64,000 bases of DNA from Acidilutibacter cellobiosedens (lineage in GTDB: Bacteria; Bacillota; Clostridia; Tissierellales; Acidilutibacteraceae): NCBI RefSeq assembly GCF_004103715.1, contig NZ_CP035282.1, positions 1,106,673 through 1,170,672 of the forward strand, in the 5' to 3' direction. A program made the position numbers and the translations under genes. Under the pieces are notes generated by a model. That model ran no database searches. It saw only the letters and a program-made list of their open reading frames with translations, and had not been told where the DNA came from. Numbering within the stretch: position 1 is the first letter of the stretch; every line of letters begins with the position of its first letter. This document shows, piece by piece, positions 1-64,000 of this stretch.

Positions 1-399
1 ATCCCAACCTTGTGTTTTTCTTAAATTTTTCTTTCTTTCACTTTGAATGTTTGCATACTGCAAATAGGCAACTGCCGAGAGAATATAGCAAATGATTGTG
101 CTTTTGGGTATTTTAGCTGAAATTCTGTCTAAATCCATTTGGTAGGTTTTCTCTTCCTCTTTTGTCAAATTGAAGCCTTCCGGGTTGTTTAAGGCATTTA
201 TAATATCTATGCCTCTTTTTCCTTCAAGAACATAGGTCGCCGACAATATTATACTAATAACAAGCAGAACAATGAATATTATATTCTTATAAGATTTCGC
301 ACTTCCCTTATAACTTATAAAAAAATTTTTTAATATAAAAATAAAATTGAATAGGACTAATATAAAGTTTAACGGAACTAATATTTTAAGCTTAGTCAC
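1..399 (-). CDS. Partial membrane protein of unknown function
   Basis: An open reading frame runs leftward off the window edge from a GTG codon at 399-397, preceded by a GGGAGGGG ribosome site. The 133 visible residues hold three probable membrane segments (about residues 4-27, 40-58 and 109-126). A charged stretch lies between the second and third, and a basic tail rich in Lys and Arg follows the third. No family was recognised, and the C-terminus lies outside the window. It is transcribed divergently from the patatin-like gene, with about 235 bp of AT-rich DNA between them. Confidence 0.6.
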   Translation of the reverse strand, partial: MTKLKILVPLNFILVLFNFIFILKNFFISYKGSAKSYKNIIFIVLLVISIILSATYVLEGKRGIDIINALNNPEGFNLTKEEEKTYQMDLDRISAKIPKSTIICYILSAVAYLQYANIQSERKKNLRKTQGWD

Positions 400-634
400 T
401 ATATCCCCTCCCTTTTACATAAAAAATATATAAATATACTTCTATATATTTTTAATATTTCCTCTTTAATTTATTGCTTTATTTACCAGAATAAAAGGGA
501 ACGTTCCAAAATAGTTCTGAAATTAGGGATTATATTACATTAAAAAATATTGTTTTTATATTAACGCCATTTTTTGTTAAAATATTAAGTGGAGATGTCC
601 AAATACATAAGAATATGAAGGAGGTATAAAAGAC

Positions 635-1405
635 ATGAATGGGTTATTTTTACAAGGGGGAGGAGCTAAAGGAGCTTTTCAGGCAGGAGTGATATACGGT
701 TTATATGAGAAGGGATATAAATTTGATATAATATCCGGGACATCAATAGGTGCTATCAACAGCTATTTTATTTATAAAAATCAAATAGAAGAATTGAAAA
801 ATTTTTGGTTAAAAAACAGATTTAAGAATTTCAACGAAGGTATGACGTCTGATAAAGTAATTGATAATCAGGGTATTATCGATTATTTAAGTAAATTAGA
901 AGGTTTAAATGAAACGGTAAAAAACATATATGTGAACTATGTTCATGTCCAAAACAAAGAGTTTAAAGAAATGGTTGTAGATATAACTAAAGTTTCAGAT
1001 GAATGTAAGCTTAAGGCTGTAAAATATAGTTCACTGCTTCCATATCGGATGAAAGAATATAATTCTATTGAAGATGTTAAGAATAACTTTGATTCTTCGG
1101 TCATGCGAAAGAATTTTTATGAAGATTTAAAGTTGAATGTATATGAAGGATATAATTTAGATGGGGGAATTGCAAATAATGATTTTCTCAATCCGTTTAT
1201 AAAAAATAATGTAGATAAATTATATCTTATCGTTTTTCACAAAAATTATCGGGTACCGGATTATATAAAAACCATATATTCAATGGATGATATTATAATC
1301 ATTGAGCCCAAAACAGATTTTAAACCCAATGATACATTAAGACTTGAACGTGATTTTCTAAATGATATATTTGAAGAAGGATACAGCATAAGCAAGAAAA
1401 TATAA
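635..1405 (+). CDS. Patatin-like phospholipase / serine hydrolase
   Basis: A 256-residue patatin-family protein, which hydrolyses acyl esters of lipids with a Ser-Asp dyad. The glycine-rich oxyanion motif GGGAKGAF is at residues 8-15, the nucleophile elbow GTSIG at 35-39 (Ser37), and the Asp partner in the DGG motif at 176-178 (Asp176). No signal peptide is seen, so it is probably cytoplasmic, like bacterial RssA/YjjU-type proteins. The ATG follows a strong GGAGG site (AAGGAGGTATAAAAGAC). The gene appears monocistronic. The lipid substrate cannot be told from sequence. Confidence 0.85.
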   Translation: MNGLFLQGGGAKGAFQAGVIYGLYEKGYKFDIISGTSIGAINSYFIYKNQIEELKNFWLKNRFKNFNEGMTSDKVIDNQGIIDYLSKLEGLNETVKNIYVNYVHVQNKEFKEMVVDITKVSDECKLKAVKYSSLLPYRMKEYNSIEDVKNNFDSSVMRKNFYEDLKLNVYEGYNLDGGIANNDFLNPFIKNNVDKLYLIVFHKNYRVPDYIKTIYSMDDIIIIEPKTDFKPNDTLRLERDFLNDIFEEGYSISKKI

Positions 1406-1454
1406 AACAGAAGGTTTAACCTTAATATGAAACGATTTTAGAAAAAATCCGTAC

Positions 1455-1483
1455 TTGACGGAAATAGTTGAATAATATATAAT
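1455..1483 (+). promoter_or_regulatory. Sigma-70-type promoter of the TetR gene
   Basis: TTGACG at 1455-1460 and TATAAT at 1478-1483 are separated by 17 bp, a near-consensus vegetative promoter. Transcription would begin around 1490, inside the palindrome at 1482-1498. Confidence 0.75.
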
Positions 1484-1498
1484 ATAACAGTGTTATAT
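1482..1498. promoter_or_regulatory. Candidate TetR operator (17-bp palindrome)
   Basis: ATATAACA-G-TGTTATAT is a perfect inverted repeat with a single central base. It overlaps the end of the -10 box and the expected transcription start of the TetR gene, where an autorepressor would bind. It also covers the GTG at 1490, which argues that this GTG is not the translation start. Confidence 0.6.
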
Positions 1499-1510
1499 AG
1501 AGGTGAGATT

Positions 1511-2128
1511 TTGAGTCAGGATGAATTGTTTACGAAACAAAATATTTTAGAAGCCGGAAAGAAGGAATTCCTTACAAAAGGCTTTAAGTCAGCATCCCTT
1601 CGTAAGATTGTGAAGGAGGCCGGAGTAACGACGGGGGCATTTTATGGTTATTATCCCAATAAAGAAGCATTGTTTTCTGATTTGGTAGAAGAACCGGCAA
1701 AGACAGTTATGGACAAATTTATGGAAGCTCAGATTGCCTTTTCTGAATTGTCTGCGGAGAAACAATGTGAACAAATGGGTAAGATGTCTGGAAATGCAAT
1801 GAAATGGATGGCAGAATATATCTATGATCATTTTGACGCATTTAAATTGATTATCTGTTGTGCGGAAGGAACGAAATATGAAAATTATATTCACAGAATG
1901 GTAGAAGTCGAAGTAAAATCAACTTATCAGTTTATATCCACATTGCAATCGTTGGGATATTCCGTTCGGAAGATTGATAAACAGTTATGTCATATACTTG
2001 CCAGCAGCTTATTTTCCGGATTTTTTGAAATGGTTGTTCATGATATGGAGAAGGAACGGGCGATGAAGTATTTGAAAGACTTAGAGGAATTCTATATTAC
2101 AGGATGGCAAGGAATTTTAGGGCTGTAG
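1511..2128 (+). CDS. TetR/AcrR family transcriptional regulator
   Basis: About 205 residues. The N-terminal TetR helix-turn-helix shows the usual LRKIVKEAGVTTGAFYGYY pattern, followed by a ligand-binding helical domain of family length. TTG at 1511 is chosen as the start because AGAGGTGAG lies just upstream. The earlier in-frame GTG at 1490 falls at the predicted transcription start inside an operator-like palindrome. The gene precedes a two-gene ABC exporter in the same direction, so it probably represses that exporter and itself in response to an exported compound. The ligand is unknown. Confidence 0.85.
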   Translation: MSQDELFTKQNILEAGKKEFLTKGFKSASLRKIVKEAGVTTGAFYGYYPNKEALFSDLVEEPAKTVMDKFMEAQIAFSELSAEKQCEQMGKMSGNAMKWMAEYIYDHFDAFKLIICCAEGTKYENYIHRMVEVEVKSTYQFISTLQSLGYSVRKIDKQLCHILASSLFSGFFEMVVHDMEKERAMKYLKDLEEFYITGWQGILGL

Positions 2129-2150
2129 AAGCTCTAAATTTTTCTCATGA

Positions 2151-2168
2151 AGTTAGTTTAAACTAACT
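2151..2168. promoter_or_regulatory. 18-bp perfect palindrome ahead of ABC exporter
   Basis: AGTTAGTTTAAACTAACT is a perfect palindrome in the short gap between the TetR gene and the exporter, about 30 bp before the exporter start codon. It is a likely operator. Its sequence differs from the palindrome at the TetR promoter. No clear separate -35/-10 pair was identified here. Confidence 0.5.
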
Positions 2169-2197
2169 CAACCCAAATAAAAAGGAGTGTGCATTTT

Positions 2198-3976
2198 ATG
2201 GAGAAATCAAAAAGCTTACTTTTTTATGCAGGCAATTATAAAATTTTGACTTACCTTGCTTGCATTTTTTCGGGAATTAGTGCATTATTGGCACTTATAC
2301 CTTTCATTTATATTTGGAAGGTAGTGGAAGAAATCTTTCGGGTAGCGCCGGATATTACGAAAGCAGAAGGACTTCCTCATTACGGACTCATGGCAGTCGT
2401 ATTTGCTGTATTGAGCATGTTAATTTATTTTGCAGCATTGATGTGTTCCCATATTGCCGCTTTCCGTACGGCAAGGAATATGAGAAGTATGACGCTGAAT
2501 CATCTGATGAAATTGCCTCTTGGATTCTTCGAAGAAAATGGCAGCGGAAAACTCCGCCGTATTATTGACGAAAGCTCGGGGCAGACAGAAACCTACCTTG
2601 CGCATATGCTTCCTGACTTGGCCGGAGCTTATGTAACACCTGTCGGCGTTATTGTATTGCTGTTTGTGTTCGATTGGAGATTAGGGATTATAAGTCTTAT
2701 TCCTTTTGTTATAGGTATTGTGTTTCTTATGAAAATGATGGGGCCGTCTTTGGCAGGGTCTATGAAGGAATATCAGAATGCATTGGAAGATATGAACAAC
2801 CAGGCAGTAGAATATGTACGGGGCATACCTGTCGTAAAAACTTTTCAACAAAGTGTTTATTCTTTCCGAAATTTTCATGAATCAATTCTTCGCTATAGAA
2901 AATGGGCAATAAATTATACCATCTCTTTGCGAATGCCCATGTGTGGATATACTGTCAGTATCAATGGAATCTTTGCTTTTTTAATCCCAGCAGGTGTACT
3001 GTTGATTTTATCCGCAGTGGATTATAAGGCCTTTCTTTTAGACTTTATTTTTTATATTATTTTTACTCCGATTTGTACTGTAATGATGAACAAGATTATG
3101 TTTTCCAGTGAAAATGCTATGCTGGCAAAGGATGCGCAGAGACGAATTGAATCTATATTAAATGAAAAACCTTTTGAAAAAGCAAAAAGTCCGGCAGTAC
3201 CGAAGAAAAATGATATTTCTTTTGAACATGTTTCCTTTACTTATAAAGGTGGAAAAGTTCCGGCATTAAAAGATGTGTCATTTCAGATCAAAGAGGGGAA
3301 GACAGTTGCTCTTGTCGGTCCGTCCGGAGGGGGGAAGACCACAGCAGCAAGTCTTGTGCCGAGGTTTTGGGATGTAGATGAAGGAAAAGTTTCCATTGGA
3401 GGGGTGGATGTACGAAATATGGATGAACAGGAACTGATGAACCGTGTTGCATTTGTTTTTCAGGACAATCACCTTTTTAAAACAAGTATTCTGGAAAATA
3501 TTCGTATTAGTAAACCGTCTGCCAGTCGGGAAGAGGTATTGACGGCAGCAAAGGCAGCTATGTGTACGGATATTATTGATAAGCTTCCTAATGGAATGGA
3601 TACAGTTGTGGGAACAAAAGGTGTATATCTTTCAGGCGGGGAAATTCAAAGAATTACTCTTGCCCGTGCGATTTTAAAGGACGCGCCGATTATTATTTTG
3701 GACGAGGCCACAGCTTTCGCAGATCCGGAGAATGAATATCAGATTCAGAAGGCATTTGATAGGCTGACAAAAGGAAAAACAATTTTGATTATTGCACACA
3801 GACTTTCCACTGTAAAAAATGCCGATCAAATTCTTGTTATTGTGGATGGTTCTATTGCAGAACAGGGAACTCATCAGGAACTTCTTCAAAAAAATAAGGT
3901 TTATGCAAGAATGTGGACAGAATATGAATCCTCTGCCACATGGAAAGTAACAGTAAAAGGAGGTGCCAAGGCATGA
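2198..3976 (+). CDS. ABC exporter half-transporter 1 (permease-ATPase fusion)
   Basis: About 592 residues: an N-terminal six-helix exporter domain followed by an ATPase domain. Visible motifs are Walker A GPSGGGKTT (about residue 375), Q-loop FVFQD, signature LSGGEIQR, Walker B ILDEATAF and the H-loop IIAHR. The signature and D-loop (ADPENE) differ slightly from the second half-transporter, as is common in heterodimeric exporters with one degenerate site. ATG 2198 is chosen because it lies behind AAGGAGTG. The stop overlaps the next gene start (ATGA), so the two are translationally coupled and probably form a heterodimer exporting a drug, lipid or peptide. Confidence 0.9.
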   Translation: MEKSKSLLFYAGNYKILTYLACIFSGISALLALIPFIYIWKVVEEIFRVAPDITKAEGLPHYGLMAVVFAVLSMLIYFAALMCSHIAAFRTARNMRSMTLNHLMKLPLGFFEENGSGKLRRIIDESSGQTETYLAHMLPDLAGAYVTPVGVIVLLFVFDWRLGIISLIPFVIGIVFLMKMMGPSLAGSMKEYQNALEDMNNQAVEYVRGIPVVKTFQQSVYSFRNFHESILRYRKWAINYTISLRMPMCGYTVSINGIFAFLIPAGVLLILSAVDYKAFLLDFIFYIIFTPICTVMMNKIMFSSENAMLAKDAQRRIESILNEKPFEKAKSPAVPKKNDISFEHVSFTYKGGKVPALKDVSFQIKEGKTVALVGPSGGGKTTAASLVPRFWDVDEGKVSIGGVDVRNMDEQELMNRVAFVFQDNHLFKTSILENIRISKPSASREEVLTAAKAAMCTDIIDKLPNGMDTVVGTKGVYLSGGEIQRITLARAILKDAPIIILDEATAFADPENEYQIQKAFDRLTKGKTILIIAHRLSTVKNADQILVIVDGSIAEQGTHQELLQKNKVYARMWTEYESSATWKVTVKGGAKA

Positions 3977-5721
3977 CAAATTATTTAAAAAATAAATTTG
4001 CTTTAAGTGAACAGGGAGCAAAAGATTTGCATAAGGCAATCTGGAGCTGTACGGCAACGGATATAAGTTTGATGTTTCCGGTTGGCATTTTGTATTTGCT
4101 ATTAAAAGAACTTTGTCTGCCACTCTTTAACGGAGGAAGCATGGAACTGAATTTATGGATGTATGTGGGGTTGTCCGTTTTGGCCCTTGGCATCTTATTT
4201 GTTTTAGAATATATTCAGTACAATAGCACTTTTCTTGCATCCTATTCAGAGAGTGCGAACCAGAGAATCAGTTTAGCAGAACTGCTCCGTAAGTTGCCTT
4301 TATCTTTCTTTGGGAAAAGAGATTTGTCGGATTTGACAACCACAATTATGTCTGACTGTGCCATGGTGGAAACAGCATTTTCCCATTATATACCGGAATT
4401 GATAGGTGCTGTTCTTTCTCTAATTCCTGTCGGAATCGGGTTATTTGTTATAGACTGGTCTATGGCTTTGGCACTTTTATGGGTAATTCCGGTTGCTTTT
4501 TTCATTGTGTTTGCTACCAAAAAGCTGCAGGATGGTTTTGGGAGAAGAACAAAAGCCAAAAAACTTGCATATGTTGACGGAATTCAGGAATATATAGAAA
4601 ATATCAAGGACATAAAGGCAAGCAACCAGAACAGAAGTTACTTACGAAATTTGGAAGAAAAGCTTGCTGTTTTTGAAAAAGTTTCTATAAAAGGTGAATT
4701 GATTACTGGGATTTCTGTTACTAGTGCACAGATGTTTTTGAAGATAGGAATTGCTACAACTGTACTGGCAGGTTCAATATTTTTGGCAAAGGGTAGCATT
4801 GATTTTCTCACATTTTTGATTTTTCTCATTGCAGCATCCCGTGTCTATGAACCGTTAGCTGCTTCGCTACAAAATCTTGCGGCGGTATTTAGTACGTTGC
4901 TGACTGTGGAACGTATGCGTGAGATCCGCAATCAACCAATACAGGAAGGTTCTGAACAGACAGAATACAAAGGATATGATATTGTATTTGAGCATGTAGG
5001 ATTTTCTTACCATAGAGGGGAAACAGTATTGGAGGATGTTTCTTTTACGGCAAAGCAAGGGGAAGTGACTGCTCTTGTGGGGCCATCGGGCGGCGGCAAA
5101 TCCACTGCTGTAAAGCTAACGGCACGGTTTTGGGATATTCAGAAAGGGAAAATCACATTAGGCGGTACCGATATCAGTACAGTTGATCCGGAAACCTATT
5201 TAAAGAATTTTTCTATTGTTTTTCAGGATGTCGTTTTGTTTAACAATACGGTCATGGAAAATATCCGCCTCGGGAAACTAAACGCAACGGATGAGGAAGT
5301 TCTGGCAGCAGCAAAGGCAGCGCAATGTGACGAATTTGTTTCCAAGATGCCGAAAGGCTACCAAACTATGATTGGTGAAAATGGCTCTGCCTTGTCCGGA
5401 GGTGAGAGACAGAGAATTTCTATTGCCCGCGCATTGTTAAAAAATGCTCCGGTTATTTTGCTGGATGAAGCTACAGCTTCACTGGATGTAGAAAATGAGT
5501 CTCTTGTTCAGTCGGCTATCAGTGAGCTGATAAAAAATAAGACTGTGCTGATTATTGCCCATCGTATGCGTACCGTAGCAGGAGCTGATAAAATTGTTGT
5601 TCTTTCGGAAGGCCATGTTGCAGAACAGGGGACACCGAAAGAATTGATGAAACAGGAGGGCATTTACCGTCATATGGTAGAACTTCAGACAGAAAGCCAG
5701 AATTGGGCACTGAACGGATAA
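3973..5721 (+). CDS. ABC exporter half-transporter 2 (permease-ATPase fusion)
   Basis: About 582 residues with the same architecture as its upstream partner. Walker A GPSGGGKST is near residue 370, Q-loop IVFQD, canonical signature LSGGERQR near 473, Walker B ILLDEATASLD near 496 and H-loop IIAHR. The ATG at 3973 lies in AAAGGAGGTGCCAAGGCATG and overlaps the upstream stop. An in-frame ATG at 3940 has no ribosome site. It would pair with half-transporter 1 in the membrane. A strong hairpin terminator follows. The substrate is unknown. Confidence 0.9.
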   Translation: MTNYLKNKFALSEQGAKDLHKAIWSCTATDISLMFPVGILYLLLKELCLPLFNGGSMELNLWMYVGLSVLALGILFVLEYIQYNSTFLASYSESANQRISLAELLRKLPLSFFGKRDLSDLTTTIMSDCAMVETAFSHYIPELIGAVLSLIPVGIGLFVIDWSMALALLWVIPVAFFIVFATKKLQDGFGRRTKAKKLAYVDGIQEYIENIKDIKASNQNRSYLRNLEEKLAVFEKVSIKGELITGISVTSAQMFLKIGIATTVLAGSIFLAKGSIDFLTFLIFLIAASRVYEPLAASLQNLAAVFSTLLTVERMREIRNQPIQEGSEQTEYKGYDIVFEHVGFSYHRGETVLEDVSFTAKQGEVTALVGPSGGGKSTAVKLTARFWDIQKGKITLGGTDISTVDPETYLKNFSIVFQDVVLFNNTVMENIRLGKLNATDEEVLAAAKAAQCDEFVSKMPKGYQTMIGENGSALSGGERQRISIARALLKNAPVILLDEATASLDVENESLVQSAISELIKNKTVLIIAHRMRTVAGADKIVVLSEGHVAEQGTPKELMKQEGIYRHMVELQTESQNWALNG

Positions 5722-5740
5722 ACCGAAAATTGGAATTATC

Positions 5741-5779
5741 AAAAGAGGAAAATATTAAAAATTAATATTTTCCTCTTTT
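5741..5779. terminator. Bidirectional intrinsic terminator
   Basis: A perfect 18-bp inverted repeat (5741-5758 with 5762-5779, loop of three A) with A-rich and T-rich flanks. It lies between the convergent ABC exporter and glutaredoxin-like genes. Confidence 0.85.
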
Positions 5780-5788
5780 GCTTATATT

Positions 5789-6046
5789 TTATATTTTTAG
5801 TTCATTATAATCGAAAATAATTTTTTCTCCATCATTTATAACGATACAAGGTATTCCTATCTTTCCTGCTTCTTTAATTGTATTGAATTCAGGACGGGTG
5901 TCTCTATACTTTAAAAACCTCTTTAAGTTCATCAGGCTGTCAGTAATATCTAAATATGCGAATTTAACATTATTACCCGAAAAAAACTCTTTTGCAGGTC
6001 CACAGTCTGGACAATACTTACTTCCAAATAAAATTATTTTTTCCAT
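5789..6046 (-). CDS. Glutaredoxin/thioredoxin-fold redox protein
   Basis: A small protein of about 85 residues with a CPDC redox motif (Cys12, Cys15) after the first beta strand and a cis-Pro-like IGIPCIV segment near residue 65. Both are typical of glutaredoxin- or NrdH-like proteins that reduce disulfides with help from a thiol reductase. ATG 6046 is preferred because it is 8 bp after AAGGAG. An upstream GTG and ATG lie too close to that site. It sits alone between convergent and divergent neighbours, and its partner is unknown. Confidence 0.75.
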   Translation of the reverse strand: MEKIILFGSKYCPDCGPAKEFFSGNNVKFAYLDITDSLMNLKRFLKYRDTRPEFNTIKEAGKIGIPCIVINDGEKIIFDYNELKI

Positions 6047-6294
6047 ATACATCACTCCTTGAATTGCTAGTTTTTTATATACCTTATCTTTTATAATTAT
6101 TATAGCATTATTATTATAATATTTATTGAAGGATATTTTGAATTTATAAGAAGATTTGCTTTTAACAATATTTTTGGTTAGAGTTAAATCCTATGATATA
6201 ATATGTTCAGAATATATAAACTATATTATCAAAGATTTTATGCTATCAGGAATAAAAATATAATTATAATTATATTTTGAGGAGAGATATCAAA

Positions 6295-7386
6295 TTGAAA
6301 AACACGTTGCAGGATATTTTAATTTTTCATTGTTCCGAATATCCGGAAATGGAGCTTCAGGATTATATAAAACTGATTTATCAAAATGAATTTGGAAGCG
6401 GTCATATGATTTCTAATGTGTATGATAGCGAATTGTTTTTAAAATCAGAGTATGAAGAAATATTAAAGGAAGAAAGCCGAGGGGAAAATTCGTCTTTTAT
6501 TGAATCGATAGGGAATCACCTTTGCCGGGTATACCTTAATCCGGCTAAAATAACATTTAATTTTCTTCCTATGTTAAACCGGCTATTTGTTGCTACGGCT
6601 AACACTCATAAAGGCTCTATTCCCGAGTTCCAAAGAAAGGTTTCTTTTTTGCATGAAATGGCAGCAACAGGTCTTCTTCCGTTAAAAGAAGAAACGGTAA
6701 AATCATATTTGAAAGAGTATTTTTCTTTAGGCTGCCCTCCAATGCATCACAGCAAAACTTACAGGGAAAAATATAATCCCCACTACCGGGTGATAAAGAT
6801 GTTATATGCTTTTTATTTTCCTGTTTTTCAATCCATACAAGAATTAGAGAATAAAGATAAACGTGTAATCATCGGAATAGATGGCAGATGTGGAAGCGGA
6901 AAGTCAATGCTTGCCGATTTGTTGTCGGAAGTTTTTTCATGTAATATATTTCACATGGATGACTTTTTCCTTCCTAACTCCCTTTGCACAGAAGAGCGCC
7001 TTTCCAGACCTGGAGGGAATATAGATTATGAACGATTCATGAAGGAAGTAATGGATCCTCTGTCAAAAGGACGGGATGTATGCTTTCAACCATTTAATTG
7101 TATAACTCAGAAATTTGGACGGCCAATAAGGAAATCTCCCAAATTTATTTCTGTAATAGAAGGCAGTTATTCTTTTCATCCTATTCTTAGTGATTTTTAT
7201 GATCTGAAAATATTTTTGACATGTTCTAAAGAAGTACAGAAAAGAAGGCTTTTAAACAGGGAAGGAGAAGAAAAACTGCATCATTTTTTAGAACGCTGGA
7301 TTCCGATGGAAGAATATTATTTCAGTACTTATAATATCGAAAATAATTGTAATTTAAAATTGGATACAACTGACTTTTGTGGATAG
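6295..7386 (+). CDS. P-loop kinase-like protein with N-terminal helical domain
   Basis: About 363 residues. The C-terminal half carries a Walker A motif GRCGSGKS (about residues 197-204) followed by an FHMDDFFLP segment. That layout resembles uridine kinase and related small-molecule kinases, where the Asp pair contacts substrate and Mg. The N-terminal half (residues 1-185) is helical and was not assigned to a known domain. TTG 6295 is chosen because GAGGAGAG lies 8-10 bp upstream. The earlier TTG at 6277 overlaps that site. The substrate cannot be assigned. Confidence 0.6.
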   Translation: MKNTLQDILIFHCSEYPEMELQDYIKLIYQNEFGSGHMISNVYDSELFLKSEYEEILKEESRGENSSFIESIGNHLCRVYLNPAKITFNFLPMLNRLFVATANTHKGSIPEFQRKVSFLHEMAATGLLPLKEETVKSYLKEYFSLGCPPMHHSKTYREKYNPHYRVIKMLYAFYFPVFQSIQELENKDKRVIIGIDGRCGSGKSMLADLLSEVFSCNIFHMDDFFLPNSLCTEERLSRPGGNIDYERFMKEVMDPLSKGRDVCFQPFNCITQKFGRPIRKSPKFISVIEGSYSFHPILSDFYDLKIFLTCSKEVQKRRLLNREGEEKLHHFLERWIPMEEYYFSTYNIENNCNLKLDTTDFCG

Positions 7387-7497
7387 TGATAAGAAATTGA
7401 GATATAGATTTATACCCGAAAATATTCCAAATTTCTTATTGACCGTACGAAGATTATGTTATAATAATTAGTAAATTACGAATGAGGAGGTAACGCT

Positions 7498-8769
7498 ATG
7501 GGTACTGTAGTAGAAAAATTCGGAGAAATGGTAAGAAAAAATGTTGAAAAGAACCCTTCAAGAGCATTGGAACTATTAAGGGCAGGCTATTTTATAAGTG
7601 GTAAGCAGATGAAGTACCTGCCAAAGCATCAGTTGCTTCCTCACCAAAAATATGCTGCTGTAGTCAGTAACCGTGCAATTCGAGCACCTCTTACAAGTCC
7701 GGATCATTCAGCTGTAGTAAGTGTGTTTACACCCTGCGAGTTATTACATGCTATGGGCATCATGCCTCAGTTTACTGAGGGACTTGCTTGTTACATTAAC
7801 GGAGCCAAAGCAGAGAGTGCCTTTATCAGATTTGCCGAGAATGCCGGTATTCCGCAAACCTATTGTTCTTACCATAAAATTCTCATTGGAGCGGCATTAT
7901 CAGGTGTTTTACCTAAGCCTCGTTTTGTTGTGAATACCACTCTTGCCTGCGATGCTAATAACAGTACCTTCCGTCTGTTGGCGGATATATGGAAGGTACC
8001 CCATTTCACTCTTGACATTCCCTATCGTAGCAGTGATAGGGAGGTTTCCTATGTGGCGGAACAGATGAGGGAGTTTGTACTTTTTTTGGAGGAAACTTTA
8101 AGCCAAAAACTTTCAGAGAAAATGTTACGGAATGTCATTCGAAGGGAAAACAGATCAATCCGGCTGTATCAGGAATTTTTCAACGAGCTTTCACAAAAGG
8201 TTTTGCCTAACGATATGACCTCGGAAATGTATAAAATTTTTCTTACTCATGTTTTATTAGGAACAGGAGAGGCTGAGCATTACTTTGAACTTCTGGTGGA
8301 TGATGCACAGAAATCAGAACCATCAAATAATGAAATTCGGATCTTATGGGTACATTCTCTTCCTTTTTGGCAGAGATCCATGAAAAATATCATTAACTTC
8401 AATCCGAGAGTCCAGCTTTTATGCTGTGATTTAAATTTTGATGTTATGGTTGAACTGAATGAAGAAAACCCTTATGAGTCCATTGCAAAAAAACTTCTTT
8501 CTCACTCCTTGGGAGGAGAAAATACTCGGCGTACGGATAGGATTCTTGAAATGGCAAAATTACTTCATGCTGACGGCATTGTATATTTCTGTCATTGGGG
8601 TTGTAAACATACTTTGGGTGGTGCTAATGCTGCAAAGTGTATCCTTGAAGATGCAGGATTTCCTACATTAATTTTGGACGGTGACGGCTGTGATAGAGGA
8701 AACGTTAATGACGGTCAAATGAGTACCCGAATGCAGGCATTTTTAGAGATACTGGAGGCAAAAAAATGA
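7498..8769 (+). CDS. 2-hydroxyacyl-CoA dehydratase (HgdB-like) family subunit
   Basis: 423 residues of the HgdB/BcrC/double-cubane reductase family, whose members bind iron-sulfur clusters and carry out ATP-primed radical reductions or dehydrations. Candidate cluster cysteines are Cys80 (FTPCELLHAMG), Cys123 (TYCSYH) and Cys151 (TLACDAN). The C-terminal GQMSTRMQAFLE segment matches the family ending. A CHWGCK motif is also present late in the protein. The ATG follows GAGGAGG. It overlaps the next gene (ATGA), whose C-terminus is the matching activator ATPase. A true substrate dehydratase would need a second distinct subunit, so a DCCP-type reductase is an alternative. Confidence 0.75.
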   Translation: MGTVVEKFGEMVRKNVEKNPSRALELLRAGYFISGKQMKYLPKHQLLPHQKYAAVVSNRAIRAPLTSPDHSAVVSVFTPCELLHAMGIMPQFTEGLACYINGAKAESAFIRFAENAGIPQTYCSYHKILIGAALSGVLPKPRFVVNTTLACDANNSTFRLLADIWKVPHFTLDIPYRSSDREVSYVAEQMREFVLFLEETLSQKLSEKMLRNVIRRENRSIRLYQEFFNELSQKVLPNDMTSEMYKIFLTHVLLGTGEAEHYFELLVDDAQKSEPSNNEIRILWVHSLPFWQRSMKNIINFNPRVQLLCCDLNFDVMVELNEENPYESIAKKLLSHSLGGENTRRTDRILEMAKLLHADGIVYFCHWGCKHTLGGANAAKCILEDAGFPTLILDGDGCDRGNVNDGQMSTRMQAFLEILEAKK

Positions 8770-10433
8770 TAGAATATATATGTAAATACACCCCTGTAGA
8801 AATTCTTAAAGGATTTGGAGTAGAACCTATGTCATGGAATTGTTCTGTTGATAACTTAGATCAAGCAGATAAAATTATTCATCGGAACATATGCGCCTTT
8901 TCCCGGGCATTAATTGAACATAGGGTAAGGGAACCTGAAAATGTGCTGATTTTGACCAACTGCTGTGATTCTATAAGACGTGTTAGAGATGTGCTCGCTT
9001 CACGAGGTCAGACTGTTTTTATCCTTGATTTACCTCACAGAGATGATCAGTGCTCAAGAAGATTATATAAAAAAGAACTGCTTCGCTTTATTGATGAATT
9101 CTCTGCTTATTCAGGTAGAAAATTTGATTTAACTTGTTTCAAGGCTGCCTGCGGGAAACTTCCTTTGCCTATATCCGGTCCGACAGTTGCACTTCTTGGG
9201 GCAAGGATAAACAATAGGCTGCTTGACCGTATCCAAAAGCTGTCTCCGCTTCCCGTTATAAATCTTACTTGTACAGGCAATCGGAGAATCGGTATTGCTC
9301 CTCAGACAGACGATATAGAGAAACTGATGGATTGGTATGCCAGCGAATTGCTTTCCCAGATACCCTGTATGCGTATGACAGAAATTGCCTCACGGCAGGA
9401 ACTTATTAATGATCCGAATATTTGCGGAATTATATATAATACTATCAGTTTTTGTGATTATTACGGGTTTGAATATAAAATGTTGCGTGAAAAATTTTCT
9501 TTACCCATGTTGAAAATTGAAACCGATTATACAGGGCAGGGAGATGCACAGTTGGAAAATCGAATGAGTGCTTTTTTTGAGAATTTAAATGTATTATCTA
9601 AAAGGAATACATGTTCATATCCTAAAAATGAGAATTACAGTAAGAAGTTTTATATTGCGGGAATCGATAGCGGTTCGACTTCCACAGAAGCAGTAATCTT
9701 GGACAGTGAGCATAATATAGTTTCATCTGCTGTAGTGCCGACAGGTGTTAGCGTGCCGGATAGTGCAAAAAAGGCGTTTAAGGTGGCATTGCAAAAAGTG
9801 TCCTTGTCCGAAGAACGGATTGTTCGTACAGTTTCTACCGGATACGGACGTACTGCCGTGACTTTTGGGAACCGGGATATTACGGAGATTACCTGCCACG
9901 GAAAGGGAGCTTATTTTCTGAATCCGGCCATACGCACGGTTATTGATATGGGGGGACAAGACAGTAAAATTATCAGATTGAATTCGGATGGTTCGGTGAA
10001 GGATTTTGCGATGAATGATAAATGTGCTGCGGGAACAGGACGTTTTCTGGAAATGATGGCTCAATCTCTCGGCATTACCCTTGAAGAAATCAGCCTTTGC
10101 GGTCTAAAATGGGATGAAGAAATTACTATTTCGAGTATGTGTTCTGTTTTTGCTCAATCGGAAGTTGTCTCCTTGATTGCATCGGGAAAGAAATTGTCGG
10201 ATATTGTGCACGGCTTGAATGTTTCCGTTGCATCAAAGGTGATTGCCCTTGGAGGACGAACCGGAGCGGAGCCAGGCTATATGATGACAGGCGGTGTTGC
10301 AAAAAATATAGGAGTTGTCCGGGCAATTGAGGAAAAACTTGGGGTTACGATTTATGTGCCTAAGGAGCCGGAAATTTGCGGTGCTCTCGGTGCAGCTTTG
10401 ATAGCAATGGAGGATATCATGAATGAGTCTTGA
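8766..10433 (+). CDS. Fusion of HgdB-like domain and BadF/HgdC-type activator ATPase
   Basis: 555 residues. Residues 1 to about 285 look like a divergent 2-hydroxyacyl-CoA dehydratase-type domain. Residues about 295-555 are an ASKHA ATPase of the HgdC/BadF type: phosphate-binding GIDSGSTSTEAV near 299, MGGQDSK near 395 and CAAGTGRF near 420. Cys420 and Cys459 are 39 residues apart, the same spacing as the two Cys that bind the shared 4Fe-4S cluster of the HgdC dimer. It should inject an electron into the partner encoded upstream at the cost of ATP. Usually the activator is a separate protein, so the fusion is notable. The substrate is unknown. Confidence 0.75.
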   Translation: MIEYICKYTPVEILKGFGVEPMSWNCSVDNLDQADKIIHRNICAFSRALIEHRVREPENVLILTNCCDSIRRVRDVLASRGQTVFILDLPHRDDQCSRRLYKKELLRFIDEFSAYSGRKFDLTCFKAACGKLPLPISGPTVALLGARINNRLLDRIQKLSPLPVINLTCTGNRRIGIAPQTDDIEKLMDWYASELLSQIPCMRMTEIASRQELINDPNICGIIYNTISFCDYYGFEYKMLREKFSLPMLKIETDYTGQGDAQLENRMSAFFENLNVLSKRNTCSYPKNENYSKKFYIAGIDSGSTSTEAVILDSEHNIVSSAVVPTGVSVPDSAKKAFKVALQKVSLSEERIVRTVSTGYGRTAVTFGNRDITEITCHGKGAYFLNPAIRTVIDMGGQDSKIIRLNSDGSVKDFAMNDKCAAGTGRFLEMMAQSLGITLEEISLCGLKWDEEITISSMCSVFAQSEVVSLIASGKKLSDIVHGLNVSVASKVIALGGRTGAEPGYMMTGGVAKNIGVVRAIEEKLGVTIYVPKEPEICGALGAALIAMEDIMNES

Positions 10434-10504
10434 CTTGTACTCTTGCAAAACAACCGGCATGGGAAAACGTCAATCCGAAATAAATCAGCAAGAGGAAAGA
10501 TAAT

Positions 10505-10538
10505 AAAAAGCAGTGGGTTATGTTCCTCACTGCTTTTT
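10505..10538. terminator. Bidirectional intrinsic terminator
   Basis: AAAAAGCAGTG (10505-10515) pairs with CACTGCTTTTT (10528-10538). It lies between convergent genes and serves the HgdB/HgdC operon and probably the opposite gene. Confidence 0.85.
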
Positions 10539-10552
10539 ATTATAATTTGTAA

Positions 10553-11275
10553 TTACAATTCGAAGAAAAAAGGATTTTTTATTTGGTGTATTCCCCATAT
10601 ATCGACAGCCATTCTATACATCGCTTTGGCATGGATTCTGTCATGCCAAATAAAGCGACGGAGGACTTTTCGAAGTGTCCATTGTTCATCGCAGCTACCG
10701 TCAAATATTTGATTTTCAAGAAGAACGGGCATAGCCTCAACAGATTTGAGAGCATTAATACGATTTTCTGAAATATCCGGCAAGTTATTAATATTAATGC
10801 CTATTTCCCTAATGTAATATGAAACTACATTGTTGGCATGAGTATACATTTCGTTAGCGGTACGGGGAATTTCACCATAAAATGTTTTTCTTGGATTTAA
10901 AGATGTTTGATGCTTGTCTGGAATGGAATCATAAAGTGCCTTGAAATCATTTGCAGACTTCATAACTAATAATTTCAATTTTTTATATTCATCTATATTG
11001 AGGGGAAATTTTTCAGATTCAAATAGAACGTCTGAATCGGCGTCACAGATTTGTAGATTACTTTTCTTTTCCTGAACAATTTGTATTTCGGACTTTTCTT
11101 TATTACAAAATTTTTTTCCCGTTGACCACATAATATACTGCTTAATTTCTTTATCAAACTTGTTCAGAGCTTCGTCTTTTGTCCTTCCACGGACGTAAGC
11201 TCCTATGTAATTGCTCGAATGAATTAAGTATCCCTTATCATTATATTCAATAACTGCTTTAATAAGTAATGGCAT
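10553..11275 (-). CDS. Two-domain protein: HicB-like N-terminus, DinB-like C-terminus
   Basis: 240 residues. The first 60 or so resemble a HicB-type half-fold (IKAVIEYNDKGYLIHS, then GRTKDEALNKF). The last 140 look like a DinB/YfiT-type four-helix bundle ending with WTLRKVLRRFIWHDRIHAKA, where His residues could bind a metal. The ATG follows GAGAGGTG. No partner toxin or thiol-transferase gene is adjacent. Function is unknown, and both domain calls are by resemblance only. Confidence 0.5.
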   Translation of the reverse strand: MPLLIKAVIEYNDKGYLIHSSNYIGAYVRGRTKDEALNKFDKEIKQYIMWSTGKKFCNKEKSEIQIVQEKKSNLQICDADSDVLFESEKFPLNIDEYKKLKLLVMKSANDFKALYDSIPDKHQTSLNPRKTFYGEIPRTANEMYTHANNVVSYYIREIGININNLPDISENRINALKSVEAMPVLLENQIFDGSCDEQWTLRKVLRRFIWHDRIHAKAMYRMAVDIWGIHQIKNPFFFEL

Positions 11276-11394
11276 CTACAGCACCTCTCAATCCTATTTG
11301 AACTAAATTTCAATATAATATATTATATCATGTAAATTATTATAGAAATAAATTGTTTTGCCTCAAAAAGAAAAATAAATAAAATACCTATTAT

Positions 11395-11442
11395 TTTATT
11401 TAAGCACCTCTTTCCCAGAAGAAAAAAAGGTGCTTAAATAAA
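11395..11442. terminator. Intrinsic terminator
   Basis: A 15-bp inverted repeat (11395-11409 with 11428-11442, core AAGCACCT/AGGTGCTT) just past the end of the ABC-2 permease gene. Confidence 0.8.
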
Positions 11443-11448
11443 AAACAA

Positions 11449-12213
11449 TTAAAGCTGCTTTTTTCTAAATATTGTAATGGAACTACCGACCATAATTAGA
11501 ATATATATGACGGAAGTCAATACGGCATAGAAAAGGTTAGATGGCTTTACCGCCCGTGTCAGCAAGGCAATATTCTTTGCGGCAAGGGAGGAAGGATTAT
11601 ATTTTTGTATAGCAGGCACCATATTACAAACTGTTAACGCTACGACAACACCACCGGTTATAAGTAAGGAGCCGTAATTATTTTTTATCAACGTTGAAGC
11701 AAATAACAATACTGATAGTAGGAACATTCCAAAGAGCCATAAGCAAAAAACAGAAAACAATAAATTAGATGTTTGATCACCCGGGAATAAGTAAACCGTA
11801 TATCCCCAGCAGACAATAAAAGCCAGCATATAGCTTAGCGTCCAGACAATTGCCATTGAAGTGAACTTGGACAAAATGACTGTACTTCGTGATAATCCCT
11901 TTGTCAGCATATTGATCAGCGTTCCCTTAGATAATTCTGTCGCCAAGATTCCATGGAACAGGATAACCATTACAATTAATCCCATCTGAGAGATGTTTTT
12001 GAAAAATTGAGTCCATGAATCTATTGCAGTCGGATTGGTTATGGATATGGTTATTCCTTCTGTTGTAAATGAAGAGAATATTTCGGGAAGCAATTTTGCC
12101 GTCAGGGGACTCATCATTCCAAAGACGAAAAAAACAATCAGCATGATGAACAATTTATATGTCCGTATGCTTTCGATAATTTCTTTTTTTAGGAAAATAA
12201 AATAGTTTCTCAT
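11449..12213 (-). CDS. ABC-2 type transporter permease
   Basis: 254 residues with six probable membrane segments (first about 18-40, last about 225-245), typical of an ABC-2 permease. It begins 4 bp inside the upstream ATPase gene (ATGA overlap), so the two are co-translated. With the ATPase it would export a small molecule or peptide, or affect envelope stress. It is the last gene of a minus-strand operon: originally regulator, PLDc_N protein, ATPase, permease. Confidence 0.8.
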   Translation of the reverse strand: MRNYFIFLKKEIIESIRTYKLFIMLIVFFVFGMMSPLTAKLLPEIFSSFTTEGITISITNPTAIDSWTQFFKNISQMGLIVMVILFHGILATELSKGTLINMLTKGLSRSTVILSKFTSMAIVWTLSYMLAFIVCWGYTVYLFPGDQTSNLLFSVFCLWLFGMFLLSVLLFASTLIKNNYGSLLITGGVVVALTVCNMVPAIQKYNPSSLAAKNIALLTRAVKPSNLFYAVLTSVIYILIMVGSSITIFRKKQL

Positions 12214-13127
12214 TGTATTGCCTCCATAAACAAGTTTTCCAAAGTTGGTTCCATGATTTCAAACTTAATTGGAGTTATCTTTTTTTTAGCCAGCAGAGCA
12301 ATTAGAAATTGGCCGTCCTTTTTTATGTCCAATACCTTTATGGTTATGGTATTTTTATCTTTCTTTGCTGTTATTTCAGGTGATTTTAATTCTTCACAAT
12401 CCATAAAGGATTCAGCATCATCGGCCTTTGCAAATTCTATAACAAAACCGTTGTGTCGATGTTTTTTCTTTATATCGGAAAGGGTACCACAGAGGGCTAA
12501 TTTTCCATCATGTAAAAGAGCCACATGATCACAAATACGCTCAACATCTGAAAGAATATGAGTGGAAAAAATAACCGTTGTTTTCCCCTTTATTGCAGAT
12601 AAAATATCAAGAATTTCCTTTCTGCCTATAGGGTCGAGGGCAGAGGTTGGTTCATCACATATCAACAATGAAGGCTCATTAAAAAGGGCCTGTGCAATTC
12701 CGAGACGTTGCTTCATTCCCCGTGAGAAGCCGCTGATTCTTCTGTTTACCTTTTCTAAGCCCACGAGGGATATCAGTTCTTCACTTCTATTCTTAATTTT
12801 TGAATTTGATATTCCGGCAATTTCACCGCACAATTTAAGGTACTCCATTGGGTTCATATATCCATAGAACTCAGGAACATCAGGCAGATAACCGATGGAG
12901 ACATTACTTTTCCTTTCTCCATAAGATACTTTTTCACCATGCACAACAATATCACCGCTATCGGGCTTTAAAAGCCCTAAAATCATTTTCATGGTTGTGG
13001 TTTTTCCCGCACCGTTTTGCCCTACAAAACCAAATACTGAATGTTCGGGAACAGATAAATCCAAACCTCTTATCACGGAATGATTACCAAAGTTTTTACA
13101 GAGATGTTTAATTTCTAAAATATTCAT
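12210..13127 (-). CDS. ABC transporter ATP-binding protein
   Basis: 305 residues. Walker A GQNGAGKTT is at about 36-44, followed by a Q-loop region (IGYLPD), a slightly unusual signature FSRGMKQR, Walker B LLICDEPTSALDP and an H-loop (FSTHI). The C-terminal extension of about 90 residues is typical of ATPases paired with ABC-2 permeases (bacitracin- or lantibiotic-type exporters). The start overlaps the preceding gene's stop by one base (TAATG), and a GAGGTGAGG site precedes it. Confidence 0.9.
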   Translation of the reverse strand: MNILEIKHLCKNFGNHSVIRGLDLSVPEHSVFGFVGQNGAGKTTTMKMILGLLKPDSGDIVVHGEKVSYGERKSNVSIGYLPDVPEFYGYMNPMEYLKLCGEIAGISNSKIKNRSEELISLVGLEKVNRRISGFSRGMKQRLGIAQALFNEPSLLICDEPTSALDPIGRKEILDILSAIKGKTTVIFSTHILSDVERICDHVALLHDGKLALCGTLSDIKKKHRHNGFVIEFAKADDAESFMDCEELKSPEITAKKDKNTITIKVLDIKKDGQFLIALLAKKKITPIKFEIMEPTLENLFMEAIQ

Positions 13128-13327
13128 TAATCCTCACCTCTACCAAAAACAAAATAGATAATGGGACCGATAATCTGAATAAATAACACGATAAAGGACC
13201 ACATGATTTTGTTTCCGAAACGATAGTGAGGATGCCTGATTACATGGATAAACGCAGTAACGGCCAGCACAAGTTCCGCAATAATAAGGGGAATAAGAAA
13301 AGGCCAATATTCCTTTAGAATTTCCAT
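13127..13327 (-). CDS. PLDc_N-domain small membrane protein
   Basis: About 66 residues: two membrane helices (about 7-28 and 40-60) joined by a short basic loop (RHPHYRFGNK), ending in FGRGED. This is the pattern of the phospholipase D nuclease N-terminal (PLDc_N) family, often found with ABC exporters as a small accessory protein. The ATG at 13327 follows AGGAGGTATTATA. The gene lay directly behind the XRE regulator before IS copy 1 was inserted 16 bp upstream of the ATG. Confidence 0.75.
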   Translation of the reverse strand: MEILKEYWPFLIPLIIAELVLAVTAFIHVIRHPHYRFGNKIMWSFIVLFIQIIGPIIYFVFGRGED

Positions 13328-13429
13328 TATAATACCTCCTGACAATTATTGGTAGTGTCAATAAGACACCACTCTTTTTTTATTAAAGCCTTATATTATC
13401 AAGGGTTACAGAGTTTTTATAAAATAAAA

Positions 13430-13504
13430 AACAATGACCCCCCATTTTCTGTTATAATTTGAGTTATCATGCACCAAATTTAAATAGAAAGGTTGGTCAT
13501 TGTT
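13430..13504 (+). promoter_or_regulatory. Transposase start-site hairpin and internal promoter
   Basis: AACAATGACC (13430-13439) is the exact inverse of GGTCATTGTT (13495-13504), which ends right before the transposase ATG. An extended -10 (TGTTATAAT, 13451-13458) lies in the loop, so the element's own transcript would lack the left arm while a read-through transcript would fold over the start region. Copies 2 and 3 keep 8 bp of this pairing. Confidence 0.55.
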
Positions 13505-14947
13505 ATGTCTCAAATTATAACTTATTTACTACTATATAATCAATACTTACTTAATCGAATTTATGAATTAACTTTATTTATCGCAAAATATATTCCTCTT
13601 AAACAATGGGCCTTTGATGATTCTAAAAGTCCTTATTATCAGAAATTTAAAATAGATAAGCTTCCAATAATTAAAAAATTCTTTAAACAGGATTACAGTT
13701 TTTTACTTGAATACTATCTTTGGAAATATGGTAAACCTGTAAAACCGGTTCAACGTCGTAATGGTAAATCTATTCCTGAAGATATATTTTGCCCTCTCTG
13801 TGGTGCTCCTCATCAATACATTTACGATAATAATGGTGGTAAAGGCCAATATCAATGTAAAGTCTGTGGTCAAACTTTTATTACAGGTAAACAAGCAGCT
13901 TCTCCTTTGGTTCTTATTTGCCCTTATTGCGGACATGCTTTAGCTGCTAAAAAAGATCGTAAACACTTTATTGTGCATAAATGTGTCAATAAGAATTGTT
14001 CTTACTACAAGAACAATTTAAAGCTGCTTCCCAAAGACTCAGATCCTAGTGAGAAGTATAAATACAAGCTCCATTATATCTATCGTGAATTTACGCTGGA
14101 TTTCTTTTCTATGGATTTACATCAGCTTCCGTCATGGGCTACTAGTTTTAAGTTTAGAAAGAACAATGCTCATATTATGGGACTTTGTCTTACTTACCAT
14201 GTTAATCTTGGTTTATCTCTCCGTAAAACTGCTGAAGCTATGCGTGAAATCCATAATATTAATATCTCTCACACTATGGTTGCAAGCTATGCAAGAACTG
14301 CTGCCGTATTAATTAAGCCTTTTGTAGATACATTCGATTACAGTCCTTCAAATAACTTAGCTGCTGATGAAACCTATATCAAAATTAAAGGACTCAAGGG
14401 TTATGTTTGGCTCATTATGGATACTGTTTCTCGCTCTATTCTTGGTTATCAAGTCTCTAAAAGTCGTGACGTCGGCCCTTGTATACTTACCATGAGAATG
14501 GCTTTTGATAAATTTAGAAAATTCCCCGGTAAAGCTTTAAAATTTATATCTGATGGTTACAGTGCTTATCCTTTAGCTACTCAACAGTTTAAAATTGAAA
14601 AGGACTGGGACTTTAATGTTACTCAAGTTATTGGTTTGACTAATGATGATGCTGTAACTAAAGAGTATCGTCCCTTTAAACAAAAGATTGAACGCCTTAA
14701 CCGTACTCTCAAAGCTTCTTATCGTGTTACTTGTGGTTATGGTACCGATGATGGTGCTTATTATGGTGTAAACCTTTGGGTTGCTTACTATAACTTCCTG
14801 CGTCCTCATGAACTTTATAGTTGGAAACGTCCTTTAAATGAGGTTGATATGCTTAAGAATGCCGGCAATATGCCCGGTAAATGGCAGCTTCTTATCTTTT
14901 TAGGACAGCAAGTCATTCTTAATATGCAAGAAAATCCTGCATCTTGA
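13505..14947 (+). CDS. DDE transposase of IS copy 1
   Basis: 480 residues from the ATG at 13505. The N-terminal half carries several CxxC pairs (CPLCGAPH, CKVCGQTF, CPYCGHA, CVNKNC) that look like zinc ribbons. The C-terminal half is an IS240/IS6-type DDE domain: Asp in AADETYIKI, Asp in ISDGYSAY and Glu in QKIERLNRT. It is about twice as long as classical IS6 transposases because of the N-terminal part. The reading frame is intact. Differences from copies 2 and 3 are mostly conservative. Confidence 0.9.
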   Translation: MSQIITYLLLYNQYLLNRIYELTLFIAKYIPLKQWAFDDSKSPYYQKFKIDKLPIIKKFFKQDYSFLLEYYLWKYGKPVKPVQRRNGKSIPEDIFCPLCGAPHQYIYDNNGGKGQYQCKVCGQTFITGKQAASPLVLICPYCGHALAAKKDRKHFIVHKCVNKNCSYYKNNLKLLPKDSDPSEKYKYKLHYIYREFTLDFFSMDLHQLPSWATSFKFRKNNAHIMGLCLTYHVNLGLSLRKTAEAMREIHNINISHTMVASYARTAAVLIKPFVDTFDYSPSNNLAADETYIKIKGLKGYVWLIMDTVSRSILGYQVSKSRDVGPCILTMRMAFDKFRKFPGKALKFISDGYSAYPLATQQFKIEKDWDFNVTQVIGLTNDDAVTKEYRPFKQKIERLNRTLKASYRVTCGYGTDDGAYYGVNLWVAYYNFLRPHELYSWKRPLNEVDMLKNAGNMPGKWQLLIFLGQQVILNMQENPAS

Positions 14948-14987
14948 TTTCTATCTGTTCTTAGATTTCAGAGCCTGAGGTAACCCA

Positions 14988-15133
14988 GCCACCCTTTAGG
15001 GCTTGCCCTTGATAGTAGGACAAATACAATGCTACAATACTGTAAAGACGGCACGAAAAATTATCTGTTCTTGAGTTTCTTTGCCGTCGGTAAATATTGC
15101 GCAGCATTGTTTTGGCATACTGTCAAGGGTGGC
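14988..15133 (+). ncRNA. Structured non-coding 3' region of IS copy 1
   Basis: Nested complementary blocks occur between the transposase stop and the right end: GCCACCC/GGGTGGC (outer), CCCTTGATAGTA (15006-15017)/TACTGTCAAGGG (15118-15129), ACAATGCT/AGCATTGT and GACGGC/GCCGTC. The 12-bp stem is kept in copy 3 with a compensatory T-A to C-G exchange. Whether it acts as RNA or as DNA is unknown. Confidence 0.5.
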
Positions 15134-15216
15134 GGTGACTGCCATGAAAATATATTTTTGCAATTTTCTAGGTTCTATTCAGCCTGATTTTTTATTCTTG
15201 TTTTTCATAGGCTACT

Positions 15217-16329
15217 TTACACTATCCAATTATTTTTTAGTTTTTCAATTATTGTCTGAAAACGGCTATCACCTGAAAGTACTGCAAACGCAGGGTTATT
15301 TACAATCACATCAGTCATACTTTGCTTTATCGTTTTTTCATCTCGGGGCAGTTGTATTCCCAAATCAAGTTCGTCCAGCCAGTTATCCAGCAGATCAAAG
15401 AAATGATCCCCCTGTAGGTGCAGAGGATATATATTTCCTGTGACGATTTCCGTGTATTTTTCCAGCATATCGAGGGCCTCATTGTTTCTTTTCTGTGTAA
15501 TATACCCTTGAGCAGCGGATATATAGGTATTGATAAAAACTGCCGGATGCAGATGCTTGAAATCGAAGGCTTCTGCTGTTATAAGAGCACGTTTCAGTAC
15601 TTCATCAAATCTTTCCGGTTCATCTGCACACAGCAGTAGATAATTAGGGAAAAAATTAAACAGGATAACAATATTTTGATAGATTCCAGCCTGTAAAGCA
15701 GTTTTTGCATCTTTTATTCTTCCTGTCATTTGGTATGCAGAAGCTAATAGTAATTCAGGAGGCAGTATCTGTGTATTCATTCCTTCAAGCAATTCTAGTG
15801 CAGCATTTGGATCATTAGTAGCAATACAACACAATGCCTCCATATACAATGCCTGCTTAGTCAATGACACATCATTGCTTTCATTCTTTACACGGATGAA
15901 AAGTTCCTTTGTTTCACGAATCAAGAGTGTCGTCTTGTCCGGATCTTTTGGTAACATGCTATGATTTAATATAAGAATCCCCATTTGCAGCAGCAGAGGA
16001 AAACAGGAAAAATATTTTTTTATAATTTGACGACAGTGTCCCATTACTTCGTCAAAGGGTTTTGATGCAAAGTCAGCGGACAGCTTCAGATATAATTTCC
16101 GAATATCCTCTTTTGTCATTTGTGGTTCGTAGTCCATCAGATCATCAATGCTGATATTAAAATATGCTGCAAGTTCCGGAAGAAAAGTTATGTCAGGATA
16201 GCTTTGCCCTGTCTCCCATTTGGAAACGGAGGCCTTTGAAACCCCTATATAATTAGCAAGTTCATCTTGTGTGATTCCCTTTTCTTTTCGTTTATTCACA
16301 AGAACTTTTGCAATATTTATTTCTTTCAT
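15217..16329 (-). CDS. XRE-family regulator with TPR-like C-terminus, 3' end altered by IS
   Basis: About 370 residues. An N-terminal helix-turn-helix (about residues 5-60, with GITQDELANYIGVSKASVSK) is followed by a long helical repeat region, as in regulators that sense a peptide or small ligand. The ATG at 16329 follows AGAGGTGA. The last three codons (W-I-V) and the stop are supplied by the inserted IS. Joining across the 8-bp target duplication restores an ending CQEVL whose TAA overlaps the ATG of the PLDc_N gene. The regulator was therefore the first gene of the ABC-2 operon. The lost tail is short, so the protein may still work. Confidence 0.85.
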   Translation of the reverse strand: MKEINIAKVLVNKRKEKGITQDELANYIGVSKASVSKWETGQSYPDITFLPELAAYFNISIDDLMDYEPQMTKEDIRKLYLKLSADFASKPFDEVMGHCRQIIKKYFSCFPLLLQMGILILNHSMLPKDPDKTTLLIRETKELFIRVKNESNDVSLTKQALYMEALCCIATNDPNAALELLEGMNTQILPPELLLASAYQMTGRIKDAKTALQAGIYQNIVILFNFFPNYLLLCADEPERFDEVLKRALITAEAFDFKHLHPAVFINTYISAAQGYITQKRNNEALDMLEKYTEIVTGNIYPLHLQGDHFFDLLDNWLDELDLGIQLPRDEKTIKQSMTDVIVNNPAFAVLSGDSRFQTIIEKLKNNWIV

Positions 16330-16561
16330 AAAAATCACCTCTATATTTATTTTATCCGATAAATAGAAACTTACAATGGATTGGTGATTGATTTTGGTTG
16401 AAAAAATCAACCTATGAGATACATAACGGATTAAATATCGATAATAAAATGACGATGATAATTAAAGCTAAAAAATAGTTTCAAATTACAACTTTATAGT
16501 TCCTCGGTATATTATTTATGATATCATATATTTAAATTTACTTATGAGGAGTTGAAAAAAT

Positions 16562-17167
16562 TTGAAAATTTTATACGGAACAGGGAATATTGCAAAAATC
16601 AATTCTATGAAAAACATGCTGAGAAATTTAGAAATAGAAATTATTTCTTTAAATGATGTCAATTTAAAAGTAGAAAAAATATATGAAAATGGAAACAGCC
16701 CTTTGGAAAATGCTAAGATAAAAGCTTTTGCCTATTATAAAGTGTGGGGGAAACCTGTTTTTTCATGTGATTCCGCCTTGTATATAGACAGAATGGATTT
16801 TTATCATCAACCCGGCGTTCATGTAAGAAGGATAAATGGCGGAGAATTAAATGATGAGGAAATGATAAAATATTACACTGAACTTGCCTCAAAAGCAGGC
16901 GGTGAAGTAAAGGCAAAATACAAAAATGCAATATGCCTGATTTTAGATGAGAAAAAGGTCTTTGAATATGATGGAAATGATATTGCGGAAGAGTTTATCA
17001 TTACTTCTGAACCACATAAGAAAAGAAAAAGAGGATTTCCTTTGGACTCAATATCCAAAGATATTAAAACAGGTAAATATTATATGGATTTATCTTATTA
17101 TACCGAAAGCCAGAAGAATATGATAAATGGATTTAGAGATTTTTTTATAAGAAGTTTAGTTCTATAG
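16562..17167 (+). CDS. Ham1/RdgB-like nucleoside triphosphate pyrophosphatase
   Basis: 201 residues resembling the ITPase/XTP pyrophosphatase family, which removes non-canonical purine nucleotides (ITP, dITP, XTP) from the pool. Visible family marks are TGNIAKINSMKNML at the N-terminus (nucleotide loop), SPLENAKIKAFAYY, and CDSALYID near residue 74 with the catalytic Asp. It is divergent from typical RdgB (the usual SGL after the Asp is replaced by SAL). The start is TTG at 16562 behind GAGGAGTTG. It stands alone. Confidence 0.65.
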   Translation: MKILYGTGNIAKINSMKNMLRNLEIEIISLNDVNLKVEKIYENGNSPLENAKIKAFAYYKVWGKPVFSCDSALYIDRMDFYHQPGVHVRRINGGELNDEEMIKYYTELASKAGGEVKAKYKNAICLILDEKKVFEYDGNDIAEEFIITSEPHKKRKRGFPLDSISKDIKTGKYYMDLSYYTESQKNMINGFRDFFIRSLVL

Positions 17168-17241
17168 CGATTTCTATGATATAATAATAAACTGTGTGGA
17201 AAATTAGAACTTTAGATTTTACATGATAATGGGGGTTTGCT

Positions 17242-18156
17242 ATGAAAGCTGTTGTGACAATTATAAGGCAAATGGGAATTATGTACATATTAATGTTTAT
17301 TGGATTTATTGTATATCGAAAAAAAATAATTGATGAAAAAGGTTCAAGGCAGATGGCCAATTTACTTGTTTGGGTAATTAATCCGTTGGTTATGTTGATG
17401 TCATATCAGATGGAATTTTCTATGGAAAAGCTGAAACAGTTAGGTATTTCTTTTGCACTTTCTTTAGTTTCCATGATTATTGGCATCATTATAGCAGAGA
17501 TTATATTTAAAGATAACGGAAATATTGATAAGCTTGCGGTTAGTTTTGCAAACGGAGGATTTATAGGTATTCCGTTAGTTACTAATATATTGGGGGCTGA
17601 GAATGTATTTTTTCTGTCTGCCTACTTTGTTTGTTTTTGGGTTCTAAACTATACTTACGGAATTTATAGGATATCGGAAGATAAGAGTTTGGTCTCATTA
17701 AAAAAGATACTGGGAAATCCGGGGATCATTGCAATAATTGTTGGATTTTTGATTTTTATTTCTCCGGTTAAACTTCCCAAAATAGTTTATGATGCCTTTA
17801 ATTTTATCGGAAACACCAATACCCCTATTGCTATGATAGTTTTGGGTACTTATATTGCTGAATCCGGACTGACTACACTGTTTACAAATAAGCGCACATA
17901 TTTTATTTGCTTTATAAAATTGATTGTAATTCCGCTGATAATGGTAGGAATATATAAGTTGTTGCCGTCTTCTTTGAATGATATCAAAAAAGTTTTGCTT
18001 ATTGCCATGTCCGCTCCGGTTGCCGTAACGGTATCTATGTTTTCCCAAATATATGGGAAGGATTATAAATATGCCGCACAATTAGTTGGTCTGAGTACTC
18101 TGCTGTCGTTAGTAACCATTCCATTGATTATGCATATAGCCGATATTGTGTGGTAA
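17242..18156 (+). CDS. AEC family transporter (auxin efflux carrier-like permease)
   Basis: 304 residues with about ten membrane segments in two inverted halves of five. The half-way crossover shows the family-like FANGGFIGIPLV (about residue 107), and the second half has NTNTPIAMIVLG and SAPVAVTVSMF. AEC permeases move malate, lactate or other organic acids in bacteria, and the substrate cannot be read here. ATG 17242 is preceded by GGGGGT. A strong terminator follows directly. Confidence 0.85.
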   Translation: MKAVVTIIRQMGIMYILMFIGFIVYRKKIIDEKGSRQMANLLVWVINPLVMLMSYQMEFSMEKLKQLGISFALSLVSMIIGIIIAEIIFKDNGNIDKLAVSFANGGFIGIPLVTNILGAENVFFLSAYFVCFWVLNYTYGIYRISEDKSLVSLKKILGNPGIIAIIVGFLIFISPVKLPKIVYDAFNFIGNTNTPIAMIVLGTYIAESGLTTLFTNKRTYFICFIKLIVIPLIMVGIYKLLPSSLNDIKKVLLIAMSAPVAVTVSMFSQIYGKDYKYAAQLVGLSTLLSLVTIPLIMHIADIVW

Positions 18157-18186
18157 GAATTATTATGTAAGCAGAATTTTTCTAAG

Positions 18187-18242
18187 AAAGCTGTGAATAA
18201 AGTGATAAACATTGGTTTATTATTTTATTCACAGCTTTTTTA
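18187..18242 (+). terminator. Intrinsic terminator after AEC gene
   Basis: A 15-bp inverted repeat AAAGCTGTGAATAAA (18187-18201) / TTTATTCACAGCTTT (18224-18238) followed by a T run. Confidence 0.85.
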
Positions 18243-18345
18243 TGCACTAAATTTATACTATTTTATGTTTTGCTTAGATTTTAGTTATCAGTGCATATAA
18301 ATTTCTTATCATTCAGACATTTCAACCTTTCGGTACTATGCACTA
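18241..18345. promoter_or_regulatory. Three TATGCACT boxes, candidate activator sites
   Basis: TATGCACTA at 18241-18249, its inverse AGTGCATA at 18290-18297, and TATGCACTA again at 18337-18345. They lie just upstream of the sigma-54 promoter, where a LevR-type enhancer-binding protein would be expected to bind. No other copies were noticed nearby. Confidence 0.45.
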
Positions 18346-18347
18346 TA

Positions 18348-18364
18348 TTGGCATGATAATTGCT
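18348..18364 (+). promoter_or_regulatory. Sigma-54 (RpoN) promoter of the PTS operon
   Basis: TTGGCATGATAATTGCT matches the -24/-12 consensus TTGGCAC-N5-TTGCT, with the GG (18350-18351) and GC (18362-18363) elements at the canonical 12-bp offset. The operon also encodes a sigma-54-type activator with an intact GAFTGA loop, so promoter and activator fit each other. Confidence 0.8.
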
Positions 18365-18410
18365 ATTTATTATTGATAAATAACAGAAGTATATTATAAG
18401 GAGCGAGAAT

Positions 18411-18878
18411 ATGACAACGAATAAAGAGGTAGTCTGTGAGGATCTTATATTTTTAGATGTAGATGAAAGCAGCAGAGATAATTTATTACTGAATCTTGGA
18501 AACAAGTTGGTCGAAAAGGGATATGTCAAAGAAAGTTACCCTAGAGCTTTAGTGGAAAGGGAGAAAACTTATCCCACAGGGCTTAATACAGATGGAATTC
18601 CTGTTGCTATTCCCCATACGGATATGAAACATGTTAATAAGACTTCGATACTCATAGCTAAGCTTAAAAAACCCGTAGTATTTAAAGAGATGGGACTTGG
18701 AGTAAAGGATGTAAAAGCAGAACTTATTTTTATGCTTGCTATTAAAGATCCTTCATTTCAAGTAAAGACCTTGGGGAAATTGATGTCAATTTTTTCAAAT
18801 AAAAAAGAACTTATGAATATATATAATTCTGAAGACAAAAAGGAAATAAAAGAAAAGATGAAAAAAATTTTAAATTAA
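18411..18878 (+). CDS. PTS EIIA component (fructose/galactitol type)
   Basis: 155 residues of the PTS EIIA-2 family, a cytoplasmic phosphocarrier that receives phosphate from HPr and passes it to EIIB. The phospho-accepting His69 lies in VAIPHTD. The ATG follows AAGGAGCGAG. It is the first gene behind the sigma-54 promoter. Its EIIB and EIIC partners start 1.9 kb downstream, beyond IS copy 2, which was inserted at this gene's stop codon. The stop codon itself is preserved in the target duplication. Confidence 0.9.
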   Translation: MTTNKEVVCEDLIFLDVDESSRDNLLLNLGNKLVEKGYVKESYPRALVEREKTYPTGLNTDGIPVAIPHTDMKHVNKTSILIAKLKKPVVFKEMGLGVKDVKAELIFMLAIKDPSFQVKTLGKLMSIFSNKKELMNIYNSEDKKEIKEKMKKILN

Positions 18879-18974
18879 TAATGATAGTGTAAAGTAGCCT
18901 ATGAAAAACAGAGTCAAAGAAATTAGGCTCAAATGAACCTAGAAAATTGCAAAATATATTTAAACTTGGTGCGC

Positions 18975-19120
18975 CGCCACCCTTGACAGCATGCCAAAAC
19001 AATGCTGCGTAATATTTACCGACGGCGAAGAAACTCAAGAACAGAGAATTTATTGTGCCGTCTTAACAATATTGTAGCATTGTATTTGTCCTGCCATCAA
19101 GGGCAAGCCCTAAAGGGTGG
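18975..19120 (-). ncRNA. Structured non-coding 3' region of IS copy 2
   Basis: The reverse complement of the nested stem region seen at 30499-30644 in copy 3, read as identical. Flanking blocks are GCCACCC and GGGTGGC. Confidence 0.45.
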
Positions 19121-19161
19121 CTGGATTACCTCTGGCTCTGAAATCTAAGAACAGATAGAAA

Positions 19162-20604
19162 TCAAGATGCAGGATTTTCTTGCATATTGAGAATAACCTG
19201 TTGTCCTAGAAAAATCAAAAGTTGCCATTTGCCAGGCATATTGCCAGCATTCTTAAGCATTTCAACTTCATTTAAAGGACGACTCCTTCTATACAGTTCA
19301 TGAGGACGTAGGAAGTTGTAGTAGGCAACCCAAAGATTTACACCATAATAAGCACCATCATCAGTACCATAACCACATGTAACACGATAAGAGGCTTTAA
19401 AAGTGCGGTTAAGACGTTCAATCTTTTGTTTAAAGGGGCGATACTCCTTGGATACAGTATCATCGTTAGTCAGACCAATAACTTGTGTAACATCAAAGTC
19501 CCAATCCTTCTCAATCTTAAATTGTTGAGCAGCCAAAGGATAAGCACTGTAACCATCAGATATAAATTTTAAAGCTTTACCAGGGAATTCTTTAAATTTA
19601 TCAAAAGCCATTCTCATGGTAAGTATACAAGGTCCGACATCACGACTATTAGAGACTTGATAACCAAGAATAGAGCGGGAAACAGTGTCCATGATGAGCC
19701 AAACATAACCTTTGAGCCCCTTAATCTTGATATAGGTTTCATCAGCAGCTAGGTTATTTGAAGGATTGTAATCAAAGGCATCCACAAAGGGTTTGATAAT
19801 AACTGAGGCAGTTCTAGCATAGTTGGCAACCATAGTGTGTGAAATATTGATATTATGAATTTCACGCATAGCTTCAGCAGTTTTGCGAAGGGAAAGACCA
19901 AGATTAACATGATAAGTTAAACAAAGCCCCATAATATGAGCATTGTTCTTTCTGTATTTAAAACTTGTAGCCCAAGAAGGTAGCTCGTTCAAATCCATAG
20001 AAAAGAAATCTAGCGTAAATTCACGATAGATGTAATGAAGCTTGTATTTGTGCTTCTCACTAGGATCTAAGTCCTTAGGAAGTTGTTTTAAATTGCTTTT
20101 GTAATACGAACAATTTTTATTGACACATTTATGCACAATAAAGTGTTTACGGTCTTTTTTAGCAACTAAAGCATGTCCACAATAAGGGCAAATAAGAACT
20201 AAAGGAGAAGTTGCTTGTTCACCCGCAATAAAAGTTTGACCACAGACTTTGCATTGGTATTGGCCTTTGCCACCATTGTTATCATAAATGTATTGATGAG
20301 GGGCACCACATAAAGGGCATACAATCTCTTCGGGTATAGTTTTGCCATTACGACGCTGAACTGGCTTAATAGGCTTATTGTATTTCCAAAGATAGTATTC
20401 GAGCAGAAAACTGTAATCCTGCTTAAAGAACTTTTTGATTATTGGGAGCTTATCTATTTTAAATTTCTGATAAGAAGGACTTTTAGAATCATCAAAAGCC
20501 CATTGTTTAAGAGGAATATATTTTGCGATAAATAGGGTTAATTCATAAATTTGATTAAGTAAGTATTGATTATATACAAGTAAATAGGTTATAATTTGAG
20601 ACAT
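19162..20604 (-). CDS. DDE transposase of IS copy 2
   Basis: 480 residues, identical at protein level to the copy 3 transposase. N-terminal zinc-ribbon-like CxxC pairs are followed by an IS240-type DDE domain (AADETYIKI, ISDGYSAY, QKIERLNRT). The ATG at 20604 follows AAAAGGTGATCATTGTT. The frame is intact, so the element may be active. Confidence 0.9.
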   Translation of the reverse strand: MSQIITYLLVYNQYLLNQIYELTLFIAKYIPLKQWAFDDSKSPSYQKFKIDKLPIIKKFFKQDYSFLLEYYLWKYNKPIKPVQRRNGKTIPEEIVCPLCGAPHQYIYDNNGGKGQYQCKVCGQTFIAGEQATSPLVLICPYCGHALVAKKDRKHFIVHKCVNKNCSYYKSNLKQLPKDLDPSEKHKYKLHYIYREFTLDFFSMDLNELPSWATSFKYRKNNAHIMGLCLTYHVNLGLSLRKTAEAMREIHNINISHTMVANYARTASVIIKPFVDAFDYNPSNNLAADETYIKIKGLKGYVWLIMDTVSRSILGYQVSNSRDVGPCILTMRMAFDKFKEFPGKALKFISDGYSAYPLAAQQFKIEKDWDFDVTQVIGLTNDDTVSKEYRPFKQKIERLNRTFKASYRVTCGYGTDDGAYYGVNLWVAYYNFLRPHELYRRSRPLNEVEMLKNAGNMPGKWQLLIFLGQQVILNMQENPAS

Positions 20605-20779
20605 AACAATGATCACCTTTTCTATAAATTTTGTGTGTAGTAACTCAAATTATAACAGAAAATAGGGGGTCATTGTTTTTATTTTATAAAAAACTCTGTA
20701 ACCCTTGATAATATAAGGCTTTAATAAAAAAAGAGGGGTGTCTTATTGACACTACCTTAATAATAAGGGGGGATTTTTT

Positions 20780-21070
20780 ATGAATAAAATTAAAACAATC
20801 TATGTTGCTTGCGGTTCTGGGGTAGCTACTTCCCAGACAGTTGCATCAAAAATATCTTCCATGCTTGAAGAAGAAGGCATAAAAGCAAATGTCGAAGCAG
20901 TAGATATTAAATCATTGGAAAATATAATAGATCAATGTGATATCTATGTATCAATAGTACCTCTTGACACAGTACATGTAGATAAACCAACTCTTTCAGG
21001 CATACCATTTCTTACGGGAATTGGGATGGAAGAGGAGTTTGAAAAGCTGAAAAAATATATTAACAGTTAA
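20780..21070 (+). CDS. PTS EIIB component (galactitol type)
   Basis: 96 residues, a P-loop-like EIIB domain with the phosphorylated Cys11 in ACGSGVATS. It takes phosphate from EIIA and passes it to the sugar bound by EIIC. It lies 23 bp after the right edge of IS copy 2. Its ribosome site AAGGGGGG survives, but its connection to the sigma-54 promoter now crosses the IS. Confidence 0.9.
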   Translation: MNKIKTIYVACGSGVATSQTVASKISSMLEEEGIKANVEAVDIKSLENIIDQCDIYVSIVPLDTVHVDKPTLSGIPFLTGIGMEEEFEKLKKYINS

Positions 21071-21089
21071 ATAAGGGGGTAAATAAATT

Positions 21090-22451
21090 ATGTTGAGAGT
21101 TATTAATTATATTTTAGGATTAGGAGCGGCAGTTTTTCTACCTGTTATAATGATAATAATTGGTTTGATTATGAAGATGAAACCTAAAAAGGCTATTATG
21201 TCTGGTATTACTTTAGGAATTGCATTTACAGGAATTAATCTTGTTTTAAATTTTATGCTTGAATCCATAAGTCCGGCGGCATCTCAGTTTGTTAAGAATA
21301 CAGGAATAACTCTTACAGCAATAGATGCTGGATGGCCTACAATGTCAAGTATAGCATGGGCATGGCCTGCAGCAGTAATCATGTTTCCTATTCAGATTAT
21401 TATAAATATAGTAATGCTTGCTTTTGGATGGACAAACTGTCTTAATGTGGATTTGTGGAATGTGTGGGGGAAAATATTTACGGCAACTATAGTTACATCA
21501 ATAACAGGTAATATTTTTCTCGGACTTATTGCAGGAGGAATTCAAGTTGTTTTTGAATTGAAGAATGCCGATATAACTCAAAAACAAATATACAGGCTTA
21601 CAAAAATTCCGGGAGTTGCCTGCCCTCATCAGATGCTCATACAAGGAGCTTTAATGGCTCCAATAAATAAATTATTTGATTATATTCCGGGACTGAGGTC
21701 GTCAAATTTAGATGCAAATAAATTGAAAAGTAAAATAGGAATATTTGGTGAAAACAGTGTTATGGGATTTATCGTAGGTGCCTTAATTGCCATATTTGCG
21801 GGATATGGATTGAAAGATATTTTAAATACTGCCATAAAAGTAGGCACGGCTTTAGTATTTTTCCCAATGGCTGCTAAACTTTTTATGCAAGCGTTAGCTC
21901 CGATAGCAGATGCAGCAGGAAATTATATGAAAAAAAGATTTAAGGGAAGGGAATTTTATATAGGATTGGACTGGCCTTTCCTTGCAGGACAATCAGAATT
22001 ATGGGTAGCTACTATAATACTTGTTCCTATTGAACTTCTTCTTGCCGTATTTTTAAATAAATTAGGAGCAAATAATGTGCTTCCTTTGGCTTCATTAATA
22101 AATATATCCGTTGTAACTCCGGCCTTAATAGTAACAGGTGGAAATCTAATAAGAATGTTGATCATTGGAATAATTTTTACTCCTGTTTATCTTATTGTGG
22201 CAACTAATTTTACAAATATAATTACAAACCTGGGACGAAATGCAGGAGCGGTAAAAGCAGGGCAAGTTATTTCTTGGTTTGGGATAGAACTTCCCGAATT
22301 CAGATATAGTATTGCTCATGCATTAAATATTGTTCACGGAGATTTTATAGGACTGATATTATTCATAAGTTATATTTTGATATTTATTTGGTACAGTAAA
22401 TATATGAAAAAGAGGGATGAATCATTTGAAATGGAATCTCAAACAAAATAA
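21090..22451 (+). CDS. PTS EIIC component (galactitol family permease)
   Basis: 453 residues, very hydrophobic, with at least nine membrane segments. It is the sugar-translocating subunit of a Gat-type PTS. It follows EIIB by 19 bp and precedes a class II aldolase, so the imported sugar or polyol phosphate is probably cleaved by that enzyme, perhaps after an isomerase or dehydrogenase step encoded elsewhere. The exact sugar cannot be stated. No dehydrogenase of the galactitol pathway is in the cluster. Confidence 0.9.
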   Translation: MLRVINYILGLGAAVFLPVIMIIIGLIMKMKPKKAIMSGITLGIAFTGINLVLNFMLESISPAASQFVKNTGITLTAIDAGWPTMSSIAWAWPAAVIMFPIQIIINIVMLAFGWTNCLNVDLWNVWGKIFTATIVTSITGNIFLGLIAGGIQVVFELKNADITQKQIYRLTKIPGVACPHQMLIQGALMAPINKLFDYIPGLRSSNLDANKLKSKIGIFGENSVMGFIVGALIAIFAGYGLKDILNTAIKVGTALVFFPMAAKLFMQALAPIADAAGNYMKKRFKGREFYIGLDWPFLAGQSELWVATIILVPIELLLAVFLNKLGANNVLPLASLINISVVTPALIVTGGNLIRMLIIGIIFTPVYLIVATNFTNIITNLGRNAGAVKAGQVISWFGIELPEFRYSIAHALNIVHGDFIGLILFISYILIFIWYSKYMKKRDESFEMESQTK

Positions 22452-22471
22452 AATCAGTTGAGGTGATAAAA

Positions 22472-23122
22472 TTGTTGGATAATTGTAAAAAAGAAGTTTT
22501 AAGAATAGCACAAACTGCGGAAAGAAAAGGTCTATGTATTACAAACTCAGGGAATTTTAGCATGAGAGACGTTGAGACAGGATATATTTTAATAACTCCA
22601 TCTCATGTATCAAGAGAAAATATGTCTTATGATGATATATGTGTTCTTGATATAGACGGAAACATTATAGAGTCGAAAAATGGCAGGAAACCTTCAAGTG
22701 AAGTTTTGATGCATCTTGAGATATATAAGATGAGGGAAGATATAAATGGGATTGCTCATACTCATTCCAAATTTGCTACGGCTTTTGCAGTTATGAATAA
22801 GCCGATTCCACCTATAGTATATGAAGCGTCGGCCTACGGAGGGACAATAAATGTTTCTCCTTATAGAAGTCCTGGAACAAAGGAACTTGCAGAAAGCATC
22901 AAAGATACCTTATCAAAGTCCAATGCAACTCTTCTTCAGTCTCATGGAGCCGTTTCTTTAGGTTCTGACATAGAAGAAGCATTGCTAAATTCCTTTTATG
23001 TAGAGGATGTGGCGGAAATTTATTGGAGAATTTTGGCCGTAACCGGAGGAAAAGAACCTCCCATAATATCACAGGTGGAATTCGACAAGTGGAAATATCC
23101 CGACCAAATATTGTTTAAATAA
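22472..23122 (+). CDS. Class II aldolase/adducin family (fuculose-phosphate aldolase-like)
   Basis: About 216 residues. The fold is that of L-fuculose-1-phosphate/L-ribulose-5-phosphate aldolase-epimerases, Zn-dependent enzymes giving DHAP or glycolaldehyde phosphate plus an aldehyde. Visible are GNFSMRD (phosphate binding), the AHTHS metal-binding His pair near residue 93 and QSHGAVSLG near 153. TTG 22472 is chosen because GAGGTGAT is 5 bp upstream. The GTG at 22463 lies within that ribosome site. It probably cleaves the phosphorylated sugar delivered by the PTS. Confidence 0.8.
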   Translation: MLDNCKKEVLRIAQTAERKGLCITNSGNFSMRDVETGYILITPSHVSRENMSYDDICVLDIDGNIIESKNGRKPSSEVLMHLEIYKMREDINGIAHTHSKFATAFAVMNKPIPPIVYEASAYGGTINVSPYRSPGTKELAESIKDTLSKSNATLLQSHGAVSLGSDIEEALLNSFYVEDVAEIYWRILAVTGGKEPPIISQVEFDKWKYPDQILFK

Positions 23123-23153
23123 AAAAGACACTTTTGTGCCTTTTTTATTTAAA
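23114..23153 (+). terminator. Intrinsic terminator after the aldolase
   Basis: An 18-bp stem with one mismatch (23114-23131 with 23136-23153, core AAGACAC/GTGCCTT). It includes the aldolase stop codon in its left arm and ends in a T-rich arm. Confidence 0.75.
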
Positions 23154-23200
23154 TATGGCACAATTTAATATAAAATAGATATTATGTTGAGGGTGGTTTT

Positions 23201-26011
23201 ATGAAAAAGATAGATGAGATACTGAATTATATTAATAAAAAAGCGTCTGCAAATATTGGCAACGATTTCCTTAGTATGGGTACTACGGCCTCTGAAATTG
23301 AGAAAGAGTTAGGCATAGTAAGAAATAATGCAAGTACATTATTAAATAATTTATTTAAAGGTAATTTTCTTATAAAAATAAAAACAAGGCCTGTAACTTA
23401 TATATCTGCTGACATATTCAAAGATGTTTCAAAGGTAAAAAAAATAAAATATGAATATTCCATAAATGAAATAAAAGAAATTGAGAATATGATAAAACAG
23501 GAATATGAGGATCCGTTTGAAAACCTTATAGGATATAAGGGAAGCCTTGAAAATCAGATAGAACAAGCAAAAGCAGCTATAATGTATCCTCCTTATGGTC
23601 TTCATATTTTGATTTTAGGAGAAAGCGGGGTAGGTAAGACAACGTTTGCCAAGTTGATATATAAATATGCAAAAATAAAGAAAAATAAAACCGAAAACGA
23701 GTTTCCCTTTGTTTCATTTAATTGTTCCGATTATTTTAACAATCCTCAGCTTTTAATGGCTCATTTATTTGGATATGTAAAGGGAGCTTTTACCGGAGCA
23801 GAGAAGGACAAGGAAGGGGTTATAGAGAAAGCTGACGGAGGAATTCTCTTTCTTGATGAAGTCCATAGGCTACCTTCAGATGGACAGGAGATGCTTTTTT
23901 ATCTTATGGATAAAGGAGAATTTATGCGCCTTGGAGAAACATCATCCTATAGAAAAGCAAATGTAGTTATAATAGCTGCAACTACAGAAAAGCCTACGGA
24001 TGTTCTTCTTACCACCTTTCTTAGAAGAATACCTGTAATAATAAATTTGCCTCCTTTTAGGGAAAAGAGCATTGGTGAAAAAATAGAAGTTATAGAATAT
24101 GGATTTCAGGCCGAGTCAAAAAAACTGAACAAAAAATTAAGCATATCACCTGAAGTAATAAAAACCCTTGCTTTACAGGATACGAAAGGAAATATCGGTG
24201 AGATAAATTCTATAATAAAAATAACATGTGCCGAGGCTTTAATGAAATATAAAGAAAATGAAGATAAAATTAGTATTGATTATTTTATGCTTCCCAAATC
24301 CATAAAAGTGTCCAGCATAAATATGAAGAGTATAGACAATAAAACAAGGCAGTATTTAAACATATTTGAGAATAATATTGAAATATCTCCCGATTCTTAT
24401 TATAAAGGATTAAATTATCTGGATAATTCGTATTATGATAAATTGATAGATGAAATTTCTAATGTAAAGAATGATAAAGAGGAGGTAGCCAATAAATTTG
24501 ATGATATCATATCTTCTTATTATAATGATATCATTAAGAACAATAAATTTGATTACTGGGATACAAAAAAATTATACAATGTAGTAGACAAGAATATTGT
24601 AAATTTATGCAGAGATTTTATTAATGCTGTTTCCATGAGATTAGGGCTAAACTATAGTGATAAACTTTTTTGGGGACTATCATTTCATGTGAAAGCCATG
24701 GTAGACAGAATTAAAGAGGGAAAAATTATTCATAATGATAATCTTGAAGAGATAAAAGAAACAAACAAGGTCGAATTTAATTTAACGGAAAAATTTGCCG
24801 GAAAGTTGGAAAAAATATATAATATAAATATTTCAGAGGATGAAATAGCTTTTATAGTCCTATTGATTATTAATAGTGTGGATAAAAGAGAAAATACGGA
24901 TAAACCGGGGATTTTACTGATTTGTCATGGGGAAAGCACTGCTACAAGTATGGCTCAAGTTTGTAACAGCTTATTCAATACAAATTTGGTTAAAGCTATT
25001 GACATGCCATTGGATTCCAAAGTAGAAGACACATATAACAAAGTTTTGGCTTCGGTAATTGCAATGGACAGAGGAAACGGCATTATTTTATTGGTAGATA
25101 TGGGTTCTTTGATTTTTTTAGGAGACAGAATACAAAAACAAACGGGAATAAAAGTTAAAACAGTTCAAAACATAACTACTTTAGATGTTTTAAATATTTT
25201 AAGATTTGTTTTGTATAATGATGTTAATATAGAAAATATTTTAGAAGACGGAACAAAAAGTTATAGAGTTATATCAAAGAAAAAAGCTATTTTAACTGTT
25301 TGTACTACAGGAATAGGTGTTGCGAAAATGGCTGAAGAGATGATAAATAATTTGCTTAAGGAAAATAATATAAGGGGAGTGGAAGTTATTACATCTAATT
25401 ATGATGAGATTAGGGAAGGCACGGAAAAGAGAAATAGATTGATGAAGGAATATGAATTAATATGTTCCATAGGAGATATTGAACCTGATTTTGACTGCCC
25501 GTATTTTAACATAAGCCAGCTTGTAATTAATGAAACCAAGGAAAAAATAATAAAACTTATAAATATTCATATTAATCAAAATGAAAGATTAGATGAAGAA
25601 AAATTTAATAATTCCAATATATTTGAGACTTCAGTAAGGCTTCTTGAGAAGAATGTAGTTTTTATAAATCCTAAGATAGCTGTTGAAAAAATTAAAGAAT
25701 TTATAGATAATATAGGACTAAAATATGGCGAAGAAAACAGCGAAGAAATGATTAATTTAATTTTGCATTTGGGGTGTATGCTTGACAGGTTAATAAGAGG
25801 AATAAAAATTATCTACAAAAACAAGGGAAAATTTATTGAAGAGAATAAAAAGATATATACCTTAAGCAAAAAAAATTTTGCTTTATTAGAGAAATTTTTT
25901 AATATTACCATAAGTGATGATGAAATATGTTACTTTATAAAAATAATACTTCATATGGTAAATATCAAAAAAATTTGCTCTAAAACTGAGCTAACTGAAA
26001 GCAGTAAATAA
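23201..26011 (+). CDS. LevR-type sigma-54 activator with PRD and PTS domains
   Basis: 936 residues. An N-terminal winged helix region (about 1-75) is followed by an AAA+ domain with Walker A GESGVGKT (140-147), the sigma-54 contact loop GAFTGA (195-200) and Walker B ILFLDE (215-220). A PRD comes next, then an EIIA-Man-like domain (LLICHGEST, phosphorylatable His), an EIIB-Gat-like domain (VCTTGIGVAK) and a second PRD at the C-terminus. In LevR/MtlR-like regulators, PTS phosphorylation of these domains switches activation on or off with sugar supply. It should activate the sigma-54 promoter at 18348, 4.8 kb upstream. Confidence 0.9.
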   Translation: MKKIDEILNYINKKASANIGNDFLSMGTTASEIEKELGIVRNNASTLLNNLFKGNFLIKIKTRPVTYISADIFKDVSKVKKIKYEYSINEIKEIENMIKQEYEDPFENLIGYKGSLENQIEQAKAAIMYPPYGLHILILGESGVGKTTFAKLIYKYAKIKKNKTENEFPFVSFNCSDYFNNPQLLMAHLFGYVKGAFTGAEKDKEGVIEKADGGILFLDEVHRLPSDGQEMLFYLMDKGEFMRLGETSSYRKANVVIIAATTEKPTDVLLTTFLRRIPVIINLPPFREKSIGEKIEVIEYGFQAESKKLNKKLSISPEVIKTLALQDTKGNIGEINSIIKITCAEALMKYKENEDKISIDYFMLPKSIKVSSINMKSIDNKTRQYLNIFENNIEISPDSYYKGLNYLDNSYYDKLIDEISNVKNDKEEVANKFDDIISSYYNDIIKNNKFDYWDTKKLYNVVDKNIVNLCRDFINAVSMRLGLNYSDKLFWGLSFHVKAMVDRIKEGKIIHNDNLEEIKETNKVEFNLTEKFAGKLEKIYNINISEDEIAFIVLLIINSVDKRENTDKPGILLICHGESTATSMAQVCNSLFNTNLVKAIDMPLDSKVEDTYNKVLASVIAMDRGNGIILLVDMGSLIFLGDRIQKQTGIKVKTVQNITTLDVLNILRFVLYNDVNIENILEDGTKSYRVISKKKAILTVCTTGIGVAKMAEEMINNLLKENNIRGVEVITSNYDEIREGTEKRNRLMKEYELICSIGDIEPDFDCPYFNISQLVINETKEKIIKLINIHINQNERLDEEKFNNSNIFETSVRLLEKNVVFINPKIAVEKIKEFIDNIGLKYGEENSEEMINLILHLGCMLDRLIRGIKIIYKNKGKFIEENKKIYTLSKKNFALLEKFFNITISDDEICYFIKIILHMVNIKKICSKTELTESSK

Positions 26012-26025
26012 TTGTGTATTAAAAA

Positions 26026-26634
26026 TTACGAGCGATTTTTAATTTTTTTAATCGCCCAAAAGGCAAAAATTACTCCTACTGCCAAACATCCAAGAATAAT
26101 ATAGGAGTACATGTTTATTTGGTTTACAAGCTCTTTCCATTGAGAACCTGCAAATGCACCTAAGAATATCAATACGGAATTCCATACAAATGTACCTATA
26201 CCGGTATAGAGCAAAAATATCCATACATTCATTTTTGCCATCCCTGCCGGAAGGGAAATGAGGCTTCTTACTATAGGGATAAATCTGCAAAAAAATACGG
26301 TTATATTTCCGTGACGTACGAACCATCCCTTTGCTTTTTTGACGTCTCCAATTTTTAAATGAAAAATATGCCCCCATTTGTTGATCCATCTTTCTAAACT
26401 CTTTGTATTTACGAGCCTTCCTAAACTATAAATTATAATGGCACCTATTGAAGAACCTATTGTGGCAAACACTGTGGCAATCCATATGTTCATTCTGGTA
26501 TAATTAGTCATAAAACCGCTTAATGTTAATATTACTTCAGAAGGGATAGGAGGAAAGATATTTTCAAGAGCAATTAACAACATAATTCCGACATAACCCG
26601 AAGAGTCTATGATTTCAATAATCCAGTCATCCAT
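26026..26634 (-). CDS. DedA family membrane protein
   Basis: About 202 residues, DedA/SNARE-associated type with the family motif LENIFPPIPSE near residue 25 and FFCRFIPIVRSLISLPAG near 130. DedA proteins are inner-membrane transporters, some of which recycle lipid carriers such as undecaprenyl phosphate. ATG 26634 with GGGAG upstream is used. A start 27 bp earlier is possible. It is divergent from the APH-like gene. Confidence 0.85.
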   Translation of the reverse strand: MDDWIIEIIDSSGYVGIMLLIALENIFPPIPSEVILTLSGFMTNYTRMNIWIATVFATIGSSIGAIIIYSLGRLVNTKSLERWINKWGHIFHLKIGDVKKAKGWFVRHGNITVFFCRFIPIVRSLISLPAGMAKMNVWIFLLYTGIGTFVWNSVLIFLGAFAGSQWKELVNQINMYSYIILGCLAVGVIFAFWAIKKIKNRS

Positions 26635-26775
26635 TTTATAAAATTCTCCCATTATAAACAAATTTTTAAGATAATATTTCTGTAGTTTTTCTGTTTCAGA
26701 AATGATATCATATATTTACTATTTTTATTTTATCATGAATTCCGTGAGGAGGCAAGATAGTTGCAGGAGAAATGT

Positions 26776-27687
26776 ATGGATAAAATAACTGAAATACCAA
26801 ATTGTGAAAATTGGCAGCGGATAGAACGAATCAACAAAGGTTGGTCTGATGATGTAAAATATCACGTTATAGATAAGGACGGCAATGAGCTTTTATTAAG
26901 ATTATCCGATATTAGTAAATTTGATAATAAACAGGCCGAATATAATTTTATTAAACTTATTAATAAGCTTGGTTTCTCTATGTCGGAAGCAGTTGATTTC
27001 GGAGTTTGTAATGGAGGGAAAAGTACATATATGCTGCTTTCATGGGTTGACGGGAAATCATTGGATGAATGTATTTCATCATTTCCCATTATGGAACAAT
27101 ATGAGTTAGGAATCAAAGCAGGGAGAATTTTAAAACAAATTCACTCAATACCTGTTAATGATAATCTTCCGTTTCATTGGGAAACAAAAATGAAAAATAA
27201 AATAGTTTCAAGAATAAATGATTATAAAACTTCTGATTACAGGGTTAAGGGAGACGAAACCGCAATTCTTTATGTAAGAGAAAATATAAAGTTAATTGAT
27301 AATGTTAAAAAAGTATATCAGCATGGGGACTTCCATATGGGAAATCTGGTTCTTACAGATGATAAAAACGTCGGTGTAATTGATTTTAACCGATGGGATA
27401 TAGGTGATTTTGTTGAAGAATTTTATAAAACTCAATCTTTTGACAGAGAATCAAGTATTCCCTTTGCAAGAGGAAAAATCGACGGATACTTTGATAATAT
27501 TCCACCTTTGGAATTTTGGGAAAGGCATGCGCTTTATGTTGCATATTCGTCACTTTTTTCGATCATATGGTCAATACCTTTCGGAAAATCTGATGTTGAA
27601 AGTATGATTACACGCTGCCAAATGGCTTTAAATGATTACGACAATTTTAATATTATAATTCCCCGTTGGTACAAAAATATCCTCTGA
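26776..27687 (+). CDS. Aminoglycoside phosphotransferase (APH) family kinase
   Basis: About 303 residues with a protein-kinase-like APH fold: catalytic loop HGDFHMGN near residue 194 and the metal-binding VIDFNRWDIGD near 209. Members phosphorylate aminoglycosides, choline, homoserine or other small alcohols. Without close context the substrate is open, and a resistance role should not be assumed. ATG 26776 follows CAGGAGAAATGT. A TTG at 26761 behind GGAGG is an alternative start that adds five residues. Confidence 0.75.
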   Translation: MDKITEIPNCENWQRIERINKGWSDDVKYHVIDKDGNELLLRLSDISKFDNKQAEYNFIKLINKLGFSMSEAVDFGVCNGGKSTYMLLSWVDGKSLDECISSFPIMEQYELGIKAGRILKQIHSIPVNDNLPFHWETKMKNKIVSRINDYKTSDYRVKGDETAILYVRENIKLIDNVKKVYQHGDFHMGNLVLTDDKNVGVIDFNRWDIGDFVEEFYKTQSFDRESSIPFARGKIDGYFDNIPPLEFWERHALYVAYSSLFSIIWSIPFGKSDVESMITRCQMALNDYDNFNIIIPRWYKNIL

Positions 27688-27703
27688 TTTCAGAGGATAT
27701 TTT
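27674..27703. terminator. Bidirectional intrinsic terminator
   Basis: A perfect 14-bp stem AAAATATCCTCTGA/TCAGAGGATATTTT with a two-base loop. It contains the APH gene stop codon and abuts the stop of the convergent reductase gene. Confidence 0.85.
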
Positions 27704-28840
27704 TTATTTGGCAAACAATTCTTCCGTTAAATTTTTAATCGTTTTTAATTTTTCCGGAATTTCAATTGACTGGGGACAATGAGTAGCGCATTTACCACAG
27801 GCAATACAATTGTTAATTCTTTCAGATTCGGGCACTTTATTATATGATGTTTTATAACCGTCTTTGTTTTTGCTAATTGCATATTCATTATATAATTTAA
27901 ATATTTTGGGGATGCTCACACCTTGGGGACAAGGCATACAGTAACGGCATCCGGTACAGGGAATGGTAATATTGGTCTTATATGCAGCCACTGATTTTTC
28001 AATGGTTTTATAATCTTCTGAGTTTAACGGTTCGAAATTTGTCATGGTGTTAACATTATCAATAATTTGGTCCATAGTAGACATCCCGCTTAAAACAGTC
28101 ATAACATTCGGCAAGGTTGCTGCATATCGAATTGCCCAAGATGCAATGCTCTTATCCGGTCTTGCCGCTTTAAATATCTTATTTGACGTATCGCAAAGAC
28201 TTGCTAAAGCTCCGCCTCGAACGGGTTCCATGATGATACAGGGGATATGGCGCTGTTCCAATATTTCATATTGCTGTTTAGCATCCTGTACTTCCCAGTC
28301 GAGATAATTTAATTGTATTTGTACTACATCCCATTCATAAGTATCACAGATTTCTCTTAAAACATCGGGGGTATCATGAAAAGAAAATCCCAAATGACGT
28401 ATTATTCCCTTTTCTTTTTTTTCTGATAAAAAATCATATAACTTAAATTCCTTGCATTTTTTAAAATGCTCTTTTGTTAAGGAATGAAGCAGATAAAAAT
28501 CAAGGTAATCTGTTTGAAGCTTTTCCAATTGATCATTGAAAATTCTTTCTATATCCTTAGGAGTATCGACCATCCATACGGGCATCTTGGTAGTTAAAAA
28601 ATAACTGCTTCTGTCATATTTTTTAAGAGCATGGCCTAAAAATTTTTCTGATGTGCCATCATGATACATATACGCCGTATCAAAATAGTTGATACCGTGA
28701 GTAATAGCATAATCGATTATTTCCTGTGCTTTTTCATAATCGATATCACCTTTATCGGGATTTATCTTTGGAAGTCTCATACATCCTAAACCTAATACTG
28801 AAATAGATAAATTGGTATTTTTGTAATTTCTTTTTAACAT
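27704..28840 (-). CDS. Aldo/keto reductase with C-terminal 2x[4Fe-4S] domain
   Basis: 378 residues. The first 280 or so are an aldo/keto reductase barrel (YFDTAYMY with catalytic Asp and Tyr, LTTKMPV with Lys, LLHSLT with His). The C-terminus has two ferredoxin-like Cys clusters, CTGCRYCMPCP and CIACGKCATHCP. This architecture is common in anaerobes, where electrons may come from ferredoxin rather than NADPH. The substrate is unknown. IS copy 3 is inserted 23 bp upstream of the ATG, which probably separates the gene from its native promoter. Confidence 0.9.
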   Translation of the reverse strand: MLKRNYKNTNLSISVLGLGCMRLPKINPDKGDIDYEKAQEIIDYAITHGINYFDTAYMYHDGTSEKFLGHALKKYDRSSYFLTTKMPVWMVDTPKDIERIFNDQLEKLQTDYLDFYLLHSLTKEHFKKCKEFKLYDFLSEKKEKGIIRHLGFSFHDTPDVLREICDTYEWDVVQIQLNYLDWEVQDAKQQYEILEQRHIPCIIMEPVRGGALASLCDTSNKIFKAARPDKSIASWAIRYAATLPNVMTVLSGMSTMDQIIDNVNTMTNFEPLNSEDYKTIEKSVAAYKTNITIPCTGCRYCMPCPQGVSIPKIFKLYNEYAISKNKDGYKTSYNKVPESERINNCIACGKCATHCPQSIEIPEKLKTIKNLTEELFAK

Positions 28841-28942
28841 ATTAATACCCTCCCCTTATATAAGGTAGTGTCAATAAGACACCCCTCTTTTTTTATTAAA
28901 GCCTTATATTATCAAGGGTTACAGAGTTTTTTATAAAATAAA

Positions 28943-29015
28943 AACAATGACCCCCTATTTTCTGTTATAATTTGAGTTACTACACACAAAATTTATAGAA
29001 AAGGTGATCATTGTT
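28943..29015 (+). promoter_or_regulatory. Transposase start-site hairpin, IS copy 3
   Basis: AACAATGA (28943-28950) pairs with TCATTGTT (29008-29015), directly before the ATG at 29016. An extended -10 TGTTATAAT lies in the loop. Confidence 0.5.
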
Positions 29016-30458
29016 ATGTCTCAAATTATAACCTATTTACTTGTATATAATCAATACTTACTTAATCAAATTTATGAATTAACCCTATTTATCGCAAAAT
29101 ATATTCCTCTTAAACAATGGGCTTTTGATGATTCTAAAAGTCCTTCTTATCAGAAATTTAAAATAGATAAGCTCCCAATAATCAAAAAGTTCTTTAAGCA
29201 GGATTACAGTTTTCTGCTCGAATACTATCTTTGGAAATACAATAAGCCTATTAAGCCAGTTCAGCGTCGTAATGGCAAAACTATACCCGAAGAGATTGTA
29301 TGCCCTTTATGTGGTGCCCCTCATCAATACATTTATGATAACAATGGTGGCAAAGGCCAATACCAATGCAAAGTCTGTGGTCAAACTTTTATTGCGGGTG
29401 AACAAGCAACTTCTCCTTTAGTTCTTATTTGCCCTTATTGTGGACATGCTTTAGTTGCTAAAAAAGACCGTAAACACTTTATTGTGCATAAATGTGTCAA
29501 TAAAAATTGTTCGTATTACAAAAGCAATTTAAAACAACTTCCTAAGGACTTAGATCCTAGTGAGAAGCACAAATACAAGCTTCATTACATCTATCGTGAA
29601 TTTACGCTAGATTTCTTTTCTATGGATTTGAACGAGCTACCTTCTTGGGCTACAAGTTTTAAATACAGAAAGAACAATGCTCATATTATGGGGCTTTGTT
29701 TAACTTATCATGTTAATCTTGGTCTTTCCCTTCGCAAAACTGCTGAAGCTATGCGTGAAATTCATAATATCAATATTTCACACACTATGGTTGCCAACTA
29801 TGCTAGAACTGCCTCAGTTATTATCAAACCCTTTGTGGATGCCTTTGATTACAATCCTTCAAATAACCTAGCTGCTGATGAAACCTATATCAAGATTAAG
29901 GGGCTCAAAGGTTATGTTTGGCTCATCATGGACACTGTTTCCCGCTCTATTCTTGGTTATCAAGTCTCTAATAGTCGTGATGTCGGACCTTGTATACTTA
30001 CCATGAGAATGGCTTTTGATAAATTTAAAGAATTCCCTGGTAAAGCTTTAAAATTTATATCTGATGGTTACAGTGCTTATCCTTTGGCTGCTCAACAATT
30101 TAAGATTGAGAAGGATTGGGACTTTGATGTTACACAAGTTATTGGTCTGACTAACGATGATACTGTATCCAAGGAGTATCGCCCCTTTAAACAAAAGATT
30201 GAACGTCTTAACCGCACTTTTAAAGCCTCTTATCGTGTTACATGTGGTTATGGTACTGATGATGGTGCTTATTATGGTGTAAATCTTTGGGTTGCCTACT
30301 ACAACTTCCTACGTCCTCATGAACTGTATAGAAGGAGTCGTCCTTTAAATGAAGTTGAAATGCTTAAGAATGCTGGCAATATGCCTGGCAAATGGCAACT
30401 TTTGATTTTTCTAGGACAACAGGTTATTCTCAATATGCAAGAAAATCCTGCATCTTGA
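29016..30458 (+). CDS. DDE transposase of IS copy 3
   Basis: 480 residues, identical in sequence to the copy 2 protein. Zinc-ribbon-like N-terminus and DDE catalytic residues in AADETYIKI, ISDGYSAY and QKIERLNRT. ATG 29016 is preceded by AAAAGGTGATCATTGTT. The intact frame and the identity with copy 2 suggest a recently active element. Confidence 0.9.
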   Translation: MSQIITYLLVYNQYLLNQIYELTLFIAKYIPLKQWAFDDSKSPSYQKFKIDKLPIIKKFFKQDYSFLLEYYLWKYNKPIKPVQRRNGKTIPEEIVCPLCGAPHQYIYDNNGGKGQYQCKVCGQTFIAGEQATSPLVLICPYCGHALVAKKDRKHFIVHKCVNKNCSYYKSNLKQLPKDLDPSEKHKYKLHYIYREFTLDFFSMDLNELPSWATSFKYRKNNAHIMGLCLTYHVNLGLSLRKTAEAMREIHNINISHTMVANYARTASVIIKPFVDAFDYNPSNNLAADETYIKIKGLKGYVWLIMDTVSRSILGYQVSNSRDVGPCILTMRMAFDKFKEFPGKALKFISDGYSAYPLAAQQFKIEKDWDFDVTQVIGLTNDDTVSKEYRPFKQKIERLNRTFKASYRVTCGYGTDDGAYYGVNLWVAYYNFLRPHELYRRSRPLNEVEMLKNAGNMPGKWQLLIFLGQQVILNMQENPAS

Positions 30459-30498
30459 TTTCTATCTGTTCTTAGATTTCAGAGCCAGAGGTAATCCA

Positions 30499-30644
30499 GC
30501 CACCCTTTAGGGCTTGCCCTTGATGGCAGGACAAATACAATGCTACAATATTGTTAAGACGGCACAATAAATTCTCTGTTCTTGAGTTTCTTCGCCGTCG
30601 GTAAATATTACGCAGCATTGTTTTGGCATGCTGTCAAGGGTGGC
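30499..30644 (+). ncRNA. Structured non-coding 3' region of IS copy 3
   Basis: Nested stems: GCCACCC (30499-30505)/GGGTGGC (30638-30644); CCCTTGATGGCA (30517-30528)/TGCTGTCAAGGG (30629-30640); ACAATGCT (30537-30544)/AGCATTGT (30614-30621); GACGGC (30558-30563)/GCCGTC (30594-30599). The two outer stems share GGG and so would be alternative or partial. Compared with copy 1, 30527C-30630G replaces T-A, a compensatory change. Confidence 0.5.
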
Positions 30645-30901
30645 GGCGCACCAAGTTTAAATATATTTTGCAATTTTCTAGGTTCATTTGAGCCTAATTT
30701 CTTTGACTCTGTTTTTCATAGGCTACTTTACACTATCTTATATAATAATTATATTGTAATACTCCAATTTCTTACAAGTCAATAGTGAATAATTTGAATT
30801 AGGAATTAAAATATATTTATATTGGATAAAAGGTTAAAATATGCTATAATCAAAAATAATGATTTGTAATACAAATTTTTCGATGGGAGGTGTGTTGTTA
30901 A

Positions 30902-31771
30902 ATGATTAAAATTATTGTAGATAGTACTTGTGATTTGCCCCAAGATATACTGAAGGAATACGATATTAAAGTGATGCCTCTCAATGTTCTGATTAATGAT
31001 GTGGAATATAGAGATAGAGTTGACATACAGACGGATCAGGTGTATGAGTATATGAAAAAAGGAGTTGTTCCCAGAACATCACAGATATATCCTGAGGAAA
31101 TATATAATACATTTATTGATTATGCCAAAAAAACATATGATTTTATATATTTGGCATTTTCTTCAGCCCTTTCAGGTACGTTTGATTTGGCAAAGATGAT
31201 ACAAAAGGAAATTAAAGACCGATATCCCAAAGTTCATATGGAAGTGGTTGATTCAAAATCCGGTTCCTTTGCAACGGGGATTATAGCACTACAGGCTGCT
31301 AAATTAGCAGATAAGGGGTATGAAATTTCTGAAATATTAGAACAAGTAAATTTTATGGTAAAACATATAGAACATATTTTTGTAATTTCGGACTTATCTT
31401 GGCTTTTAAAAGGAGGAAGGATAAGCAAAATAGCAGCAAAAACCGGGAGCATTTTAAATCTTAGGCCTTTGTTGGACGTGCAAAATGGACATTTGAAAGT
31501 TATCGGCGTGGTTAGAGGAAAGAAAAAAGCACTTCGTGCTATTGTGGATCTGGTTGCTCAAAGAATTAAAAATTTTCCAAACCAAATTGTGGGAATAAGT
31601 CATGCTGATGATTTGCAAACGGCTCAGGAGGTAGTAGAACTTTTGAAAGAAAAGATAGGCATTTCAAATACTATGATTGAAAAAATAGGATGTGTATTGG
31701 GAGCTCATCTGGGGATAGGCGGTGTTGGAGTATTTTTTCTAAACCTTAAGCCTAAATTATACATAGATTAG
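30902..31771 (+). CDS. DegV family fatty-acid-binding protein
   Basis: 289 residues of the DegV (FakB-like) family, which binds a fatty acid and presents it to a kinase such as FakA. Family marks are DSTCDLP at residues 7-13, PRTSQIYP near 59, FSSALSGTFDLA near 85 and a lysine-rich RGKKKALRAI near 200. The ATG follows GGGAGGTG. No fakA-like gene is in this window. It lies immediately downstream of IS copy 3, with 156 bp between. Confidence 0.85.
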   Translation: MIKIIVDSTCDLPQDILKEYDIKVMPLNVLINDVEYRDRVDIQTDQVYEYMKKGVVPRTSQIYPEEIYNTFIDYAKKTYDFIYLAFSSALSGTFDLAKMIQKEIKDRYPKVHMEVVDSKSGSFATGIIALQAAKLADKGYEISEILEQVNFMVKHIEHIFVISDLSWLLKGGRISKIAAKTGSILNLRPLLDVQNGHLKVIGVVRGKKKALRAIVDLVAQRIKNFPNQIVGISHADDLQTAQEVVELLKEKIGISNTMIEKIGCVLGAHLGIGGVGVFFLNLKPKLYID

Positions 31772-31830
31772 TTAATGATGGAATTTATCAAAATAAATTA
31801 AAAAATTAATTAAATTTATTCAAATTTTTA

Positions 31831-31859
31831 TTGACAAAGTTTGATGAAACATGTACTAT
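31831..31859 (+). promoter_or_regulatory. Sigma-70-type promoter of NCS2 permease gene
   Basis: TTGACA (31831-31836), 17-bp spacer, TACTAT (31854-31859). The leader of about 50 bp shows no purine riboswitch core. Confidence 0.65.
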
Positions 31860-31915
31860 GTCTCATAGTATGTATTTTTGTTGTGCATAATATTAAACAA
31901 AGGAGAGATGTGTAT

Positions 31916-33253
31916 ATGACTGATTCAAACTCAAAAATTATAGGTTATTTACCTGATGAAACTCCTTCAACGGGGAAACTTTTGCTCTTTTCGCTGCAGC
32001 AAATTTTGGTTATGTTTCCGGCAACGGTAACAGTAGCACTTCTTACGGGGTTTCATGTATCTACTACAATATTTGCCAGCGGGTTGGCAACTTTGTGCTT
32101 CTTGTTTATAACTAAAGGGAAGATACCTCTTTATTATGGCTCCAGCTTTTCCTATATTGCTGCTATATGTGGGATTACGGGAGCCAAATTTGGAGTTGTT
32201 GCCCCAGATGCCCTTATTTCTCAGGCCCAGTTCGGAATTATTTGTTCAGGATTTGTTTCAATTTTAGCAGGAGTTATTGTTAACCGATTTGGGATGAAAT
32301 ATATCGAAAAGGTTTTGCCACCTACCGTTACAGGGTCCATTGCTATGGTAATAGGAATATCCCTTGCAGGTACAGCAATAACAAGTGCTCTGGGATATGA
32401 TGCGACAACAGGTCTTACCAATAACGCTTCTTCCATTGCTGCTATTGTTACTCTTCTTGCCACTGTTATTTTTTCGGTATACTTAAAAGGAGTTTTAGGA
32501 CAACTTCCCATTCTTTTCGGAATAATTGTCGGTTATATTGTTAGTATACCTCTTGGTTTAGTCGATTTCTCTCAAATATTCACAGGTAATATTTTTATGG
32601 TTCCTCATTTCACGTTACCCACTCCAAATTGGATGTCCGTTGCGGCAATAATGCCTATAGCTATTGCAACAATTCCTGAATCTACTGCTCACTTATTCCA
32701 ACTTGATGTATATATAAATGATCTTTCTCGAAAGAAAGGAAAAGGCGAATATAAAATTGCAGATAAACTTGGTCTTAACTTAATAGGAGACGGTATAGGA
32801 GATATTGTTGCATCAATGTTCGGAGGGCCGGCAGGCACAAATTACGGAGAGAATATATCTACTATGGCAATTACTAAAAATTTTTCAGTTGCAATGCTCA
32901 AAGTGGCATCAATTATGGCAATGATATTTTCATTCTTTGAACCTTTATCCAATGCTATAAATTCGGTGCCATCTTCTGTAATTAATGGTGCATGTATATT
33001 TCTCTTTGGAGTTATCGGCGCTCAGGGAATTGCCATTATGATAAATAAAAAGGTTGATTTATTTAATACTAAAAACCTTTCGGTTATTGCAATAATATTA
33101 GTTATAGGTCTTGGAGGACATTATGGTTTCCCTGACAATATGATTCCTTTCTTTGGGATTAAGTTACCCGCTATTGCAACAGCAGCAATTGCAGGAATTA
33201 TACTTAATCTTATTCTTTCTATAGGAGAGAAAAAAACTACTGATGAAAATTAG
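31916..33253 (+). CDS. NCS2 family nucleobase permease (uracil/xanthine type)
   Basis: About 445 residues with 12-14 membrane segments of the NAT/NCS2 family. The N-terminal LFSLQQILVMFPATVTVALL and the mid-protein ATIPESTAHL and FGGPAGTNYGENIS stretches match UraA-like permeases, where the Glu contacts the base. ATG 31916 follows AAAGGAGAG. An ATG at 31841 near the promoter is rejected. It takes up uracil or xanthine by proton symport. It is monocistronic with a terminator behind. Confidence 0.85.
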   Translation: MTDSNSKIIGYLPDETPSTGKLLLFSLQQILVMFPATVTVALLTGFHVSTTIFASGLATLCFLFITKGKIPLYYGSSFSYIAAICGITGAKFGVVAPDALISQAQFGIICSGFVSILAGVIVNRFGMKYIEKVLPPTVTGSIAMVIGISLAGTAITSALGYDATTGLTNNASSIAAIVTLLATVIFSVYLKGVLGQLPILFGIIVGYIVSIPLGLVDFSQIFTGNIFMVPHFTLPTPNWMSVAAIMPIAIATIPESTAHLFQLDVYINDLSRKKGKGEYKIADKLGLNLIGDGIGDIVASMFGGPAGTNYGENISTMAITKNFSVAMLKVASIMAMIFSFFEPLSNAINSVPSSVINGACIFLFGVIGAQGIAIMINKKVDLFNTKNLSVIAIILVIGLGGHYGFPDNMIPFFGIKLPAIATAAIAGIILNLILSIGEKKTTDEN

Positions 33254-33287
33254 AAAATATATATTTATTTTCCGATAATCAAAAGGC

Positions 33288-33330
33288 AATCAGCAAACAT
33301 TCAATAAGTTTGTTGGTTGTTTTATTTTTT
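33288..33330 (+). terminator. Intrinsic terminator after NCS2 gene
   Basis: An 11-bp stem with two wobbles, AATCAGCAAAC (33288-33298)/GTTTGTTGGTT (33308-33318), followed by a T-rich run. Confidence 0.7.
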
Positions 33331-33466
33331 TAAATTTATTATATTTGGATAACGATTTCCATGTATGGGACAAGTTGATATATATAAAACTAAGTAGTAT
33401 GATAGTTAAAATAGTTAAAAATGTTGTTTCTATTTTATACTATACAATATTGATGGAGGAATATAT

Positions 33467-34438
33467 ATGGGTTCAATAAGAAGCAAACTTGTAGTGGTAG
33501 GCGTTGGACATGTGGGTTCTCAGGTACTTAACTGTGCTGCATCTTTAAAATTATTTTCTGAAATTGTTGCTATTGACAAAATTGAAAGCAAAGCTAAAGG
33601 GGAAGCTCTTGATATCAGTCACTTTACATCTTCGGATTATATTAATAATGTAAACATCCGCTCAGGAGGATATGAAGAATGTAAAGATGCGGATATTATC
33701 ATTATATCGGCAGGTCCCAGCATAATGCCTAATAAGGATATTAAGAAATTAGACAGACTGGCTCTTGCGTCTCAAAATGTACCGGTAATGAAGGAGATTA
33801 TTAGCTCCATAACAAAATATACTAAAGATGCAGTAATTATAATTATTACTAATCCCTTGGATGTTATGGTATATTATGCACAGAACTTTTTCGGATATTC
33901 TAAGAATAAAATATTTGGAACGGGAACAAGCCTTGATTCAGCTCGATTCAAAAGAATTATTGCGGATAAATATAATGTAGATCCCAAAAGCGTACAAGGG
34001 TATATGATGGGGGAACACGGGAATTCTGCATTCCCGGCATGGAGTCTTTTGAGAATCGCAGGCATCTCTTATGATGATCTTGATAAATATTTTAATCCGA
34101 AAGAACATCTCGACTGTGATAATGTAGCTTCAGAAGTAGTGGAAGTTGCTTATAGCGTACTTAATATGAAAGGATATACTAATTCAGGAATTGCAATGGC
34201 TGCCTGCAGACTTGCAGAGGCAGTTTTGCTTAATGAGCGTACTATTTTGCCTGTTTCCTCAACTCTTGAGGGCGAGTATGGATTAAGAGATGTGGCACTG
34301 AGTATTCCCACTATTATAGGGAAGAACGGTATAGAAAAAAGGATTCAAGTGCCTCTTTCCGACGATGAGATTAATAAGCTCAAGGAAAGTGCAGAAAGTG
34401 TATTGAAAACAATTAAATCCGTTGGACTTGAAAAATAA
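33467..34438 (+). CDS. Lactate/malate dehydrogenase family protein, atypical substrate loop
   Basis: 323 residues with the LDH/MDH fold: NAD motif VGVGHVGSQV at about 10-19, catalytic GEHGNSAF (His of the His-Asp pair), and GTGTSLDSAR with the substrate-binding Arg. The specificity loop reads GPSIMPNKDIKKLDRLAL. It lacks the QKPGETR of lactate and the RKPGMSR of malate dehydrogenases, so another 2-hydroxy acid (for example a 2-hydroxyisocaproate type) is likely. The ATG follows GATGGAGGAA. It is monocistronic with two hairpins behind it. Confidence 0.8.
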   Translation: MGSIRSKLVVVGVGHVGSQVLNCAASLKLFSEIVAIDKIESKAKGEALDISHFTSSDYINNVNIRSGGYEECKDADIIIISAGPSIMPNKDIKKLDRLALASQNVPVMKEIISSITKYTKDAVIIIITNPLDVMVYYAQNFFGYSKNKIFGTGTSLDSARFKRIIADKYNVDPKSVQGYMMGEHGNSAFPAWSLLRIAGISYDDLDKYFNPKEHLDCDNVASEVVEVAYSVLNMKGYTNSGIAMAACRLAEAVLLNERTILPVSSTLEGEYGLRDVALSIPTIIGKNGIEKRIQVPLSDDEINKLKESAESVLKTIKSVGLEK

Positions 34439-34480
34439 TTTTTAAGAATAGCTTTTCAAAGCTGTTTTTCATTAATTTAC

Positions 34481-34551
34481 ACTTGACTTTAAATGAATTT
34501 CAAAGAAAGGCTTCATTAGTTTATAATGCTTCAATAGAAGCCTTTTTTATT
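34481..34551. repeat. Dispersed hairpin repeat, copy A (acts as terminator)
   Basis: Starts ACTTGACTTTAAATGAATTT and contains AAAGGCTTC (34506-34514)/GAAGCCTTT (34537-34545) followed by T residues. Related to copies at 35617-35703 and 37430-37500. It terminates the dehydrogenase transcript. Confidence 0.55.
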
Positions 34552-34610
34552 TATATGGAAATGATGTTGAAGTTAAATTATAATAGAACGTAGATAGGGG
34601 GTGCAAAGAG

Positions 34611-35132
34611 TTGAAAAGGATTTTGGAAACAGAAAGAACTTATCTACGTGAATTGGCTTGGGAAGATTATGATGATCTATGTGAGATTCTGCAGGATGAG
34701 AAAACCATGTATGCATATGAACATGCTTTTAGTGACGAGGAAGTGAGAAATTGGCTTAATAATCAATTCCGAAGATATAAAAATTTTGGGTTTGGATTAT
34801 GGGCTGTGGTTGATAGAAATACCAATTGCTTTATAGGGCAGATAGGACTTACCATGCAGAATGTAGAGAACAAACAGGAGCTTGAAATAGGATATTTACT
34901 TAAAAGAAAATTTTGGCATAAAGGTTATGCTACAGAAGGAGCAATTGCCTGCAAAGAATATGCTTTTAATGTATTAAATAAAAAGAGGGTTGTAAGTATT
35001 ATACGTGATAATAATTATGCTTCTCAGCATGTTGCCGAAAGAGTAGGAATGAAAATTGAAAAGCAGTTTACAAAGCATTATTACAATATGGACATGATTC
35101 ATTATTTATATGTTATAAACAAGACAAAATAG
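34611..35132 (+). CDS. GNAT acetyltransferase (RimJ/RimL-like)
   Basis: 173 residues of the GNAT acetyltransferase_3 type: ETERTYLRELAWEDYDDL at the start, GLTMQNVENKQELEIGYLL in the core strand, and acetyl-CoA binding HKGYATEGAIAC near 103. It transfers acetyl from acetyl-CoA to a protein N-terminus or small amine. The target is not known. TTG 34611 is the start, behind AGGGGGTG. A TAAATTATAATAG stretch upstream could be the -10. Confidence 0.8.
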   Translation: MKRILETERTYLRELAWEDYDDLCEILQDEKTMYAYEHAFSDEEVRNWLNNQFRRYKNFGFGLWAVVDRNTNCFIGQIGLTMQNVENKQELEIGYLLKRKFWHKGYATEGAIACKEYAFNVLNKKRVVSIIRDNNYASQHVAERVGMKIEKQFTKHYYNMDMIHYLYVINKTK

Positions 35133-35175
35133 ATTATATTCCCTGATATGTATTAATAAAGAAAGAGGCGATAAA

Positions 35176-35613
35176 ATGTATTTGGTAAGTTTATGTTTGG
35201 CAGGTTTTAATTGCAGGTATGACGGAAAAAGCAAAGGAAATGAAGGTATAATTGAATTGATCAATCAGGGCAAGGCTATTGCCCTATGTCCCGAGCAATT
35301 ATCGGGATTATGTACTCCGAGGCTTCCATGTGAGATTATTATAGATGAAAGAGGAAACAGAAAAGTAATCAGGAGAGATGGGAAGGATCTTACCAAAGAA
35401 TTTACTGAAGGTGGAAATAGAGTTTTATCCATAGCAAAAGCTATGGGTATAAAAAAGGCAATATTAAAATCAAAAAGCCCTTCCTGCGGTTGTGGACTTA
35501 TATATAATGGAACATTTTCAGGGAGAGTAGTTCCGGGGAACGGAATAACGTCTGAACTTCTAATCAAAAACGGTATTGAAGTTTATACGGAAGAAGATAT
35601 ACATAAATTATAA
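35176..35613 (+). CDS. DUF523 family protein
   Basis: 145 residues matching the DUF523 family, small Cys-containing cytoplasmic proteins of unknown function. Conserved pieces seen are SLCLAGFNCRYDG at 5-17, CPEQLSGLCTPR near 39, and KSPSCGCGLIYNG near 99. The Cys residues suggest metal or cluster binding, which is inference. ATG 35176 follows AAAGAGGCGAT. It is 43 bp after the GNAT gene, so the two may be cotranscribed. Confidence 0.8.
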   Translation: MYLVSLCLAGFNCRYDGKSKGNEGIIELINQGKAIALCPEQLSGLCTPRLPCEIIIDERGNRKVIRRDGKDLTKEFTEGGNRVLSIAKAMGIKKAILKSKSPSCGCGLIYNGTFSGRVVPGNGITSELLIKNGIEVYTEEDIHKL

Positions 35614-35616
35614 ACC

Positions 35617-35703
35617 CCACTTACCTTAATATACTTTCCGTAAAATGGGTTTCAAGAAAGGCTTCCATTAAAACACAATATATTAATGGAAGCCTTTCTT
35701 ATA
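35617..35703. repeat. Dispersed hairpin repeat, copy B (bidirectional terminator)
   Basis: Contains an 18-bp perfect stem (35654-35671 with 35683-35700, core AAAGGCTTCCATTAA). Preceded by AAATGGGTTTCAAG, as in the other copies. It separates the convergent DUF523 and Na/Pi genes. Confidence 0.65.
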
Positions 35704-35710
35704 AATTTCT

Positions 35711-37363
35711 CTAATTATTTCTTGGTATTCCTTGCAGTTCATCTTTAGAAGCTAAACATATTTTATATATATGATCGGCAATTCTTTCAAAATGAGTTAT
35801 AATGTTTAAAAATATAATTCCTGATTCTACAGAACAAGTTCCATTTTCTAACCTTTTCACATGAGCATTGGAAAATTCTTTACATAGGTCATCGGCTTTG
35901 TCCTCAAGCTTTAAAGTTTCTATTAAAAGGGGAATGTCTTTTTCTTTTAAAACTTTTATAGTATTATCATACATTTTGATGACTACATTTTGAAGCTCAT
36001 GAAGTTCATCTATTGCTTCGTTTGAAAACACAAGTTTTTTTTCAACTTTGATTTCTATAAGTTTTACAATGTCTTCAGCATGGTCTCCTATTCTTTCTAT
36101 GTTGTTAATACTGGTTATCATTGCCGGTACCATTATGGAACCCGAATCTGAAAGAGCTCTTTTAGATAATTCAACTATATAAGTAGTAATATCTTTTTGC
36201 ATTTGATTTACTGTTTCTTCATATTCATGAACTTTATTTATCTTATCAAGTTCATTGTCGTAAAAGGCTTCCATTACATCCTTCAGCATCTGTTCAGATA
36301 TTTCTGCGCCTCTTGTTATTTCTGATATGATAGCTTTAAAAGCAGCAACAGGAGTATCTAAAAGGAGTTTGTCCAAGTATATGGAAGGGCTTTCATAGTT
36401 AGGTCCTTTATCTTTAATTATAGTCTCTAAGAATCTTACATAGTATTTAGTTATAGGCAAAAATATAAGGGCACTTAAGACATTAAATATTGTATGAGAA
36501 TTTGCTATTTGAGCTCCTATATCTGCGTTAGGTTGTATGTAATTTGTAACAATTTGTATTGCATGAACAAATTGAGGCAAAATTAAAGCAGCAATCAAGA
36601 CACCGGAAATATTATAGATAGTATGTGCCCAGGCTGTTCTTCTGGCATTTATGTTTCCTGTCAAGCTCGCAAGCTGAGCGGTAATACAAGTGCCTATATT
36701 ATCTCCCAGCATAATACAGACAGCAGACTTTAAATTTATTAGATTTGCTTTTCCCAATATCATTACTAAACCTACAGTGGCACTACTACTGTGAACCATA
36801 GCAGTAGCAAAAGCACCCAGTAATATTCCTATAACGGGAACGGATGCGTAGGTCTCAAAGAAGTACCTTAAAGTTTTACTGTGTTCCATATACGGTACTC
36901 CGCTGTTTAATATTTTTAGCCCTAAGAACATCATTCCAAAACCCATAATTGCATTACCGATATTTTTGGCGGTTTTATTTTTACTGAAAAAATTTATTCC
37001 GAAACCAATTCCGAGTATTGGAAGAGCTATATCCGTTAGCTTAAAATCAAAACTCAAGGCCATAAGTTGAGCCGTTATAGTAGTGCCGATATTAGCTCCG
37101 TATATTATTCCTATGGCTTGAGAAAAATTCATAAGACCCGCATTGACAAAACCTACAGTTAGTACAGTCACTGCGGTACTGCTTTGAACAAGGGCTGTCA
37201 GAAAAGTACCGACTAAAAACGCACTCCATATTCTTCCTGTCAGAACGGAAAGCATTTTTTTCATCATTTCACCGGAAGCCTTTTCAAGCCCGTCTCCCAT
37301 TTTGTCGACTCCATACATTAATAAGGCAGTGCCTCCAATTAAACCATAAATTAACTCTGTCAT
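35711..37363 (-). CDS. Na/Pi cotransporter with PhoU-like C-terminus
   Basis: 550 residues. The N-terminal 310 or so form a Na/Pi symporter membrane domain with two related repeats (GTFLTALVQSSTAVTVLTVG and AMVHSSSATVGLVM, each with the QSS/SSS motif). The C-terminal 200 residues are helical and PhoU-like. It imports or exports phosphate with sodium and may regulate phosphate balance. The ATG follows TGGGGGAAATTT. It is monocistronic, with no Pho box recognised. Confidence 0.85.
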   Translation of the reverse strand: MTELIYGLIGGTALLMYGVDKMGDGLEKASGEMMKKMLSVLTGRIWSAFLVGTFLTALVQSSTAVTVLTVGFVNAGLMNFSQAIGIIYGANIGTTITAQLMALSFDFKLTDIALPILGIGFGINFFSKNKTAKNIGNAIMGFGMMFLGLKILNSGVPYMEHSKTLRYFFETYASVPVIGILLGAFATAMVHSSSATVGLVMILGKANLINLKSAVCIMLGDNIGTCITAQLASLTGNINARRTAWAHTIYNISGVLIAALILPQFVHAIQIVTNYIQPNADIGAQIANSHTIFNVLSALIFLPITKYYVRFLETIIKDKGPNYESPSIYLDKLLLDTPVAAFKAIISEITRGAEISEQMLKDVMEAFYDNELDKINKVHEYEETVNQMQKDITTYIVELSKRALSDSGSIMVPAMITSINNIERIGDHAEDIVKLIEIKVEKKLVFSNEAIDELHELQNVVIKMYDNTIKVLKEKDIPLLIETLKLEDKADDLCKEFSNAHVKRLENGTCSVESGIIFLNIITHFERIADHIYKICLASKDELQGIPRNN

Positions 37364-37429
37364 AAATTTCCCCCAAACTATAAATTATTTTTATAACCCA
37401 TAAAAAAATTCTATTTTGTCTTATTACAG

Positions 37430-37500
37430 ACTTGACCCTAAATGGATTTCAAAAAAAGTTTTTGTTAATATATTAATGCTTTAATGGATACCTTTTCATT
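37430..37500. repeat. Dispersed hairpin repeat, copy C (decayed)
   Basis: ACTTGACCCTAAATGGATTT (from 37430) mirrors the start of copy A, and TATTAATGCTTTAATGG mirrors copies A and B, but the stem is degraded. It lies in the gap between the Na/Pi gene and the TPP riboswitch. The rest of 37364-37639 shows nothing recognisable. Confidence 0.4.
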
Positions 37501-37639
37501 ATATTACATAATAACTATACAGCAAATAAAAAAACTTATCAACACGAAAATATGGAAGATGCCTATTATGATTTTCATTCAGGAAAGTGTTAATATATTA
37601 ATTATATGCATTATTATAGATAAATTTATCATGAAGCAA

Positions 37640-37668
37640 TTGATTCTGAAAGTAAAAAGTGTTATTAT
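37640..37668 (+). promoter_or_regulatory. Promoter of the riboswitch-thiD transcript
   Basis: TTGATT (37640-37645), 17-bp spacer, TATTAT (37663-37668). The transcript would begin just before the TPP riboswitch. Confidence 0.6.
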
Positions 37669-37683
37669 AATTAACAAAAGATA

Positions 37684-37768
37684 TTTGCGGGGGGACTCCT
37701 TTGAGTTGAGAAGGTAAAACCTGACCCTTTGAACCTGTTAGTTAAGACTGGCGTAGGGAAGCAAAATT
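37684..37768 (+). ncRNA. TPP riboswitch (THI element)
   Basis: The hallmark segments are present in order: GCGGGGGGACTCCTTTGAG, then TTGAGAAGG, ACCTGACCCTTTGAACCTG, and GACTGGCGTAGGGAAGC. It binds thiamin pyrophosphate and controls the following terminator and thiD. Confidence 0.93.
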
Positions 37769-37786
37769 TGTATGATTGTATTTAAT

Positions 37787-37824
37787 AAATGGTGCTTGCC
37801 AAGATCGGCAGGTGCCATTTTTAA
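37787..37824 (+). terminator. Riboswitch expression-platform terminator
   Basis: A 14-bp stem with wobbles, AAATGGTGCTTGCC (37787-37800)/GGCAGGTGCCATTT (37807-37820), followed by T residues. It would form when TPP is bound and stop transcription before thiD. Confidence 0.8.
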
Positions 37825-37843
37825 TTTATAGGAGGAGATAAAT

Positions 37844-38662
37844 TTGGAAAAAGTTCTTACAATTGCCGGCTCTGATTGTAGCGGCGGTGCGGGAATTCAA
37901 GCTGATCTTAAAACCTTTGCGGCCCATGGCGTTTACGGCATGAGCGTAATCGTATCGGTAGTTGCGGAGAATACATCCCGTGTTATTGATATACAGGATG
38001 TTGCTCCTGAGATGATTGAAAAACAGATTGATGCCGTTTTTGAGGATATCGGGGTAGATGCCGTAAAAGTGGGTATGCTTTCTCAGCCTTGTTGTATGAA
38101 AGCTGTAGCACGTAAACTTAAGGAGTATAAACCCCAAAATGTAGTGATCGATCCCGTTATGTATGCTAAAAATGGGTGTCCTCTCATGAATCCCAGTGCC
38201 ATTGATATACTGATTCATGAAATACTTCCCCTGGCAGATGTTCTTACACCAAATATTCCGGAAGCAGAAAGAATTTCCGGAATACAGATAAATTCTGCTG
38301 AAGATATGGAACAAGGGGCAAAATATATATATGATTTGGGAGTGAAAAATGTGCTGGTCAAGGGAGGTCATGCTGTTGGAGATGCCTTGGATATTCTATA
38401 TGATGGCAAACAGTTTTATTATTTCAGAGCACAACGTATCAATACAAAAAATACCCATGGTACAGGCTGTACATATTCTTCTGCCATTGCTTCCAACTTA
38501 TCTTTGGGATTTGATTTGCAGGAAGCTGTAAGGAGAGCAAAGGAATATGTCACAACTGCCATTCGTCATTCACTTGCTATTGGTAAAGGCTGCGGTCCTA
38601 CCCACCATTTTTATGATTTATATCAAAATGGATTGACCAAAACTATCATCAAAAATAATTGA
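37844..38662 (+). CDS. thiD: Hydroxymethylpyrimidine/phosphomethylpyrimidine kinase
   Basis: 272 residues of the ThiD/PdxK ribokinase-like family, which phosphorylates HMP and HMP-phosphate for thiamin synthesis or salvage. N-terminal AGSDCSGGAGIQADLKTF, KVGMLSQP near 73 and the anion-hole NTHGTGCTYSSAIASNL near 203 (catalytic Cys/Asp region) are all present. The start is TTG 37844 behind GGAGGAG. The upstream TPP riboswitch supports a thiamin role rather than pyridoxal kinase. It appears monocistronic. Confidence 0.92.
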   Translation: MEKVLTIAGSDCSGGAGIQADLKTFAAHGVYGMSVIVSVVAENTSRVIDIQDVAPEMIEKQIDAVFEDIGVDAVKVGMLSQPCCMKAVARKLKEYKPQNVVIDPVMYAKNGCPLMNPSAIDILIHEILPLADVLTPNIPEAERISGIQINSAEDMEQGAKYIYDLGVKNVLVKGGHAVGDALDILYDGKQFYYFRAQRINTKNTHGTGCTYSSAIASNLSLGFDLQEAVRRAKEYVTTAIRHSLAIGKGCGPTHHFYDLYQNGLTKTIIKNN

Positions 38663-38726
38663 CAGTACTATATTTCTTACATATAATTAAAGAAGGTATT
38701 TAAATTATTAAGGGGAGCTTTACTAA

Positions 38727-38837
38727 ATGAGCACAATATTAAGATGGATTGTATTTGAATCGAATATTAACGCAAATTTTTCTCTTTACGGGATAGGTGC
38801 GTCCAAAAATAGATTCAAGCTGCAAAAACCATATTAG
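38727..38837 (+). CDS. Possible 36-residue leader peptide ahead of the ABC-F gene
   Basis: An ATG behind AGGGGAG opens a 36-codon frame (begins MSTILRWIVF, ends KLQKPY) that stops 36 bp before a terminator hairpin. The arrangement of leader ORF, terminator and ABC-F gene is that of antibiotic-responsive attenuators. No homologue of the peptide was recognised, and translation is not proven. Confidence 0.4.
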   Translation: MSTILRWIVFESNINANFSLYGIGASKNRFKLQKPY

Positions 38838-38873
38838 TATTGAGGGATAAACATATTTAAACATGTCCAGTGG

Positions 38874-38908
38874 AACCCAAGGCTAATTTTGGCTTTGGGT
38901 TTTTTTAT
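38874..38908 (+). terminator. Terminator in the leader of the ABC-F gene
   Basis: AACCCAAGGC (38874-38883) pairs with GCTTTGGGTT (38892-38901), with one wobble, followed by seven T. It lies 70 bp before the ABC-F start and after the short leader ORF. It could equally end the thiD transcript. Confidence 0.7.
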
Positions 38909-38974
38909 ATATATTTTATGGTCGGGTGGGAAAAGGACGTTTGCAGCGTAATAAATATGGAAAGGAAGATAATA

Positions 38975-40855
38975 ATGATTGAATGCAGTATAAATAATTT
39001 AATTAAATATTATGGTGCAAATAAAATATTTGAAAATATATCCTTTGAATTGAAGACAAACGAGAGAATAGGGCTTATCGGAAAAAACGGATGCGGGAAA
39101 ACCACATTGATGAAGATTCTCATAGGAGCTGAAGATTATCAGGGAGGGAGTATAAATTTCAGTAAGGATACAAAGGTTGGATATTTAGATCAAATATTTG
39201 AATTCAAGCCGGATACGACTGTTATGGAAATATTTGAACTGGCTTTTCAGAAACTTTGGGAAATCAAGAAGGAAATGAAATCTGTTGAGCAGAAAATAAA
39301 AAAATTGAAGGGAGGAAATTTAGATAAAGTATTAAAAAGATACGGGTATCTTATGGAACAATATGAGATAAACGGGGGATACGAAGTTGAAACCCGTATA
39401 AACAAAATATATAATGGGCTAAATATTGCGGATTCATATAGGAAAATGAGATTTGAAGAATTAAGCGGAGGAGAAAAGACGAGGGTTATGCTGGGAAAAC
39501 TTCTTTTGGAAGAACCGGACATTCTTCTTATGGATGAACCTACCAATCATTTGGATATTTCTTCTGTTGAGTGGTTGGAAGAGTTTCTAAAAAATTATAA
39601 AGGAGTTGTATTAGTCATTTCCCATGACAGATGTTTTCTCGATAATGTAGTGAACAGAATTATAGAGTTGCATTCTGACAAAGCGGAATTATATGATGGG
39701 AATTACAGTGATTATACAGCAGAGAGAGAAAGACGATTTTTATTGGAGTATAAGGCATACCAAAATCAACAGAAAAAAATCGATACAATGGAAAAGCAGG
39801 TTCAAAGATTTAGAATATGGGGAAAAATGAGAGATAGTGAAGTTATGTATAAACGTGCTAAAGAAATTGAAAAACGTTTAGGCAAAATAGAAGTATTGGA
39901 CCGTCCCGTGTTGGAAAGCAGAAAGATCAGATTACCTCACCAAAAGGCGCAACGTTCTGGGAAAATTGTTCTTAAAGCGGAGATGATTGAGAAATCCTTT
40001 GGAGAAAAAATGTTGTTCTCTGATTTGTCCTTTACGCTATTTTATCAGGATAGATTATGTATAATGGGAAATAACGGAAGCGGAAAAACCACTTTACTGA
40101 AAATTATTTTGGGAAAGATACCGGCAGATAAAGGTTGCGTTTCCTTGGGAGCCAGTATAAAAATAGGTTATCTTCCTCAGAATGTAATTTTTAGAGATGA
40201 AGAAAAAACATTACTTGAATATTTTATAGAGGAGCACAAAGTTACTGTAAGTGAGGCAAGATCAGAACTGGCTAAAGTTTTATATTTTCAGGAGGATGTA
40301 AATAAGAAAATTAGAACCTTATCAGGAGGAGAAAAAAGGCGGCTGAAATTATGTTCTTTATTATATGAAGAGGTAAATTTTATGATTTTAGATGAGCCTA
40401 CCAATCATTTAGACATGGATTCGAGAGAAGTATTGGAAGAAACTTTAACGGACTATGACGGAACTCTATTATTTGTTTCCCATGACAGATATTTTATAAG
40501 AAAGATTGCCGATAAAATCATGGTATTGGACAATGGAAATGGAAAATTATACCCAATGAATTATGATGAATATTTGGAAGAGAAAAAGAAGGATCTGGAA
40601 GTTGAATTTCCGAAGGAAAATATAAAAGAAGTTCGGAAAACACCCGAGAAGAAAGTTAAAATGCCGGATAAGAACCAGAAATTAAAAAAATTGGAAGAAG
40701 AAATGAATTCCATTGAAGAAAAATTAAATCTTATTGATGAACTTATGAATTTAAATAATTCAAATGCGGTACGGCTTAGTGAACTGTTTAATGAAAAAGA
40801 AACATTAGAGATGCAATTTGAAGAAGTATTTCTTGAATGGGAAAAGTTACAATAG
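38975..40855 (+). CDS. ABC-F family ATPase (ribosome-associated)
   Basis: About 626 residues with two ABC domains and no membrane part. Walker A motifs are GKNGCGKTT and GNNGSGKTT, both signatures are LSGGEK, and both Walker B motifs end in DEPTNHLD. A charged linker (about residues 230-320) and a C-terminal coiled coil (about 555-625) are present. ABC-F proteins bind the ribosomal E site and either relieve stalling or protect against antibiotics. ATG 38975 follows GGAAAGGAAG. In-frame upstream starts run through the leader terminator and are rejected. Its attenuator-like leader favours an inducible resistance-type member. Confidence 0.88.
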   Translation: MIECSINNLIKYYGANKIFENISFELKTNERIGLIGKNGCGKTTLMKILIGAEDYQGGSINFSKDTKVGYLDQIFEFKPDTTVMEIFELAFQKLWEIKKEMKSVEQKIKKLKGGNLDKVLKRYGYLMEQYEINGGYEVETRINKIYNGLNIADSYRKMRFEELSGGEKTRVMLGKLLLEEPDILLMDEPTNHLDISSVEWLEEFLKNYKGVVLVISHDRCFLDNVVNRIIELHSDKAELYDGNYSDYTAERERRFLLEYKAYQNQQKKIDTMEKQVQRFRIWGKMRDSEVMYKRAKEIEKRLGKIEVLDRPVLESRKIRLPHQKAQRSGKIVLKAEMIEKSFGEKMLFSDLSFTLFYQDRLCIMGNNGSGKTTLLKIILGKIPADKGCVSLGASIKIGYLPQNVIFRDEEKTLLEYFIEEHKVTVSEARSELAKVLYFQEDVNKKIRTLSGGEKRRLKLCSLLYEEVNFMILDEPTNHLDMDSREVLEETLTDYDGTLLFVSHDRYFIRKIADKIMVLDNGNGKLYPMNYDEYLEEKKKDLEVEFPKENIKEVRKTPEKKVKMPDKNQKLKKLEEEMNSIEEKLNLIDELMNLNNSNAVRLSELFNEKETLEMQFEEVFLEWEKLQ

Positions 40856-40933
40856 ATGAATACTATATGTATTTTTCTTGACAGAAAAACATATCAATGA
40901 TAATTTATAATTATAATCTAATGGTGATTAAGT

Positions 40934-41227
40934 ATGAAAGTAGGCGATAAAATGCGTCAATGTATGGATGCGGATAATTTGCATAGACGAATCAAGAAAA
41001 TTGCTGGTCAGATAAATGCCATAGATAAAATGATTGATCAAGATGTTCCATGTGAAGATATTCTGATTCAAATCAATGCTGCCAAAAGTGCAATGCATAA
41101 AGTGGGGCAGATTATATTAGAAGGTCATTTAAACCATTGCGTAAGAGATGGAATCGAGCACGGAGATGCAGAAAAAACTATTGCTCAATTTGCAAAAGCA
41201 ATAGAGCATTTTTCGAGAATGTCTTAG
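40934..41227 (+). CDS. CsoR/FrmR-family metal-sensing repressor
   Basis: 97 residues, all helical. Cys40, His65 and Cys69 match the Cu(I) ligands of CsoR (Cys-X24-His-X3-Cys spacing). The family represses copper or other metal efflux genes and releases DNA on metal binding. A P-type ATPase lies 144 bp downstream with an operator-like sequence at its promoter. ATG 40934 is used (GGTGA upstream). An internal ATG at 40952 is possible. Confidence 0.85.
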   Translation: MKVGDKMRQCMDADNLHRRIKKIAGQINAIDKMIDQDVPCEDILIQINAAKSAMHKVGQIILEGHLNHCVRDGIEHGDAEKTIAQFAKAIEHFSRMS

Positions 41228-41241
41228 CATAAATAACAAAG

Positions 41242-41273
41242 AACAGTTGTTAGAATATAACGGCTGTTTTTTT
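41242..41273 (+). terminator. Intrinsic terminator after csoR-like gene
   Basis: An 11-bp stem with two wobbles, AACAGTTGTTA (41242-41252)/TAACGGCTGTT (41258-41268), followed by T residues. The ATPase therefore needs its own promoter. Confidence 0.75.
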
Positions 41274-41291
41274 ATGACCCGTATTTTATTA

Positions 41292-41344
41292 TTGACAAAA
41301 TTATTTTTTTCCTATATTATATACATATAGGGGTATAGGTATGT
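41292..41344 (+). promoter_or_regulatory. Promoter and candidate CsoR operator of P-type ATPase
   Basis: TTGACA (41292-41297), 17-bp spacer, TATTAT (41315-41320). Directly downstream, 41323-41344 holds an imperfect dyad around a G run (ACATA-TAGGGGTATAGG-TATGT), similar in character to known G-rich CsoR operators. Position over the start site suits repression. Confidence 0.6.
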
Positions 41345-41371
41345 AACATAGTAAAGAAAGAAGGTGAGCAT

Positions 41372-43237
41372 ATGGAATCTGTAAAGATTTTTGATAAAAA
41401 TAAGGAAAAGCGAGACATATTTTTTCTTATAATTTCGGCTATTTCATTGATAATCAGTTTTTTTCACCTGAGTATTTTTTCTGTTGATGCAGCATGGGTT
41501 GCAATTATTTTTTGTGGAATACCGATTTTGAAAGATGCGGCTATTGGACTGTTTACTAAATTTGACATAAAAGCAGATTTATTAGTATCCTTGGCATTAG
41601 TTGCTTCCATATTCATTGGGGAAATTTTCGCTGCCGGTGAAATTGCTTTTATTATGGCCGTCGGTTCACTATTGGAAGAGAGAACGGGAGCAAAAGCACG
41701 TGCAGGAATTGAAAAACTGATTCATTTAACTCCTATGACAGCAAGAGTTATTAATGACGGAGTTGAGAGTGTTATATCTGCCGAGAAAGTCCAAGTCGGA
41801 GATAAATTGAGAGTTCTTGCAGGTGAAACTATTGCAGTAGACGGAATCATTGTCAGTGGACAAACTTCTATTGATCAATCAGTTATGACAGGGGAATCTT
41901 TACCTATTGATAAAGAGGTAGGTGACGAGGTTTTCAGCGGTACTGTCAATCAATTTGGTCCTTTTGATATGAAAGCTGTTAGAGTAGGTCAAGACAGTTC
42001 CTTGCAAAGAATGATTCGATTGGTAAAATCAGCTGATGCGGATAAAGCAGAAATTGTGGGAATTGCCGATAGGTGGGCAACATGGATTGTAGTTATTGCC
42101 TTAATGTCTGCTGTAATTACCTGGTTTTTTACCAAGGAGATTATTAGATCCGTTACTATTTTAGTTGTATTTTGTCCATGTGCATTAATATTGGCTACAC
42201 CTACTGCGATTATGGCGGGAATTGGTAATGCTGCTACGCATGGTATTTTGGTTAAAGAAGGGGATGCATTGGAACGCCTCGCAAAAGTGACTCGGATTGC
42301 TTTTGATAAAACAGGAACGTTGACGTATGGGAGACCTTTTGTTGTTGACATAGTTAGTTTCAAGAAGGACATTACCCCTGATGAATTGCTGTCTTTAGCA
42401 GCATCCGCTGAGCTTCGTTCAGAACATCCGCTGGGGAAGACCGTAGTAAAGTACTTTAAATCCAAGTTTAATACATTACCTCAAGAACCATCATCTTTTC
42501 AAATAATTGCCGGGCATGGTGTAAGTGCAAAGATATGTAATCAAACAATTATTTCCGGTAATGAACAATTATTAAAAGAATGTTCAATTGATATCCCCCA
42601 AGAAATATTAAGTGCAGCAGAGAAATATAAAAACAACGGATGTACTATTATATATGTGGCGATAGATAATTGGGTTGCAGGCATAATTGCTTTCTCCGAT
42701 ATACTTCGTAACAATTTGGCAGTAACGATAGAGAGTATTAACAAAATAGGAGTAAAAAGCCTTTTACTGACCGGGGATAATGAACAGGCAGCTAATCATA
42801 TAGCAAAGACAGCAGGTATTCCCGATGTATATGCTAATTGTCTGCCGGAAGATAAAATGCTGGCGATAGAACAATATCAAAAGAAAAATGAGTTTATTTG
42901 TATGATAGGCGATGGAATAAATGATGCCTTAGCATTGAAGAAGGCTTATATAGGCATAGCAATGGGCAGCATTGGAAGTGATATAGCAATTGATGCGGCA
43001 GACATTGCTCTTGTTAACGATAATATAGATAGCATTCCTTATTTGCTGCTTTTATCCCGTAAGGTTATGAAAACTATTAAAATAAATTTGACGTTTTCTA
43101 TGGGATTAAACTTTGTTTCCATAATTCTTGCAATGGCAGGAATCCTTAATCCGGTAATTGGTGCATTGTTACATAATGCTGGTTCGGTTTTAGTTGTTAT
43201 AAATTCATCACTTTTATTAAAATGGAGGAATAAATAA
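41372..43237 (+). CDS. Heavy-metal translocating P1B-type ATPase
   Basis: 621 residues. Metal-binding CPC in the membrane (Cys268, Cys270), phosphorylation site DKTGTLT (Asp312), SEHPLGK nucleotide-domain motif, and GDGINDALALKKA hinge. There is no N-terminal HMA domain. The last membrane helix reads LLHNAGSVLVVINS, not the Asp-containing zinc/cadmium version nor the MxxSS of typical copper pumps, so the metal is uncertain. CsoR context favours copper efflux. The ATG follows AAGAAGGTGAG. The stop overlaps the next small gene. Confidence 0.88.
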   Translation: MESVKIFDKNKEKRDIFFLIISAISLIISFFHLSIFSVDAAWVAIIFCGIPILKDAAIGLFTKFDIKADLLVSLALVASIFIGEIFAAGEIAFIMAVGSLLEERTGAKARAGIEKLIHLTPMTARVINDGVESVISAEKVQVGDKLRVLAGETIAVDGIIVSGQTSIDQSVMTGESLPIDKEVGDEVFSGTVNQFGPFDMKAVRVGQDSSLQRMIRLVKSADADKAEIVGIADRWATWIVVIALMSAVITWFFTKEIIRSVTILVVFCPCALILATPTAIMAGIGNAATHGILVKEGDALERLAKVTRIAFDKTGTLTYGRPFVVDIVSFKKDITPDELLSLAASAELRSEHPLGKTVVKYFKSKFNTLPQEPSSFQIIAGHGVSAKICNQTIISGNEQLLKECSIDIPQEILSAAEKYKNNGCTIIYVAIDNWVAGIIAFSDILRNNLAVTIESINKIGVKSLLLTGDNEQAANHIAKTAGIPDVYANCLPEDKMLAIEQYQKKNEFICMIGDGINDALALKKAYIGIAMGSIGSDIAIDAADIALVNDNIDSIPYLLLLSRKVMKTIKINLTFSMGLNFVSIILAMAGILNPVIGALLHNAGSVLVVINSSLLLKWRNK

Positions 43238-43410
43238 TGAAGAGAATTTTATCGATTATTTTATGTGTTTTAGTGGGAGCTGGTTTAATTATAGTGGGTT
43301 CGTATTATCTAATAAAGGAGAAAGATGATCAAAGTTCTGTAAAGATATATCGTATTTTTATTGCTGTCGGCATACTAATTTTGGTAGTCTCCGGTATATT
43401 CTTTTTATAA
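43237..43410 (+). CDS. 57-residue two-helix membrane protein coupled to P-type ATPase
   Basis: The ATG overlaps the ATPase stop (TAATG), with GGAGG 8 bp upstream. The product begins MKRILSIILCVLVGAG, has one membrane helix at about 4-25, a polar loop (KEKDDQSSVK), a second helix at about 40-57, and ends in GIFFL. No family was recognised. The tight coupling suggests an accessory or regulatory subunit of the pump, by analogy with other small ATPase regulators (inference). Confidence 0.65.
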   Translation: MKRILSIILCVLVGAGLIIVGSYYLIKEKDDQSSVKIYRIFIAVGILILVVSGIFFL

Positions 43411-43448
43411 CATTAAACAGGTATGTTCAGAAGATAACTAAATAGTCT

Positions 43449-43482
43449 AAAAAAGGTTGTTGTACTGCAGCAACCTTTTTTT
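43449..43482 (+). terminator. Intrinsic terminator after the metal ATPase operon
   Basis: AAAAAAGGTTGTTG (43449-43462) pairs with CAGCAACCTTTTTT (43468-43481), with a five-base loop and a T run. Confidence 0.85.
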
Positions 43483-43852
43483 ATTTGAATTACATTAAAT
43501 GTTCATATAACACAAGCAATAAAAATATATTTTCTAAATTTGTTTGAATATTAAAAGCAAAAACAAAATAAATATTCGGCAAATAATGAGATATTATAGA
43601 ATATATCCTTATTAATGTTTACTATTATAATATAAATTTTTATCTGTATTTAATTGATATATTGTGTATATTTCGAGGAATATCGCCATAATTTTTATTT
43701 TGATTTTTAAATATATTCATAAAATGATGTTCATTTTTATCTTGACTAAACAAAGATTTTTATATAATATAAGTAATATATTAATAAAACTTGGAGAAGT
43801 TTGTTTGATGTTTTAAGGAATTATAATAATTATGGAAAGAGAGGAGTTAAGA
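43483..43852 (+). promoter_or_regulatory. 370-bp AT-rich gap with promoter of permease gene
   Basis: The only supported element is a promoter near the end: TTGACT at 43742-43747 with TAATAT at 43765-43770 (17 bp) or TATAAT at 43763-43768 (15 bp). I looked for a purine riboswitch core here and did not find one. The remainder shows nothing recognisable. Confidence 0.5.
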
Positions 43853-45268
43853 ATGGAAAAGTTTTTTCAGTTAAATGAAAGAGGGACAAATGTCAGGACA
43901 GAAATAATCGCAGGTATTACTACTTTTTTTACAATGGCTTATATTATCTTCGTTAATCCAAACATTTTGTCAATTACCGGCATGGATAGAAACGGTGTAT
44001 TCGTAGCAACTATTTTAGCTTCTGTAATAGGAACTCTTGTAATGGCCTTAGTTGCCAATGTTCCTTATGCTGTTGCTCCCGGAATGGGGCTTAATGCATT
44101 TTTTACATTTACAGTATGCGGACAGTTGGGATTTAAATGGCAAGAAGCTTTAGCAATGGTATTTATATGCGGTATTATTAACATTATTATAACTGTTACC
44201 AAAGTTCGTAAAGAGATTATAAAGTCTATACCCCAAAGTCTTCAATTAGCGATTAGCGGGGGAATCGGTATGTTTATTGCTTATATAGGATTGAAAAATG
44301 CAGGATTTTTAAAATTTACTGCTGATCCGGGTACTTATGCTCTTTTGGATAGTAAAACCGTTGTTGCTAATAGTTCAATAGTTCCCGCCCTTGTTAATTT
44401 CGGCAACAAAGGTGTACTTCTTGCACTGATTGGGCTTGTAATTACGGTTATTCTAATGGTATTAAAAATTAAAGGATCGATTCTTATTGGTATAGTTTTA
44501 ACTACACTTATTGGTATACCTATGGGGATTACTTCTATTCCCGAGAAAATTTTTGATATCAGTGCAATCGGAGGAATAAATAAAGTAGCGGGTTCTTTCT
44601 TTGGAGATGTCGGTTTTAAAAGCATGTTCGCAAATTCTTCAAATATATTTTTAGTCCTTATTACTATATTCGGGCTTAGTCTTTCAGATACATTTGATAC
44701 AATAGGGACATTTATCGGAACAGGAAGAAAAAGCAACATATTTGATGAAGAAGATGAAAAAGCTCTTCTTCAAAGTAACGGATTTAAATCACGTATAGAC
44801 AAGGCTCTGTTTGCAGATTCAACAGCTACATCAATAGGTGCTTTACTTGGTACTTCCAATGCCACTACATATGTAGAAAGCGCAGCAGGTATTGGTGCCG
44901 GAGGGCGTACAGGCCTTACTTCAGTTGTGGTAGCATGTTTGTTTTTACTATGTCTGCCCTTTGCTTCTATAGTAGGGATGGTGCCTTCTCAAGCTACAGC
45001 ACCGGCGCTTATTGTAGTAGGGGTTTTAATGGCTGAATCCTTCGGAAAGATTAAATGGGGTGATTTAGAGGAAGCTATTCCAGCTTTCTTTACCGTATTG
45101 ATTATGACTCTTGCTTATAATATTTCTTATGGAATAGCCGCAGGATTTATATTCTATTGTATAGTAAAAATATGTTTAGGAAAAGCAAAAGAAGTTCATC
45201 CTATTTTATACGGAGCAGCAGTACTTTTCATTTTAAACTTTGCTTTATTGGCAATAAAGGGATTATAG
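43853..45268 (+). CDS. NCS2 family guanine/hypoxanthine permease (AzgA-like)
   Basis: About 471 residues. The start EKFFQLNERGTNVRTEIIAG and the segment TTFFTMAYIIFVNPNILS are hallmarks of the AzgA/PbuG-type purine permeases, with GMGLNAFFTF and DTFDTIGTFIG following. About 13 membrane segments. It takes up guanine, hypoxanthine or adenine with protons. ATG 43853 follows GAGAGGAG. The in-frame ATG at 43832 lacks a ribosome site. A very strong terminator follows. Confidence 0.9.
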   Translation: MEKFFQLNERGTNVRTEIIAGITTFFTMAYIIFVNPNILSITGMDRNGVFVATILASVIGTLVMALVANVPYAVAPGMGLNAFFTFTVCGQLGFKWQEALAMVFICGIINIIITVTKVRKEIIKSIPQSLQLAISGGIGMFIAYIGLKNAGFLKFTADPGTYALLDSKTVVANSSIVPALVNFGNKGVLLALIGLVITVILMVLKIKGSILIGIVLTTLIGIPMGITSIPEKIFDISAIGGINKVAGSFFGDVGFKSMFANSSNIFLVLITIFGLSLSDTFDTIGTFIGTGRKSNIFDEEDEKALLQSNGFKSRIDKALFADSTATSIGALLGTSNATTYVESAAGIGAGGRTGLTSVVVACLFLLCLPFASIVGMVPSQATAPALIVVGVLMAESFGKIKWGDLEEAIPAFFTVLIMTLAYNISYGIAAGFIFYCIVKICLGKAKEVHPILYGAAVLFILNFALLAIKGL

Positions 45269-45321
45269 TAAATATTAAAAAAGGATAATTACAAATAAAC
45301 TAATTTTAAATAAAAATTTTT

Positions 45322-45382
45322 ATAAAAAATGGCTGCTGCACAATGATTTTTATTCATTCATTGTGCAGCAGCCATTTTTTAT
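45322..45382 (+). terminator. Strong intrinsic terminator
   Basis: A perfect 25-bp stem (45322-45346 with 45358-45382), core ATGGCTGCTGCACAATGA and its complement, with an 11-base loop. Confidence 0.9.
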
Positions 45383-45383
45383 G

Positions 45384-45700
45384 CAAAAAAACAAAATGCA
45401 GGTTCCGAAAAATCTGCAAATAAAATCTTTAAATTCATAGGCTTATTAAAGTACGCCTTAAACCAACCCATTGAATGACTACGGATAATATCAGTCAATT
45501 TTTAGGCTCGATTCTTTTAGTTTACGGATTATTCAGTAGTTTCGGGACATTCTTCTTTTTAGTTGTATTAAGAATACCAACCTGACATAAGTTTAAAGAT
45601 TTTTTTATTTTAGGTAATTATGCATTAGTTTCGCATACTCGCCCTATTTTTAACATCAAAATGAGCACATTCACTAAATAAATAATGTTGTAAACCAAAT
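45384..45700 (-). other. Non-coding stretch, possible decayed ORF remnant
   Basis: No intact gene is present. On the minus strand one frame over about 45384-45495 reads without stops and ends SHSMGWFKAYFNKPMNLK and onward, with several stops upstream of it. This looks like a decayed gene or old transposase tail. The call is weak. From 45700 to 45835 nothing is recognised. Confidence 0.25.
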
Positions 45701-45835
45701 TTTTACTTGTTTTGAAGAATCTGATTTCAAATTCAAAAAGAGATGGTTGAAAATGTCAAGGTACCTGAATTACTATTGTCATGAAATTTTATGTTAATGA
45801 TTTATAAATAATTACAAATAAAAATTCAATTTCTA

Positions 45836-45864
45836 TTGACAATTTTCATGGAGGAGTATAAAAT
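45836..45864 (+). promoter_or_regulatory. Promoter of the por-abfD catabolic operon
   Basis: TTGACA (45836-45841) with TAAAAT (45859-45864) at 17 bp, or TATAAA two bases earlier. About 90 bp of leader precede porG. An IclR-family gene at the far end of the cluster is the natural candidate regulator. Confidence 0.55.
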
Positions 45865-45959
45865 AAAAATGAAAACAGAAATCACATTGTGGAAACTCAA
45901 AATGTAATGTAGTTTAATGATGTATATAATGATTATTATAAAAAAGGAGGATATGTAAA

Positions 45960-46511
45960 ATGATAGAAGTCAGATGGCATGGCAGGGGAGGCCATGGAGG
46001 ATTTACGGCGGCAAGGTTATTGGGACTGGCTGCATCCGTATATGGAGGCAATTATGCTCAGGCTTTTCCGTCTTTTGGTCCTGAAAGGAGAGGTGCACCT
46101 GTTTTAGGTTTTACCCGCATTGATGATAAGCCGATTAACGACCACAGTCAAGTTTACAGTTGTGACGTGGTTGTTGTTCTTGACGAGAGCTTAATTGGCT
46201 CTGTAGATGTGACTAAGGGATTAAAAGATAGCGGAGTAATGCTTATTAATTCACATAAAAGTCCGAATCTTTTTAATTTTAATGTAAAAGCAAAGATATA
46301 TACTATTGATGCTACTCAGATAGCATTGAATATCTTGGGAAAACCTATTACCAATACTGTAATGCTGGGGGCGGCTGTCGAAGTAACTAATTTTGTTGAC
46401 ATCAAATCGGTTTATGAGGCTATTGATTCATTTATGGATAGAGATTTACGCGAGAAAAACAAGAAAGCTGCTCAGACTGCTTATGAATTTATGAGAGGGG
46501 GAAATCAGTAA
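45960..46511 (+). CDS. porG: 2-oxoacid:ferredoxin oxidoreductase, gamma subunit
   Basis: 183 residues of the Por gamma type: starts EVRWHGRGGHGGFTAARLL with the family glycine-rich pattern and has FPSFGPERRGAPVLGFTRI near 40. It forms part of the coenzyme A-binding region of a four-subunit 2-oxoacid:ferredoxin oxidoreductase that converts a 2-oxo acid and CoA to acyl-CoA and CO2 with reduction of ferredoxin. The ATG follows AAAAAGGAGG. It is the first gene of the operon, and the delta gene follows without a gap. Confidence 0.92.
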   Translation: MIEVRWHGRGGHGGFTAARLLGLAASVYGGNYAQAFPSFGPERRGAPVLGFTRIDDKPINDHSQVYSCDVVVVLDESLIGSVDVTKGLKDSGVMLINSHKSPNLFNFNVKAKIYTIDATQIALNILGKPITNTVMLGAAVEVTNFVDIKSVYEAIDSFMDRDLREKNKKAAQTAYEFMRGGNQ

Positions 46512-46817
46512 ATGTACAAACCAAAGGTAGTCAAGAATTATCAGTTCCCGAGAACAAAAGAAGATATGCCCTTAGGTCCCGGTTCTGCCGCAGGGGTATT
46601 AATTGATGTCAATTCCGGATGGAGAACTTTTAGGCCGGTTATTGACGAGACAAAGTGCAGTATGTGCTATGTATGCTGGGTGGTCTGTCCTGATGGGGTA
46701 ATAGATAAAACCGGCACTAAACTGGAAATAGACTATGACTATTGCAAAGGCTGCGGAATATGTGCTTATGAATGTCCCTCAAAAGCTATTGACATGATAA
46801 AGGAGAGTGAAAAATAA
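46512..46817 (+). CDS. porD: 2-oxoacid:ferredoxin oxidoreductase, delta (ferredoxin) subunit
   Basis: 101 residues with two bacterial ferredoxin motifs: CSMCYVCWVVCP (Cys49, 52, 55, 59) and CKGCGICAYECP (Cys78, 81, 84, 88), each able to hold a 4Fe-4S cluster. It relays electrons from the TPP subunit to free ferredoxin. The ATG directly follows the gamma stop and its own TAA overlaps the alpha ATG, so the three are translated in step. Confidence 0.95.
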   Translation: MYKPKVVKNYQFPRTKEDMPLGPGSAAGVLIDVNSGWRTFRPVIDETKCSMCYVCWVVCPDGVIDKTGTKLEIDYDYCKGCGICAYECPSKAIDMIKESEK

Positions 46818-48013
46818 TGAGTACAACAGCAGTAGCAACAAAGAAAAATTTTATTTCCGGGGATGAAGCCGTGGCATATGCAGCAAGGCTTTGTAAACCG
46901 GAAGTTATTGCAGCATATCCTATTACACCCCAGACAATAATTATAGAAAAGATATCGGAATTTATTGCATCTGATGAAATGAAATGCCAGTTCTTATTAA
47001 TGGAGAGTGAACATAGTGCAATGGCAGCATCTATGGGTGCTTCAATGATGGGATGCCGTACTTTTACAGCTACTTCTTCTCAGGGGCTTTTGTATATGTC
47101 GGAAATGCTTCATTATGTAAGCGGCAGTCGGTTCCCCATAGTAATGATAAATGCCAACAGAACTGTTGCCGCTCCTTGGAACATATACTGCGATCACAGG
47201 GATTCCATTTCCGAAAGGGATTCAGGCTGGATGCAGCTATATGTGGAAAATGGACAGGAAGCCCTTGATACTTTGATTCAAGCATATAAAGTTGCGGAAA
47301 ATCCCAAGATTTTAACTCCAATAATGATTAATTTGGACGGTTATGTTTTGACTCATACTTATGAATTAGTCGATATACCTGAGCAAGAGGATGTAGATGA
47401 GTTTCTTCCGCCGTATAATGCTGTAAATAAATTCGATTTTGACAATCCAAAGAGCCTTAGCTTTACCGCTTCCCCCGAATGGCAAACAGAATTCAGATAT
47501 CAACAGCAGGAAGCAATGGAAAATGCCGAAAAGGTTATTAAAGAAGTTGATGAAGAGTATGGAAATAAATTTGGGCGTTCTTACGGAGGTATGATTGATG
47601 AGTATTACGTAAAAGATGCTGATTATGTTATCGTTGCCATGGGAAGTGTAGTCGGAACTTCAAGGCTGGTAGTCGACGAACTTAGAAAACAGGGGAAGAA
47701 GGTAGGACTTGTAAAGATTCGTTCTTATCGTCCTTTCCCGAAGGAATATTTTAAAGAATTAGGAAAGAAAGTAAAAGCAGTTGGTGTTATTGACCGCGAT
47801 ATTTCATTTGGCTACGAAGGGGCAGTGTACTCGGAGGTAAAATCTTCATTGTATACTCCGGGAGTGAATGTTAAAACGATAAACTTTATTGCCGGAATAT
47901 CGGGACGTGACATTACAAAGCAATATATTGCAGATATGTTTGGTCAGCTGGAAGCTGCTGACTTAGGTAAAGATGTAGAGGAAGTTCAATTTACGGGATT
48001 GAGGTGGAAATAA
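46817..48013 (+). CDS. porA: 2-oxoacid:ferredoxin oxidoreductase, alpha subunit
   Basis: 398 residues. The N-terminus holds AAYPITPQT near residue 35, the substrate-contacting motif of the family, and ESEHSAMAASMGASMMGCRTFTATSSQG follows in pieces. The C-terminal domain is of transketolase C type. Alpha subunits of this type accept pyruvate or other 2-oxo acids, and the actual acid cannot be read from the motif. Overlaps: TAATG with delta upstream and with beta downstream. Confidence 0.93.
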   Translation: MSTTAVATKKNFISGDEAVAYAARLCKPEVIAAYPITPQTIIIEKISEFIASDEMKCQFLLMESEHSAMAASMGASMMGCRTFTATSSQGLLYMSEMLHYVSGSRFPIVMINANRTVAAPWNIYCDHRDSISERDSGWMQLYVENGQEALDTLIQAYKVAENPKILTPIMINLDGYVLTHTYELVDIPEQEDVDEFLPPYNAVNKFDFDNPKSLSFTASPEWQTEFRYQQQEAMENAEKVIKEVDEEYGNKFGRSYGGMIDEYYVKDADYVIVAMGSVVGTSRLVVDELRKQGKKVGLVKIRSYRPFPKEYFKELGKKVKAVGVIDRDISFGYEGAVYSEVKSSLYTPGVNVKTINFIAGISGRDITKQYIADMFGQLEAADLGKDVEEVQFTGLRWK

Positions 48014-48900
48014 TGATTAAGATGAAAGAATTAAGCGATGAGGAATTGTTTTACGGTCATAAGGCATGCCAAGGATGTGGGGCAGGGATTGTATCACGTT
48101 TGGCAATGAAAATTTTGGGGGATAAAACGATAGTTGTTCTTCCGGCAAGTTGTATTTCATCTGTTACTACAATATATCCTCAAATGTCGTTTTTTACAAA
48201 TAGTATGACAAGCTCTTTTCCGGCAACTGGTGCTGTTCTTTCCGGAATTTCCGCAGCCTGTAAGGCTAAGGGATTAAATGATGTAAATGTTCTCGGATTG
48301 GCGGGAGACGGCGGCACGGCAGATATAGGCATTCAGGCTTTGTCAGGGGCAGTAGAACGCGGCAACGACTTTATATATATCTGCTATGACAACGAAGCAT
48401 ATATGAATACGGGCATCCAGAGAAGCAGCCTTACTCCCTATGGGGCATGGACTACAACCACACCTACAAATGACGGCGCTTTAGGAGAGACAAAGTTTAA
48501 AAAGAATCTTTTTGAGATCATGATGGCCCATCGTATACCATACTGTGCGACTGCCAGCGTAGGATATCCCTTTGATTTTATTAATAAAGTAACTAAAGCT
48601 AAAAAAATTAAAGGCCCTAAATTTATCCATGTATTGTCTCCATGTCCCACAGGATGGGGGTTTGATACGGACAAGACCGTAGAAATAGGGAAATTGGCTG
48701 TACAAACGGGACTTTGGTATTTGGCGGAATATGAAAAAGGTAAAATCAGGATTAATATAGAACCTAAATCATTTAAGCCTGTTTCCGAATATTTAGGGGG
48801 ACAGAAGAGATTCAGACATCTCAACAAAGGCGACTTTGAAGTTATTGAAAAACACAGGGATCGGGAATGGAAAGCTTTAAAGAATCTGGTTGAGGATTAA
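48013..48900 (+). CDS. porB: 2-oxoacid:ferredoxin oxidoreductase, beta (TPP) subunit
   Basis: About 295 residues. Cys19 and Cys22 (CQGCG), Cys in PASCISSV and Cys in SPCPTGWG are the usual four ligands of the proximal 4Fe-4S cluster. The TPP/Mg site is GLAGDGGTADIGIQ followed by YDNEAYMNTGIQ. ATG 48013 overlaps the alpha stop and has GAGGTGG upstream. A GTG nine bases earlier is less likely. Together with gamma, delta and alpha it makes a complete enzyme. The absence of a CoA-transferase gene nearby suggests that this complex makes the thioester for the pathway. Confidence 0.93.
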   Translation: MIKMKELSDEELFYGHKACQGCGAGIVSRLAMKILGDKTIVVLPASCISSVTTIYPQMSFFTNSMTSSFPATGAVLSGISAACKAKGLNDVNVLGLAGDGGTADIGIQALSGAVERGNDFIYICYDNEAYMNTGIQRSSLTPYGAWTTTTPTNDGALGETKFKKNLFEIMMAHRIPYCATASVGYPFDFINKVTKAKKIKGPKFIHVLSPCPTGWGFDTDKTVEIGKLAVQTGLWYLAEYEKGKIRINIEPKSFKPVSEYLGGQKRFRHLNKGDFEVIEKHRDREWKALKNLVED

Positions 48901-48971
48901 AAAAATAAAAAATTTATTAACAAATTAATGATGGCTATCTATGATTATAAGATAAAGGGAGAGATAAGATT

Positions 48972-50417
48972 ATGAAAACGGGAAATCAATACCGTGAAAG
49001 CCTAAAAAAGTTACACCCTATTATTTATTGTAACGGACGCAGGATAGAGGATGTAGTTGATGATAAGATGACCAAACCCCATGTAAATTCTGCGGCTATG
49101 ACATATGATTTGGCTTTTGAACCGAAGTATGAAGACCTGATGACAGCGACATCCAGTTTAACTGGTAAAAAAATAAACAGGTTTACCCATATTCCACAGA
49201 GCACCGGTGATTTAGTGAAAAAAGTAAAGATGTTAAGGATGATAAGCCAACATACGGGAACCTGTTATCAGAGATGTGTAGGGATGGATGCGTTAAATGC
49301 TACTTTTATAACAACTTATGAAATAGACAGGGATTGCCATACCAATTATCATGAACGCTTTAAAGAATATTATAAGTATGTTCAGCAAAATGATTTAATG
49401 ATAGCGGGTTCCATGACTGATGTTAAGGGAGACAGAAGCAAAAAACCGTCACAACAGGCCGATCCTGATTTGTATGTTCATATTGTAGATAAAAGAAAAG
49501 ACGGAATTGTGGTACGAGGTGCTAAGGCACATCAAACAGGCATGGCTAATTCCCATGAGATGTTGATATTGCCTACAACAAATCTGGGGCCTGAGGATAA
49601 GGATTATGCTGTGGCTTGCGCTATTCCCGTAGATGCCCCCGGAGTTATTCACATATTCGGCCGTCAAACAAATGATCAAAGAAGGTTAGACGGAGACATT
49701 GACTGCGGCAATTCGGAATTTGCCATAGTTGGCGGAGAAACATTAACGATATTAAATGATGTATTTGTTCCGTGGGAACGGGTTTTTATGTGTAACGAAT
49801 ACCCCTATGCCCAGAAATACGTAGAGACCTTTGCTTCCTATCATAGGCAGAATTACGGAGGATGCAAGGTAGGGCTCGCTGATGTAATAATAGGTACGGC
49901 TGCGGCGGTAGCAGACTGTAACGGAGTTTTAAATAAATCCCATATCAAAGACAAACTTGTGGAGATGACGTTTTTGGCCGAAACAATGCATTGCTGTTCA
50001 TTGGCTTGTTCGTCGGAAGGATTCAAGACCCCCGCAGGAAGCTACTATGTTAATACGCTATTTGCTAATGCGGCAAAGCTGAATTGTACGAGAACAATGT
50101 ATGAGATTTCTCGGCTGGCCCATGATATAGCAGGAGGTTTTATTGCAACCCTTCCTTATGAAGCGGATTACAAGTCGAAAGAAGTAGGGCCCTATATAGA
50201 TAAATATCTTGCTGCAAATCCTAAGTATTCCACAGAAGAGAGAATCAGAATGGCACGTCTGCTGGAAAATATGACCGGGGGAACGGCATTGGCCGAATCA
50301 ATGCATGGCGCCGGCTCTCCTCAGGCTATGAGGATAATGATATACAGACAAGCAAATCTGGAACATAAAATGGATATTGCTAAAAAATTAGCTAAAATAG
50401 ACAAGATGGAGGGGTAA
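48972..50417 (+). CDS. abfD: 4-Hydroxybutyryl-CoA dehydratase / vinylacetyl-CoA isomerase
   Basis: 481 residues, very similar throughout to the Clostridium aminobutyricum enzyme. It dehydrates 4-hydroxybutyryl-CoA to crotonyl-CoA by a radical mechanism using FAD and a 4Fe-4S cluster. All cluster ligands are conserved: Cys98 and Cys102 (TGTCYQRC), His291 and Cys298 (YHRQNYGGC), one residue lower than the known Cys99, Cys103, His292 and Cys299. Active-site Tyr295 and Lys299 also match. The ATG follows AGGGAGAG. It sits between the Por genes and the beta-oxidation-like genes, consistent with crotonyl-CoA as the link. A related substrate is possible. Confidence 0.93.
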   Translation: MKTGNQYRESLKKLHPIIYCNGRRIEDVVDDKMTKPHVNSAAMTYDLAFEPKYEDLMTATSSLTGKKINRFTHIPQSTGDLVKKVKMLRMISQHTGTCYQRCVGMDALNATFITTYEIDRDCHTNYHERFKEYYKYVQQNDLMIAGSMTDVKGDRSKKPSQQADPDLYVHIVDKRKDGIVVRGAKAHQTGMANSHEMLILPTTNLGPEDKDYAVACAIPVDAPGVIHIFGRQTNDQRRLDGDIDCGNSEFAIVGGETLTILNDVFVPWERVFMCNEYPYAQKYVETFASYHRQNYGGCKVGLADVIIGTAAAVADCNGVLNKSHIKDKLVEMTFLAETMHCCSLACSSEGFKTPAGSYYVNTLFANAAKLNCTRTMYEISRLAHDIAGGFIATLPYEADYKSKEVGPYIDKYLAANPKYSTEERIRMARLLENMTGGTALAESMHGAGSPQAMRIMIYRQANLEHKMDIAKKLAKIDKMEG

Positions 50418-50425
50418 TTTAACGT

Positions 50426-51610
50426 ATGAATGTACATGAAGCTGTAATTGTAAGCGGATGTAGGTTGCCTGTAGGTAAATTTGGGGGCTCATTAAGCAAT
50501 TTCAATGCACCTGAATTGGGTGCAATAGTAGTGAGGGAAGCACTAAAAAGGGCAAATATCAACGGAAATCAGGTAGACGAAGTTATAATGGGAACCCATT
50601 TTCAGGCCGGTATAAAGGCTAATTCCGCAAGACAATGTGCTATATATGCGGGCCTGCCCGTAGAAGTACCTGCCTGGACACCTAATAAAAACTGCGGTAC
50701 CGGACTTAAGGCCGTACAGTGTGCAGTTCAGGCAATAGGAGTGGGAGACGGAAATATTATTGTTGCCGGCGGCTGTGAAACAATGAGCAGGATTCCTTAT
50801 ATAATTCACAATCACCGATTTGGTGTCAGAATCGGCCACGGAGAGTTATTGGACGGCATGTTATACGATGGTTTGATAGACCCGTTTTGCAATTATCATA
50901 TGGGTGTTACTGCGGAGAATGTGGCAAAAAAATGTGAAATTACGAGAGAAATGCAGGATGAATTTGCTTATAACAGCCACATGAAGGCAGCTAAAGCCAG
51001 AAGAGAAGGGAAATTTAAAAATGAGATTATCCCCGTAGAAGTAAAAAAACATAAACAGACTGTGATTTTTGATCAGGATGAAACGATAAGAGAGGATACA
51101 ACTATTGAGACCTTATCTAAATTGAAACCGGCTTTTAAGGAAAACGGCACGGTGACTGCCGGAAATTCTTCGGGAATAAATGATTGTGCTGCTGCGGTGG
51201 TTGTGATGTCGAAAGAAAAAGCAGAAGAAATGGGGAAAAAACCTATAGCCGTATTTAGAGGATTTTCTTCGGCAGGAGTTGATCCTTCAATAATGGGTTA
51301 TGCTCCGGTGCCGGCAATCAATAAATTACTGAAAAAGACAGGGGTAAGAAAAGAGGACATAGATCTTTTTGAAATAAACGAAGCCTTTGCGGCTCAAGCC
51401 GCAGCGTGTGTCAGGGATCTCGGACTTGACCCGGAAAAAGTAAATGTCAATGGGGGAGCCATAGCTTTAGGTCATCCGGTAGGATGCAGCGGAGCCAGAT
51501 TAGTAGTGACGGTTGTTAATGAAATGATAAGGCGTAATGCTAAATATGCTGTTGTTGCTTTATGTATCGGTGGAGGCCAAGGAATCGCAAGTCTTATAGA
51601 AAGGTGCTGA
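50426..51610 (+). CDS. Acetyl-CoA acetyltransferase (thiolase)
   Basis: 394 residues, family length. The acylated Cys90 lies in [11 protein letters not shown] (usual form NKxCGSG), His in [10 protein letters not shown] and the second Cys in ALCIGGGQG. It cleaves acetoacetyl-CoA with CoA to two acetyl-CoA, or condenses in reverse. The ATG follows GAGGGG. It precedes Hbd and crotonase, giving the full crotonyl-CoA to acetyl-CoA route in one operon. Confidence 0.93.
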
Positions 51611-51619
51611 GATGAAAGT

Positions 51620-52471
51620 ATGACTATTAATAAATTATTTGTTATAGGTTCCGGAACTATGGGTTCGGGTATTGCTCAAACTGCCGTGCAGTCGGGACTT
51701 GAAGTAACAATGAGTGATATTAACGAGACCTTCGTTGAAAGGGGAAGGCAGAATATAGAGAAAAGAATAAACAGATTGGTTGAAAAGGGGAAATTTACGG
51801 CTGAGGAAAGAGATAAAGCATTAAACAGGCTGAAAACGACAGTCGGTATGAAGGAAGCCGAAACAGCCGACGCAGTAATAGAAGCGGCTTCCGAAGATGA
51901 AAAAATTAAGAGCGGGATATTTAAGGAATTGGATGAAATATGTCCTCCTGAAACTATATTTGCAAGCAATACGTCTTCGATTTCTATAACATATTTGGCT
52001 TCGTTTACAAAAAGACCCGATAGGGTTATAGGAATGCATTTCTTTAATCCCGTACCTATAATGAAACTTTTGGAAATAACCATGGGATATGTTACATCGC
52101 AGGAAACTCTTAGTAAAGCTAAAAAAGTTGGAGAAAAAATGGGGAAGGTTTACGTTGTTGCAAAGGATAAAGCCGGCTTTATAGTAAATCGTTTACTTGA
52201 TCCGATGCTTAATGAAGCCGTTTACTTAGTGGATGAAGGAGTTGCAACAGTAGAAGATATAGATAAGGCACTGGTTTACGGATGTAACTATCCCATGGGG
52301 CCTTTGGCATTGACGGACTTAATAGGTCTTGATGTATTGCTGGCTGTAATGGAAACATTTTATAAAGAGTATGGGGATCCCAAATACAGGCCTGCTCCTT
52401 TATTGAGGAAGATGGTCAGAGCGGGTAAACTTGGCAAGAAGACAAAAGAAGGTTTTTATAAATACGAGTAA
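51620..52471 (+). CDS. hbd: 3-Hydroxybutyryl-CoA dehydrogenase
   Basis: 283 residues. The N-terminal NAD(P) site is VIGSGTMGSGIAQ (about 8-20), followed by SNTSSISI, and the catalytic His lies in MHFFNPVPIMKLLEI. The C-terminal dimer domain contains DKAGFIVNRLL and GPLALTDLIGLD. It oxidises 3-hydroxybutyryl-CoA to acetoacetyl-CoA or runs in reverse. It starts 9 bp after the thiolase stop, which places its ribosome site within the thiolase end. Confidence 0.95.
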   Translation: MTINKLFVIGSGTMGSGIAQTAVQSGLEVTMSDINETFVERGRQNIEKRINRLVEKGKFTAEERDKALNRLKTTVGMKEAETADAVIEAASEDEKIKSGIFKELDEICPPETIFASNTSSISITYLASFTKRPDRVIGMHFFNPVPIMKLLEITMGYVTSQETLSKAKKVGEKMGKVYVVAKDKAGFIVNRLLDPMLNEAVYLVDEGVATVEDIDKALVYGCNYPMGPLALTDLIGLDVLLAVMETFYKEYGDPKYRPAPLLRKMVRAGKLGKKTKEGFYKYE

Positions 52472-52495
52472 ATAATCGTAAGAGGGTGTAATTGG

Positions 52496-53278
52496 ATGGG
52501 TTATAAAAATATTATTTTAGACGAAAAAGATGGTATTTTAACAATAACGATAAACCGACCTAAAGTTTTGAACGCACTTAATACTGATACCCTAAATGAA
52601 CTTGAGAATGTGGTAAGAGATATTGAAAGAGATAAAGAAATTATGGTTGTAATAATAACAGGAAGCGGAGAAAAGTCCTTTGTTGCAGGTGCGGACATTG
52701 CAGAAATGAAATCTTTAAATATACATGAAGGGCGAAATATGACAAGATTAGGTCAGTGCGTATTTCAAGAAATTGAAAATCTCAGCAGACCTGTAATTGC
52801 GGCCGTAAACGGTTATGCATTGGGGGGAGGCTGTGAACTGGCAATGGCGTGTGATATTCGTATTGCCTCTGAAAAAGCCAAATTCGGGCAGCCGGAAGTA
52901 GGACTTGGTATAATTCCCGGATATGGAGGAACCCAGAGGCTTCCGAGGCTGATAGGCAAAGGCCGTGCTAAATATTATATTTTTACCACAGATATGATAA
53001 CGGCAGAGGAAGCATTTAATATGGGGTTGATCGATAAGGTAGTACCTCACGGAAAACTTTATGAAGAGACATTAAAAATTGCCGAGAAGATAATATCTAA
53101 GGGACCTATAGCTGTGAGGATGGCTAAATATGCTGTTAATAACGGAATGAATATGGATTTGGCTTCCGGGATTGCTTATGAAGCCGAAGCCTATACCACT
53201 TCATTTGGTTCCGAGGACCGCATAGAAGGTATGAGTGCATTTTTGGAGAAAAGAAAAGCCGACTTTAAAGATGAATAA
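52496..53278 (+). CDS. crt: Enoyl-CoA hydratase (crotonase)
   Basis: 260 residues of the crotonase fold. The oxyanion-hole segments are VAGADIAEM (about 63-71) and YALGGGCELA. The two catalytic Glu are Glu114 (GGCELA) and Glu134 (GQPEVGLG), so it should be a true hydratase rather than an isomerase. It converts crotonyl-CoA, the product of the dehydratase encoded upstream, to 3-hydroxybutyryl-CoA. The ATG follows GAGGGTG. Confidence 0.93.
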   Translation: MGYKNIILDEKDGILTITINRPKVLNALNTDTLNELENVVRDIERDKEIMVVIITGSGEKSFVAGADIAEMKSLNIHEGRNMTRLGQCVFQEIENLSRPVIAAVNGYALGGGCELAMACDIRIASEKAKFGQPEVGLGIIPGYGGTQRLPRLIGKGRAKYYIFTTDMITAEEAFNMGLIDKVVPHGKLYEETLKIAEKIISKGPIAVRMAKYAVNNGMNMDLASGIAYEAEAYTTSFGSEDRIEGMSAFLEKRKADFKDE

Positions 53279-53304
53279 AGAAGACTATATGTGGAGGGGA
53301 GAAA

Positions 53305-54300
53305 ATGAGCAAATTTAAAGTTGTTGTTACCGACCATGAATATGAATCTATGGAGATTGAAAGGCAAGAGATGTCAAAAATTGATGTTGATTTTTATGAT
53401 TCCTATCAATGTAAGACGGAAGACGAAGTAATAGATGCAACTAAAGACGCTGACGGTGTTATAGTTCAATATGCGAAGATAACGCCGCGGGTTATCGATC
53501 ACTTAAAGAAATGTAAAGTTATTTCAACATATAGTATCGGTGTTGACAAAATAGATATAAAATCGGCTACCGCAAAGAATATATGCGTTGCCAATGTTCC
53601 CGATTATTGTGTTGATGAGGTATCAGACCATGCTGTACTTCTGATGTTGGCTATTGCCAGAAAACTTACGCTGCTTAACGGAAAAGTAAAATCAGGGGTT
53701 TGGGATTATAAAGTTTCAAAGCCAATCTATAGAATAAAGGGGAAGAAACTTGGGCTTATAGGTTTTGGAAAAATACCTAAACTGGTCGCTAAAAAGGCCC
53801 AGAGTTTTGGAATGAAGGTCTATGCTTATGATCCCTACATTACGGCAGAAGAGATGTCAAAATATGACGTAAGCAGAATGGAATTTGACGATATTATTCA
53901 AACAGTTGATTTTGTTTCTATACATGTCCCCTTGCTGCCGTCTACAAAAGAAATGTTTAACGAGGCGGCATTCAAAAAGATGAAAAAGACGTCATATCTG
54001 ATAAATGCGGCGAGAGGTCCGGTTGTTGACGAAAAGGCATTGATTGAAGCATTGCAGAATAAAGAAATTGCAGGGGCGGCCCTTGATGTGGTATATAAAG
54101 AACCCATATCTAAAGATAATCTTCTGGTGAAAATGGATAATGTAATTATTACACCCCATGTGGCTTGGTATTCGGAAGAATCGGCAGAGGCTCTTCAAAG
54201 GACAACCGCTCAGCAGGTAGTTCAGGTGTTGGAGGGATATTATCCTAAAAATCTTGTAAATAGAGAGTTAAAAGGGAAGTTAAATTTAAAAGAAAGATAA
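53305..54300 (+). CDS. D-2-hydroxyacid dehydrogenase (CtBP-like branch)
   Basis: 331 residues. NAD motif GLIGFGKIP (residues 150-158; the usual third Gly is Pro158), then Asp176 as the ribose-binding acid. Catalytic Arg237 (NAARGPVVDE), Glu266 (YKEPIS) and His285 (TPHVAWYS) are all present, so the enzyme should be active. It interconverts a D-2-hydroxy acid and a 2-oxo acid. In this operon it could make the 2-oxo acid that Por uses. The ATG follows GTGGAGGGGAG. The actual acid is unknown. Confidence 0.85.
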   Translation: MSKFKVVVTDHEYESMEIERQEMSKIDVDFYDSYQCKTEDEVIDATKDADGVIVQYAKITPRVIDHLKKCKVISTYSIGVDKIDIKSATAKNICVANVPDYCVDEVSDHAVLLMLAIARKLTLLNGKVKSGVWDYKVSKPIYRIKGKKLGLIGFGKIPKLVAKKAQSFGMKVYAYDPYITAEEMSKYDVSRMEFDDIIQTVDFVSIHVPLLPSTKEMFNEAAFKKMKKTSYLINAARGPVVDEKALIEALQNKEIAGAALDVVYKEPISKDNLLVKMDNVIITPHVAWYSEESAEALQRTTAQQVVQVLEGYYPKNLVNRELKGKLNLKER

Positions 54301-54332
54301 AAATTTATATAAAAATAACTTATAGATATGAT

Positions 54333-54418
54333 GAACCGATATCAGCCGAACAATTCACAGATAATTCCCCTATTTTTAAATATTGTGTGAGATTTGAGCT
54401 TTACGCCGATATCGGTTC
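54333..54418 (+). promoter_or_regulatory. Long-range stem in the intercistronic gap
   Basis: GAACCGATATC (54333-54343) pairs with GATATCGGTTC (54408-54418) across a 64-base loop that holds a smaller TCACA/TGTGA pair. It lies in the 177-bp gap before the acyl-CoA dehydrogenase gene. It may set processing, attenuation or a separate transcript. No clear T run follows. Confidence 0.4.
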
Positions 54419-54477
54419 TTATATAATATTTCAAATGAAATTTGATAATTTTATGTATAACAAGGAGGTAATTTATA

Positions 54478-55629
54478 ATGCAGTTTTTTCAGTTTACTCG
54501 AGAACAGGAAATGCTTAGAAAAGCTGTACGTGAATTTGCTGAAGCTGAAATAGCCCCTAAAGCGGCTGAGTGGGATGAAAAAGATTATTGCCCCATAGAA
54601 CTTTTTCCGAAGATGGGTGAGATGGGAATAACAGGAGTTTTTGTTCCCGAGGAGTATGGCGGAGCCGGATTGGGCCATGTGGAAAGGGCAATATGCTTAG
54701 AGGAGATATCAAAATATTCAGCGGGACTTGGAATTGCTTTAATGACTCATCATTTAGGATTGTCTTCAATTTTATATTTCGGAACTGAAGAACAAAAGAA
54801 GAAATATCTGCCCGAGTTGGCGGCAGGAACAAAGATTGCCGGTTTGGCTGTGACAGAGCCGGGTGGAGGCTCCGATCTAATGGGAATTAAATCCAAGGCG
54901 GAAGAAAAAGACGGCAAATGGGTAATCAACGGACGAAAATGTTTCATAACCAATTCCCATATAGCCGATTACAATGTGTTGGTAGTAAGCATAGGAAAAG
55001 ATCAAAAAGGGCATAACTTGATGGCAGCATTTATAATAAAAAAAGGTACTCCCGGATATACTCCCGGCAGAAAAGAAAATAAATTTGGTTTGCGTGGCTC
55101 TGTAACAGGAGATATTAACTGTGTAAACGTAACTGTCGGATCTGAGGCAATGCTGGGAGGTTCTGGAGACGGAATTAAAATTGCCATGAAGAGTATAGGA
55201 GAAGTAGGACGTGCAGGTATGGCCGCAATCGGCGTCGGAATTTTGCGCGGATGTTTGGAAGAGGCAGTTAAATTTGCTAATGAACGTATCATATACGGAA
55301 AACCTCTGTCGAAAATCCAATCGATTCAGTTTAATATAGCCGAAACAAGGCTTGAATATGAATCAGCAAGATTATTGCTTTATCATGCCGCAAGTATGAA
55401 AGATGAAAACCTTCCTTGCACAACGGAGTTCGGAATGGCAAAATGGTATGCAACGGAGGCTGCGGTTAATGCTTCCAAACGTACAATGGATCTTATGGGG
55501 GGCTATGGTGTAATAAATGAATATCCTGTAGGACGTTTTTTAAGAGATGCACAGGCTGCTATTCCTTCCGGTGGTACAACGGATATTCAGAAAATTATTA
55601 TTGGAAGAGATACAATAAACAAAAATTAA
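54478..55629 (+). CDS. Acyl-CoA dehydrogenase family protein lacking the usual catalytic Glu
   Basis: 383 residues with the full acyl-CoA dehydrogenase fold (AVTEPGGGSDLMGI flavin/substrate region near 124, KCFITNS near 154, RDAQ near 356). Where butyryl-CoA dehydrogenases have IYEGTSEIQ with the catalytic Glu, this protein has AIPSGGTTDIQ (361-371), so Gly365 takes that place. Glu242 (GEVGR), near the position used by isovaleryl-CoA dehydrogenase, might substitute. Next to EtfB and EtfA it most likely reduces or oxidises a C4 acyl-CoA or a pathway-specific thioester. The ATG follows CAAGGAGG. Confidence 0.85.
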   Translation: MQFFQFTREQEMLRKAVREFAEAEIAPKAAEWDEKDYCPIELFPKMGEMGITGVFVPEEYGGAGLGHVERAICLEEISKYSAGLGIALMTHHLGLSSILYFGTEEQKKKYLPELAAGTKIAGLAVTEPGGGSDLMGIKSKAEEKDGKWVINGRKCFITNSHIADYNVLVVSIGKDQKGHNLMAAFIIKKGTPGYTPGRKENKFGLRGSVTGDINCVNVTVGSEAMLGGSGDGIKIAMKSIGEVGRAGMAAIGVGILRGCLEEAVKFANERIIYGKPLSKIQSIQFNIAETRLEYESARLLLYHAASMKDENLPCTTEFGMAKWYATEAAVNASKRTMDLMGGYGVINEYPVGRFLRDAQAAIPSGGTTDIQKIIIGRDTINKN

Positions 55630-55668
55630 AACATGTGTTTTTATGTATAGAAAAGGGGGTGAAGTTAA

Positions 55669-56475
55669 TTGAGTTACAATATTGCTGTTTGTATAAAACC
55701 GGTGCCCGACCCTGATTTTTATGACAAGATAACCATAGATCCAAGGACAAAAAGGATAACCCGCAGCGGTATACCGGCTGTCATTAATCCGGCAGACAAA
55801 AATGCGGTAGAAGCCGCTTTAGAAATTAAAGAAAAATACGGAGGAAAGGTGACGGTAATAACAATGGCGCCGCCTAACGCCGAAGAAAATATGAGAGAGG
55901 TTCTGGCCATGGGAGCGGACGCGGCTTATATTTTAAGTGATCGTGAGTTTGGAGGAGCAGATACACTGGCAACCTCCTATACTTTGGCCCAAGGGTTAAA
56001 AAAAATAGGCCCATTTGACATAATCATTACCGGTACGGAAAGTGCCGACGGAGCAACAACCCAAGTTCCTGCCCAATTAGCTCAATGGCTTGAAATCCCG
56101 CATCTGTGGGGAGTGAAAAAAATAGAATTTATAAATGAAACAGAACTTAAGGTTAGAGCAAAAATCGAAGGCGGGTCTATAGAGTATTTCATAAAACTGC
56201 CGGCTTTATTAGCTGTATCCCGTGAGATTAACAGACCGAGGTATACAACGATTATGGGCATAAAGGGAGCTAAAAAGAAACCGTTGACAATATATGGGGT
56301 AAAGGATATTGACATAGATTTAAATAATATAGGCCTGAAAGGGTCTCCTACACAGGCAGGAGCAGTGAATGTTCCCTCTATCGACAGGAAATGTAAAAAA
56401 TTAAGGGGCGAACCGGATGAAATAGCGGATTTACTTATAAGAGAATTAACGGCAGCCGGTATACCTCTTGAATAA
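55669..56475 (+). CDS. etfB: Electron transfer flavoprotein, beta subunit
   Basis: 268 residues. The N-terminal VCIKPVPDP and the GADTLATSYTLA and GTESADGATTQVPAQLAQWL segments (nucleotide-binding) are family typical. With EtfA it carries electrons between the acyl-CoA dehydrogenase and another partner. In anaerobes such pairs can bifurcate electrons to ferredoxin, which is not proven here. TTG 55669 is the start, behind AAGGGGGTGAAG. Confidence 0.93.
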   Translation: MSYNIAVCIKPVPDPDFYDKITIDPRTKRITRSGIPAVINPADKNAVEAALEIKEKYGGKVTVITMAPPNAEENMREVLAMGADAAYILSDREFGGADTLATSYTLAQGLKKIGPFDIIITGTESADGATTQVPAQLAQWLEIPHLWGVKKIEFINETELKVRAKIEGGSIEYFIKLPALLAVSREINRPRYTTIMGIKGAKKKPLTIYGVKDIDIDLNNIGLKGSPTQAGAVNVPSIDRKCKKLRGEPDEIADLLIRELTAAGIPLE

Positions 56476-56518
56476 ATTGTAAGAAGATATATTGGTGAAC
56501 AGAGGAAGGGAAAGAAGA

Positions 56519-57538
56519 ATGAATATAGATGAATGGAAAGGCGTTTGGGTTTTAGCGGAACAAAGGTCAGGGCGGATAGATTCAGTCAGCTTTGAGTTAA
56601 TACAAAAAGCCAAAGAATTAAAAATGCAGTTAAAATCATCTGAGCCTGTAACTGCAGTAATTATCGGAAATGGCATTGAAAAATTAACTGAGGAATTGGG
56701 AGAATATGGAGCGGAGGAAGTTATAGTTATAGATGACCCTGCACTGGAAATGTTTAATAATGAAATTTATAGCCTGATTTTAACTGATTTAATAAAGAAA
56801 AGAAAACCTGAGATACTTCTTATAGGAGCTACCATATCGGGACAGGATATTGCTTCAATGTTGGGAGTTAGGCTGGGAACAGGTGTTGCAACCCATTCTG
56901 TAGGCTTACATATTGATGAGGACAACAACCTTGTTTCTGCTGTACCTGCCTTTGGCGGTAAGGTCATAGGGGATATCATATGCCCTAAACACAGGCCTCA
57001 AATAGCTACAGTAAAACCGGGAATCTTGGAAAAAGGGCAAAAAATGCAGGGAAATAAATTTAAAACAATCAGATATGACCCGTCAGATATTATTAAGAAA
57101 GATAAAGGATGTATAAAAGCATTGGCAGTTCACAAGAAAGAATATAAGGGCATACCGTTACAGGAAGCTAAAGTCGTGGTGGCCGGCGGGTTCGGCATAG
57201 GTTCAAAGGGAAATTGGAATCTTCTCCGGAAATTAGCCCAACTTTTAGGGGGAACCGTAGGATGCAGCCGGCCTGTCGTTGACGAAGGGTGGATACCGGA
57301 CGACCATTGTATGATAGGGACAAGCGGAAAAACGATTCGTCCTAAGCTGTATATAGGCTTTGGCATATCGGGTTCGACTCATCATGTATGCGGCATGAAG
57401 GATTCCGATGTAATTATAAGCATTAATAAGGATGAGAATGCACCGATCTTTAATGTGTCGGATGTAGGGGTTGTAGGAGATGCTGAAATTATACTTAAAG
57501 ATTTGATTGAGAAAATCGAAAAATTAAAATCAATGTAA
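56519..57538 (+). CDS. etfA: Electron transfer flavoprotein, alpha subunit
   Basis: About 339 residues. The N-terminal domain begins WKGVWVLAEQRSGRI. The C-terminal FAD domain shows AGGFGIGSKGNW, GCSRPVVDEGWIPD, IGTSGKTIRPKLYIGFGISG and INKDENAPIF, all classic ETF-alpha motifs. ATG 56519 follows GAGGAAGGG. A GTG at 56492 is possible. It is directly behind etfB and forms the heterodimer with it. Confidence 0.93.
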   Translation: MNIDEWKGVWVLAEQRSGRIDSVSFELIQKAKELKMQLKSSEPVTAVIIGNGIEKLTEELGEYGAEEVIVIDDPALEMFNNEIYSLILTDLIKKRKPEILLIGATISGQDIASMLGVRLGTGVATHSVGLHIDEDNNLVSAVPAFGGKVIGDIICPKHRPQIATVKPGILEKGQKMQGNKFKTIRYDPSDIIKKDKGCIKALAVHKKEYKGIPLQEAKVVVAGGFGIGSKGNWNLLRKLAQLLGGTVGCSRPVVDEGWIPDDHCMIGTSGKTIRPKLYIGFGISGSTHHVCGMKDSDVIISINKDENAPIFNVSDVGVVGDAEIILKDLIEKIEKLKSM

Positions 57539-57591
57539 ATAATCTTTCAACGTAAAAATCGGTTTGAAGATGTATGGGAGAAATGTATATC

Positions 57592-57885
57592 ATGTTGAAA
57601 GTCGGAGTTAAATTTTGCGGAAGTTGCAATCCTTATATTGACATGGGATATATATATAAAAATATTCAAGGAATATTGGGTGTTCAATATGTAAGCTGGG
57701 AGAGCAAAAATTATGATGTTCTTCTGATAATCAGCGGTTGTCCTAAAAATTGCATTACAAAACCTGATTTTAAGGGCCCTGCGATTATCGTGGCAGGTAA
57801 TTTTATTGATATGGTTCCGGTATCCGATGAAAAATTAGTCGAGGTCTTAAGGGAAAAAATAGAAAGGCTATCCCTTATGAGGTAG
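57592..57885 (+). CDS. Small protein with CGSCNP and GCPKNC motifs
   Basis: About 97 residues. Cys9 and Cys12 lie in FCGSCNPYIDMG, and Cys50 and Cys54 in IISGCPKNC, which could bind a metal, a cluster or act in thiol chemistry. No enzymatic domain was recognised, though small proteins starting with a CGxCNP motif recur in anaerobe genomes. ATG 57592 is used (GGGAG upstream). ATG 57574 is possible. It sits between etfA and the transporter in the catabolic operon, so a maturation or electron-carrier role is conceivable. Confidence 0.65.
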   Translation: MLKVGVKFCGSCNPYIDMGYIYKNIQGILGVQYVSWESKNYDVLLIISGCPKNCITKPDFKGPAIIVAGNFIDMVPVSDEKLVEVLREKIERLSLMR

Positions 57886-57892
57886 CCTTTTG
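57863..57892 (+). terminator. Weak terminator-like hairpin overlapping a stop codon
   Basis: AAAGGCTA (57863-57870) pairs with TAGCCTTT (57883-57890), with an inner CC/GG, followed by TTTT. The TAG stop of the small Cys protein is in the right arm. It probably reduces transcription into the transporter gene rather than ending the operon. Confidence 0.5.
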
Positions 57893-57970
57893 AGAATAGA
57901 AAGGAGGAAAAGGTTACAATCGGCTTGATTTTGTCAAAAAAACAAAAAATTAAATTGGGAGGGAAAAATT

Positions 57971-59371
57971 TTGGAGGGTATAAAAAGAAAAAGGTTAACT
58001 TCAGAGGGACTTGAAGTTGGAGAACTGCCGGATATTGAAAGCGATACCAAGACATTGCTTAAAAAGATCGGACCGGGATTGGTTTGGTCTGCCGCTGCCA
58101 TAGGTACGGGAGAATTAATATTGATTACGAGAAATTCCGCCATGTACGGTCTTAGGTTTGCATGGATGATAGTATTTTTAATATTTATAAAATTCTTTAT
58201 AAACTATGAAGTCGGACGATATACTGTTTTAACGGGGCAGCCAATCATGGGCGGAATAGCAAAGGCATCGAAGATTTTGGTTTTCTGGTTTGCATTTTTA
58301 CCTATTGCATGGCAGGTAATTACTATTTCCACTTATTGCGTAAATTGCGCCACTTTGCTGCAATGGATTTTTGGCGGAAGGGGAAGCTTAGCATTTATGG
58401 CGACAATAATTGCACTTTTAACCGGACTGATATTATATTTTGGCAGATATGATACACTGGAGAAATTCTGTACAATCGGTACGTCATTTATGACTTTATG
58501 TATATTAATTTCGGCAATTGTTTTTACACCGGGGAAAGGATATGGAGAATTGTTTTTAAACATAATCATGCCTAAATTGCCGCAGAATCCCCAAGCGTGG
58601 ACTGATATGATGTCTCTCACCGGATTTGTGGGAGCCGGTTGTGTAGGTACTATATGGTACAGCTATTGGCTTAAAGAAAAAGGATATGGGTTTGGTTTAA
58701 ATAATAATAAAAAAGATGAAAAGGGTATTGATGTGGCGGTAATTCCGGGAGAGACGCCGGAAGAAGTTAGAAAAGGCAAAGGGTGGATGAAAATGTTACG
58801 CCTTGATTTAGGAATCGGGACAATTTTGACTTTAGTTGTCTGTTTAAGTTTTTTCCTATGCGGCTATGCAATATTACAACCTCGAGGCTTGGTGCCGGAA
58901 GGATTAAAGGTGGTACTTGTTCAGGCCCAGATAATGGTACAGCTAATAGGTCCCATTGGCGAATGGATATATGTAATAGTAGCTATTGAAGTAATGTTTG
59001 CTACTTATTTGGCATTCCAAGACGGAACCTCCAGAATGTGGGACGATGCAAGCAGAATACTTGTTCCAAAGCTTACTACTAAATATGACAAGCGTAAGAC
59101 TTATAGATTTTGGGTAACGATATTTACAATACAATGCCTGATTTCTTTGATAGTTACTTTAAAAGATGCCCAGCCTTTGCTCCTGCTACAGGCACAGTCA
59201 ATATTAGACGGCGCTTATAATTTGCCGATATTGTCCGTAGTCGTATTAATAGTTAACCTCAAAATACTGCCGAAAATTTATAAACCTACAAAGTGGTGTG
59301 TATTTTGGAATATAGTAGGCATCGTTTTCTTTAGTATTTTTGCAATATTCTATACAACTACTTTGGTATAA
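57971..59371 (+). CDS. Nramp-fold transporter without metal-binding motifs
   Basis: 466 residues with about 11 membrane segments. The first helix begins GPGLVWSAAAIGTGEL. True Nramp metal transporters have DPGN at the AIGTGE position and an MPH motif in helix six, where this protein has VGAGCVGTIWYSYW. It therefore belongs to the Nramp-related part of the APC superfamily but should not carry divalent metals by the known mechanism. The operon context suggests uptake of the organic substrate (inference). TTG 57971 is the start, behind GGGAGGG. Confidence 0.8.
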   Translation: MEGIKRKRLTSEGLEVGELPDIESDTKTLLKKIGPGLVWSAAAIGTGELILITRNSAMYGLRFAWMIVFLIFIKFFINYEVGRYTVLTGQPIMGGIAKASKILVFWFAFLPIAWQVITISTYCVNCATLLQWIFGGRGSLAFMATIIALLTGLILYFGRYDTLEKFCTIGTSFMTLCILISAIVFTPGKGYGELFLNIIMPKLPQNPQAWTDMMSLTGFVGAGCVGTIWYSYWLKEKGYGFGLNNNKKDEKGIDVAVIPGETPEEVRKGKGWMKMLRLDLGIGTILTLVVCLSFFLCGYAILQPRGLVPEGLKVVLVQAQIMVQLIGPIGEWIYVIVAIEVMFATYLAFQDGTSRMWDDASRILVPKLTTKYDKRKTYRFWVTIFTIQCLISLIVTLKDAQPLLLLQAQSILDGAYNLPILSVVVLIVNLKILPKIYKPTKWCVFWNIVGIVFFSIFAIFYTTTLV

Positions 59372-59385
59372 CTGCTTTTATAACA

Positions 59386-59423
59386 ACAGGATAACTCACT
59401 AATATAAAAAGGAGTTATCCTGT
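59386..59423 (+). terminator. Intercistronic hairpin
   Basis: A perfect 12-bp stem ACAGGATAACTC (59386-59397)/GAGTTATCCTGT (59412-59423) after the transporter gene. Only a weak T tract follows, so it may be partial termination or an mRNA stabiliser. Confidence 0.55.
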
Positions 59424-59461
59424 AACTGTTTTATTAAGTTTATAAAGGGGGTAACTTTGAC

Positions 59462-59878
59462 TTGAAAAAATATATCGGTAGTATTATTATGCTGTTTTTT
59501 TCATTAGGTATTTTTGCTTTGGCGTTGATAATCTCTATGAGAAATAATAATTTTATGATTTTGAAGCGAGAAGGGTTTTTCCATAGGGTATTTCTTGCCT
59601 GTATTTTAACTATTGTTGCTGGTTTGTTCTTTGATTTATTATTAAAATTAAGAAAAACAAGAAGAACTTTTCTTAAAACATCCATGTTATATTGGGGATT
59701 TGTAGCTTTATTAAGCAGAATTCAAATTATTATAGGTATGAATTACAGTTTTTCATTATCATTTTTATTCTCAATGGCAGTAGGGTTAATTGTGATTTTT
59801 GGATTAGGCAGCGTGTTCGGATTCTTTTTTTATCGCATATATATGTCAGTATATAAGAAATTAAGCAAGTCACAATAA
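59462..59878 (+). CDS. Small four-helix membrane protein
   Basis: 138 residues with four probable membrane helices (about 4-26, 42-62, 72-92 and 100-128) and a basic loop RKTRRTFLK between the second and third. The TTG start at 59462 follows GGGGGTAACTTTGAC. No family was recognised. Placement between the transporter and the racemase-like gene suggests an accessory role in transport, but there is no direct evidence. Confidence 0.6.
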   Translation: MKKYIGSIIMLFFSLGIFALALIISMRNNNFMILKREGFFHRVFLACILTIVAGLFFDLLLKLRKTRRTFLKTSMLYWGFVALLSRIQIIIGMNYSFSLSFLFSMAVGLIVIFGLGSVFGFFFYRIYMSVYKKLSKSQ

Positions 59879-59922
59879 TAATTTTGTGAGGTATATAAAA
59901 ATTGAATCGAAGGTGGTAAATA

Positions 59923-61233
59923 ATGAATAGATTAGATTTTAAAATTGATTTTCCATCGATTATAAAAATGTCCGACTCCGTATTTATTCCTAAGATGTAT
60001 AAAGTACGTCAGAATTTCGATACTTTAAAACTTTCAAATTTTATTGAGAAGTTAAAAGGCGAGTTAACAAATAAAAAAGATATAATGGAATCTCTAAATG
60101 GCAAAAAAGTATGCATAGCCCTCGGAAGCCGTGGTATCAATAATATATCCTCTATAGCCACTCAAATAGTAAAGGAGGTAAAACAATACGGCGGTGAACC
60201 ATTTATAATCCCTGCAATGGGAAGCCACGGAGGTGCGACTCCCGAAGGACAGAAGGAATTGTTGGAGGGATACGGTATCACCGAAGATAAAGTAGGAGCT
60301 CCTATTATATCAAACCTTGATGTGGAATTTTTAGGGAAGACAGACGAAGATATTCCGGTATTTACAAGTAAGGATGCCCTCAATGCCGATGGGGTTATAC
60401 TTGTAAATCGTGTTAAACCTCATACGGCATTTCACGGAGATATAGAAAGCGGTTTAATAAAGATGTCTGTTATAGGAATGGGGAAACAAAAGGGGGCAGA
60501 ATTGTGCCATAAAATGGGATTTAATAACTTTTCCGAGAAATTAAAGAATATGTCAAGGATTGTATTCTCCCATGTACCTGTAGTTCTCGGAGTGGCAATT
60601 TTGGAAAATGCATATGATGAAACAGCGGATATAAGGGCTTTAGCCCCGTCGGAATTCTTCACTGAAGAACCAAAACTTTTAAAAACTGCCAAGTCATTAA
60701 TGCCCCAAATTTTATTAAATAATCCGGACATCCTTATAGTGGACGAACTGGGAAAGGACATCAGCGGAGACGGGATGGACCCTAATATTACGGGAAGATT
60801 TGCGTCGGATTATGTAAAAAGTGATTTTAAAGTAAACCGGATCGTGGTGTTGGGGCTTACGAAGGCTACGGATGGAAATGCAAACGGTATAGGAGTAGCC
60901 GATATTACTACTTCAAGAGTGCTGAAGGATACGGACTTTACAAAAGGCTATATCAATTCGATTACTGCAGCTATCCCCAGTACTGTACGCTTGCCTATGG
61001 TTATGCCTAATGATTATGAAGCTATAAAAACGGCAATAAAGACAGCTAACAATTTGGATTATGACGGCAGAAAATCACGTATAGTACGTATTAAAAATAC
61101 TTTGAGCCTGAAAAACATATATGTCTCCGAATCGCTTATTGAAGATGTAAAGAAGAATTCAAAGCTTGAGATCATATCGGGGCCTTTTGATTTTGAGTTT
61201 GATAAAGAAAATAATCTGATAACAGGCTGGTAG
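59923..61233 (+). CDS. LarA-type (DUF2088) nickel-pincer racemase homologue
   Basis: 436 residues. LarA racemases use a nickel pincer nucleotide covalently held by a Lys. Here Lys180 and His196 are 16 apart, the same spacing as LarA Lys184/His200. His167/His171 and His102 (GSHGGATPEGQ) are candidates for the other catalytic and ligand His. It probably epimerises a 2-hydroxy acid, possibly feeding the D-2-hydroxyacid dehydrogenase of the same operon. No larB, larC or larE homologue is in the window. The ATG follows GAAGGTGG. Confidence 0.82.
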   Translation: MNRLDFKIDFPSIIKMSDSVFIPKMYKVRQNFDTLKLSNFIEKLKGELTNKKDIMESLNGKKVCIALGSRGINNISSIATQIVKEVKQYGGEPFIIPAMGSHGGATPEGQKELLEGYGITEDKVGAPIISNLDVEFLGKTDEDIPVFTSKDALNADGVILVNRVKPHTAFHGDIESGLIKMSVIGMGKQKGAELCHKMGFNNFSEKLKNMSRIVFSHVPVVLGVAILENAYDETADIRALAPSEFFTEEPKLLKTAKSLMPQILLNNPDILIVDELGKDISGDGMDPNITGRFASDYVKSDFKVNRIVVLGLTKATDGNANGIGVADITTSRVLKDTDFTKGYINSITAAIPSTVRLPMVMPNDYEAIKTAIKTANNLDYDGRKSRIVRIKNTLSLKNIYVSESLIEDVKKNSKLEIISGPFDFEFDKENNLITGW

Positions 61234-61269
61234 ATATTAACGATTAAATGAGAAAGGAGAGAAAGTAAA

Positions 61270-62028
61270 ATGAATTTATTTGACTTGACGGGTAAGGTGG
61301 CAGTGGTAACAGGAGGAAGTTCAGGGAATGGGCAGAGTATTGCATATGGTCTTGCACAGGCAGGGGCGGATGTGGCGGTAGTCGGCAATACAAGCCCCTT
61401 AGACAAGACAAAGAAGCTAATTGAAAGTACCGGAAGAAGATGTTTACCGATAAAAACTGATTTAAGAGATATACATGAAGCAAAAACTAAGATTATTGAT
61501 TCCACTATGAAGGAATTCGGAAGAATTGATATACTTGTCAATAATGCGGGTATTCAGAGAAGAAATCCGGTTATGGTTTTTACGGAAAAAGATTGGGATG
61601 ATGTTTTGGCCGTGAATTTGAAGTCCGTTTTTATTTTGAGCCAAGGAGTAGCTCCTATAATGCAGAAGAATGGATGGGGGAAAATTATAAATATGGCTTC
61701 CATGTTGTCTTTTCAGGGAGGTTTAAATGTCCCAGCTTATGCTGCCAGCAAAGGAGGAATAGCCCAACTTACCAAAGCTATGGCAAATGAATGGTCAAAA
61801 TATGGAATTAATGTAAACGCCATGGCCCCGGGATATATAGTCACTAAGATGAATACCGCCCTAATATCCGATAAAGAACGTAGCAGACAAATATTAGAAA
61901 GAATTCCAGCCGGACGCTGGGGAGAACCGACGGATCTGATTGGAGGAGCTATATTCCTTTCATCCCATGCTTCTGATTATGTAGATGGACATGTACTATG
62001 TATTGACGGAGGATGGATGGGGAGGTAA
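61270..62028 (+). CDS. SDR family oxidoreductase (KduD/gluconate 5-dehydrogenase-like)
   Basis: 252 residues of classical SDR type. Cofactor motif TGGSSGNG (14-21), NNAG (91-94), catalytic Ser144, Tyr157 and Lys161 (YAASK). The closest general resemblance is to 2-deoxy-D-gluconate/gluconate dehydrogenases that oxidise a secondary alcohol on a sugar or hydroxy acid. It is the last gene of the operon before a strong terminator. The ATG follows AAAGGAGAG. Confidence 0.85.
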   Translation: MNLFDLTGKVAVVTGGSSGNGQSIAYGLAQAGADVAVVGNTSPLDKTKKLIESTGRRCLPIKTDLRDIHEAKTKIIDSTMKEFGRIDILVNNAGIQRRNPVMVFTEKDWDDVLAVNLKSVFILSQGVAPIMQKNGWGKIINMASMLSFQGGLNVPAYAASKGGIAQLTKAMANEWSKYGINVNAMAPGYIVTKMNTALISDKERSRQILERIPAGRWGEPTDLIGGAIFLSSHASDYVDGHVLCIDGGWMGR

Positions 62029-62063
62029 TATTTATATAAAATTAATATTGAGAAGTTAGCTGT

Positions 62064-62108
62064 TTATTTGGACGTATTTTCCAAAATACGTCCAAATAAT
62101 TTTTTTGA
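62064..62108 (+). terminator. Terminator at the end of the catabolic operon
   Basis: A perfect 17-bp stem TTATTTGGACGTATTTT (62064-62080)/complement (62083-62099), two-base loop, then eight T. Confidence 0.92.
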
Positions 62109-62260
62109 CTAAGTATATAAATTCCCTGTATTTACAGTAAAACTGTTTATAATGCTTGACAACAGGGTATTACATGAATATGATTTATTTATAATAAGGA
62201 TATTAAAAATTACAATTTGGTTTTATTTAAACAGTATTATTTTGAAGAGGAGAGAAATCT

Positions 62261-63058
62261 ATGCAAAATGGAGAACCTGAAAGAAAAAATAAGTTTTTTG
62301 TGCAATCTTTACATAGGACATTTGAAATAATCGACATAATCAGTGAAGCGGAGGGAAAAGGTGTCAACGTTACAGAGATAAGCAAAAAAATTAAACTACC
62401 CATAAGTACGGTTTATAGATTGTTACAAAACTTAATAGAAGGGGGCTATGTAGAAGAAATAGACGGTTGTAACTATATTCTCGGACTGAAATTTTTAGAA
62501 TTAGGGGTAAAAGTTCAAAAAAATATTGATATACGTAATGTTGCACGGGACTTTCTTGAAAAGCTTAATGAAGAAACGAAAGAAACCATATATGTTGCAA
62601 AGTTTGACTCTAAACAGTTAAATATAATTTATATTGAAAAAATACAAAGCAAGAGAAATATAACATTAACTGCAGGGATAGGTTCGAGAAACTATGTTCA
62701 TTCTACCGCTAATGGGAAATGTCTTCTGTCCGGTTTTAGTGATGAAAAGATAATAGAAATTTTGAAAAAAACAGGAATGCCTGCTTTAACTGATTATACC
62801 ATAGTTGATGCGGAACAGTATTTAGAAGAAATAAGAAAGGTACGACAAGATGGATATGCAATTGATGATAGGGAGAATGAAAACGATGTACGTTGTATTT
62901 CTTCCCCGATATTTGATCATGAAAATAAAGTGACGGCAGCAGTAAGTATTTCCGGGGTAATAAATAACATGGATTTAGAGCTTATGCATACAAAATATAG
63001 GGATCTTATAATAGAGACTGCAAGATCTATATCTGAAAAATTAGGATACTGGAAGTAA
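62261..63058 (+). CDS. IclR family transcriptional regulator
   Basis: 265 residues. An N-terminal winged helix (about 15-75, with ISKKIKLPISTVYRLLQNL) is followed by an IclR effector domain (LTAGIGSRNYVHSTANGKC near 145, DRENENDVRCISSPI near 205). IclR proteins sense small organic acids or aromatics and repress or activate catabolic operons. Lying between the catabolic operon and the HMGL-type gene, it is the likely regulator of both. The ATG follows GAAGAGGAGAG. Confidence 0.9.
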   Translation: MQNGEPERKNKFFVQSLHRTFEIIDIISEAEGKGVNVTEISKKIKLPISTVYRLLQNLIEGGYVEEIDGCNYILGLKFLELGVKVQKNIDIRNVARDFLEKLNEETKETIYVAKFDSKQLNIIYIEKIQSKRNITLTAGIGSRNYVHSTANGKCLLSGFSDEKIIEILKKTGMPALTDYTIVDAEQYLEEIRKVRQDGYAIDDRENENDVRCISSPIFDHENKVTAAVSISGVINNMDLELMHTKYRDLIIETARSISEKLGYWK

Positions 63059-63080
63059 TAAACAGACTTTAATAAATACG

Positions 63081-63141
63081 ATAGCAAACAAAAATGCAAG
63101 TTTTTATATAAAAACTTGCATTTTTGTTTGCTATTTTTTTA
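63081..63141 (+). terminator. Terminator: 54-bp perfect palindrome
   Basis: 63081-63134 is a perfect palindrome with 27-bp arms (core AAAATGCAAGTTTTTAT and complement), followed by T residues. It lies directly after the IclR gene. Confidence 0.85.
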
Positions 63142-63414
63142 TATACGTGTTAAAATATATTTTATAATTTCAATAATATACATATCCAATATATAATATA
63201 TGTAAGAATAAAATAATAATTAGATATGCGGCATTCTGTAAAATGAATATATTGGTTATCCATATTGCATTAATTGAGATATAAGAAAAGCTTCTATAGG
63301 AATATTATAAGGTAGTTTTTCTTGAAGCTCATTTACGGAAAGTTCTTTTTAATCAATATTTTATAAGTGAGAACTTTCCTATTCGTTATAAAAATATAAT
63401 CGGGAGGGATTAAC
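63142..63414 (+). promoter_or_regulatory. Leader region of the HMGL-type gene with a hairpin
   Basis: An AT-rich gap. GGAAAGTTCT (63337-63346) pairs with AGAACTTTCC (63370-63379) across 23 bases, about 36 bp before the start codon. No confident promoter hexamers were picked out, and no known riboswitch was recognised. Confidence 0.4.
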
Positions 63415-64000
63415 GTGTATAATCCAGTAGATGTACTAAAGCCAAATCTTTATAAGAGTATATTTCCTTATTCGGAAATTCCAAAGGTTGTTTTTAATAA
63501 TATTCAACTGCCTATGGAATTGCCGGAGAACATATGGATTACGGATACTACTTTTAGAGATGGGCAGCAGTCTATGTCTTTTATGACGGTGAAACAGATA
63601 GTCAAGATTTATGATTATCTGCATGAATTAGATAACGGTTCAGGGGTTATATGCCAATCCGAGTTTTTTCTGTATTCCGATAAGGATAGAAAAGCTGTAG
63701 AGAAATGCAGAGAAAGAGGATATGAATTTCCACAGATAACATCCTGGATTAGAGCAGATAAGAGGGATTTTAAGTTAGTAAAGGATATGAAAATTAAAGA
63801 AACGGGAATATTGATGTCCTGTTCGGATTATCATATATTTCACAAATTGAATATGACGAGAAAACAAGCCATGAACAAATATCTTTCCATTGCGGAAAGC
63901 GCATTGGAATATGGCATAATTCCGAGATGCCATCTGGAAGATATAACAAGAGCAGACTTTTTTGGGTTTGTCGTTCCACTGGTCAAAAATCTGATGGGAC
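63415..64000 (+). CDS. HMGL-type (isopropylmalate synthase/HMG-CoA lyase fold) enzyme, partial
   Basis: The first 195 codons of a gene cut by the window edge. GTG 63415 follows CGGGAGGGATTAAC. TDTTFRDGQQS near residues 43-53 is the metal- and substrate-binding motif of the HMGL-like TIM barrels, which include 2-isopropylmalate and homocitrate synthases, HMG-CoA lyase and 4-hydroxy-2-oxovalerate aldolase. RCHLEDITRADFFG near 175 continues the barrel. It is placed next to a catabolic operon and its regulator, so a carbon-carbon lyase role is possible. The missing C-terminus is needed to tell synthase from lyase. Confidence 0.8.
   Translation, partial: MYNPVDVLKPNLYKSIFPYSEIPKVVFNNIQLPMELPENIWITDTTFRDGQQSMSFMTVKQIVKIYDYLHELDNGSGVICQSEFFLYSDKDRKAVEKCRERGYEFPQITSWIRADKRDFKLVKDMKIKETGILMSCSDYHIFHKLNMTRKQAMNKYLSIAESALEYGIIPRCHLEDITRADFFGFVVPLVKNLMG

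Follow-up and report, generated by a model that had tools for sequence, protein, structure and literature searches.

The window analysed here, a stretch of 64,000 nucleotides of the Acidilutibacter cellobiosedens contig NZ_CP035282.1, contains a gene for an Nramp-family carrier within a run of catabolic genes, and the question raised by this locus is which solute the protein carries. In the initial annotation, it was read as an Nramp-fold transporter that had lost the DPGN and MPH metal motifs and that handles not a divalent metal but some other solute, probably the organic acid degraded by the cluster.

The carrier gene (57971..59371, + strand) begins with a TTG start codon, encodes 466 amino acids, and was assigned by its open reading frame, the NF037982 profile, alignment, and phylogeny. 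The protein scored 138 bits against the NCBIfam profile Nramp_1 (NF037982), above the cut-off of 50; against Pfam Nramp (PF01566; cut-off 29.8) it scored 29.1 bits, slightly below the cut-off, and 31.3 bits, slightly above it, in a six-frame search. Genome profile and six-frame searches recovered no second Nramp-family match in the same genome. A phmmer search of the PDB with the carrier alone returned no chain at E ≤ 1, and a profile built from 13 relatives reached Nramp structures, with a best value of 5e-22. As the AlphaFold model of the sequence alone was unusable (pLDDT 41, pTM 0.25), the term Nramp fold is used here as a prediction from sequence profiles. In an alignment with DraNramp, the canonical DPGN positions were occupied by G45-T46-G47-E48 (codons at 58103..58114, +), a helix-1 G(S/T)GE signature in which Glu48 takes the position of the canonical Asn, and the MPH positions of helix 6 by V225-G226-T227 (58643..58651, +), whereas the column of the canonical glutamate, E134 of DraNramp, held a Tyr. 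The helix-1 segment AIGTGELI was identical in a relative of 64% identity at locus L005, and the helix-6 segments aligned as VGAGCIGTIW and VGAGCVGTIW in L005 and the carrier, so that a sequencing accident is unlikely.

The same-strand gene run extends from 45960 to 62028 (+) with no intergenic gap exceeding 177 bases, and the carrier is separated from its two neighbors by 85 and 90 bases; we infer that the run is transcribed as one operon, which probably ends at a terminator-like hairpin (62064..62099, +; consensus match only) after the last gene. Both the motif replacements and the catabolic setting described in the initial annotation were thus confirmed. The run opens with a POR/VOR-type 2-oxoacid:ferredoxin oxidoreductase (45960..48900, +; profile and sequence comparison), comprising a gamma subunit (45960-46511, +), a ferredoxin-like part recognized by reading (46512-46817, +), an alpha subunit (46817-48013, +), and a beta subunit (48004-48900, +). 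It is followed by a predicted 4-hydroxybutyryl-CoA dehydratase/vinylacetyl-CoA isomerase (48972..50417, +), which was identified from HpaB domains and structure matches (best PDB entries 1u8v at 576 bits and 6vjr at 503 bits). Residues C98, C102, H291, and C298 of this protein match what we take to be the C/C/H/C cluster-ligand pattern, and the combination of HpaB-family membership and this pattern is consistent with the predicted activity. Pfam and NCBIfam profiles identified a thiolase (50426-51610, +), a 3-hydroxyacyl-CoA dehydrogenase (51620-52471, +), an enoyl-CoA hydratase (52496-53278, +), an acyl-CoA dehydrogenase (54478-55629, +), and two electron transfer flavoprotein subunits (55669-56475 and 56492-57538, +); between the hydratase and the acyl-CoA dehydrogenase lies a D-isomer 2-hydroxyacid dehydrogenase (53305..54300, +), assigned by Pfam, with all named NCBIfam equivalogs below cut-off. 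Immediately before the carrier, a 103-aa cysteine-containing protein (57574..57885, +) had no Pfam or NCBIfam family match.

Directly downstream of the carrier is a small membrane protein of 138 aa with about three hydrophobic segments (59462..59878, +), for which a Pfam search returned no family and which has a 38%-identical counterpart at the same place in L005; it is possibly a partner subunit of the carrier. Small membrane proteins beside the carriers at L006, L028, L031, and L034 were considered as further members of a partner family and rejected as unalignable; with an hhalign probability of 0.6% against the window and L005 proteins, they give no grounds for a common subunit family. The run closes with a LarA-like nickel-pincer-type isomerase of group 22 (59923..61233, +; NF052515, 525 bits, cut-off 400) and an SDR oxidoreductase resembling KduD or 2-deoxy-D-gluconate 3-dehydrogenase (61270..62028, +; 338.2 bits, below the KduD cut-off of 338.85). 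Beyond the hairpin lies an IclR-type regulator (62261..63058, +), whose best NCBIfam match, KdgR, fell below its cut-off and which is preceded by a promoter-like site (consensus match only). No regulatory RNA reached the Rfam gathering score over 44000-64000.

The cofactor pathway of the isomerase presents an oddity of its own. Residues H102 and H167 stand in LarA-like surroundings and, by reading, appear to correspond to the catalytic pair, yet this isomerase with both histidines occurs in a genome (one contig, 98% complete) in which LarC had no match and LarE (34.8 bits, cut-off 150) and LarB (34.5 bits, cut-off 175) were both sub-threshold. LarB and LarE were above cut-off in genomes G168, G766, G803, and G698, and LarC, searched for in the carrier's genome and in G168, was present in the latter.

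Close relatives of the carrier were few. Apart from the carrier's own genome, a single genome among 249 from the order had a match at E ≤ 1e-30 (G168, 64% identity), a single one among 391 from the class at 1e-15, and 16 among 398 from the phylum at 1e-8, in samples that share genomes. Neither a viral-contig search nor the genome-contig searches yielded relatives, and all 23 plasmid matches bore the name 'Nramp family divalent metal transporter', a designation that NF037982 likewise gives to such proteins. G168, the source of locus L005, belongs to another family of the same order, and its locus contains the carrier, the small membrane protein, the group-22 isomerase, the SDR, the 4-hydroxybutyryl-CoA dehydratase, an acyl-CoA dehydrogenase, Etf subunits, a hydratase, a thiolase, and a dehydrogenase in a changed gene order. 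The retention of this enzyme set despite rearrangement provides the best local evidence that the carrier and the enzymes work together. A sigma-54 activator was found at the G168 locus, and neither an IclR match nor a POR-type gene was seen in the G168 stretches read. About 14 kb beyond the G168 carrier are two HGD-D (2-hydroxyacyl-CoA dehydratase) proteins with an activase and an acetyl-CoA hydrolase/transferase-type protein, the dehydratase and transferase falling below the cut-offs of the named NCBIfam equivalogs.

To place the carrier within its family, an unrooted tree of 87 rows was analyzed, consisting of 85 of 86 profile-found carriers (one 227-aa piece was excluded) and fragments of DraNramp and EleNRMT, drawn from 60 hand-picked regions, 15 regions of closer relatives, and 13 of the 23 plasmid records. 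Six loci outside the tree (L035, L047, L048, L049, L107, and L109) were read afterwards for the motif and marker counts, and L138 yielded no carrier even on later reading. The 36 canonical rows formed one clade (100/100), as did the 13 NRMT rows (100/100), and eight YcsG-type rows fell on the canonical/NRMT side, with weak support as a group (70/23). The window protein lay outside the canonical clade and across a 100/99 branch, among 28 rows comprising 22 of the G-x-G-E type and six with other motifs. The 22 G-x-G-E rows did not form one clean clade, since two long-branched rows from L124 fell among them, and a single origin was recovered in 11% of bootstrap trees; the nearest kin of the window protein was L005, followed at long distance by L038, L025, and L024. 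Among the 26 GxGE-type carriers (L047, with G-A-S-H, excluded), G(S/T)G was present in 22 and Glu at the fourth place in all 26, counts that describe a class drawn up by motif rather than test it, just as Asp first and Asn fourth in 36 of 36 canonical rows follow from their definition. In the accessible part of PMC12873925, the family is rooted with NSS carriers, Nramp-related proteins without DPGN and MPH are paraphyletic to the canonical Nramps, and such proteins are already in print as mostly uncharacterized outgroups. That paraphyly, together with the position of the window protein outside the canonical clade, speaks against the view that the metal motifs were lost. The carrier belongs to an Nramp-related group of a kind already in print, and what is new, and testable, is its reading as an organic-acid carrier.

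Known non-canonical systems were compared with the carrier on this basis. Canonical Nramp/MntH (SLC11) proteins share with it a full-length NF037982 alignment and the E164 and D279 columns, but DPGN, MPH, and E134 are all absent from the window protein. NRMT magnesium transporters (EleNRMT) are likewise Nramp-related, with a non-canonical site and an Arg at position 83, but carry DAGG/DASG-type and xPW motifs; the carrier had no DxxG-type motif. PxpT/YcsG (MntG; 'G-motif 3') proteins resemble it in lying outside the canonical clade, in having a glycine motif at the DPGN place, and in their catabolic operons. However, the YcsG-type rows, named for their PxpABC neighbors, have GPGT (seven rows) or GTGT (one) with VVPYNL and stand across the 100/99 branch, and the carrier showed none of pxpABC in its operon, GPGT, or VVPYNL. 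MumT of A. baumannii, likened here by description, is an Nramp-family carrier of low identity whose gene lies in a catabolic operon and which is reported as a Mn importer (PMC5050338, as far as its available text goes).

The group-22 isomerase offered another view of which carriers accompany such enzymes. It was above cut-off in 82 of 398 phylum genomes, and 20 of its neighborhoods from other genomes, 12-19.6 kb each, were read. No Nramp-family carrier was found at these 20 loci; 13 hold DctM (TRAP; 11), TctA (one), or L-lactate permease (one), and the membrane proteins tested at the remaining seven were TrkH, EamA, AI-2E, MFS, an ABC permease, and two oxaloacetate decarboxylase beta subunits. 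At the five loci combining a GxGE-type carrier with the isomerase (the window, L005, L026, L028, and L034), no DctM, TctA, or lactate permease lay within 8 kb, although at L028 the malonate carrier MadLM is 6.4 kb away, so that the Nramp-related carrier is not alone there. Since carrier types swap between group-22 loci, the Nramp-related carrier seems to take the place of the known organic-acid carriers of the others.

Neighborhoods of more distant relatives were compared by Pfam analysis of up to three neighbors on each side of 20 GxGE-type carriers (112 proteins, window and L005 excluded; 112 of 116, after removal of two repeats, the second Rubrobacter carrier, and one L040 ORF) and of 20 canonical carriers randomly drawn from 35 (115 proteins). 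Among the best 25 families in each set, the GxGE neighbors included Lar_N (4), ILVD_EDD (3), GD_AH (3), SSF (3), and PdxA, FGGY, LUD, Diacid_rec, and DUF1537-type SBD_N (2 each), whereas the canonical neighbors included Fe_dep_repress (7), MFS (4), and E1-E2 ATPase (3); none of the special families of either set crossed over among the 25 listed for each, which mostly exclude singletons. At least one acid marker was present within 8 kb of 16 of 26 GxGE-type carriers (window and L005 included), 2 of 36 canonical carriers, and 2 of 13 NRMTs, and at least two markers near 10/26, 0/36, and 0/13, respectively, in rows that are related to one another and, for the GxGE type, were retrieved through their similarity to the window protein. 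Before the added regions were included, Fisher's test gave p=3e-4 for 8/24 versus 0/35 and p=1e-5 for 14/24 versus 2/35. These counts are to be read with the facts that two carriers share the Rubrobacter locus, that D2HDH is a broad marker, that the scores of two Streptomyces rows depend in part on markers derived from one of the two, and that flanks shorter than 8 kb on a side, more frequent in the GxGE set (12/22 vs 8/35), work against it. An earlier marker table was circular, using proteins partly from the loci tested; the 8-kb markers came from other loci, except DUF1537/PdxA/HpcH (L048), PxpA/B/C (L036), and the lactate-permease query (L030).

Individual loci ranged widely. On Streptomyces plasmids, the carrier occurs with a four-carbon acid sugar kinase, PdxA, an aldolase, and a dehydrogenase; in Rubrobacter, with UxaA, SDR, mandelate-racemase-type, and lactate-racemase-domain genes; and in Haladaptatus, with three UxaA genes and a LUD gene. 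PxpB/PxpC were within 8 kb of seven of the eight YcsG-type carriers. The 8-kb search found no acid marker near 10 of the 26 GxGE-type carriers, among them those of Skermanella rosea, Aureimonas, and Microscilla, those of L024 and L025, with no more than a sugar-diacid-regulator-like gene, and that of Deinococcus deserti (L038, which follows directly on L005 in the tree), where an arabinonolactone oxidase gene lies 1.4 kb on. In Roseomonas (L040), the carrier gene comes right after ones named as non-ribosomal peptide synthetase, 2,3-dihydroxybenzoate dehydrogenase, and isochorismatase; this siderophore-type set speaks for metal.

Taken with the genetics of PxpT/YcsG, the neighborhoods of relatives and the carriers at other group-22 loci favor an organic solute, and the carrier is probably an Nramp-related secondary carrier, outside the canonical metal Nramps, that imports the hydroxy-carboxylic acid of its operon. 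The genetics come from PMC13274462, in whose available text PxpT, 50% identical to YcsG, is needed for growth on 5-oxoproline, and plasmid-borne pxpT restores that growth, with metal transport still allowed for. By analogy with LeuT-type carriers, the unwound part of helix 1 (G45-T46-G47) would hold the substrate carboxylate through main-chain amides, the conserved Glu48 could serve as a proton-coupling or hydroxyl-binding site, and the helix-6 segment, variable between subclades, would set substrate choice. The APC-superfamily carriers Asc1 and LAT1 have a similar helix-1 G(S/T)G, which in the portion of PMC10998858 available recognizes the substrate carboxyl in Asc1-type carriers, according to docking and simulation; the GTG of the carrier presumably stands in the same register. 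Once imported, the acid would be epimerized or racemized at C2 by the group-22 isomerase, oxidized to a 2-oxoacid by the SDR, the D-2-hydroxyacid dehydrogenase, or both, and converted to an acyl-CoA by the POR-type enzyme through CoA-forming oxidative decarboxylation, with 4-hydroxybutyryl-CoA then passing via crotonyl-CoA to acetyl-CoA and butyryl-CoA. We speculate that 2,5-dihydroxypentanoate would fit this enzyme set, and that G168 could instead reach 4-hydroxybutyryl-CoA by way of its 2-hydroxyacyl-CoA dehydratase.

A different explanation, that the carrier supplies the operon enzymes with a divalent metal (Mn2+, Mg2+, or Fe2+) from outside, as argued for MumT, appears unlikely but has several observations in its favor. 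Glu48 is a conserved acid at a metal-ligand position and could bind a cation, which counts against acid import; the carrier is the only Nramp-family match of its genome; and one GxGE-type carrier, that of L040, follows the siderophore-type genes. Furthermore, in the accessible portions of the respective papers, YcsG lies in a catabolic operon and raises cell Mn, the 5-oxoproline effect being possibly polar (PMC10448178, which also claims Mn import); MumT is encoded in a urea operon beside urea carboxylase, and its mutant has less cell Mn, restored in trans (PMC5050338); and an NRMT carries Mg2+ and Mn2+ (PMC8806188). Owing to these reports, the missing DPGN and MPH alone do not decide against metals. 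Against metal import stand the replacement of the D, N, M, and H of the two motifs by G, E, V, and T, the seven Fe_dep_repress neighbors of canonical carriers with none among the 25 families listed for the GxGE set, from which singletons are mostly left out, and the organic-acid carriers that accompany the enzymes at other group-22 loci; the YcsG and PxpT papers concern other branches, and the MumT sequence is unplaced in the tree.

The presence of a group-22 isomerase near the carrier in the window, L005, L026, L028, and L034 is in favor of Ni2+ import, serving the isomerase's nickel-pincer cofactor, but this reading is highly improbable, given that a marker search found no such isomerase in the acid operons of L006, L031, L044, L048, and L049, that no LarB, LarC, or LarE passed the cut-off in the genome of the window, and that such a carrier was present at none of the 20 other group-22 loci. 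The CoA-linked, fermentation-type enzymes of the operon and the link of the YcsG/PxpT relatives to 5-oxoproline would also suit a protein that exports or exchanges a fermentation end product (butyrate or acetate), or one that carries an amino acid, 5-oxoproline, or another small molecule; this is improbable as well, as no PxpA, PxpB, or PxpC lies within 8 kb of the carrier and the marker genes of its relatives, where present, serve acid breakdown. Overall, the initial proposal of a non-metal solute, probably the operon's acid, gained support from the neighborhoods, the group-22 loci, and the PxpT/YcsG genetics, although the absent motifs do not by themselves carry it, and this substrate idea is better supported than the evolutionary account that accompanied it.

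Among the matches listed by full-text searches, no Nramp-family carrier for hydroxy- or sugar-acids was found besides the 5-oxoproline papers; PMC12445098 was considered as prior art and set aside, as its Nramp passage, in the text available, concerns mouse genotypes. On this basis, we tentatively suggest, with considerable doubt, that the G-(S/T)-G-E branch may be a large uncharacterized family of hydroxy- and sugar-acid carriers in which the G(S/T)G loop that binds carboxylate in amino-acid carriers takes the place of DPGN, often with a small membrane partner, and that metal transport was derived from an organic-anion carrier. If the G-x-G-E branch does carry organic acids, the 'divalent metal transporter' names given to its members mislead, and the missing uptake step of tetronate, hexonate, and hydroxyacid degradation would have been found. 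The neighborhoods suggest candidate substrates for some subclades, and the ancestral cargo of the metal Nramps, a question raised by the paraphyletic outgroup in the part of PMC12873925 at hand, would become testable by assay.

The Nramp-related carrier was adjoined by a small membrane protein of 135-155 aa in six loci: the window (59462-59878), L005, which holds the 64%-identical carrier of genome G168 (8492-8899), and four loci of other Nramp-related carriers, specifically L006 (6167-6628), L028 (7000-7422), L031 (10499-10924), and L034 (10972-11439). These carrier-adjacent proteins may be analogous to the small subunit of TRAP carriers; those of the window and L005 did not align with those of L006, L028, L031, and L034.

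The group-22 nickel-pincer isomerase encoded at window 59923-61233 apparently lacks a cofactor pathway of its own in the Acidilutibacter cellobiosedens genome (G000), since LarB, LarC, and LarE were not found above the cut-off there. Elsewhere in the window, the stretch 7498-10433 encodes an HGD-D protein of the 2-hydroxyacyl-CoA dehydratase type and, after it, an activase with an HGD-D portion fused to it; dehydratase-type subunits, an activase, and a CoA-transferase-type protein are also encoded near the 64%-identical carrier in G168 (L143 22-4227, contig C34). Immediately past the window, L003 10088-17887 includes an HMGL-like synthase and an isocitrate/isopropylmalate dehydrogenase, along with others that by reading resemble aconitase and pyruvate carboxylase. 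The window also contains three near-identical transposase genes of 484 aa each (13493-14947, with a DDE domain; 19162-20616; and 29004-30458), two of which have identical translations as printed, and a very long A+T-rich inverted repeat (63084-63131; 20 counted pairs) 3′ of the IclR regulator gene.

Among the related carriers, those of L024 and L025 come after L005 and L038 in the tree, and sugar-diacid regulator-like genes matching Diacid_rec lie near both (L024 6668-7918; L025 13052-14317). In L040 (333-7317), on a Roseomonas marmotae plasmid, siderophore-type biosynthesis genes directly precede a G-S-G-E carrier, which may tie one subclade to a metal or a siderophore. The G-S-G-E-W carriers of L035 and L107 may represent a lactate/glycolate subclade, as their flanking genes are GlcD-like and GlcF-like.
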